This document shows, one piece after another, positions 1 through 25,904 of a stretch of 25,904 nt of DNA. The stretch lies in the IMG/VR virus record IMGVR_UViG_3300034198_011852, positions 1-25,904 of that record. One strand, written 5' to 3'. A program made the position numbers and the translations under genes. The DNA is from a virus. The notes under the pieces are model-generated. The model saw only the letters and a program-made list of their open reading frames with translations. It ran no database searches and was not told where the DNA came from. Positions within the stretch are counted from its first letter, which is position 1. Each line of letters starts with the position of its first letter.

Positions 1-6
1 CACTTA

Positions 7-24
7 GGTAAACAGTTGATGAAC
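7..24 (-). promoter_or_regulatory. Paired GTTCACC-type site (left edge)
   Basis: Two 7-bp motifs at 7-13 and 18-24, read on the minus strand as GTTCATC and GTTTACC, with starts 11 bp apart. This is the same spacing as every other pair between 474 and 2009. The pair lies just beyond the hairpin at 32-55, so it probably sits upstream of a leftward gene outside the window. Protein binding is inferred. Confidence 0.5.
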
Positions 25-31
25 TTTTGGT

Positions 32-55
32 GGGGGCTAGGTTGCCCTAGCCCCC
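32..55 (-). terminator. GC-rich hairpin after leftward gene
   Basis: A perfect 10-bp stem (GGGGGCTAGG / CCTAGCCCCC) around the 4-nt loop TTGC, 12 nt downstream of the stop codon at 68. The same stem with a different loop occurs at 1632-1655, also 12 nt downstream of a stop. On the leftward strand no U-tract follows, so it is either a U-less terminator, as proposed for actinobacteria, or a 3' end stabiliser. Confidence 0.6.
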
Positions 56-67
56 GTGGTTTTGGCT

Positions 68-364
68 TTACTCGCTGATTTTGCCGCCGCGGTAGTCCTC
101 GATTGAATCGTACATTTCGCCATCAACGTGCATTCCGCCGTTGTTGTGAACAATAAAGTCTTCACCGAGTAGTTCTTTAGCGATTGCAAGTTGGGCAATC
201 AGAGAGTCGATGCCATCAAGGGTTATTTCAACTTCGGCCGTTGGAAGTTGAATCATGTTTCCATCGACCCAAATGATGTTTCTTACTGCAATGCGGAAAT
301 CAGCCATCGAGTAGGCTAGGGTATCGTAAACGGTGATTTCGGTTCTCATGCTGTTTTCTGGCAA
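68..364 (-). CDS. Small acidic protein of unknown function, TTG start
   Basis: A 98-aa acidic leftward protein of no family I recognise, with no membrane segment or metal motif. The TTG start at 364 is chosen over the in-frame ATG at 349 because the upstream AGATAGGGGCTAACGCC aligns at identical spacing with AGATAGGGACTAACACC before the ATG of the gene starting at 1066. This indicates a shared initiation region. The in-frame ATG would give 93 aa. It is a single-gene unit: a conserved leader lies upstream (about 365-441) and a strong GC hairpin follows the stop. The middle holds a predicted helix (about residues 52-67) between beta-prone segments. Small leftward proteins in such early phage regions often modulate host functions, but nothing in the sequence shows that here. 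Confidence 0.75.
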   Translation of the reverse strand: MPENSMRTEITVYDTLAYSMADFRIAVRNIIWVDGNMIQLPTAEVEITLDGIDSLIAQLAIAKELLGEDFIVHNNGGMHVDGEMYDSIEDYRGGKISE

Positions 365-441
365 GGCGTTAGCCCCTATCTTGCTAGTGAAACTTGGACA
401 ACCCTTTTTGGGTATGGTATGAGTCTAGCCTATTTAGACTC
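365..441 (-). promoter_or_regulatory. Leftward promoter/leader, copy 1
   Basis: On the minus strand this holds TAGGCT (plus-strand 427-432) and then GATAGGGG just before the TTG start. Both blocks recur upstream of the genes starting at 1066 and 1907. TAGGCT may be a -10 box; no convincing -35 is seen. It lies inside a 7-bp inverted repeat, GAGTCTA / TAGACTC (421-427 and 435-441), which could be an operator or a leader hairpin. Confidence 0.45.
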
Positions 442-473
442 TCAAAACGCCAAAATAGCCCCTAGATCAAATC

Positions 474-551
474 GTTAACCTAATGTTCATCTCTTTACCT
501 AATGTTCACCAGATGTTCATCTTGGATCAAAATGTTAACCTAATGTTCACC
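474..551 (+). repeat. Cluster of seven phased GTTCACC motifs
   Basis: Motifs begin at 474, 485, 493, 504, 515, 534 and 545 (consensus GTT[CA]A[CT]C; 493 is degenerate as CTTTACC). The steps are 11, 8, 11, 11, 19 and 11 bp. The 11-bp step puts neighbours on one face of the helix. The 19-bp step holds TTGGATCAA and is reproduced at 1202-1221. The cluster lies upstream of the leftward leader at 365-441. The rest of the 365-685 gap holds this array, the inverted-repeat element at 556-628 and four more motifs. Confidence 0.7.
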
Positions 552-555
552 TTGC

Positions 556-628
556 CCGACTCAACAACTTAAAAAACAACAGCCAGCCTATAAAAGCGTA
601 TGCTGGCTGTTGTTTTTTGTTGAGTCGG
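556..628. terminator. Long inverted repeat, probable bidirectional terminator
   Basis: The outer arms CCGACTCAACAA (556-567) and TTGTTGAGTCGG (617-628) enclose a 15-bp inner stem (573-587 with 602-616, AAAACAACAGCCAGC) and a 14-nt loop; a 5-nt bulge (568-572) lies on the left side. Rightward the inner stem is followed by a T run at 613-618, and leftward by TTTTTTAAG, so it could end transcription both ways. The leftward gene ending at 686 is the nearest client. The outer arms recur at 1243-1349. Confidence 0.65.
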
Positions 629-633
629 CAAAA

Positions 634-671
634 ATTCACCCACTGTTCACCTAGATGAACAGCAGGTGAAT
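634..671. repeat. Palindromic pair of GTTCACC doublets
   Basis: Plus-strand motifs at 634-640 (ATTCACC) and 645-651 (GTTCACC) face minus-strand motifs at 654-660 and 665-671. Each doublet has the 11-bp step. Together they form an imperfect palindrome of about 36 bp centred near 652, the only place in the window where doublets converge. It lies between the inverted-repeat element at 556-628 and the stop of the leftward gene at 686. Confidence 0.65.
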
Positions 672-685
672 CTTGGGCTAGGCTC

Positions 686-1066
686 CTACTCTAGCGTTCC
701 GATGTAATGGGTCTTTAGGTTCCAGTGAACCTCCATCTTCTGAGGAATGCGGTAGCCATTGTCGTCTAAGATAGCGTCCCAATCGTAGTGAACCAAAAGG
801 TATTCGTCCTGTAGCACATTTACCGCGAAGGTGCTGTCGCCGTAGACACTTACGCGCTCAACTTTGAGAATGTCAGCACCGCTTGGTAGTTCCCCGAATG
901 CGTCAGAACCAGCAACAAAAAGCGCTTCAATCATGGCGCCCCTAGAATCGAACTCGGTTTCGTAAATGTCGTCTACGACATAAACTTCAACGCGCTTATA
1001 GGTGAACCGCTCGGTTGGTCGTCCTGCTAGTGCGTGGATGGTGTTGTTTTCGTTGATGATGTTCAT
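686..1066 (-). CDS. Leftward protein of unknown function (126 aa)
   Basis: I do not recognise this 126-aa acidic protein. It looks mixed alpha/beta, with no transmembrane segment, signal peptide or cysteine cluster. The ATG at 1066 is preceded by AGATAGGGACTAACACC, the same leader block used by the gene starting at 364 and, in shorter form, by the gene starting at 1907. It appears to be a one-gene unit: its leader lies at 1067-1125, and beyond its stop lie the convergent GTTCACC doublets and a bidirectional terminator-like inverted repeat. An open frame of 90 codons on the opposite strand overlaps its 5' end but runs into the repeat array and is not considered a gene. Confidence 0.8.
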   Translation of the reverse strand: MNIINENNTIHALAGRPTERFTYKRVEVYVVDDIYETEFDSRGAMIEALFVAGSDAFGELPSGADILKVERVSVYGDSTFAVNVLQDEYLLVHYDWDAILDDNGYRIPQKMEVHWNLKTHYIGTLE

Positions 1067-1125
1067 GGTGTTAGTCCCTATCTTAGATGGTGCCCGATGC
1101 CCTCTTCTGGGCTACGCCCAGCCTA
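1067..1125 (-). promoter_or_regulatory. Leftward promoter/leader, copy 2
   Basis: Minus-strand order: TAGGCT (plus 1120-1125), then a short perfect hairpin CTGGGC-GTA-GCCCAG (1108-1122), then GATAGGGA before the ATG. TAGGCT and GATAGGGA match copies 1 and 3; the GGGC/GCCC hairpin is shared with copy 3. The remainder of the 1067-1393 gap holds six phased motifs (1168-1238), the Y-shaped inverted repeat (1243-1349) and a GC hairpin (1370-1387). Confidence 0.45.
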
Positions 1126-1167
1126 TCAGATTTGGCGCGTTCTCTCTACTCTCATGCACTCTTTTTA

Positions 1168-1238
1168 GGTTAACGACAGATGAATTAAAGATTCACCAAC
1201 TGTTCATCTTGGATCAATCTGTTCACCAGCTGTTCACT
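1168..1238. repeat. Cluster of six phased GTTCACC motifs
   Basis: Minus-strand motifs at 1168 (GGTTAAC as read on plus) and 1179 (GATGAAT) are 11 bp apart. Plus-strand motifs follow at 1191, 1202, 1221 and 1232, with steps of 11, 19 and 11. The 19-bp step again carries TTGGATCAA, as at 515-534. The last motif lies exactly 11 bp before the inverted-repeat arm at 1243, matching the 545-to-556 distance in the other copy. Confidence 0.7.
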
Positions 1239-1242
1239 TTCG

Positions 1243-1349
1243 GCCAACTCAACAAAAGTTGTAAGCAATGGTAATACTATTGCTAACAACTTTAACGACT
1301 ACAAACTATGGTGAAGCATATAGTATGTAGATCGTTTTGTTGAGTCGGC
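1243..1349 (-). other. Y-shaped inverted-repeat element (three-stem structure)
   Basis: The outer stem pairs 1243-1257 with 1335-1349 (15 bp). Its single mismatch is A-C if transcribed rightward but becomes a G-U wobble leftward. Inside are two hairpins: 1258-1271 with 1277-1290 (5-nt loop) and 1299-1309 with 1320-1330. Each hairpin has five base pairs, one A-A mismatch, then six or more pairs. The outer arms match those at 556-628. It lies downstream of the leftward gene ending at 1394. It could be a structured 3' end, a non-coding RNA or a DNA cruciform site. It is not a tRNA: there is no anticodon arm of the right size and no T-loop. Confidence 0.6.
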
Positions 1350-1369
1350 GGGCTTGCACCCCGAAGGGC

Positions 1370-1387
1370 GGGGGGCTTGCGCCCCCC
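1370..1387 (-). terminator. GC hairpin after leftward membrane protein gene
   Basis: A 7-bp stem (GGGGGGC / GCCCCCC) around TTGC, 6 nt downstream of the stop at 1394. No U-tract follows on the leftward strand. It resembles the hairpins at 32-55 and 1632-1655 in composition and position. Confidence 0.55.
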
Positions 1388-1393
1388 ACTTGA

Positions 1394-1609
1394 TTACTTG
1401 CTGTCTAACCAGCGGTTGATGTTTGTCATGAATGTTACACCAGTGATAACCGTGGCCCCGATTGCTGGCAGATTGCTGATTGCGATTTCTAGGTTGCCAC
1501 TAGGTGATGGCGTGAGCATTGATAGAACAAAATAAACGGCTAGGTAGATTGCAAACACGAATGGCATAACTAGCAGTGATAAAAAGAAACGGCGGATAAT
1601 GTATTTCAT
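1394..1609 (-). CDS. Small two-helix membrane protein
   Basis: A 71-aa protein with a short basic N-terminus (MKYIIRR), a strong hydrophobic segment at about residues 9-32 and a second, weaker one at about 44-62, so probably a double-spanning inner-membrane protein. The family is not recognised. The ATG at 1609 has a good Shine-Dalgarno AAGGAG at 1614-1619, 4 nt away, unlike the other leftward genes, which use the GATAGGG leader. It is the second gene of a unit headed by the gene starting at 1907; a 10-bp GC hairpin lies between them (1632-1655) and may lower its expression. Size and topology would fit a holin, antiholin or superinfection-exclusion protein, but nothing shows which. Confidence 0.75.
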   Translation of the reverse strand: MKYIIRRFFLSLLVMPFVFAIYLAVYFVLSMLTPSPSGNLEIAISNLPAIGATVITGVTFMTNINRWLDSK

Positions 1610-1631
1610 GATGCTCCTTAGGTTGAGTGGT

Positions 1632-1655
1632 GGGGGCTAGGATTCCCTAGCCCCC
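1632..1655 (-). terminator. GC-rich hairpin, second copy
   Basis: The same 10-bp stem as at 32-55 (GGGGGCTAGG / CCTAGCCCCC) with loop ATTC, 12 nt after the stop at 1668. It stands before the ribosome site of the gene starting at 1609, so some read-through would be needed if the two genes share a transcript. No U-tract is present. Confidence 0.6.
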
Positions 1656-1667
1656 GATGTTTGGTTG

Positions 1668-1907
1668 CTACTCGGATTCTGGCAAAAGCCGTGTTAGTTC
1701 AGCGATTAGTCTCAAGATGTCTGAGCACTTACCACCGTGGTGCTCACAGTATCCCACAGCAGATGGATAAAGGAAACGGCGGTCGGCTAGTTCTTCGTGC
1801 ATCTTTGAAGCGTCAAAACAAACTATTTTCTTTAGTTCTTCAATGCTGTACTCGATGCCTTTTTGAAAAGCATTTAGCATCATCACGGTTTCTGGGTGAA
1901 GCGACAT
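1668..1907 (-). CDS. Small helical protein with Cys/His cluster
   Basis: A 79-aa protein, predicted mostly helical. Residues about 53-61 read YCEHHGGKC, and a further Cys lies near residue 30, so metal binding is possible but unproven. The family is not recognised. The ATG at 1907 follows the leader block GATAGGGA with 6 nt spacing, related to the leaders of the genes starting at 364 and 1066. It is the first leftward gene next to the divergent spacer at 1908-2334 and probably heads a two-gene unit with the membrane protein gene at 1394-1609. A rightward open frame over the same bases has no ribosome site and is taken as a shadow. Confidence 0.7.
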   Translation of the reverse strand: MSLHPETVMMLNAFQKGIEYSIEELKKIVCFDASKMHEELADRRFLYPSAVGYCEHHGGKCSDILRLIAELTRLLPESE

Positions 1908-1960
1908 AATGAATCCCTATCTATTTCTGAACCGCCCTATCTGGGCATAGCCCTAGCCTA
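1908..1960 (-). promoter_or_regulatory. Leftward promoter/leader, copy 3
   Basis: Minus strand: TAGGCT (plus 1955-1960), a GGGC-TAT-GCCC hairpin, then GATAGGGA and the ATG at 1907. Two blocks match copies 1 and 2. Here a GTTCACC-type motif (1970-1976) lies only 10 bp upstream of TAGGCT, closer than in copies 1 and 2 (about 42 bp). Confidence 0.45.
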
Positions 1961-1969
1961 ATCGACGAA

Positions 1970-2009
1970 GGTTAACAGGGGGGTACCCTTAAGTGAACAG
2001 CAGGTGAAC
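1970..2009 (-). repeat. Phased GTTCACC motifs in divergent spacer
   Basis: Motifs on the minus strand at 1970-1976 (GTTAACC), 1992-1998 (GTTCACT) and 2003-2009 (GTTCACC). The steps are 22 and 11 bp, that is two turns and one turn. This is the rightmost cluster; no phased pair was seen in the structural genes. The rest of the 1908-2334 gap holds a G-rich repeat (2071-2097), nested inverted repeats (2139-2243) and a rightward promoter (2295-2328). Confidence 0.65.
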
Positions 2010-2070
2010 AATCGCACCAGTGCACAGATACGACTGAAGGGTAAAAAAAGTTAGGCAGTAGCCTTTTGGA

Positions 2071-2097
2071 GGGGGTAGCGGGGGTGGCGGGGGTAGC
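2071..2097 (+). repeat. Three tandem 9-bp G-rich repeats
   Basis: GGGGGTAGC, GGGGGTGGC and GGGGGTAGC follow each other without a gap, preceded by GGA. Three G5 runs plus neighbouring GG could form a G-quadruplex on the plus strand. The function is unknown. It lies in the divergent spacer, where control or origin sequences are expected. Confidence 0.6.
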
Positions 2098-2138
2098 TGT
2101 TTCTGAGAGTTTCCTGGGAATTGCCTGGGAAGCTGATC

Positions 2139-2243
2139 GCGGCGCAGCGGTATGCAATTCTAACTATTTATTTGATTTCTTTGTTTTAATAGAATAATAC
2201 GAATTGATTGGAAGAGTGGAAGTAGCTGTGTCTGCTGCGCCGC
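2139..2243. repeat. AT-rich core within nested inverted repeats
   Basis: The 10-bp arms GCGGCGCAGC (2139-2148) and GCTGCGCCGC (2234-2243) flank a strongly AT-rich stretch (2149-2210), which itself carries CAATTC (2155-2160) and GAATTG (2201-2206) and an inner TTCTA / TAGAA. An AT-rich unwinding core between GC arms resembles a replication origin or a recombination site, but no initiator or integrase gene is in the window to support either. Confidence 0.45.
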
Positions 2244-2294
2244 CCTTAGAGAGCCAATACGCAAGTTTTTAGGTAACGATTATGTAACGAACAG

Positions 2295-2328
2295 TTATCA
2301 AGACTTTTTCCTGGTTTTAACCCATAAT
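2295..2328 (+). promoter_or_regulatory. Rightward promoter, leaderless
   Basis: TTATCAAGACTTTTT begins at 2295 and CATAAT lies at 2323-2328. The same 15-mer recurs at 16931 with an aligned CATTAT exactly 28 bp later. Read as a promoter, -35 is AAGACT (2300-2305), the spacer is 17 bp and -10 is CATAAT. The ATG at 2335 is 6 nt after the -10, so transcription would start at or next to the start codon. Confidence 0.6.
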
Positions 2329-2334
2329 AGAGAA

Positions 2335-2637
2335 ATGGAACCTAAAAACCCGCAGATTAAACACAGCTACCAAGAAGACAAGCTAAGAGCTAGAATGGCC
2401 GATAGAGCCCTGGATGAGAGTGCCCGCGCTAACTACACTAATGGTATATTCAAGCCAGGTCTTATGGCGAAGAGTAACGAAAATGATCGTGAGTTAGGAA
2501 CTAGAAATATTCACAAGACTCCTGTAGCAGAACTAAAAGAACTGCACAATAAGTTCGGAATTGAAACCGAAGTCAGCGGCGACGCTCTTGCTAGGAAAAA
2601 AGCAGGCAAGCCAGGCAAGTATCACGAGAAGGCATAA
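2335..2637 (+). CDS. Small basic protein with VSGDAL C-terminal module
   Basis: A 100-aa, Lys/Asn/Arg-rich, probably largely disordered protein of unknown function. It shares two blocks with the 88-aa protein at 3368-3634: NDRELGTRN (about residues 49-57; NKSEMGTRE there) and the C-terminal VSGDALARKKAGKPGKY (about 80-96; VSGDALKRATSGQPAKF there). The two are diverged paralogues or carry the same tail module. There is no ribosome site before the ATG; the -10 box 6 nt upstream suggests leaderless translation. It is the first gene of the rightward cluster and is followed immediately (TAA then ATG) by the next gene. Confidence 0.75.
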   Translation: MEPKNPQIKHSYQEDKLRARMADRALDESARANYTNGIFKPGLMAKSNENDRELGTRNIHKTPVAELKELHNKFGIETEVSGDALARKKAGKPGKYHEKA

Positions 2638-3126
2638 ATGAGTAGGAACGACGCATTTGAAGAAGGGCAAGCTCAGCGAGCTGCTGACCCTACTAGTAGC
2701 TCCCCGCTTAATGACCCTCACTACCACCCAAAAAAAGCATCAGATGAGAAGTTCACAACTCACCTAATGATGGGCGACCACCCAAGCGGAGCCACCTCAG
2801 TCACTATGGAGGATATGTTCCCAAAAAGTGGTATGCAAACTATTCGTATGTATAAGGGTAAGCAGAATATTGGCATCCTTGATGTCTCAGGAAATAAAAT
2901 CCACCACATCGAAACTCAAGAAGATTCCAAACGTAAAGGAGTAGCAAAGACAATGTATCGTCTCGCTAACTTTGCAGCTGGCCGAGGTGGAGCCGAGGGT
3001 CCTGTATCTCACGGAGATATCCGCACCCCTTCTGGCGACTCCTGGGCTAAATCCGTAGGTGGAGAGTTACCTACAAGAATCCCTGCATTCGGTATCAACA
3101 GAAGTCTGTTAGAGCACCGTAAATAA
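2638..3126 (+). CDS. GNAT-like acetyltransferase-fold protein
   Basis: A 162-aa protein. Residues about 68-150 look like the core of a GNAT N-acetyltransferase: a strand pair (IGILDVSG, then KIHHIETQ), a K-R-K-G-V-A turn (98-103) in the position of the acetyl-CoA pyrophosphate loop, a helix (TMYRLANFAA), and a C-terminal GDSWAKSVGGELP segment. The loop is shorter than the classic Q/R-x-x-G-x-G/A motif, so activity is uncertain. The N-terminus MSRNDAFEEGQA matches the tag on the proteins at 3978-4166 and 4166-4351, and MEDMFPKSGM (57-66) matches LESMFDKAGV in the former. The start directly follows the previous stop and has a GAGAAGG ribosome site. The substrate is unknown. Confidence 0.65.
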   Translation: MSRNDAFEEGQAQRAADPTSSSPLNDPHYHPKKASDEKFTTHLMMGDHPSGATSVTMEDMFPKSGMQTIRMYKGKQNIGILDVSGNKIHHIETQEDSKRKGVAKTMYRLANFAAGRGGAEGPVSHGDIRTPSGDSWAKSVGGELPTRIPAFGINRSLLEHRK

Positions 3127-3368
3127 TGGCTGGCAGACTCCACGCTAGCAACAGCCTAACTAGCGAGTTCCACCAAGGCCGCGCACCAGAGCTACACGAC
3201 GTACTGGGTGTATTCACCAATAATAATGCCGTTTTAGGGCTTGATGTAATGGGTGCCCGAAGAATAAACGATCGTATGTTTACTGGGCCAAGGGGAGCTG
3301 TTGGAAGGTACAATGTATCTGTTAATGCGACCAACGTCGCTCAGACCCCTTACGGAAGTAGTCAATAA
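3126..3368 (+). CDS. Small protein of unknown function (80 aa)
   Basis: An 80-aa protein with no recognised domain. It is rich in Asn, Gly and Arg and has a moderately hydrophobic centre around residues 26-42, too short and polar to be a membrane segment. It starts within the stop of the upstream gene (TAATG overlap) and ends in another TAATG overlap, so translational coupling with both neighbours is likely. An overlapping leftward open frame has no ribosome site and is ignored. It may be a minor virion or regulatory protein, but there is no direct evidence. Confidence 0.65.
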   Translation: MAGRLHASNSLTSEFHQGRAPELHDVLGVFTNNNAVLGLDVMGARRINDRMFTGPRGAVGRYNVSVNATNVAQTPYGSSQ

Positions 3369-3634
3369 TGATTCCAAACGACCGCCAAATTTTTAAAAAG
3401 GCACAAGGCCACTTAACCCAGCAAGCCCTTGGGCCAGGTAAGACAGGCCGTACTTTTGAAACTCGTCTCGCTGCTGAGCGTGGGATTGAAAACAATAAGT
3501 CTGAGATGGGCACCCGCGAAGCCGCTAAGGGTAACAGAAAAGTCAAGGACGCCAAAGGACCAGTTAGCGGAGATGCTCTTAAGCGCGCTACTTCTGGACA
3601 GCCTGCTAAGTTTGACTACGGCCAGGAGAAATAA
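3368..3634 (+). CDS. Small basic protein with VSGDAL C-terminal module
   Basis: An 88-aa, Lys/Arg/Gly-rich, probably disordered protein. It carries the two blocks shared with the protein at 2335-2637: NKSEMGTRE (about 44-52) and VSGDALKRATSGQPAKF (about 67-83). The regions between the blocks are unrelated, so the blocks may be short interaction or cleavage signals rather than a folded domain. The start overlaps the previous stop (TAATG) and has GGAAG upstream. A 73-codon frame inside it in another register is a shadow. The function is unknown. Confidence 0.75.
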   Translation: MIPNDRQIFKKAQGHLTQQALGPGKTGRTFETRLAAERGIENNKSEMGTREAAKGNRKVKDAKGPVSGDALKRATSGQPAKFDYGQEK

Positions 3635-3636
3635 TT

Positions 3637-3978
3637 ATGACTGCTGCTAAGAAGCCAGCCCCTAAGAAAAAAGCCTCTACTCTCGCAGGTAGTGGCAAAG
3701 ACGGCAAGAAGGTTTACGGCCCATTCAAGGGCTCTAAGCAAAACGGCGGTCGTCCAATGATGTCTATTTTGAATAAAGATGGTTCACGTACTTCTATTTC
3801 CGCAGCTCGCTATAAGTATGAGCAAGCTCACGGAAAATTGCCAAAGGGCACAGAAGTGGACCACAAGAACAATAACCACTCTGATGACAAGACCAGCAAC
3901 CTACGCGCGCTTTCAAAGAGCAAGAATGTCGCTAAGGAAAACAAGCGTCGCGCAGGCAAAAAGGAAAACGACAAATAA
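3637..3978 (+). CDS. HNH endonuclease
   Basis: A 113-aa protein. Residues about 57-104 match the compact HNH nuclease fold found in many phage HNH proteins: a helix with YKYEQAHGKLPKG, then EVDHKNNNHSDD with the catalytic Asp-His (D75, H76) and Asn residues (78-80), then TSNLRALSKSKN with the structural Asn88 and the final helix with Asn97. The N-terminus (KKPAPKKKAS) is very basic and could bind DNA. There are no zinc-binding cysteines. The start has GGAG upstream; the stop overlaps the next start. Phage HNH enzymes act as homing nucleases or as packaging-associated nickases. Its place inside an operon of small genes, and 6 kb from terL, favours a free-standing or homing type, but this is not settled. 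Confidence 0.88.
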   Translation: MTAAKKPAPKKKASTLAGSGKDGKKVYGPFKGSKQNGGRPMMSILNKDGSRTSISAARYKYEQAHGKLPKGTEVDHKNNNHSDDKTSNLRALSKSKNVAKENKRRAGKKENDK

Positions 3979-4166
3979 TGTCTCGTAAAGAAGAGTTCGA
4001 ATCTGGCAAGTCTGGCGAAAAGTATACTAAGTTAGAAAGTATGTTTGACAAGGCCGGAGTTAGTATGGTTAAAGACCCATTTACTGGAACTACTCACGTA
4101 GACTTGTCTGACCCTAATCACCCTTTTTGGACGGGTAAGCCCGGAGACCACGAAAGCAAGAAGTAA
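3978..4166 (+). CDS. Small protein with MSRxEEFExGKS tag
   Basis: A 62-aa hydrophilic protein of unknown function. Its N-terminus MSRKEEFESGKS is nearly identical to that of the following gene (MSRREEFETGKS) and related to that of the GNAT-like protein (MSRNDAFEEGQA). It also has LESMFDKAGV (about 19-28), matching MEDMFPKSGM in the GNAT-like protein. The C-terminus DPNHPFWTGKPGDHESKK is probably unstructured. Start and stop both overlap neighbours as TAATG, and AAAGGA lies upstream. The repeated N-terminus suggests a common localisation or packaging signal; this is inference. Confidence 0.75.
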   Translation: MSRKEEFESGKSGEKYTKLESMFDKAGVSMVKDPFTGTTHVDLSDPNHPFWTGKPGDHESKK

Positions 4167-4351
4167 TGTCACGCAGAGAAGAGTTTGAGACTGGAAAGTC
4201 TAACCGTCCCGGTGAGGTTATCGGAGCCCCTAAATGGTGGCACCACCCGACCACTCCTGAGATGATTGATGAGATGAAGTGGGAGCAGGGCAAGTCCATT
4301 GAGGCGCCTAAAGACCACACCACTAATAAAGACGACACTCCTCCTTTTTAA
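4166..4351 (+). CDS. Small protein with MSRxEEFExGKS tag, last of cluster
   Basis: A 61-aa protein with the N-terminal tag MSRREEFETGKS. A weaker echo, WEQGKSIEAP, occurs near residues 39-48. The centre (APKWWHHPTTPEM) is rich in aromatic and His residues and the C-terminus is polar. The function is unknown. It starts in a TAATG overlap and is the last gene before a 105-bp gap without a clear terminator; that gap has a purine-rich ribosome site for the next gene and one 8-codon frame at 4404 that I do not call. Confidence 0.72.
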   Translation: MSRREEFETGKSNRPGEVIGAPKWWHHPTTPEMIDEMKWEQGKSIEAPKDHTTNKDDTPPF

Positions 4352-4456
4352 CTAAAAGTTTGAGTTTACGCCTAATTATTTCTGATTTAGCTAGATACTT
4401 AATTATGGCGTCCCGATCACGCGCTTTCTAAAAATAACTCTAGAGAAAGGCCTTAA

Positions 4457-7387
4457 ATGGCTCTGAATACACTAGGAGACATCGCTGATAGCGGTACGCT
4501 TCTTATAGACACAACTGCGACTGTGAACGGCGCTACTAATGCTAGCACCAGCGTCACTATCTCAGCTACAAACACAAACTTATTCGTCGGTCAGGTAGTA
4601 ACTGGTCCTGGCGTACAGCAAGCTAACGGTATCGTAAGCCAAACCACAATTACCGCTATTAGCGTTTCTGGCTTGGTTCTTACCCTTAGCAACCCAGCTA
4701 CTTTTGTAAATGGCGCTGTTCTTACCTTCTCGTCTCCTTATGCTCAGGTTACAACTGCTGTCCTTAACGGTACAACCACCGCTAGCACTGCTGTAACACT
4801 TTCTGCCGCTAACGCCAATATCGTTGCTGGTCAGCTTGTTTCTGGTGCAGGTATCACAGCTGGCACTTTCGTTTCGTCGATCAGCTCGACTTCGCTAGTT
4901 CTAACTGCTCCGTTCACCATCACTTCTGGAACTACCCTTACATTCTGGACTCTTGCAAGCTCTAACGTATCAGTTGACCTAGCTTGGGGTAACTTCCCAA
5001 TGCAGCCAAATGATGACCGCGTTGCTGCTGGTGTAGCTAACATTGGTGGTGCTGGTGTTCAGTCAGCTTACGTCACTGGAGCTTCTAAACCATCTACTGG
5101 TACTATCTTGTTCACCACGAACGCTGTTCACGGTCTACAGGTTGGCGATGTTGTAAGCACTGGTTCATACGCAACTGCTGGTACACCATTTGGTAGCGCA
5201 CTTACTACCGTGTCTAACACAGCCGGTACAACTACCTTCATCTACACCAACAGTCCAACCGTTGTACCACAGGTCGGTATGGTTTTGGTTAAGACTGCTG
5301 GTACAGGCGCATTTGCCCCTAACGGTAACACTATCCTCACAGTTGACACCACAAACAAGACCTTCACAGTAGCCGTTGCTCCAACCACTGACTTCAGCGG
5401 TGCAACTGTTCAGTCTGCTGGTCAGCCTGTTTATTCGACAACTGCAACTATTAGCGGCGGTACTTTAGACGCAACTCTACTAACTAACAGCTGTACTACT
5501 GGTACTCACTTCATTGCACCTGGAAGCCCTGTTATCCTATCGAGCACAACCCCAGCAGGTTATGGCACTTCACCTAATGGCGCTTATACATCACTAGGCT
5601 CTGCAAGCAAGACTAACATCAAGCTATCTAGCCAGAGCGTGTCGTTCACCACGAACAACATTGGTTCAAAGGACGTAACAGTCTCGTCGCTTGCTGCTCT
5701 AACAGCTGGAACTGTTACTTACTACCCTTACGATGTTTCGGAAGTTAAGGTCATTGCTGTTCCTTCGACAACTACATTTGTTGTCGCAAGCAGCATTGGT
5801 TGGAGCGGTGACTCAACTGATACTGGTGTTGCAGCTCAGTCGAGCCTTGTAGGTTCGTTGGCTTTGGTTGCTGACCGCAACTGGTCTGACACCACTAAGT
5901 CGTCAAGCTCACGTCTAAACCAGGGCTCAGTAGTCAGCACTGTTAACGGTGTTAACTACGTTACCCCTACTGCTGACGGTATTGCAACTGCCTCGTACTA
6001 CACATACCCTAACCTAATCCCAGGAAAGTTCACTGTTACTGGTGCTACCGTCTGTGCTGACGCTGCAGGTACGCCAAACCTATACGTTTGGTACACCGCT
6101 TATAACAACCTTGCTGCAGGTAGCTCAGTTACTGTAACTGGTCTGTCTAACCCAGCGTTCAACGTTGTAGGTGCATCGGTCATCGCTGCTAGCACAACTG
6201 GCTTCTTGATCGCTAACCCTAGCACTACAGGTACAGTTTCTGGCGCAACTAGCGCTAGCTCTACTGTTACTTTGGCAGCTGCTAACGGCGCTATCAAAGT
6301 TGGTATGAACGTTACTGGAACTAACATCTCTGGAGTAGTAACTGTTGTTGCTGTAGTCAACACTGTTGTAACCCTAAGCTCGGCACAGTCATTGTCAAAC
6401 TCTGACACCCTGACATTCCGTATCGTCAATGGAACCACTATTGCAGGTAATGGAGTTGCAGCGCAGGCTAACTTTGGTGTAGGTAACGCTATTGTTACTG
6501 CAGTTTCGGGTAACGGTACAACTGTTACTTACACATCGCAGAACACCTTCGTTACTGGTGACTCGGTAAACATCACTGGACTAACCAATGGTGTTTTCAA
6601 CCTATCGGCTGCGACTGTTGCTAGCGCTAATGCTACAACTTTCACAGTAACTAGTGCCGTAGGTTCGGGTGTCTCGCTAACTGGCCAGGTTGGTAAGGCT
6701 GAGTATGCAGCTGCTTTGACTAACGTCGATGGCGGATTTGTAGCAGGCGTTTACTACCCACAGGTTCCAGTTATCATCGGACAGACGGTTGCAGCTGCTA
6801 CGGACTCAATCCGTGACCGCGGTTTCACAGGCTCGTTCACTGCTGCTACTCCTGCAATTACTTCGACAATCACTTTGTCAAAGGCACAGCGTACAGCTGG
6901 TACTAACGTTGCAATTTTGACAGGCACACAGGCAATCACTGACATCGTAGCTTCAGGCTCAGCTAACGCTGTGACTCGTGCTTCGGGTACTGCGATTGCT
7001 GCTGTGAAGGTTGGTCAGACAGTTGCTTCGACAACCATCACACCTGCTCGTAACATTACTGCTGTTAACTACTCGACAGGTGTTATCACCTTCGACGGTG
7101 CTGCAGTTGGTACAGTAACCTCTGAAACCCTAACAATTGGTGGTCACGGTCTACAAACTGGTGACGTAATCGTTATCTCCAGCACAGACGCTACCGTGAA
7201 CGGAGATGCGACAGTTATCAGAATTGACGCGTTGAACTTCGCAATCGTTACCCCTGTGACAACTGTCTTGGCTGCTACAAGCGGTTCTGTAGTTGGAAAG
7301 TCTGGAACGGTTCACTACCAGTCAGTTGCTGCTGGAACACAGAGCACAGCTGCTAACGCTGCACTAACATACACACTCTGGGCCTAA
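4457..7387 (+). CDS. Large beta-repeat virion protein (976 aa)
   Basis: A very Ser/Thr/Ala/Val/Gly-rich protein with almost no Lys/Arg clusters and no Cys-rich motif, built of beta-sandwich-like repeats. Type 1 repeats, with a GAT-AS-T-VT-L-A-N...VG--V-G-GI...T-V...LTLS...LTF pattern, lie at about 20-93, 99-164 and 592-656. Type 2 segments (GHGLQTGDVIVISS near 895; similar ones near 225, 555 and 695) resemble the G-H-x-L/F-x-x-G-D/Q units of phage fibre and surface proteins, including the 943-aa fibre at 20033. Near 177-187 there is a distinct WGNFPMQPNDD segment. It has a GAGAAAGG ribosome site and its own downstream terminator (7402-7431). Frequent TCG serine codons, shared with the capsid gene, suggest high expression. 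A decoration, head-fibre or tail-surface protein is likely; which one is unknown. Confidence 0.8.
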   Translation: MALNTLGDIADSGTLLIDTTATVNGATNASTSVTISATNTNLFVGQVVTGPGVQQANGIVSQTTITAISVSGLVLTLSNPATFVNGAVLTFSSPYAQVTTAVLNGTTTASTAVTLSAANANIVAGQLVSGAGITAGTFVSSISSTSLVLTAPFTITSGTTLTFWTLASSNVSVDLAWGNFPMQPNDDRVAAGVANIGGAGVQSAYVTGASKPSTGTILFTTNAVHGLQVGDVVSTGSYATAGTPFGSALTTVSNTAGTTTFIYTNSPTVVPQVGMVLVKTAGTGAFAPNGNTILTVDTTNKTFTVAVAPTTDFSGATVQSAGQPVYSTTATISGGTLDATLLTNSCTTGTHFIAPGSPVILSSTTPAGYGTSPNGAYTSLGSASKTNIKLSSQSVSFTTNNIGSKDVTVSSLAALTAGTVTYYPYDVSEVKVIAVPSTTTFVVASSIGWSGDSTDTGVAAQSSLVGSLALVADRNWSDTTKSSSSRLNQGSVVSTVNGVNYVTPTADGIATASYYTYPNLIPGKFTVTGATVCADAAGTPNLYVWYTAYNNLAAGSSVTVTGLSNPAFNVVGASVIAASTTGFLIANPSTTGTVSGATSASSTVTLAAANGAIKVGMNVTGTNISGVVTVVAVVNTVVTLSSAQSLSNSDTLTFRIVNGTTIAGNGVAAQANFGVGNAIVTAVSGNGTTVTYTSQNTFVTGDSVNITGLTNGVFNLSAATVASANATTFTVTSAVGSGVSLTGQVGKAEYAAALTNVDGGFVAGVYYPQVPVIIGQTVAAATDSIRDRGFTGSFTAATPAITSTITLSKAQRTAGTNVAILTGTQAITDIVASGSANAVTRASGTAIAAVKVGQTVASTTITPARNITAVNYSTGVITFDGAAVGTVTSETLTIGGHGLQTGDVIVISSTDATVNGDATVIRIDALNFAIVTPVTTVLAATSGSVVGKSGTVHYQSVAAGTQSTAANAALTYTLWA

Positions 7388-7401
7388 TACCCTGAATAAA
7401 G

Positions 7402-7431
7402 AAACCCCGGCTAATTGGCCGGGGTTTTTTT
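7402..7431 (+). terminator. Rho-independent terminator
   Basis: The stem AAACCCCGGC (7402-7411) / GCCGGGGTTT (7418-7427) with loop TAATTG is followed by a T run. It lies 14 nt after the stop of the 976-aa gene and separates it from the next unit, which has its own -10 box. Confidence 0.95.
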
Positions 7432-7461
7432 ATTTAATAAGTTAATTCTCATTAAAAGAAA

Positions 7462-7467
7462 TACAAT
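7462..7467 (+). promoter_or_regulatory. -10 box for leaderless start at 7474
   Basis: TACAAT at 7462-7467 ends 6 nt before the ATG at 7474, and no ribosome site is present. The upstream terminator makes a new promoter necessary here. The -35 region is not convincing. Confidence 0.5.
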
Positions 7468-7473
7468 TTACAT

Positions 7474-8127
7474 ATGGCTATTAATAACATAGAGGGCGCT
7501 CACGCAAGAAACGCAGCAAGCGACGATAAAGTCAGCGGTGCTTGGGCTAAGCAATTTAGCGCCAATATGTTTTTAGGCAAAAAACTTGCTGGAGATAGCG
7601 GAAGCAGCAGCGAAAGCAACAGAGGAGGCGGCAGTATTTTTGGACGTAATAAGAGCCAAACTGGATACACTGACGAAGACCACGCTCGTTATGAAAAGTC
7701 GCAGGAAAGTGCTCACACACGCCAGCTAGCTTTAGAAAAGTCTCGCGTTGAAAACACAACTGCGGGCGTAGGCAGCCTGTTAGGCTCCGAAAAAGGTTCT
7801 GTGGCTGAGGTAGGTTTTCACCACGGTACAGGTAGCCACAGCATTAAGTTTAATAGAAGCGCTGCTACAAATGCTGGAAAACAGCAAGACAACGTATCTC
7901 CAGCTGCTAGACGGCGCAATTCGTCTGCTACTAGAACAGGCGCTGACAGAACCCCTGTAAAGTTTGTTGCAGCTGGTTCTACCCCTAAAAAGGCCCCTGC
8001 TGCGGGAGCCATAACCCGCCAGAGTAAAGCAGCTGGTTCTTACTCTACTGGGTCTGCTACGGGTAATTCTGCTGCCCAAAATCGCCAAAATAAAGCTGCC
8101 CAATCTTACGCTGCTCCTACTGAGTAA
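7474..8127 (+). CDS. Low-complexity basic Ser/Ala/Gly-rich protein
   Basis: A 217-aa protein, probably disordered. It has a Ser/Gly-rich stretch at about 42-58, a charged helical stretch at about 69-92 (ARYEKSQESAHTRQLALEKS), and a C-terminal Ala/Ser/Arg/Lys half with repeated KAAGSYS / KAAQSYA motifs (about 188-213). The family is not recognised. It has no membrane segment or catalytic motif. It starts a new unit after the terminator; a -10 box 6 nt upstream and the lack of a ribosome site suggest leaderless translation. The stop overlaps the next start (TAATG). Low-complexity basic proteins in this position can be internal virion proteins, but that is a guess. Confidence 0.75.
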   Translation: MAINNIEGAHARNAASDDKVSGAWAKQFSANMFLGKKLAGDSGSSSESNRGGGSIFGRNKSQTGYTDEDHARYEKSQESAHTRQLALEKSRVENTTAGVGSLLGSEKGSVAEVGFHHGTGSHSIKFNRSAATNAGKQQDNVSPAARRRNSSATRTGADRTPVKFVAAGSTPKKAPAAGAITRQSKAAGSYSTGSATGNSAAQNRQNKAAQSYAAPTE

Positions 8128-8330
8128 TGCCTAGCCTCAAAATAGATATACGCCGTAATGGCCCTCTAGCAAAGCGCTCAGGGGCCATTACCTCTACCGA
8201 CGTGTACGAACGCACTAATTACCCCGTAGCCCGCTCTAGCGAGTTTACAGACGCCCTTACGAGGGCTGTAGGTCCTACTGTCCCTGGAATACCCACTCAT
8301 ATGAAAGAGTGGGGAAGATGGCAGGGATAA
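8127..8330 (+). CDS. Small protein of unknown function (67 aa)
   Basis: A 67-aa basic protein beginning MPSLKIDIRRNGP and ending GIPTHMKEWGRWQG. No family is recognised. It starts in the stop of the upstream gene (TAATG), so it is probably translationally coupled. Its last 13 bases overlap the start of a further short gene at 8318. There are no membrane segments or cysteines. Proteins of this size and Pro/Arg/Trp style often accompany phage head genes, but there is no specific evidence. Confidence 0.65.
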   Translation: MPSLKIDIRRNGPLAKRSGAITSTDVYERTNYPVARSSEFTDALTRAVGPTVPGIPTHMKEWGRWQG

Positions 8331-8482
8331 AAAGAGAATCTGAGTTTAAAAAAGCATTATTTAAACCAGTACAGATAAATGATACACGATTTGGAATTCG
8401 TAGAATTTATCTGAATCAAAAGGAAAAGCCACAAACTTTTTCTTACTCCGAGCCTGGCACCAATTGGTGGGGCACCCGATAA
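8318..8482 (+). CDS. Very small basic protein (54 aa)
   Basis: An intact 55-codon frame from ATG at 8318 to TAA at 8482. It overlaps the end of the previous gene by 13 bases and fills the otherwise empty stretch before 8492. The product begins MAGIKRESEFKKAL and ends with SYSEPGTNWWGTR; it is basic, with a polar C-terminus rich in aromatics. Purine-rich GAAAGAG lies 8 nt upstream and GGGGA closer. Its frame joins both neighbours without a gap, and no other frame is open over this stretch, which supports it as a real gene. The function is unknown. Confidence 0.65.
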   Translation: MAGIKRESEFKKALFKPVQINDTRFGIRRIYLNQKEKPQTFSYSEPGTNWWGTR

Positions 8483-8491
8483 TAGGACCAA

Positions 8492-8761
8492 ATGGATACT
8501 ACACAATTAACCGCCCTCATTTCTACTTTGTGCACAGTAATCGTTCTTGTTGGAACTATCTCCGCTAAATTAATAGGCGGGCATACTACAAAAATAGTTA
8601 ACGAGATTGTTAAAAATTATTTGTCAGAGCTTAAGCCAAACCACGGCTCTTCTCTAAGGGACGACATTGTCCACATTAGGAAAGACTTAGTGAATTTAAA
8701 AGTTGACTTGGCTAGCCTAGAAGGCAAGTTTGACCAGCACATTATAGAGACTGGTAAATAA
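8492..8761 (+). CDS. Holin-like membrane protein (DUF2746-like)
   Basis: An 89-aa protein. Residues about 8-29 form one transmembrane helix with a short exposed N-terminus. A helical region follows, then NHGSSLRDDIVHIRKDL (about 50-66) and a coiled-coil C-terminus (about 54-85). This one-TM plus coiled-coil layout with an N-x-G-S-S-L-R-D motif is familiar from small actinophage membrane proteins (DUF2746-like) often listed as holin-like. No endolysin gene is adjacent, so a lysis role is not shown; a membrane anchor for an injection or assembly complex is also possible. AGGA lies upstream of the ATG. Confidence 0.7.
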   Translation: MDTTQLTALISTLCTVIVLVGTISAKLIGGHTTKIVNEIVKNYLSELKPNHGSSLRDDIVHIRKDLVNLKVDLASLEGKFDQHIIETGK

Positions 8762-8767
8762 GTCTGT

Positions 8768-8773
8768 TATTAT
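8768..8773 (+). promoter_or_regulatory. -10 box for leaderless start at 8780
   Basis: TATTAT at 8768-8773 ends 6 nt before the ATG at 8780, the same geometry as at 2323 and 7462. No Shine-Dalgarno sequence precedes this ATG. Confidence 0.45.
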
Positions 8774-8779
8774 AGTTTA

Positions 8780-9049
8780 ATGCGGATAACTACTCATCAA
8801 ACTTATCAAGGACATCCCGTGCCAAAGCACGTGTATTACCCTGACGATGAAACTCCGTTTGACTACGATGTAACTGCTGAGCCTGAGATTAACTATGACT
8901 ACGCAAGTGAGATGCCGGAAGACGGCTCTGACTTCGCGGAGGGCGCTACAGCCCAAAATGGTTTTAAACCACAAAAGCTATTCCGTTGCAAAAAATGTTC
9001 TATTAAACTAATTGAGAGCGAACTAAAGCCTCATACCTGTGGAGACTAA
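8780..9049 (+). CDS. Acidic protein with C-terminal zinc ribbon
   Basis: An 89-aa protein. The first 65 residues are acidic and Tyr/Asp/Glu-rich, probably disordered. The C-terminus, FRCKKCSIKLIESELKPHTCG (in part), places a C-x2-C pair at about 69-72 and an H-x-C pair at about 85-87, giving a plausible single zinc-binding ribbon or finger. The family is not identified. Possible roles are an adaptor that binds nucleic acid or protein. The start lacks a ribosome site but has a -10 box 6 nt upstream; the stop overlaps the next start (TAATG). Confidence 0.75.
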   Translation: MRITTHQTYQGHPVPKHVYYPDDETPFDYDVTAEPEINYDYASEMPEDGSDFAEGATAQNGFKPQKLFRCKKCSIKLIESELKPHTCGD

Positions 9050-9549
9050 TGGCTAAAAGACCTGGGGTGCCTGATTGGGAAAGTATAAATCAGGGATCAA
9101 AAAACCCTACTAAAAAATGGGGCAACACTTATTTAAACAGCCCTACTACTGCGTCAGACTGGCTTAATACTTTATTACAAGAAGTTGATCCTGAGGAAGA
9201 CACTAGTTTTGAGACTGTAGACGAAGGTGGCCCTTCTATCTCAGTGACTACTTCCTCAAACCCTTCTAGGCCAAGAACTATTCGAGCTGGCTATGACTTT
9301 AAAGAAAATACATTAGTAGTTGTATTTAGAGACGGTACTTGGTGGGAGTACAAAGGCGTACCAGAAGATATGTGGTATAGCTTTGTATCGGCCCAATCCA
9401 AAGGCAAGTTCCTTAGAGATTCTGGACTAGACACATGGCCTGATATGGGACCAGCTGATATTAGCGCTATGCCTAGACACCGTGTAGTTCAGATGGCACA
9501 CACTAAAAATTTCGCAAACTATATGTATCCGAGCAAAAAGGAAAATTAA
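9049..9549 (+). CDS. KTSC-domain protein
   Basis: A 166-aa protein. Residues about 73-125 match the KTSC domain: IRAGYDFKENTLVVVF (strand pair), DGTWWEYKGVP, then a helix MWYSFVSAQSKGKFL ending in the characteristic S-x-G-x-F. KTSC domains occur in phage and bacterial proteins, often next to nucleases or lysyl-tRNA-synthetase-like proteins; the biochemical role is unclear. Residues 1-70 are polar and probably flexible, with an acidic patch at about 47-60. The C-terminus (RHRVVQMAHTKNFANYMY) is unlike the standard domain. It overlaps the upstream gene by TAATG and is followed directly by a TTG-start gene. Confidence 0.85.
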   Translation: MAKRPGVPDWESINQGSKNPTKKWGNTYLNSPTTASDWLNTLLQEVDPEEDTSFETVDEGGPSISVTTSSNPSRPRTIRAGYDFKENTLVVVFRDGTWWEYKGVPEDMWYSFVSAQSKGKFLRDSGLDTWPDMGPADISAMPRHRVVQMAHTKNFANYMYPSKKEN

Positions 9550-9804
9550 TTGATATCAACTGGATCACTATACGCAGACACTATTAAACTAAAACACCCA
9601 GTACTCCCTTTATTTGAATGGGGCTGGAGCCAAGAGACTGAGCACCCGTATAGAGAAAGCTCTGTATGCGTAGTGTTCTGGGTGCCGTTTGTTCCACGTG
9701 GGTATGCCGTGGGCCTTTGGGGAAACCCTGTAGACGAAGATGAAGCCCTAGGTAAAATATTTACGTCTAAAAAAGCTGAGGCTAAGGAGATTCGTAAATG
9801 GTAA
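9550..9804 (+). CDS. Small protein of unknown function, TTG start
   Basis: An 84-aa protein. TTG at 9550 directly follows the TAA of the KTSC gene, and AAAGGA at 9537-9542 is 7 nt away, so TTG is a well-placed start; no internal ATG is available. The N-terminal half is rich in Trp, Pro and aromatics (LPLFEWGWSQE; VVFWVPFVPRGYAVGLWG), suggesting a compact beta fold, and the C-terminus is a charged helix (KKAEAKEIRKW). The family is not recognised. It overlaps the next gene by 7 bases. Rightward small genes just before terL can encode accessory packaging factors, but there is no sequence support for that. Confidence 0.68.
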   Translation: MISTGSLYADTIKLKHPVLPLFEWGWSQETEHPYRESSVCVVFWVPFVPRGYAVGLWGNPVDEDEALGKIFTSKKAEAKEIRKW

Positions 9805-10046
9805 AGTTTCCTCGCAAAAAATCTTGGGATAAGCCATTCTCTGAAAAAATAGCGAAACGAGTTAAGCGTATTCCTACAGGAGACCTTGCTGTATGGGCTG
9901 ACCAAGCTATTTATGAGCTTGGAAGACTCTTAGCTATCTATGAAAGAGTACGTACTCCTGAGGCTATTAAGGAATTAACTGACGGAGCAGAGGCACTACA
10001 CGCGGTAATTAATGAAATAAATAAAAGATTACACGCAAATTTGTAA
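9798..10046 (+). CDS. Small helical protein upstream of terL
   Basis: An 82-aa protein with a basic N-terminus (MVKFPRKKSWDKPF) and two or three predicted helices (about 30-50 and 55-80). No family is recognised. Its place one gene upstream of the large terminase raises the small terminase subunit as a possibility, but it is much shorter than usual TerS proteins and has no clear helix-turn-helix, so I do not call it. The ATG overlaps the end of the upstream gene (ATGGTAA). Confidence 0.68.
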   Translation: MVKFPRKKSWDKPFSEKIAKRVKRIPTGDLAVWADQAIYELGRLLAIYERVRTPEAIKELTDGAEALHAVINEINKRLHANL

Positions 10047-10109
10047 AGTTTAATATTTATTTGTGTTACTATGGGTATGCCAACCTTCCTTCTCTCCCGT
10101 GTGGCGCTT

Positions 10110-10148
10110 AGTAACCCTGAGTCATGTTGGCTCAGGGTTACTTTATTT
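10110..10148 (+). terminator. Rho-independent terminator before terL
   Basis: A perfect 12-bp stem AGTAACCCTGAG (10110-10121) / CTCAGGGTTACT (10131-10142) with a 9-nt loop, followed by TTATTTT. It stands 13 nt before the terL start and can stop transcription arriving from upstream, so terL needs read-through, antitermination or a promoter not seen between 10149 and 10161. Confidence 0.9.
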
Positions 10149-10161
10149 TAAGGTGTATTAA

Positions 10162-11736
10162 ATGAGCGATATTGATGACTTTGAAGAGCTAGATGAAAGC
10201 CTTGAAAGTGAGGTTGACGAGTACCCTGAAGACGACGATGGTTTAGACGAACTATCGCGTGAGTTTGTAAATCAGCTAATTGATAAAATTATGCTGTTCA
10301 TGACTGCTCTTGTGGGGCACGAACTGCGCGCCTACCAAAAACCCTTGGCTCGTCGTATTATCGAGTCTGTGGTAATCAACGAGGGTGAGGAAATCACAGC
10401 TTTGGCCTCGCGTCAGTCAGGTAAATCCGAGACTGTGGCGGACACTGTGGCCGCTCTAATGGTAATTTTACCGCGGCTTGCCAAAATGTATCCCGACCTG
10501 CTAGGAAGGTTCAAGGACGGCCTCTGGGTGGGTCTATTCGCCCCTGTAGAAGGCCAGGCTGAAACGTTGTTCTCTCGCGTTATAACTCGTCTTACCAGTG
10601 AGCACGCGTTGGCACTCCTTGAAGACCCAGAGATTGACGACGAGGCTAAAAAAGTAGCTGGCGTCACTAAGCAAGTAAAGCTTCTTAAGTCTAATTCCTC
10701 AGTAATGATGATGACCGCTAACCCTAGAGCCAAGATTGAGTCTAAAACCTTCCACCTTATTGTGATTGATGAGTGCCAGGAAGCCGACGACTTCATCGTG
10801 GCTAAGTCTATTGGCCCTATGCTCGCCTCTACCAACGGTACTATGGTAAAAACTGGTACGCCTACCACGCATAAGAACAACTTCTACAGGGCAATCCAAC
10901 TCAACAAACGCCGAGCTACTGGGCGTGGCGGCAAGCAGAACCACTTCCAGTGGGACTGGCGTGACGTTGCTAAGGCTAGCGATGACTACGGTAAGTTCGT
11001 GCGCAAGGAAATGTTGCGTATTGGTGAAGACTCTGATGAGTTCCAAATGGCCTATAACTGTAAGTGGCTACTTGAGCGCGGTATGTTTATATCTTCAACC
11101 ATTATGGATGAGCTAGGCGATACCTCTCAGGAAACAGTTAAAGCCTGGCACCGTACTCCAGTAATTGTGGGTATTGACCCTGCCCGTAAGATGGACTCTA
11201 CTGTAGTCACTGTAGTTTGGGTGGATTGGGATAGGCCTGATGAGTTTGGCTACTATGACCATCGCATTCTTAACTGGCTTGAGATTCAGAATGATGACTG
11301 GGAAGACCAGTATTTTCAGATTGTAAACTTCCTCGAGAACTACAACATCCTATATGTGGGTGTTGATGCTAATGGTGTCGGAGATGCTGTAGCCCAGCGT
11401 TTAAGGTTACTGTTGCCAAGAGCTGAGGTAATCTCAGTTAAAAGTAGCCAGCAAGAGCAGTCTAAGAGATGGAAGCACCTAAAGACTTTAATTGAACGCC
11501 GCTTAATTGGCTGGCCCGCACACGCTAGCACTAGAAGACTACGTGCGTGGAAACGTTTCTATCAGCAGATGACTGACCTTGAGGTTAAGTTCCAAGGCCC
11601 TAACTTCTTAGCGCACGCTCCAGTGGAAGCTCATGCTCACGATGACTTTGCCGATAGTTTGGCTATTGCTATTAGTTTGACCTTAGACCTAACGATGCCT
11701 TCTGTAGAAGTTAGTAGTTCTCCATTTTATCGTTAA
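10162..11736 (+). CDS. terL: Terminase large subunit
   Basis: The 524-aa DNA-packaging motor with ATPase and nuclease domains. Visible motifs: adenine/Q-type region LRAYQKPL (55-62), Walker A SRQSGKSE (83-90), Walker B LIVIDECQ (199-206) with catalytic Glu204, and coupling motif TGTPT (231-235). The RNase H-like nuclease has acidic residues in VGIDPARKMDST (D339), YVGVDANG (D402) and HAHDDFADS (D494, D495, D498). The acidic first 30 residues are an extension. The length is normal for the family. It would dock on the portal encoded at 12678 and cut concatemers. Ribosome site AAGGTG. A terminator lies just upstream and an AT-rich hairpin (11737-11774) just downstream. Confidence 0.97.
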   Translation: MSDIDDFEELDESLESEVDEYPEDDDGLDELSREFVNQLIDKIMLFMTALVGHELRAYQKPLARRIIESVVINEGEEITALASRQSGKSETVADTVAALMVILPRLAKMYPDLLGRFKDGLWVGLFAPVEGQAETLFSRVITRLTSEHALALLEDPEIDDEAKKVAGVTKQVKLLKSNSSVMMMTANPRAKIESKTFHLIVIDECQEADDFIVAKSIGPMLASTNGTMVKTGTPTTHKNNFYRAIQLNKRRATGRGGKQNHFQWDWRDVAKASDDYGKFVRKEMLRIGEDSDEFQMAYNCKWLLERGMFISSTIMDELGDTSQETVKAWHRTPVIVGIDPARKMDSTVVTVVWVDWDRPDEFGYYDHRILNWLEIQNDDWEDQYFQIVNFLENYNILYVGVDANGVGDAVAQRLRLLLPRAEVISVKSSQQEQSKRWKHLKTLIERRLIGWPAHASTRRLRAWKRFYQQMTDLEVKFQGPNFLAHAPVEAHAHDDFADSLAIAISLTLDLTMPSVEVSSSPFYR

Positions 11737-11774
11737 ATTAATTTGCGTTTATCCTGCGAAATAAGCAAATTAAT
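11737..11774 (+). other. AT-rich hairpin after terL
   Basis: The 10-bp stem ATTAATTTGC (11737-11746) / GCAAATTAAT (11765-11774) has an inner TTAT / ATAA pairing and begins immediately after the terL stop. No U-tract follows. It may be a weak terminator or an mRNA 3' end stabiliser. Downstream, GTATAGAGG near 11784 could be a -10 for the next gene. Confidence 0.4.
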
Positions 11775-11815
11775 AGAACACTTGTATAGAGGCCTCAACC
11801 TTTTAGGAGATATTA

Positions 11816-12214
11816 ATGTCAATCGCACCAGAACCAACATTCCCAGAACGTGCTCCAATCACTTACGACCGTAAGATGGCATCGGCAGTTCCTGGTCAGC
11901 GCGGCCCACTTCGTTTTGAAGAAGGCATCGGAACTGACACGGACGTTCCAACCCAGTTTATCTTGGGAGCTCAGCAGGGTTACACTCCTGCCGCAGGTCG
12001 CCCAAACCGTAACGCAGCTGTACACACCAAGTCTTCTGAAGAGACAATGAGCGAGCGCGCTCACGTCGGTTCAGCTGCTTGGGTAGAATCACAGGACTAC
12101 CTTAGTGAGTTCTCAGGCGCAGCCTTTGAAGACCACGGCTCGAACGTAATTGAGGAAGTATTCCGCAATGGTTCCCGCCAGCAGCACCCAAACCCTGCTC
12201 AGGTTCAGGACTAA
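11816..12214 (+). CDS. Conserved-looking phage protein between terL and portal
   Basis: A 132-aa hydrophilic protein, rich in Pro, Glu, Ser and Gln, with little predicted fold before residue 75 and a possible helix at about 105-117. The family is not recognised. It has a very strong ribosome site (TTAGGAGA, 7 nt before ATG) and its own strong terminator 11 nt after the stop. Together with capsid-like codon use, this suggests an abundant product. Abundant, disordered and lying between terminase and portal, it may be a minor head or decoration component; this is inference. Confidence 0.78.
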   Translation: MSIAPEPTFPERAPITYDRKMASAVPGQRGPLRFEEGIGTDTDVPTQFILGAQQGYTPAAGRPNRNAAVHTKSSEETMSERAHVGSAAWVESQDYLSEFSGAAFEDHGSNVIEEVFRNGSRQQHPNPAQVQD

Positions 12215-12225
12215 GTTCGCTAACG

Positions 12226-12267
12226 CATAGCCCCGTCTGCCAATAGGCGGGCGGGGTTATGTTTCTT
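12226..12267 (+). terminator. Rho-independent terminator
   Basis: A 16-bp stem (12226-12241 with 12246-12261), including three G-U pairs, with loop AATA and then TTTCTT. It isolates the gene ending at 12214 from the next one. Confidence 0.9.
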
Positions 12268-12282
12268 ATAAGGTGGTGTGTT

Positions 12283-12600
12283 ATGGCTCTGATTAAGGGT
12301 CAAGAAGTAAAAGAAACGCCAAGGCAGATACCAACTAACCCACGCCTTTGGAACATGATTACTACCCAAGCAAAGACTCGTTTCTCTAAGTATCCTTCTC
12401 CTGCAGCAGCCCACTGGGTACACACTAAGTACGTGCAAATGGGCGGTCAGTTCGTAGACTCTGAAAAGAAGGTAGATCCGCGTATGCGTGACTACGCTCA
12501 AGAAGCTATGGACAAAAAAGAAGAACAGCAAAAAGCTCGTATAAATACGGATGTAACTAAAAAAGTAACTAAAAGAGTCAATAAACCAATTGCTAAATAG
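12283..12600 (+). CDS. Small basic protein upstream of portal
   Basis: A 105-aa basic protein. The ATG at 12283 is chosen because AAGGTGG (12270-12276) is 6 nt upstream; an in-frame ATG at 12259 lies inside the terminator stem and has no ribosome site. The core PRLWNMITTQAKTRFSKYPS, followed by PAAAHWVHTKYVQMGG (about 20-55), is a helical, aromatic and basic segment. The C-terminal 35 residues are a Lys-rich charged helix (KKEEQQKARINTDVTKKVTK). The family is not identified by name, but proteins of this style occur beside portal genes in actinophages as I recall. It may bind DNA or RNA. Confidence 0.75.
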   Translation: MALIKGQEVKETPRQIPTNPRLWNMITTQAKTRFSKYPSPAAAHWVHTKYVQMGGQFVDSEKKVDPRMRDYAQEAMDKKEEQQKARINTDVTKKVTKRVNKPIAK

Positions 12601-12677
12601 TAAACTGCTAAAAAAAGGTCAACTTTTGCGGTACACTGTAATCACTACCATTAATCTTACCGGAAGCGCTTTGTAGC

Positions 12678-14390
12678 ATGTCGATTGATTTTTCCCCTCC
12701 TTCCTATAGAGCTGCATCATCCGACCTTACAATTTCCATTTCGCCTCTGGGTCTAGTAGAACTTGCAGACGAAGAGTTTGAAGTCCACGGCCCTCGCCTA
12801 AACCGTTACTCTCTTAACTGGGCTATGTACCTAGGCCACCACACTTCTTTTCGCCGCCAAGCTGGCGAGCCATCGGTAGTTCTAAATTATTACCGCGCAA
12901 TCACAGATTTTATTATTAACTTCACATTTAGCAAGGGCGTACAGTTCCGTAGCGTTAAAGCTACCGAAGCTATCATCCCTAGCCTTCTAGAGCGTGTCTG
13001 GGAAGTTGACAACAATAAAGCAACCGTTCTTTGGGAAATTGGCCAGCAAGGCTCTGTCTCTGGTGACTGCTTTATTAAGGTAGCTTACGAAGAAGGCTAT
13101 CAAGACCCTGCTGGTGGTATCCACCCAGGGCGAGTTCGTGTCCTACCTCTAAACTCCTCTTTTGCATTCCCTGAGTTTCACCCTCACGACCGCGAGCGCT
13201 TAATCCGTTTTAAGCTTAAGTACCGTTTCTGGGGTACCTCGCTAGAAGGAACTCGTCAGGTTTACACCTACACTGAGATTCTTACCGATGACCACATCGA
13301 AGAATACATCAATGATGAAATGATTGATTCACGCCCTAACCCATTGGGCGTTATTCCTATTGTCCACATTCCTAATGTGCGCGTATCTGGCTCTCCTTGG
13401 GGACTGGCTGACTGTAACGAAATCATCAGCATTAACCGTATTTACAATGAGACTGCCACAGACATCGCAGATATTATTAACTACCACGCAGCTCCTGTTA
13501 CCGTTATTATCGGTGCTAAGGCTAGTCAGCTAGAAAAGGGCGCTAACAAGGTATGGGGTGGCCTTCCTAAAGACGCTCGTGTAGAAAACCTTGAAGGTGG
13601 AGGCCAGGGTCTTAAGGGTGCTATGGACTTCATGGACCGCCTAAAGAAGGCAATGCACGAAATGACTGGTGTACCAGAGTCTGCTCTTGGTCAAGCTATG
13701 CCAGTATCTAACACTTCTGGTGTTGCTCTTAGCATTATGTTCCAGCCTTTGATGAACCGCTATCACCAGAAGATTGTGCAATACGCACACGGTCTTGAGC
13801 GAGTTAACTCCCTTGTACTTCGTACTTTAGCATTTAAAGAGCCAGAGACATTCACGCTTAACCCTGACACTGAAGCCACACCTAAGCCAGAGCAGTTGAC
13901 TCAGCTGGACCCTAATGACCCAGAGACTTACCGTACTTACTGTCACTTCCCACCACCGCTGCCTCTAGATAAGCTAATTGTGCTTAACGAGATTCAATCC
14001 TTGCTATCACTTGGCTTGCAGTCTAAAGAAGGCGCTTTGCGCGACCTTGGTGAGGAATTCCCAGAGTCTAAGCTCCAGGAAATCCGTAGAGAACTTATTG
14101 ATGATGCAGTAGCCGATGGCGCGCTACGCCTCATCCAGACTGAAATTGAACAAGAGATTATGACCATGACTGGTACTCTGCCTCCACAGGATGGCACAAG
14201 TGCTGGAGGCGGTGGCGCACCAGCTGGTGGAGCCCCTCAAGAAGTAGCTCCTGTTGCTGGTCCAACCCTTGATCCACAGACTATGGACAACCTTGCACTT
14301 GGCGAAACTGCACTTAGAACTCGCCTAGTCACAGAAGCTTACGGAACTCGCCTACCTCAAAGACAAATTCCGCAAGATTATCAAAAATAA
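12678..14390 (+). CDS. Portal protein (SPP1 gp6-like)
   Basis: The 570-aa head-tail portal subunit, expected to form the dodecameric ring at one capsid vertex. Support: length, order after terL and before scaffold/capsid, the N-terminal LNYYRAITDFIINFTFSKGVQF (wing/stem entry, about 69-90, in part), GSVSGDCFIKV (about 126-136), the NPLGVIPIVHIPN clip-like segment (about 221-233), and long C-terminal helices with MHEMTGVPESALGQA and SNTSGVALSIM (about 330-358), typical of gp6-type portals. The last 60 residues are Gly/Pro/Ala-rich and disordered. The ribosome site is weak (GGAAG, about 11 nt upstream); TGTAAT at 12637 might be a -10. It partners with TerL and the 353-aa connector. Confidence 0.93.
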   Translation: MSIDFSPPSYRAASSDLTISISPLGLVELADEEFEVHGPRLNRYSLNWAMYLGHHTSFRRQAGEPSVVLNYYRAITDFIINFTFSKGVQFRSVKATEAIIPSLLERVWEVDNNKATVLWEIGQQGSVSGDCFIKVAYEEGYQDPAGGIHPGRVRVLPLNSSFAFPEFHPHDRERLIRFKLKYRFWGTSLEGTRQVYTYTEILTDDHIEEYINDEMIDSRPNPLGVIPIVHIPNVRVSGSPWGLADCNEIISINRIYNETATDIADIINYHAAPVTVIIGAKASQLEKGANKVWGGLPKDARVENLEGGGQGLKGAMDFMDRLKKAMHEMTGVPESALGQAMPVSNTSGVALSIMFQPLMNRYHQKIVQYAHGLERVNSLVLRTLAFKEPETFTLNPDTEATPKPEQLTQLDPNDPETYRTYCHFPPPLPLDKLIVLNEIQSLLSLGLQSKEGALRDLGEEFPESKLQEIRRELIDDAVADGALRLIQTEIEQEIMTMTGTLPPQDGTSAGGGGAPAGGAPQEVAPVAGPTLDPQTMDNLALGETALRTRLVTEAYGTRLPQRQIPQDYQK

Positions 14391-14416
14391 TTGATATTTA
14401 GCAACAAAACAAACGG

Positions 14417-14449
14417 ATATCAAGTAAAACTTAATATTGAGAATATAAC
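14417..14449 (+). promoter_or_regulatory. Possible promoter before scaffold gene
   Basis: ATATCAAG (14417-14424) followed about 27 bp later by TATAAC (14444-14449) resembles the spacing of the TTATCAAG...CATAAT promoters at 2295 and 16931, but with a weaker match. TTGATAT at 14391 pairs with ATATCAA at 14417-14423, and a GTGTC-CTA-GACAC palindrome lies at 14469-14481. The rest of the 14391-14516 gap shows nothing else. Confidence 0.4.
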
Positions 14450-14516
14450 GTGCGGCTATATGTGATACGTGTCCTAGACACACTTGGAAAACGCCCTATA
14501 AAAACTAAGGATATAA

Positions 14517-15314
14517 ATGAGTACAGCAGAATCATCAAATGCTGCAGAGGCTTCTGAAGCCAATACAGCAGCTCCAACGGTAGCAAGTCCTGGCGCTGAC
14601 GCGTCAATTGCTACATCAGTGCCTTCTACTGATGCACCTAGTAACTCTAAGTTCTATACGGACGAAGACTTGTCTAGGGTACGCACCCAGGAAAAAGACA
14701 AACTTTACCCGCAGATCGACAAACTGAAGTCTGAGCTCGAAGAGCTTAAGCGTCAGCGTGAAGAGGAAATCGCTGCTAAGCGTGCGGAAGAAGAAGCCAA
14801 GACTGCAGAACAACGCACAAAGGCTGAAGCTGATATGGACATTCGTGACCTTCTAAAGCAGAAGGAAGGCGAATGGCAAGAGCAATTGGATCGTGAACGC
14901 CAAGAACGTGAACGAGGATTTGCACTATGGGAGCTTGAGAAGAAGTACTCCGAACTTTCCGAGTTCAAGCAACAAAAGCTTGAAACCGAGCGGGAAAATA
15001 TTATTCCCGAGTTACTAGACCTTGTTTCGGGGGAAACCCCGGACGAGGTCGCAGCGAGCATCGAAGGTTTGAAAGAACGTTCAGCTCGAATTCTTGAGAG
15101 TGCTCAGGCAGCAATGCAGACTGCTCGCAGGGATATGAAGGGAACGAGCGTCACAACTCCTCCCACCGGACCATTGGATATCAATTCGGAACAACGTACG
15201 CTTACGGCTCAAGAGATTGCTGCCATGCCGATGAACGAATATGCACAATACCGTCAACGTCTTTTGAGTGATAAAGCTCGCGGACGCGGACAGGGTTTGT
15301 TCGGGAACCCATAA
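14517..15314 (+). CDS. Capsid scaffolding protein
   Basis: A 265-aa assembly chaperone expected inside the procapsid. Residues 1-45 are Ser/Ala/Thr-rich and disordered. Residues about 60-150 are an almost continuous charged coiled coil (KLKSELEELKRQREEE; EWQEQLDRERQERERGF); about 150-205 are more helices; the C-terminus (TAQEIAAMPMNEYAQYRQRL, then a short basic tail with GRGQGLFGNP) fits the capsid-binding end typical of such scaffolds. Composition, size and position just before the capsid gene support the call. No maturation protease is visible nearby, so the scaffold may leave intact or be cut by host or other phage enzymes. Ribosome site AAGGA. The nearest upstream promoter candidate is at 14417. 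Confidence 0.9.
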   Translation: MSTAESSNAAEASEANTAAPTVASPGADASIATSVPSTDAPSNSKFYTDEDLSRVRTQEKDKLYPQIDKLKSELEELKRQREEEIAAKRAEEEAKTAEQRTKAEADMDIRDLLKQKEGEWQEQLDRERQERERGFALWELEKKYSELSEFKQQKLETERENIIPELLDLVSGETPDEVAASIEGLKERSARILESAQAAMQTARRDMKGTSVTTPPTGPLDINSEQRTLTAQEIAAMPMNEYAQYRQRLLSDKARGRGQGLFGNP

Positions 15315-15351
15315 AACCAAAAAGTCAATTTCAACTTAGGAGCCCATAAAA

Positions 15352-16440
15352 ATGGCATCAGGTATTACGGGTACAGGTAATTTAGCCGCCGCCCCGACAT
15401 CGTACTCAGGTACAAACACCCAGCTTACTCAGGCGATTCAGCAGATTTGGTCAAAGGAAATCCTTTTCCAGGCCATGCCTATCCTTCGCTTTGAGCAATT
15501 CGCCGTTAAGAAGACAGAACTTGGTGTTGCACCAGGTCTTCAGATTAACTTCCTGCGTTACAACAACCTCGGCTTTGCTTCGGCACTTGTCGAAGGTGTT
15601 CGTATGCAGACTAACGCACTGACTGCACAGCAGTTCTCGATCACCGTTTCGGAGCACGGTTACGCACTTGCCGTATCAGAGCTTCTTCTTAACGCTTCGT
15701 TCGATGACGTAATGGCATCAGCTTCGCGTCTACTAGGTCGCAACATGGCCCTTTACCTAGACAAGCTTAGCCGCGACACCCTATACGGTGCCACTTCTAA
15801 GATTTATGGTGAAGACCGCACCAACATGACCGCGATCACCAACGGTACTGGTAACTTCAACCAGTACGGTTACGGTACTAACGGAACCAGCAACGCTGCG
15901 ATGACAGGTAACTTCCACCTGACTCCTCGTACCGTTAAGGACGCCGTTGAGAGCCTATCAACCAAGAACATCCCTCGTCTAGGCGAGACCTATGTTGCTT
16001 TCGTTCACCCTCACCAGAGCCGCCGTTTGCGCGACACCGCTGAGTTCATCGAAGTAACTAAGTACGCTGCTCCTGGTAACTTCATGCTTGGTGAAATCGG
16101 TCGCCTATACGACACCGTCTTCATCGAGACCACTCAGGTCCGCAAGGTCGGTGGCGGTGCTGGTACTGGTTGGACTACAGACACTGCAGTCGTTAACCCT
16201 ACCCCTGCTGCTGGTGGTGGCTACATTAGCCCAGACGAGTTCACAGGTAACGGTTCAGCTGACCGCTATGACGCCATCTTCATTGGTGACAACGCATTCG
16301 GTCACGCTATCTCGCTTCCAGTGGAGCTCCGCGATGGTGGTATCCTAGACTTCGGTCGTGAGCACGCCCTTGCATGGTACTCGATCTTCGGTCTTGGTCT
16401 AATCACTGACCAGGCAGTAATCGTAGCTTCAACCAACTAG
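15352..16440 (+). CDS. Major capsid protein (N4-gp56 family)
   Basis: The 362-aa shell protein with an HK97 fold. It looks like the N4-gp56 family: an N-terminal WSKEILFQAMPILRFEQFA segment (about 34-52), LVEGVRMQTNALTAQQFSI (about 83-101), an SEHGYALAVSELLLNASFDD strand/helix (about 103-122), the spine helix with ALYLDKLSRDTLYG (about 132-145), and YVAFVHPHQSRRLRDT followed by GEIGRLYDTVFIETT (about 215-260). The ribosome site is strong (TTAGGAG). The gene is flanked by its own terminator at 16449. Serine TCG and other codon choices match those of the 976-aa beta-repeat gene and point to high expression. The start at 15352 is well supported; there is no long N-terminal delta domain, which fits a separate scaffold. 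Confidence 0.95.
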   Translation: MASGITGTGNLAAAPTSYSGTNTQLTQAIQQIWSKEILFQAMPILRFEQFAVKKTELGVAPGLQINFLRYNNLGFASALVEGVRMQTNALTAQQFSITVSEHGYALAVSELLLNASFDDVMASASRLLGRNMALYLDKLSRDTLYGATSKIYGEDRTNMTAITNGTGNFNQYGYGTNGTSNAAMTGNFHLTPRTVKDAVESLSTKNIPRLGETYVAFVHPHQSRRLRDTAEFIEVTKYAAPGNFMLGEIGRLYDTVFIETTQVRKVGGGAGTGWTTDTAVVNPTPAAGGGYISPDEFTGNGSADRYDAIFIGDNAFGHAISLPVELRDGGILDFGREHALAWYSIFGLGLITDQAVIVASTN

Positions 16441-16448
16441 TTATTCGA

Positions 16449-16474
16449 GGGGGGTCAGCAATGGCCCCCCTTTT
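16449..16474 (+). terminator. Rho-independent terminator after capsid gene
   Basis: The stem GGGGGGTCA (16449-16457) / TGGCCCCCC (16462-16470), with one G-U pair and a stable GCAA tetraloop, is followed by TTTT. It lies 8 nt past the capsid stop. Confidence 0.92.
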
Positions 16475-16515
16475 AACACCCCGCAATACCGAGACACTAA
16501 TTAGGAGAATACCCC

Positions 16516-16884
16516 GTGGCAACACAAAAGAAACCAGCTGACTTCACAGGTCGTCAGCGCGACGCACAGGTCGCACAGCAGCTTGAAGACCAAGCTGCTC
16601 GTCAGAATGAGGCTGCTCTAGCGCAGGTTGAGGCAGCTGTCAAGGCGGAAACAGAAGTTATTGACGCCACTAAGCCAATGCGCGCACAGCCAGTGGTCCT
16701 AGACATCGTTAATAAGAGCGACGATGCAAAGGCCACAATCACTATCCGTGTTTCGGATAACATTGAGTCCATGACCTTCGGTGCTGGAAACTACTACAGC
16801 TTTAAAGCTGGACAGAAGTACGAAGTGAACCCGGATTTAGCCGCTCACCTCGAAGAAAAGGGCTACGTATCAACTAGATACTAG
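16516..16884 (+). CDS. Protein downstream of capsid, GTG start
   Basis: A 122-aa protein. The GTG start at 16516 has TTAGGAGA 8 nt upstream; no ATG alternative is upstream in frame. Residues 1-50 are a Gln/Ala-rich helix (QRDAQVAQQLEDQAARQNEA). Residues about 58-122 form a small beta domain ending FKAGQKYEVNPDLAAHLEEK and GYVSTRY, a style common in short phage proteins encoded right after the capsid gene. Its own terminator follows at 16902. A head decoration or neck role is possible. The flanking terminators suggest its dose is set separately. Confidence 0.82.
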   Translation: MATQKKPADFTGRQRDAQVAQQLEDQAARQNEAALAQVEAAVKAETEVIDATKPMRAQPVVLDIVNKSDDAKATITIRVSDNIESMTFGAGNYYSFKAGQKYEVNPDLAAHLEEKGYVSTRY

Positions 16885-16901
16885 ACAATACTTTTAATGA
16901 G

Positions 16902-16933
16902 ACAGCGGGCTGCTTGCCCGCTGTTTCTTTTTA
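16902..16933 (+). terminator. Rho-independent terminator, overlapping next promoter
   Basis: ACAGCGGGC (16902-16910) / GCCCGCTGT (16916-16924), loop TGCTT, then TTCTTTTT. The T-tract runs straight into TTATCAAGAC of the next promoter. Confidence 0.93.
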
Positions 16934-16964
16934 TCAAGACTTTTTGCTCATTATCAGTCATTAT
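16931..16964 (+). promoter_or_regulatory. Rightward promoter, second TTATCAAGAC copy
   Basis: TTATCAAGACTTTTT at 16931-16945 is identical to the element at 2295, with the aligned -10 CATTAT at 16959-16964 at the same 28-bp offset (TATATA just after is an alternative). It would drive the connector and tail-fibre genes. Here the ATG at 16997 is about 32 nt downstream, so the mRNA has a leader. Confidence 0.6.
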
Positions 16965-16996
16965 ATAAGTGACGTATTTGTTAGGTTGGATTAATT

Positions 16997-18058
16997 ATGG
17001 CGGTTCTTGCAGACCTTATCACTAAGGTACGTACTGAGATAAATGACCAAGCAAAACAGTTTACTAAGACCTTTACAGGCGATGGGACTACCACTACATT
17101 TACATTGGGCGTTAAGCCAGTAGACGCTATTACTCTTCTAGTTAAAGATAACTCCACTATCCTGGCTAACCCTGCGGGTTACACAGTTGAGACCACGTAT
17201 GGAGTTATCCACTGCACCGCCGCTCCTGCGGCTGGTCACACACTCACTGTTACTGGAAATGTGTGGCGTTATTTCTCTGATGAAGAGATTACAAACTTCG
17301 TAAACACTGCTGTGCTACAGCACACTCACAACCGCACAGACAGCTTTAACAGGGGTATTACCATCGACTCGCTACCTGAGATCGAAGTTTACCCGTTGAT
17401 CGTCCTGTGTACCGTAGAAGCCCTATTTGCCCTAGCTACGGACGCGTCATATGACATTGATATCAATGCTCCTGATGGTGTTAGCATTCCTAGGTCAGAA
17501 CGTTTCCGCCAGCTTACTGCGCTTATCAATCAGCGTATGGAACACTACAAGAGTATTTGTTCTGCGCTTAACATTGGCCTATGGCGAATTGAGATGGGAA
17601 CTCTACGCCGCGTGAGTCGTACAACTAATAAGCTTGTTCCTCTGTACATCCCACAAGAAGTTGACGACTCTACCAGCCCAGAACGTGTCTATATGCAAAA
17701 TGACCTTAATGGCCGCACAGTCATTCCTAGCAGCACTGCTATCTACGACATGATTATGCAGCAGGGTGACAGCTTCTCGGTAATCCTTGACTTCCCAGAC
17801 ACATTCGACTTCAATGACCTGGTATTCAAGGCGCAGATTAGAACCTATCCTGGTTCTCCTACACTATGGGCTAGTTTCACTATTACTGTATATGACGCAG
17901 TACTAAAGAAGATTCAGCTAACCTTGCCTAAAGAAACCACAGCTAATATCCCAATGCGCTGTTTCTGGGATCTTCAGACAACTTCTAAGTCAGACTCCAC
18001 GTTCTCGCAGACTTACCTGCGTGGACAGGTATTCGTTTACCCACAGGTGACCCAGTAA
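16997..18058 (+). CDS. Head-tail connector with C-terminal beta-sandwich
   Basis: A 353-aa protein. The N-terminus LADLITKVRTEINDQ (about 4-18) and helices at about 93-225 (FSDEEITNFVNTAVLQHTHN; EIEVYPLIVLCTVEALFALA; RFRQLTALINQRMEHYKSIC) resemble gp15-type portal adaptors. An inserted beta segment (FTGDGTTTTFTLGVKPVDA to HTLTVTG, about 26-87) is common in phage neck proteins. Residues about 250-353 form a separate beta-sandwich (QQGDSFSVILDFPD; KAQIRTYPG; LTLPKETTANIPMRCFWDLQ; RGQVFVYPQVT) of the kind found at the ends of phage structural proteins. It thus looks like an adaptor fused to a surface or fibre-docking domain. The stop overlaps the spike gene (TAATG), consistent with docking of that product. 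The function is inferred. Confidence 0.78.
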   Translation: MAVLADLITKVRTEINDQAKQFTKTFTGDGTTTTFTLGVKPVDAITLLVKDNSTILANPAGYTVETTYGVIHCTAAPAAGHTLTVTGNVWRYFSDEEITNFVNTAVLQHTHNRTDSFNRGITIDSLPEIEVYPLIVLCTVEALFALATDASYDIDINAPDGVSIPRSERFRQLTALINQRMEHYKSICSALNIGLWRIEMGTLRRVSRTTNKLVPLYIPQEVDDSTSPERVYMQNDLNGRTVIPSSTAIYDMIMQQGDSFSVILDFPDTFDFNDLVFKAQIRTYPGSPTLWASFTITVYDAVLKKIQLTLPKETTANIPMRCFWDLQTTSKSDSTFSQTYLRGQVFVYPQVTQ

Positions 18059-19422
18059 TGACTGACACAATTATTGTAACGCCTTCCCCCGCGACTGAGA
18101 TTACAGTCACACCTACTACTGCTACGTCCCAAAATCCTACGCAGATTGTAGTATCTCCTGAAAAGGGACCTAAGGGTGACACTGGTTCACAAGGTATTCC
18201 GGGCGAGCTGGCTCAGCCCGAGTCTGCCCCTAATGTTTACTACGTATCTAAAAGCGGTAATGACTCAAATGACGGCTCTTTGCTATCTCACGCGTTCCTT
18301 ACTATTAAAGCTGCATTGACTGCAATTGCTATAAAGGTTGCAGCTGACCCTCTATACACCTCTACTGTGTTTGTTAAAAACGGGGAATATACGGAACAGA
18401 ACCCACTCACTATTCCTACTAGGACGTCAATAGTTGGAGATAGCCTTCGCTCAGTAAGTGTAATACCCGCGAATCTTACGCAAGATATTTTTTATGTTAA
18501 CAACGCTTGCTATGTAAAAGAAATAACTTTTAAAAAACACGAATATCCAGCAGCTGCTATCGCATTTCCGCCTACGGGCGCGGGAGTAATTACTGCCAGC
18601 CCTTATATCTATAACTGCTCTTCTATCACTACTACTGGAACAGGTATGCGTATTGACGGCAGCCTCGCCCAAGGCGGTAAATCAATGGTTAGCGGTCAGT
18701 TTACGCAGGTAAACCAAGGCGGTTATGGTATTCATATTATTAACCAAGGTTATGCCCAGCTAGTCAGTATTTATACAATCGCTTGTGACTATGGCATTTG
18801 GTGCGAGAGCGGCGGATTCTGCTCGCTTATTGGCTCTGATACGTCATTTGGAAACTACGGCCTTGTTTCTGACGGAGTTAGCGTTAACTTGTATCACGGA
18901 ACTAACGGCACACTTGCCAAAAACGCTACAACTGTTTCTGTGCTTAATGTCGTAGACAACTCTGTAACCCCAGTTTTGACTAAACCTAGGGTTAATAACG
19001 TGGTTAAGTTTACGGGAGATTCTTCCGCTAGTTACTACACAGTTGACGGCGTTCAAGATTTGGGTGGAGGTAATTATGTAATTACCTTGCTAGAACCTTT
19101 GGCAAATGACGTAACTTCGGGAACTGCTAATTTCTTTCAGAGAAGCCTTATTACTGCTTCAGGTCACACGTTTGAGTACGCAGGTGCAGGAACTGACTTA
19201 CGAACTGCTCTTCCTCAAGCTGGCGGTATTCCTGACCAGACTAAGGAAATTCGAGAGACCAACGGCGGAAAAGTCTTCTATACCAGCACCGACCAAAAAG
19301 GTGACTTCCGTATTGGTAATGACTTAATGATTAACCGCGCCTCTGGAACTATCCAAGGTGTGGCTTTTGATAAGAGTCTTTTTGCCGTTATGACCCCGTA
19401 CATCCTAGCTATTGAAGGTTAA
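18058..19422 (+). CDS. Tail spike with collagen-like stretch and beta-helix
   Basis: A 454-aa protein. Residues 1-35 are a Thr/Pro/Val-rich linker, and about 36-50 a short collagen-like run (GPKGDTGSQGIPG) typical of phage fibres. From about 60, YYVSKSGNDSNDGS and FLTIKAALTAI form the entry of a right-handed parallel beta-helix of the pectate-lyase-like type, continuing with repeated short strands to about 290 (GYGIHIINQGYAQLVSIYTI; DYGIWCESGGFCSLIGSDT). The C-terminus (about 365-454) includes a KGDFRIGNDLMINRASGTIQG segment (in part) seen in fibre tails. It likely binds or degrades surface polysaccharide; catalytic residues cannot be named. It starts within the connector stop (TAATG), suggesting co-translation and close assembly. 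Confidence 0.85.
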   Translation: MTDTIIVTPSPATEITVTPTTATSQNPTQIVVSPEKGPKGDTGSQGIPGELAQPESAPNVYYVSKSGNDSNDGSLLSHAFLTIKAALTAIAIKVAADPLYTSTVFVKNGEYTEQNPLTIPTRTSIVGDSLRSVSVIPANLTQDIFYVNNACYVKEITFKKHEYPAAAIAFPPTGAGVITASPYIYNCSSITTTGTGMRIDGSLAQGGKSMVSGQFTQVNQGGYGIHIINQGYAQLVSIYTIACDYGIWCESGGFCSLIGSDTSFGNYGLVSDGVSVNLYHGTNGTLAKNATTVSVLNVVDNSVTPVLTKPRVNNVVKFTGDSSASYYTVDGVQDLGGGNYVITLLEPLANDVTSGTANFFQRSLITASGHTFEYAGAGTDLRTALPQAGGIPDQTKEIRETNGGKVFYTSTDQKGDFRIGNDLMINRASGTIQGVAFDKSLFAVMTPYILAIEG

Positions 19423-19426
19423 AAAT

Positions 19427-19699
19427 ATGAAAAAGTTTGATGCGTCATCTATGCCTGGAAACACTTCTCTAACAGTTAAAACTTTACGCGCTTTTGTGGA
19501 AAACCTAATGGCGGATGAAATTAAAAAAGTTTATGAGATTTACGGCGAAGATACTGCCGCTATAGTTAATGACGCTTTGCGCTCTGTGACTACTTCCATT
19601 TTTCACAGCAATCCTGAAGTCCACAAAATTGCTAAAGAGAACCCTACTGCGTTTGACGACGCTATCACAACTTTGTTTGCACTTGAGGTGAAGAACTAA
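19427..19699 (+). CDS. Small helical protein between fibre genes
   Basis: A 90-aa protein. The ATG at 19427 is preferred: GAAGG at 19414-19418 is 8 nt upstream. A TTG at 19412 would overlap that site and the previous gene. The product is mostly helical (LTVKTLRAFVENLMADEIKK; DTAAIVNDALRSVTTSIF) with a slightly acidic end. No family is recognised. Its place between spike and fibre genes suggests a fibre-assembly chaperone or a small tail component; that is inference. The stop overlaps the next start (TAATG). Confidence 0.75.
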   Translation: MKKFDASSMPGNTSLTVKTLRAFVENLMADEIKKVYEIYGEDTAAIVNDALRSVTTSIFHSNPEVHKIAKENPTAFDDAITTLFALEVKN

Positions 19700-20040
19700 T
19701 GGCTGTTGCGTTAAACGTATTTAAAACTTTATCGGTAACTCTGGCGAGCGGTGCCACGCAGAATGTCTATACGCCTACTACTGGGTACAATGGCATTGTT
19801 TTAATGGCTCAGTTAGCTAATGTTACTGCTTCTACTGCCACAGCCACGGTATCTCACTATTCTCCTGCAGACTCAACTGAAACTGAATTAATTAAAAACT
19901 TTGCTATTCCAGCGAATGATGCCGCTTCGGCTACTACTGGAAAATTGGTAATTCAAGAAAACCATATTTTAAGAGCTTCTGCCAGCGCTTCCAGCACCAT
20001 TAAACTTACCTTGAGCATTTTGGAAAGCTATAATGGCTAA
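19699..20040 (+). CDS. Small beta-rich virion protein
   Basis: A 113-aa protein with a regular beta pattern: VFKTLSVTLASGATQNVYTP, YNGIVLMAQLANVTAS, TATVSHYSP, TGKLVIQENHILRASA and STIKLTLSILES. It resembles small phage head- or tail-surface proteins of Ig-like beta-sandwich type, and is similar in style to the product at 23267-23665. It starts in the previous stop (TAATG) and overlaps the next gene by 8 bases (ATGGCTAA), so it is probably made in step with the long fibre. A fibre-cap or decoration role is possible. Confidence 0.75.
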   Translation: MAVALNVFKTLSVTLASGATQNVYTPTTGYNGIVLMAQLANVTASTATATVSHYSPADSTETELIKNFAIPANDAASATTGKLVIQENHILRASASASSTIKLTLSILESYNG

Positions 20041-22864
20041 AATTCTTTCAGGTAAAGTTGCTAGAGTACCCGCTACACAGGTATCTATAGACCGCTATAA
20101 CTTTTTAAGTCTTGCGGAAGCAGAGCCTAATTTAGGCGTGCCTGCTGCAAATGGCTATGCTTTAATATCCCAAGCTGATGGCACTAGGTCTTGGTCTACT
20201 TTTACTTTAAATAACGCATTAAGCACCACTACTAATGGTGGTATTTTTATTGGGGGCAGCTACTCAAATACTTTTGATGGTAGTGCAACCCGCGCACTGT
20301 CTATTGACACTACTGTAATAGCTACTAAAGCTTATGTAGATGAAATTGCCCAAGGTGTTAATGCCCATGACTCTGTTCGTGCGGCCACCACTATTGCTTT
20401 AACAGGAACTTACGTAGACGGTACAGGACCTAATGGCGATGGCGGTTATGGTGTCGGGGCTACTTTTACATACGCGGCATCTACTTACCCCACTATAGAC
20501 AACGTAACTTTAGTCGCAAATGACCGAGTACTAGTTAAAGACCAAGCAGTTCAACAGCAAAACGGTATATATAGGGTAACCTCGGTAGGAACTAACATTG
20601 TTCTAACTAGAACCATTGACTACGACAACACTTATTTTGGCGAGGTTGCTTCTGGTGACCTTGTTTATGTGTTAATTCCAGGTTCTGCTAATACCAATGG
20701 CGGTACTCAATGGATTCAGACTAATAAGGGAACAGCTACTTCTGGCACAAAGTTTTGTATAAAAATTGGATCGGTTGCTCTTAGCGGCGATCCTATTAAC
20801 TTTACCCAGTTTTCTGGCGCTTCAAGCATTACTGCTGGCGCTGGTTTGTATGCAGACTTAAATGCGTTTAACGTAGGTACAGCAAATGCTGCTCGTATAG
20901 TCGTAAATGCCAACGACATTGACCTTGCAACTACTGCGGTAAGTGCCAATTCGTATGGCTCAGCTACGGCAGTTCCCACATTTACTGTTGATTCATACGG
21001 GCGCCTAACTGCTGCTGGGTCAACTCCTATTCAAATAACTGAATCACAAGTTACAAACCTTACAACTGACTTGGACGCAAAAGCTCCTAAAGCCTCACCA
21101 ACTTTTACGGGCACTATAACTACGCCTTTGACTACTGCAGGTTTTGTAAAAACTAGCGCATCAGGAATTCTTTCTTCTGTATCTTCAATTGTAAATGGAG
21201 ATTTAGCTAACTCAAGTATCACTATAGGTACAACTGCTATTTCACTAGGCGGTAGTTCAACAACTATTACGGGACTTACTTCCGTAACTTCCACGGGTTT
21301 TACAGGTAATTTAACGGGAAATGCAGATACCGCAAGTGCGCTGTTTACCGCTAGAAATATTAACGGAGTTAGTTTTAATGGTTCATCCAACATTACAGTT
21401 AAAGCTAGCACCACTTATTCTCTAGGGCTAACCACTACTAACTTAGGGTTTAGCTCGGGCACATCGTGGGATGGTGGAACTAACGCCGTCACCTTAGGTT
21501 TAAACCCCGCGCTTTCTAACCTAAGCTCTGTTTCTATTATCTCTACTGCTGCTGATGCGCTGACTCTTTCAGGATATGTAGTAGCCACTGCAACTATTAG
21601 CAACGCGGTATTTAGTAGCAATACTATTACTTATACTGCTTCTGGGCACACGTTCACTGCAGGTCAGAGAATAGTTATTTCTGGAGTTAGCCCTACTGGA
21701 TACAATCTTCTTGGTTCAACCCCTTGGGTAATTATCTCAGTTGTAGCTGGAGTTTCATTTACAGTAAACTATAACATTTCAAACCCAGGTACTTATATAT
21801 CTGGCGGAACGGCTACTGCTTATCAAACCTCTTCTGCTTTTAAATTAAAAAACTCAGCTGGAACTACCATACTTTCTGCAACTCCTGAGGGCACAGTTTC
21901 AATAACTGCGACCCGAGGAGACGTAGATGCTTTAAACATCACGGGTACTTCAGGAGTTTACCCAACTATTGGTATTACGGCTATTTCATTAGACGCAGGT
22001 ACTGATAGTTGGACAATAACTGCTGCGGGGCATACTGCGGTAGCTGGTAGTCAAATCCTTATATCTAACGCTAATCCAAGTATCTTTAATGGTACTTATA
22101 TTGTGGACTCGGTAACTTCTACAACAATTACAGTTCTTCTTGTAAATACAACTACTGCTTACATAGGTTCTGGAAGACTTAGGTCAATTGGAACCCTATT
22201 AACCGCGCGTTCGTCTAGTATTGCTTTTCCGCAATTTAGGCTTGGATCTGACGGAAATTTTAATCCTATAAGAATTTCAACCCCTTTAAACTCTTCCACT
22301 CCTGGCTTATCGTTGTCTGAGCCAATTGCAGTAGAGACTAATATTGGAATCGCCAACCAAGCACAACTTTGGTGGAACAACGCTGGCACGGTACAAACTG
22401 GAGGGGTGTCTTCCACTTATGGTATTCACGTCGGAACTTATACATATGACGCTGCGCCTACTTCTTATTTTAGGATACTTGACGGTTTAACCATAAATAG
22501 CATCAATGTTATTAGCAGTACAGGCGGCTGGGGCGGAACTACTATACCGCTTACAAAAGGCGGAACTGGCGCTGTTACTGCTAGCGCCGCTAGAACTAAC
22601 TTAGCTGAAACAGGCTTTAGCTTACCTAGAAAATTTGCCGTTAATAACGGCGCGCTAACCGCAACCTCTGGAATAATAACTTGGACTGTAACTCATAACT
22701 TAGGAACTACGGACATAATAGTCAGGGTTTACACAGTTGCGGCTTCTATCGCAAACACTGAAGTAGAGGTAGACGTAGTAATTGTGGGCGTTAACAGCGT
22801 TACTTTAACGCTTCAATCTTCAACTCTTACGGGTAATGAATACCGCGCAGTAGTGATTGGTTAG
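20033..22864 (+). CDS. Long tail fibre protein (943 aa)
   Basis: The N-terminus, MAKILSGKVARVPATQVSID, is a probable attachment part. Residues about 100-250 carry the widespread fibre domain that begins AYVDEIAQGVNAHDSVRAAT and includes NDRVLVKDQAVQQQNGIY and GDLVYVL. About 345-480 hold fibre repeats (PKASPTFTGTITTPL, SVTSTGFTGNLTGNADTAS). Two G-H-T-x-x-A-G beta units lie at about 536-590 (GHTFTAGQRIVISGV) and 665-715 (GHTAVAGSQILISNAN), related to units in the 976-aa protein. The C-terminus (about 840-943) has the usual fibre end: LTKGGTGAVTASAARTNL, then WTVTHNLGTTDIIVRVYTV. It likely trimerises and binds the host. Codon use is more AT-rich than in the capsid gene, suggesting lower expression or a different history. 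Confidence 0.92.
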   Translation: MAKILSGKVARVPATQVSIDRYNFLSLAEAEPNLGVPAANGYALISQADGTRSWSTFTLNNALSTTTNGGIFIGGSYSNTFDGSATRALSIDTTVIATKAYVDEIAQGVNAHDSVRAATTIALTGTYVDGTGPNGDGGYGVGATFTYAASTYPTIDNVTLVANDRVLVKDQAVQQQNGIYRVTSVGTNIVLTRTIDYDNTYFGEVASGDLVYVLIPGSANTNGGTQWIQTNKGTATSGTKFCIKIGSVALSGDPINFTQFSGASSITAGAGLYADLNAFNVGTANAARIVVNANDIDLATTAVSANSYGSATAVPTFTVDSYGRLTAAGSTPIQITESQVTNLTTDLDAKAPKASPTFTGTITTPLTTAGFVKTSASGILSSVSSIVNGDLANSSITIGTTAISLGGSSTTITGLTSVTSTGFTGNLTGNADTASALFTARNINGVSFNGSSNITVKASTTYSLGLTTTNLGFSSGTSWDGGTNAVTLGLNPALSNLSSVSIISTAADALTLSGYVVATATISNAVFSSNTITYTASGHTFTAGQRIVISGVSPTGYNLLGSTPWVIISVVAGVSFTVNYNISNPGTYISGGTATAYQTSSAFKLKNSAGTTILSATPEGTVSITATRGDVDALNITGTSGVYPTIGITAISLDAGTDSWTITAAGHTAVAGSQILISNANPSIFNGTYIVDSVTSTTITVLLVNTTTAYIGSGRLRSIGTLLTARSSSIAFPQFRLGSDGNFNPIRISTPLNSSTPGLSLSEPIAVETNIGIANQAQLWWNNAGTVQTGGVSSTYGIHVGTYTYDAAPTSYFRILDGLTINSINVISSTGGWGGTTIPLTKGGTGAVTASAARTNLAETGFSLPRKFAVNNGALTATSGIITWTVTHNLGTTDIIVRVYTVAASIANTEVEVDVVIVGVNSVTLTLQSSTLTGNEYRAVVIG

Positions 22865-22872
22865 GAAATTAT

Positions 22873-23256
22873 ATGACAAAAAGAATTTTAAGCTCTATAG
22901 ATTTAGCCGCTGAAGTAAAAGCTGGCGGTGTTATTACAGGAACAGCTAACTTATATCTAAAATCAAATGGCCCAGGAACAGCCCCGTCGTGGGCCACTGC
23001 CGTAGCTACTGCTGCACAGACTTTCGTTATTAAAGCAAATACAGGTTCATCTGAAGGAATTGACCTTTACACGTATGACGGTTCGGCGGCTAAAGTTATT
23101 AACTTTACGGCTGGGACGAACCTAAGCATCGCTGCAACTTCAAACACCTTTGCGTTTAACCCTAGTACAACTCCAGCACTTACCAGCCTTACTACGACTG
23201 GTACAATTAATTTACAATACACCGACTGGACTTATCTAGTCAATAACTTTAAGTAA
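22873..23256 (+). CDS. Short fibre-like protein
   Basis: A 127-aa protein with AGGAAA before the ATG. The start (MTKRILSSIDLAAEVKAGGV) is similar in style to the N-terminus of the 943-aa fibre (MAKILSGKVARVPATQ), and the rest is beta-prone, Thr/Ala/Ser-rich (ANLYLKSNGPGTAPSWATAV; FTAGTNLSIAATSNTFAFNP). It lies 8 nt after the long fibre stop. It could be a fibre fragment that became a separate short fibre, or an accessory adhesin. No chaperone motif is seen. Confidence 0.75.
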   Translation: MTKRILSSIDLAAEVKAGGVITGTANLYLKSNGPGTAPSWATAVATAAQTFVIKANTGSSEGIDLYTYDGSAAKVINFTAGTNLSIAATSNTFAFNPSTTPALTSLTTTGTINLQYTDWTYLVNNFK

Positions 23257-23266
23257 GGAAAATAAA

Positions 23267-23665
23267 ATGGCAAATACACCAGCTTTTGCTGCCACACCTG
23301 TAGTCGCTGCTGTCTCAACGGGTACGACAGCTAGCACAACACCTTTTGGCCCAACACCTAGTGCGCCAGCTACTGTTTATACTGCCCCAGCTTCGGGCGC
23401 TCGTATTGACGAAATCGATATCGTAGGATTGGGTACTACCTCAAACAACTTAATTGTTATTCACGTGTATAACGGAACAACTTATTGGCCTATCAAGGTT
23501 ATTCAAACTACCGCTACTACAGTTTCGGCAACAGTAGCCCCTTTTACTACCTCAGTCACATTTAGCAACTTAGTTTTAACTAACGCTTCTTATTCAATTA
23601 GAGTCAGCTTGTTTGGCGCAGATACTGCAGGTTACATGATTACCGTTTTAGGCGGGTCATTCTAA
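23267..23665 (+). CDS. Small beta-sandwich virion protein
   Basis: A 132-aa protein. A Thr/Ala/Pro-rich N-terminus (about 1-35) leads into a beta domain: ATVYTAPASGARIDEIDIVG, NNLIVIHVYNGTTYWPIKVI, VTFSNLVLTNASYSIRVSLF and GYMITVLGGSF. The YTAPASG...IDEIDIVG opening is common in small phage surface proteins. It resembles the protein at 19699-20040 in fold style, not closely in sequence. Ribosome site AAGGAAA. It is followed after one base by the glycine-rich adhesin genes, so it may form the stalk or cap to which they attach; this is inferred. Confidence 0.75.
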   Translation: MANTPAFAATPVVAAVSTGTTASTTPFGPTPSAPATVYTAPASGARIDEIDIVGLGTTSNNLIVIHVYNGTTYWPIKVIQTTATTVSATVAPFTTSVTFSNLVLTNASYSIRVSLFGADTAGYMITVLGGSF

Positions 23666-23666
23666 A

Positions 23667-24557
23667 ATGAACAAAGGCGCTCTTCACGGGTTTGGTGTTC
23701 CCTTTCAAGAAATAAGCCTTCAACGCACAATAGTTACCACAGGTTATGTGGACATTCCGCCAGACGTCCCTATTGTATTTGCCGTTTTAGCTGGTGGCGG
23801 TGGAGCCGGTGGCGGTGCTGCGTCTAACGCTCAATCAGGTGGCGGTGGCGGTGGCGGTGCAGTTACTTCAGGTTGGGTTCCCGCTTCTAACTACGCAATT
23901 ATTGGTGCAGGTGGCGTAGGTGTACCCGCTAGCGCAGGCGGCTCAGGTGGAACAACCTACTACTCAACTTTATATGCCTCTGGTGGCGGAGGTGGCGGAG
24001 GGTCAAGCAGCACTTCTGGAGTAACTGGCGCTAATGGCTCAGGCGGCGGCGGCGGTTTTGCGGTTAACGGAACTAGCGGTACAGCTGGCGGTTCTTCTAC
24101 GCTTGTGTACCAAATAGGCGGAGCTGGTGGAGCTGGCTCTGGTGGTAGCGGCCCTGTAACGGGCGGTGCTGGAAGTCCAGGCTCTGCTGGAGGTGGCGGC
24201 GGCGCAGCTGGTACGTCTAACGGTGGAGCTGGTACTGCGGGTAAGGGCGGAAATGGTATAACTGGCGGTGGCGGTGGCGGGGCTGCTACACAGGCAGGTA
24301 CAGTAACTGTTACTAGCGGTAATGGCGGAAACGGCATTTACCCAGGCGGTACAGGTTCCTCTGCTTCTCTTGGTTCTTCTAGCGGTTTTAGCGGTGGTGG
24401 CGGTGGAGGTATTGTAGGACCAGGGGCGGCGGGAGATGTCTCTAACTCCAGCGGTCAAGGCGGAGTAGGTGGCGGCGGAGGCGGCGGAATAGGCTTTGTA
24501 AGCACTAACGTTGCTGGTGTTAATGGCGGTTCTGGCGCTGTATTGCTTTATTGGTAA
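23667..24557 (+). CDS. Glycine-rich adhesin, paralogue A
   Basis: A 296-aa protein. Residues 1-45 form a folded head: ISLQRTIVTTGYVDIPPDVP, then IVFAVLAGGGGAGGG. The rest is dominated by poly-Gly blocks (AGGGGGG, GGSGGS) interrupted by short variable loops such as VPASNYAIIGAGGVG and TTYYSTLYASGG. The end, NGGSGAVLLYW, is a conserved strand. The layout matches glycine-rich phage adhesin domains, in which polyglycine helices pack and the loops bind receptors. Two related genes follow (24570 and 25452). The coding sequence uses GGC/GGT runs, prone to slippage. It lies one base after the upstream stop. Confidence 0.85.
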   Translation: MNKGALHGFGVPFQEISLQRTIVTTGYVDIPPDVPIVFAVLAGGGGAGGGAASNAQSGGGGGGGAVTSGWVPASNYAIIGAGGVGVPASAGGSGGTTYYSTLYASGGGGGGGSSSTSGVTGANGSGGGGGFAVNGTSGTAGGSSTLVYQIGGAGGAGSGGSGPVTGGAGSPGSAGGGGGAAGTSNGGAGTAGKGGNGITGGGGGGAATQAGTVTVTSGNGGNGIYPGGTGSSASLGSSSGFSGGGGGGIVGPGAAGDVSNSSGQGGVGGGGGGGIGFVSTNVAGVNGGSGAVLLYW

Positions 24558-24569
24558 ACGGAGAAGTTT

Positions 24570-25445
24570 ATGAATAAAGGTACAGGAAAAAATCTTGGTA
24601 ATACGTTTTCTAAAATCGCATTACGCAGAGTGGTGTTGAGTACAGGTTACATAGACATCCCGCCTGAAATTAATTATGTTTACGCCGTTTTAGTTGGCGG
24701 CGGTGGGGCTGGTGGTGGTTGCCCTACTTTAGGCGCAGGCGGCGGTGGCGGAGCTGGTCAAGTAGTTGCAGCTTGGACTCCTGCAGTTAGATATGCTGTT
24801 ATTGGCAATGGCGGAGTTGGCGTAAATGGCGTAGGAAATGGAGGGTCTAATGGTGGTTACACTAAATATGGCGGCCTTTATGTTCCTCCTGGAGCTCCTG
24901 GAGCTGCCTCTAATGCAGCAAGCTCTAACAATACTTTTGGAGGTGCTGGCGGAGGTGGCGGAACTACAAGCTCAGCCGCCGTGCTTGGCGGCATAGCCAA
25001 CACTAACTTGTATCAGCTAGGAGGAGCTGGAGGAGCTGCTGCTTTTGGAGCAGTTTCCTCTTCTTCTTCAGGTAGCCCAGGGTCTGCTGGCGGTGGAGGA
25101 GGGGGCATGGTTACTAGCAATAATAATGCTGTAGCTGGTTCAGGGGGCAGAGGTACAGCAGGCGGTGGAGGAGGCGGAACTTTACTCTCTTCAGGTAGTG
25201 CGACAATATTTGGCGGGGCAGGTGGACGGGGCATTACTCAGGGTGGTGGCTCTCTTAGTGCCACGGGTTCTTTAGTTTTTGCTGGCGGGTCAGGCGGTGG
25301 AGGTTTTTACGGACCAGGTATGGCTGCTACCTCAGGAGTTGGCGGTGCTGGTGGAGTAGGCGGCGGCGGCGGCGGAGGTTCAGCTGGTCCAGCAGGTACG
25401 TTAGGCGGAAATGGAGGGCAGGGCATAGTCCTGCTATATTGGTGA
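24570..25445 (+). CDS. Glycine-rich adhesin, paralogue B
   Basis: A 291-aa protein with GGAG upstream. The head is IALRRVVLSTGYIDIPPEIN, then YVYAVLVGGGGAGGG, clearly related to A. The Gly-rich body has different loops (PAVRYAVIGNGGVGVNGVGN; YTKYGGLYVPPGAPGAA; NTNLYQLGGAGGAAAFGAVS). The end NGGQGIVLLYW matches the A end. Common head and tail with divergent loops fit gene duplication followed by loop diversification for receptor range. No reverse transcriptase or template repeat is present to suggest a diversity-generating retroelement. Confidence 0.85.
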   Translation: MNKGTGKNLGNTFSKIALRRVVLSTGYIDIPPEINYVYAVLVGGGGAGGGCPTLGAGGGGGAGQVVAAWTPAVRYAVIGNGGVGVNGVGNGGSNGGYTKYGGLYVPPGAPGAASNAASSNNTFGGAGGGGGTTSSAAVLGGIANTNLYQLGGAGGAAAFGAVSSSSSGSPGSAGGGGGGMVTSNNNAVAGSGGRGTAGGGGGGTLLSSGSATIFGGAGGRGITQGGGSLSATGSLVFAGGSGGGGFYGPGMAATSGVGGAGGVGGGGGGGSAGPAGTLGGNGGQGIVLLYW

Positions 25446-25451
25446 TAAATT

Positions 25452-25904
25452 ATGTTATCTAAAAAGAAATTTGGCGTCGTCCCTAAAGGACTGAGTCTTC
25501 GTAGAACTGTAACTACCACAGGATTTGTAGAAATCCCGGAAGACATAAGCGTGGTCTTTGCCGTGATAGCTGGCGGTGGAGGTTCTGGCGGTAGCGGTGC
25601 GATTACTACCGCTTCTGGCGGCGGTGGCGGCGGCGGCGTAACTTACGGTTGGGTCCTTGCCTCTAGCTACGCAACTATTGGAGCGGGTGGCGCATCTGCT
25701 ACTGCCGCTGTCGGTAATGAAGGGGGAACAACTTATTATTCAAGCTTGTACGCAAATGGTGGGTATGGTGGGTCTAACGCTTCAGCGGTAGGAAAACCAG
25801 CGTCATTTAGTAACGGTGGTGGTGGTGGCGGTGGCGGAGCTACTGGAAGCCCTTCTTTAATCGCTCAGGGAAATCCAAGTGCTTTGGTGCAAAACGGTAG
25901 CGGA
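25452..25904 (+). CDS. Glycine-rich adhesin, paralogue C (partial)
   Basis: An open frame from ATG at 25452 to the window end (151 codons, no stop), so the 3' part is missing. The head GLSLRRTVTTTGFVEIPEDI, then SVVFAVIAGGGGSGGS, aligns with A and B. The loops WVLASSYATIGAGG and GGTTYYSSLYANGG match those of A more closely (WVPASNYAIIGAGG; GGTTYYSTLYASGG). The start has no strong ribosome site and lies 6 nt after the B stop, so it is probably translated by coupling. It is the third member of the tandem set. Confidence 0.85.
   Translation, partial: MLSKKKFGVVPKGLSLRRTVTTTGFVEIPEDISVVFAVIAGGGGSGGSGAITTASGGGGGGGVTYGWVLASSYATIGAGGASATAAVGNEGGTTYYSSLYANGGYGGSNASAVGKPASFSNGGGGGGGGATGSPSLIAQGNPSALVQNGSG

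Follow-up and report, generated by a model that had tools for sequence, protein, structure and literature searches.

The window, i.e. the whole 25,904-nucleotide stretch of viral DNA used for this analysis (IMG/VR record IMGVR_UViG_3300034198_011852), carries leftward genes at 68..364, 686..1066, 1394..1609 and 1668..1907, all on the minus strand, for which no family match (no confident one in the case of 686..1066) was found. The gaps around these genes hold long hairpins and short repeated units in 11-bp phase, which are listed here as putative PHO boxes. The pair GTTCATC-AACT-GTTTACC (7..24, minus strand) lies upstream of a leftward gene past the left end of the window. Gene 68..364 is located downstream of a cluster at 474-671, which comprises the pair GTTAACC-TAAT-GTTCATC (474..491), three in-phase units CTTTACC-TAAT-GTTCACC-AGAT-GTTCATC (493..521, the first one degenerate), the pair GTTAACC-TAAT-GTTCACC (534..551) adjoining hairpin 1 and the pair ATTCACC-CACT-GTTCACC (634..651) on the other side of this hairpin, all on the plus strand, together with ATTCACC-TGCT-GTTCATC (654..671, minus strand), which is convergent with 634-651. 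The cluster at 1168-1238, with gene 686..1066 downstream of it, includes ATTCATC-TGTC-GTTAACC (1168..1185, minus strand), oriented forward for that gene, ATTCACC-AACT-GTTCATC (1191..1208, plus strand) and GTTCACC-AGCT-GTTCACT (1221..1238, plus strand), the last adjoining hairpin 2. Downstream of the box at 1970-2009 lies gene 1668..1907; the box consists of the pair GTTCACC-TGCT-GTTCACT (1992..2009, minus strand), forward for this gene and 31 bp before a -10-like hexamer, and a single in-phase unit GTTAACC (1970..1976, minus strand), which is 22 bp away from the 1992 unit and precedes the hexamer by 9 bp. Minus-strand TAGGCT hexamers at 427..432, 1120..1125 and 1955..1960 resemble -10 elements and are assigned to the putative leftward promoters of genes 68-364, 686-1066 and 1668-1907, respectively. 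The 58-bp gap between genes 1394-1609 and 1668-1907 holds no PHO units, and the former gene may therefore share the promoter of the latter.

Hairpin 1 (555..628), a long imperfect palindrome, has the outer arms CCGACTCAACAA and TTGTTGAGTCGG and a fold z-score of -9.3, and this element recurs in relatives. Hairpin 2 (1244..1349) is a branched palindrome with outer arms CCAACTCAACAAAA and TTTTGTTGAGTCGG and a fold z-score of -9.7. An Rfam search of the hairpins returned no match, and an attC-like reading of their ends (ACTCAAC/GTTGAGT) was dropped because the arms are in inverse order in several relatives.

Distribution of the repeats in the window and in relatives

A preliminary description of this DNA had listed 22 motif positions and called a few of them degenerate. 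All 22 carry the word: 14 are exact copies of GTTMAYC and eight have mismatches, among which seven are one base off (GTTTACC at 7; ATTCAYC at 634, 665, 1179 and 1191; GTTCACT at 1232 and 1992) and one, CTTTACC at 493, is two bases off. The 19-bp step said to be shared by two clusters was likewise seen, with TTGGATCAA inside, at 515/534 and 1202/1221. Confinement to the gaps between leftward genes, which had been claimed for the motif, applies to the 11-bp-step pairs, every one of which falls in a gap between leftward ORFs in the window, but not to the single 7-mer, which is spread more widely (29 exact copies in the window, 14 of these beyond 2335). A scan of the window for 11-bp-step pairs returned ten in the leftward region (1-2334) and none in 2335-25904, in agreement with the claim that the structural genes lack them, while first-order Markov simulations gave an expectation of 0.12 pairs per window and a maximum of one in 100 simulations; the proposed comparison with shuffled and coding DNA did not refute the signal. 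In the spacing spectrum the highest peak is at 11 bp (10), and lesser peaks at 30 (6), 41 (4) and 19 bp (3) reflect pair-to-pair phasing.

The pairs of two relatives were also found solely in leftward blocks, at 765-5261 of the 18,484 bases of G001 and at 803-9802 of the 42,786 bases of G009. Counted in units, there are about 20 in 2 kb of the window and 32 in 10 kb of G009, where every leftward transcription unit has one box and about nine promoter gaps hold pairs; in G001 several gaps do. The description's picture of sites that form direct repeats with a step of one helical turn and are spread across several leftward transcription units is thus borne out, and such one-turn direct repeats are what would be expected of a protein binding as head-to-tail dimers. 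The conservation that it had asked for was found in the leftward blocks of G001 and G009 and not in close sister phages, and the GTTCACC pairs are patchily conserved because the corresponding slot of the sister phages is occupied by another box.

Similarity to the actinobacterial PHO box

The actinobacterial PHO box is defined as two 11-nt direct-repeat units with the core GTTCACC (PMC4415409; PMC6754071), and the window has direct repeats whose 11-nt unit contains this very core. As in Streptomyces and other Actinobacteria, the core is 7 nt long, at least two units form an operator and the boxes lie upstream of genes; the phage differs in its viral setting, in leftward genes without phosphate functions and in inverted clusters beside long hairpins. 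In an unbiased scan of 84,980 genomes, matches to the phage 18-mer were mostly in Actinomycetota, and the proteins adjoining them (n = 48) included PstS (6), PhoU_div (4), PhoU (2), sensor kinase (2) and PhoD (1). One family of small actinobacterial genomes contained 18 exact pairs, compared with three for the reversed control, and in this family and that of G016 the genes by the boxes were mostly those for pst permease (13), PstS (7), PhoU (2) and histidine kinase (2). Box-bearing DNA thus precedes pst/pho genes in actinobacteria; in the small genomes the pair precedes pstS/pstC, with the orientation that it has in the phages and at a similar distance. Of 25 pstS loci that were selected through their protein family, without regard to the motif, 15 carry a step-11 pair on the sense strand; other steps gave 0-3, the reverse strand 1/25 and shuffles 0.22.

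We consider it probable that the sites are actinobacterial PHO boxes, i.e. PhoP direct-repeat units, at promoters of the phage leftward genes. Since no PhoB/OmpR-type DNA-binding domain (PF00486) was found in 12 phage records, the PHO-bearing ones being incomplete, the regulator of these boxes is most likely the host PhoP. A regulator encoded by the phage itself, which would switch the leftward genes in the manner of the L5 stoperators and whose sites would resemble the PHO box by convergence, is unlikely. It would suit sites spread over many transcription units and a specificity that varies between close relatives; G009 has a weak helix-turn-helix match, and since the records G000, G001 and G009 are incomplete, a phage-encoded binder may lie beyond them. 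However, the sites are like host pst promoters in their sequence and 11-bp phase as well as in orientation and distance, a scan of all genomes with the phage 18-mer brings up the actinobacterial Pho regulon, and the 12 phage records show no PhoB/OmpR-type domain. Among the leftward genes examined in these incomplete genomes no candidate repressor was found. Stoperators bind the phage repressor singly, in temperate phages. The mycobacteriophage L5 sites are alike in being many, short, asymmetric and scattered in genome gaps, whereas those described here are 11-bp-phased pairs at promoter distance that match the box of a host regulator. The stoperator-like repressor of the preliminary description is accordingly not favored, since the word and its phase equal the published PHO box, the same DNA stands before pst/pho genes, and in the phages it keeps a preferred distance from downstream -10 hexamers.

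A host regulator that belongs to the PhoP family could bind the sites instead of PhoP, as both GlnR (GTnAC-n6-GTnAC; PMC10704036) and MtrA (KTRACC-N5-GTKACN; PMC5650626) use 11-bp-step direct repeats and the variants GTTAACC and GTTTACC are common in these phages. This is very unlikely for the main boxes of the window, whose core GTTCACC is that of PhoP, and the genes adjoining the motif in genomes are pst/pho, not nitrogen or envelope genes.

WhiB genes, present in 10 of the 18 relatives, and the nearest isolates, which are Streptomyces phages, support an actinobacterial host. In the Borockvirus group, the five Streptomyces phages were without the pairs, megablast of window positions 1-8000 against isolated phages gave no match, and a terminase scan of genome contigs returned no prophage or host contig. 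The tRNA genes were few overall and absent from PHO-bearing records, and were thus not used for host assignment. As an exact query on viral contigs, GTTCACCNNNTGTTCACC was too unspecific to use.

Promoter spacing and the proposed phosphate switch

A -10-like hexamer was found 30-34 bp past the box in 19/40 phage boxes, compared with about three in comparable windows. In the phages a TANNNT hexamer often follows the pair after about 31 bp, an arrangement also seen in some host pst promoters, and the host pstS promoter L351 shares both the box-to--10 spacing and AAGTGTCRGTTT with the phage. The phage boxes thus occupy what would be an activating position upstream of putative promoters, in the window exactly so at only one of three leftward promoters (1992-2009 to 1955-1960; 42 and about 40 bp at the others). 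Many units in the window face away from the leftward genes, which counts against the PHO-promoter reading; the reverse-oriented clusters beside hairpins might, at a guess, be extra PhoP loading sites.

Decoy boxes that titrate host PhoP, and so dampen the phosphate response of the host but do not promote transcription of the phage, would account for many boxes per genome, some of them reversed beside hairpins. They are highly improbable, as promoters and not decoys need a preferred distance from -10-like hexamers and from start codons and, as in G009, a single box for each leftward transcription unit. Iterons that mark an origin of phage replication or partition, the alternative of the preliminary description, are hardly credible: dense direct repeats by long palindromes in A+T-containing gaps do resemble plasmid and phage origins, and the distant relative L452 has a DnaA-box-like TTATCCACA beside such pairs, but an origin would be one cluster, unlike the pairs of G009 and G001, which are spread over many gaps that each precede a leftward gene, and the match to the PHO box, the pst/pho context in genomes and the preferred distance to -10 hexamers all speak against it.

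The phage leftward genes appear to be wired to the host phosphate-starvation switch through PHO boxes. What can be read from the letters is the box, its phase and the confinement to leftward gaps, along with, in relatives, a preferred distance between the box and -10-like hexamers, and the same-orientation box upstream of host pst genes. In a phosphate-short actinobacterial host, phosphorylated PhoP would bind the GTTCACC-N4 pairs in head-to-tail order with a step of one helical turn. Presumably activating rather than repressing, it would help RNA polymerase to start at the -10 hexamer that follows the pair after about 31 bp; the leftward genes, which are presumably early, would then be switched on like the pst genes.

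Control of phage promoters by host PhoBR is known in cyanophages, with S-PM2d as precedent, and some predicted PHO boxes there did not bind PhoB (PMC10976474). The marine cyanophage promoters (P-SSM2 pstS; S-PM2d DNA polymerase and other genes) are alike in having a host PHO box read by the host regulator. They differ in the cyanobacterial box and host, in involving auxiliary and selected genes only, and in host control that was demonstrated experimentally, whereas it is predicted here; box exchange is not described for them in the literature searched. That literature yielded no description of the actinophage case, of the box density or of the box swapping. If the phosphate reading is correct, host phosphate starvation would gate or boost infection of abundant freshwater actinobacteria, control would reach beyond auxiliary genes to most leftward (probably early) genes, and the cyanophage phenomenon would extend to another phylum and tie lake phosphorus status to phage success.

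Possible box exchange among sister phages

Sister phages with terminases about 92-93% identical have no GTTCACC pairs; their equivalent slot is filled by another 11-bp-step pair, TATAACRNNTTGATAACG, and box type is scattered across the terminase tree. The PHO boxes are wholly missing from close relatives and so are not essential to this kind of phage, which counts against the phosphate reading. The sister-phage motif partly fits the GlnR box by sequence (GTnAC-n6-GTnAC or t/gTAAC-n6-Gc/aAAC), and the genes adjoining it in genomes often encode sugar-type solute-binding proteins; in one small-genome family it was not enriched above control, the controls having no fewer matches. We tentatively suggest, as a possibility, that a family of freshwater actinobacterial phages has a standard slot for leftward promoters, which directly follows a long hairpin and precedes the -10 element by about 30 bp, and in which host-regulator boxes are exchanged (PhoP-type GTTCACC pairs, the TATAAC..GATAAC pair, DnaA-box-like sequences and CTGAG-/TGGGAAC-type pairs), so that phages with near-identical structural genes would put early gene expression under different nutrient or stress signals of the host. 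If so, an exchange among phages with near-identical structural genes would change the host signal heeded, and that signal could be predicted from sequence.

The divergent gap holds two more 11-bp-step elements that were absent from the preliminary description. Three TYYCAG units (TCCCAG/TCCCAG/TCTCAG; 2103..2130, minus strand) were seen in the sequence; MprA was considered for them, and its published Corynebacterium motif differs. The other element, GTAAC-GATTAT-GTAAC (2273..2288, plus strand), is of the form GTAAC-N6-GTAAC and is like the box of the sister phages (TATAAC..GATAAC), both of which resemble the GlnR and MtrA boxes.

Distribution of the repeated word

The rightward genes of the 25.9 kb virus record start at 2335 and include packaging and virion proteins, among them the large terminase (10162-11736, rightward) and the major head protein (15352-16440, rightward), and the small leftward genes to the left of 2335 gave no confident family match. 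All 22 occurrences of GTT[CA]A[CT]C listed in a preliminary description, some of them degenerate, were found at their positions in the window. Their proposed confinement to the gaps between leftward genes held for pairs of words at an 11-bp step, with ten pairs in 1-2334 and none in the other 23.6 kb (0.12 expected), but not for the single 7-mer, which is frequent across the whole window (29 exact copies). The meaningful unit is two words at an 11-bp step rather than the single 7-mer. Other 11-bp-step repeats were observed in the divergent gap, namely three copies of TYYCAG (2103-2130, minus strand) and GTAAC-N6-GTAAC (2273-2288, plus strand).

A terminase scan of IMG/VR yielded 80 relatives, and the pairs were seen again in some of them (loci L005, L015, L017, L022 and L023); in G001 and G009, the phages of L005 and L022, pairs occurred only within the leftward gene block. 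Searching with G009's leftward DUF932 protein brought in a further locus, L435, which carries 12 pairs in 7.3 kb.

Assignment as probable PHO boxes

A PHO box is built from a pair of direct-repeat units of 11 nt with a 7-nt core, which reads GTTCACC in Streptomyces coelicolor (PMC4415409); for PhoP and Microlunatus PolR the unit is given as GtTCAccnnnn (PMC6754071). As an unbiased test without preselected genes, 84,980 genomes were searched for the phage 18-mer GTTCACCTRMTGTTCACC; Actinomycetota accounted for most of the 80 matches listed, and the Pfam families beside the matches included PstS, PhoU, PhoU_div, PhoD, sensor kinases and SBP_bac_1. One family of small actinobacterial genomes gave 18 matches to the exact pair versus 3 to the reversed pattern; in this family and that of G016, pooled, the genes adjoining boxes were mostly pst permease, PstS, PhoU and histidine kinase. 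Among 25 pstS loci picked by protein family alone, 15 carried a sense-strand 11-bp-step pair, versus 0-3 for other steps, 1 on the reverse strand and 0.22 in shuffles. These sequence comparisons strongly support the assignment of the phage sites as putative PHO boxes.

A PHO box was also located upstream of an aquaporin-family gene in actinobacterial genomes of low GC content (loci L283, 3538-3555, and L341); in L283 an ArsC-like gene comes next, an arrangement that suggests phosphate-starvation control of arsenate handling.

Putative promoter organization and hairpins

Of 40 boxes in the PHO-bearing phages, 19 have a -10-like hexamer 30-34 bp past their last GTTYACC (about 3 in comparable windows), and most leftward genes of G009 are preceded by a box, about 31 bp, a -10, a ribosome-binding site and the start. 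In one host pstS promoter (L351), the box, AAGTGTCRGTTT and the -10 offset are all as in the phage promoters. The window has three minus-strand TAGGCT hexamers, at 1955-1960, 1120-1125 and 427-432. Measured from the nearest forward or palindromic unit, they lie 31, 42 and about 40 bp downstream, so that the hexamer at 1955-1960 alone has exactly the standard spacing. Several clusters are oriented the opposite way, adjoining long hairpins. Judged by position, promoter function is well supported in the relatives and less uniformly in the window itself.

The window hairpins (555-628 and 1244-1349) have z-scores of -9.3 and -9.7 and no Rfam match. Whether or not a phage has PHO boxes, hairpins lie between the upstream gene's terminator and each of its leftward promoters; the outer arms of the hairpins, which read CCAACYCAACAA / TTGTTGRGTTGG or stand in the opposite order, recur across the phage family, and the stems are variable yet paired (window and loci L084, L085, L088, L092 and L097).

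In an 80-kb relative (L452), a DnaA-box-like sequence, TTATCCACA, directly follows PHO-like pairs in eight gaps, including those around 10262, 8471, 7221, 5924, 5144 and 3592 (minus strand).

Possible box exchange between sister phages

GTTCACC pairs were absent from the sister phages G002, G005 and G006, whose terminases are ~92-93% identical. Equivalent gaps in these sister phages carry TATAACRNNTTGATAACG pairs at an 11-bp step (sister-phage loci L088, L092, L097 and L018), in a setting like that of the PHO phages, beside a like hairpin and upstream of a like -10. The box exchange is directly visible at the orthologous DUF932 gene, whose promoter contains AACAAGTTT-GTTTACCTAATGTTCATC in L435 and AACAAGTTT-ATTACGATTTGATAACG in L436. 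Upstream of this gene, phage loci L433 (upstream of 689) and L448 (upstream of 1716) have TGGGAAC-N4-TGGGAAC and three copies of CTGAG-N6, both at an 11-bp step. A de novo count of 5-mers in family loci placed ATAAC, TAACG, GTTCA, GTGGA and CTGAG at 11 bp well above other steps.

On the terminase tree, box type requires four changes, at least three forced by supported branches, and clusters no more than with shuffled labels. This pattern would reflect either promoter exchange or recombination of the leftward block as a whole. GlnR and MtrA, whose boxes are similar, may be considered as candidate regulators of the sister box, but in genomes, genes for sugar-type solute-binding proteins are often near it, downstream in some small actinobacterial genomes, and its enrichment in one genome family was not above control.

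Probable host and regulator

The closest isolates are the Streptomyces phages BRock (with an annotated tail sheath), LuckySocke, Alone3, pSt2308 and GiJojo, with 53-54% terminase and 68-70% head protein identity; pairs were absent from all five. These closest isolates, together with the WhiB genes carried by 10 of 18 relatives, make an actinobacterium the most likely host. The PhoB/OmpR DNA-binding domain (PF00486) was detected in none of 12 phage records and in most control bacterial genomes in the same search; on the simplest reading of these sequences, the regulator would be host PhoP.

This kind of system is already known from cyanophages; no report of an actinophage version, of this box density or of box exchange was found in the open-access literature searched. 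Promoters of cyanophage S-PM2d are bound by host PhoB, several of the genes concerned are induced in phosphate-starved hosts, and some predicted boxes are not bound (PMC10976474). S-PM2d offers an analogy for host PhoP acting on phage promoters, although box binding was seen there and is predicted here. By their position the boxes would serve activation, and we infer phosphate regulation of the phage leftward genes.

Follow-up and report, generated by a model that had tools for sequence, protein, structure and literature searches.

A shared N-terminal peptide on unrelated small phage proteins

Why would small phage proteins with unrelated bodies begin with the same few residues? The question is raised by a 25.9-kb phage fragment, i.e., an entire IMG/VR record of 25,904 bases (hereafter the window), for which a first-pass annotation had proposed that three small genes encode a common leader on distinct cargo, acting as a sorting signal, e.g., for packing into the capsid, or as a site recognized by one partner. 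The nearest cultured relatives of this phage are distant ones, the Streptomyces phage BRock group, which have contractile tails (Table 1). The window portal has at least 599 relatives in IMG/VR and the group is thus abundant; we take its members to be freshwater phages of Actinobacteria, going by BRock and by what is generally known of such collections. A search with the terminase as query yielded no member of the family in GTDB genomes, so that the host assignment derives from BRock only.

Minus-strand genes stop near 1.9 kb in the window, after which seven small genes run rightward up to a repeat-rich protein that probably sits on the virion surface; no terminator-like hairpin was found between the last small gene and the repeat protein. 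Three of the seven, the ATG-initiated ORFs at 2638, 3978, and 4166 with 1-base overlaps or adjoining ends, do carry the tag, with the common pattern MSRxxxFExG ahead of unrelated bodies. A strict degenerate DNA pattern for the tag peptide matched only these three starts in the window and was found in 0/100 dinucleotide-preserving shuffles. The products of 3978 and 4166 matched each other with a BLASTP E-value of 1e-5, confined to residues 1–13, and the tags of 2638 and 3978 with a pairwise E-value of 0.016, while the second motif reported for the latter pair, [ML]E[DS]MFxK[SA]G, is present but weak (E = 0.004). Tag codons differ among the three genes (S = AGT/TCT/TCA, R = AGG/CGT/CGC, G = GGG/GGC/GGA), which argues against a recent DNA duplication.

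The annotation had overlooked a second leader, frequent in relatives, on the proteins at 2335 and 3368, so that the window phage holds three copies of the class II tag and two of a class Ic (xPKxxQF-type) leader. These two proteins also share a C-terminal VSGDALxRxxxGxPxK with each other and with proteins of four relatives (L005, L006, L014, and L015) that are otherwise different, possibly a second module. The HNH_3 gene passes its Pfam cut-off (43.6 vs. 24.8 bits) and is about 69–81% identical in relatives. Among known families, none matched the protein at 3978 above cut-off; its HPFWTGKPG stretch is similar to a portion of ribosomal protein L31, at a score below the PF01197 cut-off (E = 0.0044).

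Two further small proteins have tag-like stretches. The family of the 3126–3368 protein is conserved around a core, GMFSGPRPSYQRY, upstream of which lies a tag-like SEFHQGRA or LSNVQFRN; as a source of the tag this motif was suggestive, not consistent, and was set aside. A conserved small protein upstream of the terminase (window 8309–8482; L086:7822, L098:7079, L116:7093, and L095:7856) starts with a class II-like M[SNK]RxxxFxxA in relatives, and might be a native binder that the tag imitates. At the other end of the window (23667–25904), three tandem glycine-rich paralogues have the common N-terminus RRTVxTTGYVDIPPxxxxVFAVLAGGGGAGG.

Table 1 Cassette and structural genes of the window.
Feature	Coordinates	Strand	Remarks
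100-aa protein	2335..2637	+	class Ic leader MEPKNPQI; C-terminal VSGDALAR..GKPGK
162-aa GNAT-type acetyltransferase	2638..3126	+	class II tag MSRNDAFEEGQA at 2638-2673
80-aa protein	3126..3368	+	conserved in phage family; Met 1 without leader; internal TSEFHQGRAP motif
88-aa protein	3368..3634	+	class Ic leader MIPNDRQI; C-terminal VSGDALKR..GQPAK
HNH_3 endonuclease, untagged	3637..3978	+	conserved beside cassette; PF13392 E=2.3e-11
62-aa protein	3978..4166	+	class II tag MSRKEEFESGKS at 3978-4013
61-aa protein	4166..4351	+	class II tag MSRREEFETGKS at 4166-4201
976-aa repeat-rich protein	4457..7387	+	directly downstream of cassette
Terminase large subunit	10162..11736	+	phrog_2 E=1.8e-34; 54% identical to BRock
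Portal protein	12678..14390	+	phrog_64 E=4.9e-37
Major capsid protein	15352..16440	+	phrog_1357 E=2.5e-62; up to 70% identical to BRock-group phages

Related phages use different leader dialects

Next, we evaluated the leaders across relatives, i.e., metagenomic fragments with our own simple gene calls, gathered with HNH, portal, or GNAT baits and thus biased to phages carrying these genes. The strict form of the pattern is almost absent beyond the cluster, the single match in IMG/VR being a terminase (L004) that we rejected as a chance look-alike, while a wider form, MS[RK]xxEFxxG, and apparent equivalents are common. The annotation had named confinement of the pattern to the three-gene cluster as grounds for refuting its proposal, and the outcome favors the proposal instead. 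Tagged small-gene runs open the rightward operon; they share the strand of the terminase-portal-capsid genes, into which they lead, and have divergent minus-strand genes adjoining. At the cassette position, relatives hold a different set of small genes, most often with the leader M[EKNI]PKxxQ[FLM]. Leader types, defined by hand-made patterns, include NL[SN]xxQF, [DE]xGxQF, xPKxxQF, RNNADF, and MSRxxEFxxG, and exceeded the counts in residue shuffles 10- to 80-fold (99 observed vs. 8.0, 19 vs. 0.5, 23 vs. 1.2, 8 vs. 0.1, and 11 vs. 0.5). Overall, 160 tagged proteins fell into 79 body families, with about 10 matches expected by chance. A motif-free test on 574 mutually non-homologous small proteins gave 36 N-terminal pairs with a BLOSUM score ≥25, compared to 3–5 pairs at internal control offsets. 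Tags mostly end at residues 7–12, and conservation is near zero past the core F; since this F belonged to the search pattern, only the drop that follows it is informative. An additional leader class, [PD]DRxxDPxRR, was seen on unrelated small proteins (9 vs. 0.4 in shuffles; L176:10723, L176:10974, L172:6875, L192:5814, and L101:4096). In an incomplete search of the literature, we found no published description of such shared leaders.

Leaders were mostly uniform within a phage: 411 of 544 leader pairs within contigs were of the same class, whereas permuted labels averaged 241 such pairs and never gave more than 299, a uniformity due in part to relatedness and near-identical contigs. Among three genomes of the same portal and capsid family as the window (G002, G004, and G005), G005 has nine tagged genes in 5 kb, mostly with MDxGxQF, and G002 about ten DNLSxxQF-type leaders plus one MSRKDNFEAAH. 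Leaders at other loci read MSNLNPQQF, MAAHENLSNLQF, MGRNNADFHG, and MSRxxEFEASHIAARE. A proteasome/HslV-like protein is encoded near tagged genes in two relatives (G002:C1:56467-57015; L221:7591); PF00227 is over cut-off with its neighbors in the frame.

Leaders are exchanged as units and conserved as peptides

More than one leader class was found in 5 of the 79 body families. One series involves the small gene that directly precedes the repeat protein and whose body is kept while its leader differs between phages: the body of window 4166 (aPEW..TPE.MDE...PPF) is common to four relatives, and at the same place as MSRREEFETGKS in the window stand MRPHTSQFDEND in L006, MKSDKGQFDEIG in L005, MKPNVPQVSKH in L015, and MSRVEHFNGE in L094. 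We conclude from the constancy of the body under different leaders that the leader is swapped as a unit. At shared tag residues, the same codon is used in 45.6% of cases vs. 41.5% expected from codon usage, i.e., codon choice is near random, which points to selection on the peptide. Taken together, the relatives strongly support the proposal of a common leader, distinct cargo, and a site for one partner: the leader is modular, exchanged, kept as peptide rather than DNA, and mostly uniform per phage. We are far more confident that the tag exists, is modular, and functions as a peptide than that it serves in capsid loading, to which we return below.

Tagged cargo includes candidate host-modifying enzymes

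The protein at 2638 had been described as GNAT-like. On its own, it reached only E = 0.055 against the Pfam GNAT family, below cut-off, but its homologues exceed the PF00583 threshold (29.0 and 23.9 bits vs. 20.7), its family profile matches solved GNATs, and its acetyl-CoA loop, K-R-K-G-V-A, fits R/Q-x-x-G-x-[GA]. An AF2 model (pLDDT 79) has a folded domain at about residues 38–150, for which Foldseek gave a probability of 1.0 with ribosomal-protein and aminoglycoside acetyltransferases, though with E > 0.01, and the fold agrees with the label; the tag forms a low-confidence helix (residues 3–15) outside this domain. The GNAT family that includes window 2638 comes with four leader types and led us to further phages. 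A single-protein search returned two loci only, and a search with the GNAT motif written as a DNA pattern was successful.

In relatives, the cargo includes GNATs, ParB-like domains, and an Arr-like match (E = 0.004, below cut-off). One cargo family, present in relatives and not in the window, has an R-S-E ADP-ribosyltransferase signature, with invariant R14-G15, G27, H29, E102, and E104, the motif HW[ST] in 11 of 12 members and HFT in the other, and a conserved ExE. The top structural matches of its model were all ADP-ribosyltransferases, but with Z ≤ 7.5 and Foldseek E > 0.1; we regard this family as probable ADP-ribosyltransferases. PDB profile searches with two ADP-ribosyltransferase families returned nothing, and neither the ADP-ribosyltransferase cargo nor a 70-aa class II cargo had a match among cultured phages. 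Some of the tagged enzymes probably act on the host.

Comparable domains are known from other phages. Bixzunavirus mycobacteriophages have the same domain types (ParB-like, GNAT, and R-S-E ADP-ribosyltransferase) in a variable array just upstream of the portal. In contrast to the single tagged genes described here, Tonenili gp97 (L241:5428-7683) and Dandelion gp89 (L242:6398-8716) fuse their domains, named here from motifs except for the annotated ParB-like domain of Dandelion, in one polyprotein. Repeated [RHQ]TA[GAS] / HEGARIxAAE spacers that resemble processing sites divide these domains. VIP2-like ADP-ribosyltransferases have been reported from freshwater phages, for some of which actinobacterial hosts were predicted, and were interpreted as anti-grazer toxins, with N-terminal features unmentioned (PMC6802176). 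Unlike in that report, ADP-ribosyltransferases are one cargo among many here, suggesting that they play a part in the bacterial host.

Capsid loading as a tentative function of the leaders

What could a short exchangeable N-terminal peptide be for? Our leading, still tentative, interpretation is that the leaders are capsid-loading tags, a reading based on gene neighborhood, cargo types, and analogy with phage T4. We infer late expression, a partner, head loading, and injection as follows: N-terminal address tags of about 7–12 residues would mark fast-changing small proteins, probably host-directed, in a tag dialect of each phage's own; a partner that the phage encodes and makes late, most likely a component of the scaffold, capsid, or portal, would bind the tag and pull the cargo into the assembling head; and upon the next infection the cargo would leave the head together with the DNA. 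Such a capsid-targeting logic would explain why unrelated host-directed cargo with fast turnover comes with a constant peptide and stands ahead of the structural genes.

In T4, the internal proteins and Alt carry an N-terminal capsid-targeting sequence (CTS), and many are ejected into the host (PMC9026906, PMC3012670); 10 N-terminal residues of IPIII are enough for head loading, and Alt is a packaged ADP-ribosyltransferase (PMC9026906). Across T-even phages, internal proteins are diverse and the targeting sequence alone is conserved (PMC3012670). The leaders resemble the CTSs of IPI, IPII, IPIII, and Alt in being short N-terminal peptides, of about 10 residues and within the first 10–19 residues in T4 and mostly ending at residues 7–12 here, on diverse bodies, and in having cargo that varies strongly among related phages and includes an ADP-ribosyltransferase. 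They differ in that the tag sequences are unlike those of T4 and come in several dialects. T4 CTSs are removed by the prohead protease gp21 (S77) at [LI]xE sites. Here, by contrast, such sites were not enriched after the tags, PF03420 was absent from four relatives (G002, G004, G005, and G008, all fragments; T4 positive control E = 4e-113), and searches of full or partial relatives yielded no prohead protease of the S77, S78, or ClpP type (no PF04586 or PF00574), an absence that is not complete because the records are fragments. Hence, a T4-type processed tag is unsupported, and with neither cleavage motif nor protease found, we consider the leaders CTS-like in working but outside the CTS family. 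Besides these negative results, two observations count against capsid loading: several dialects in one phage would require more than one binding mode, and no tagged cassette was seen between the tRNA cluster and the terminase of BRock (Borockvirus), the nearest cultured relative.

As the chief alternative, the leader would be a docking peptide whose partner resides in the infected cell, e.g., a phage hub protein or a host machine (RNA polymerase, ribosome, or protease), with the cargo acting where it is made. GNATs and ADP-ribosyltransferases could modify host targets directly, and the coexistence of several leader classes would fit such docking, which we nonetheless judge rather unlikely: the cassette run leads into structural genes, and dialects differ within one portal and capsid family, when one would expect a host partner to keep the tag more constant. 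We know of no strong reason for co-producing host-modifying proteins with late genes. An anchor to the particle exterior or to the tail or fiber apparatus, e.g., to the neighboring repeat protein, for decoration or tail-borne cargo, appears improbable: the lack of a terminator-like hairpin before the repeat protein and their proximity in close relatives speak for it, but repeat protein and cassette are sometimes apart, and acetyltransferase and ADP-ribosyltransferase domains require intracellular substrates. Ancient tandem duplicates, with bodies diverged past recognition and the N-terminus kept as a functional core, could account for the further shared motifs, i.e., the SGDALAR C-termini and the weak MFxKxG match. 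This origin is less probable again and mostly refuted by leader exchange, in which the same fold or an orthologous body has different leaders; moreover, the bodies are of different folds (GNAT, ParB-like, and ADP-ribosyltransferase).

The two weakest readings concern the nature of the likeness itself. In one, the leader is an element of the DNA or RNA that happens to be translated, e.g., a recombination site or a translation-start element; the packing of the genes with 1–4-base overlaps, which constrains start regions, would agree with this, but we reject a nucleotide signal as very improbable, in the main refuted by the near-random codon agreement and by the three codons each for S, R, and G in the window. 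Chance likeness of short peptides, with which the near absence of the strict pattern elsewhere in IMG/VR would agree, is refuted to the point of being negligible by the shuffles of the window and the enrichment across relatives.

Implications

Returning to capsid loading, we see as a possible, somewhat more tentative picture a large uncultivated freshwater phage group, probably infecting Actinobacteria, with a modular N-terminal loading code, phage-specific dialects, no T4-type protease, and exchangeable injected effectors, including acetyltransferases, ADP-ribosyltransferases, and ParB-like proteins. If the tags load virions, they would provide a sequence-only listing of injected effectors in abundant uncultivated phages, most of them without a recognizable domain, and the dialects offer a handle for locating the tag reader through co-variation. 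The capsid-targeting trick of T4 would then have a protease-free counterpart that arose in, or spread to, phages beyond the T4-like ones, and the ADP-ribosyltransferases of freshwater phages would be possible tools for takeover of the bacterium rather than anti-grazer toxins.
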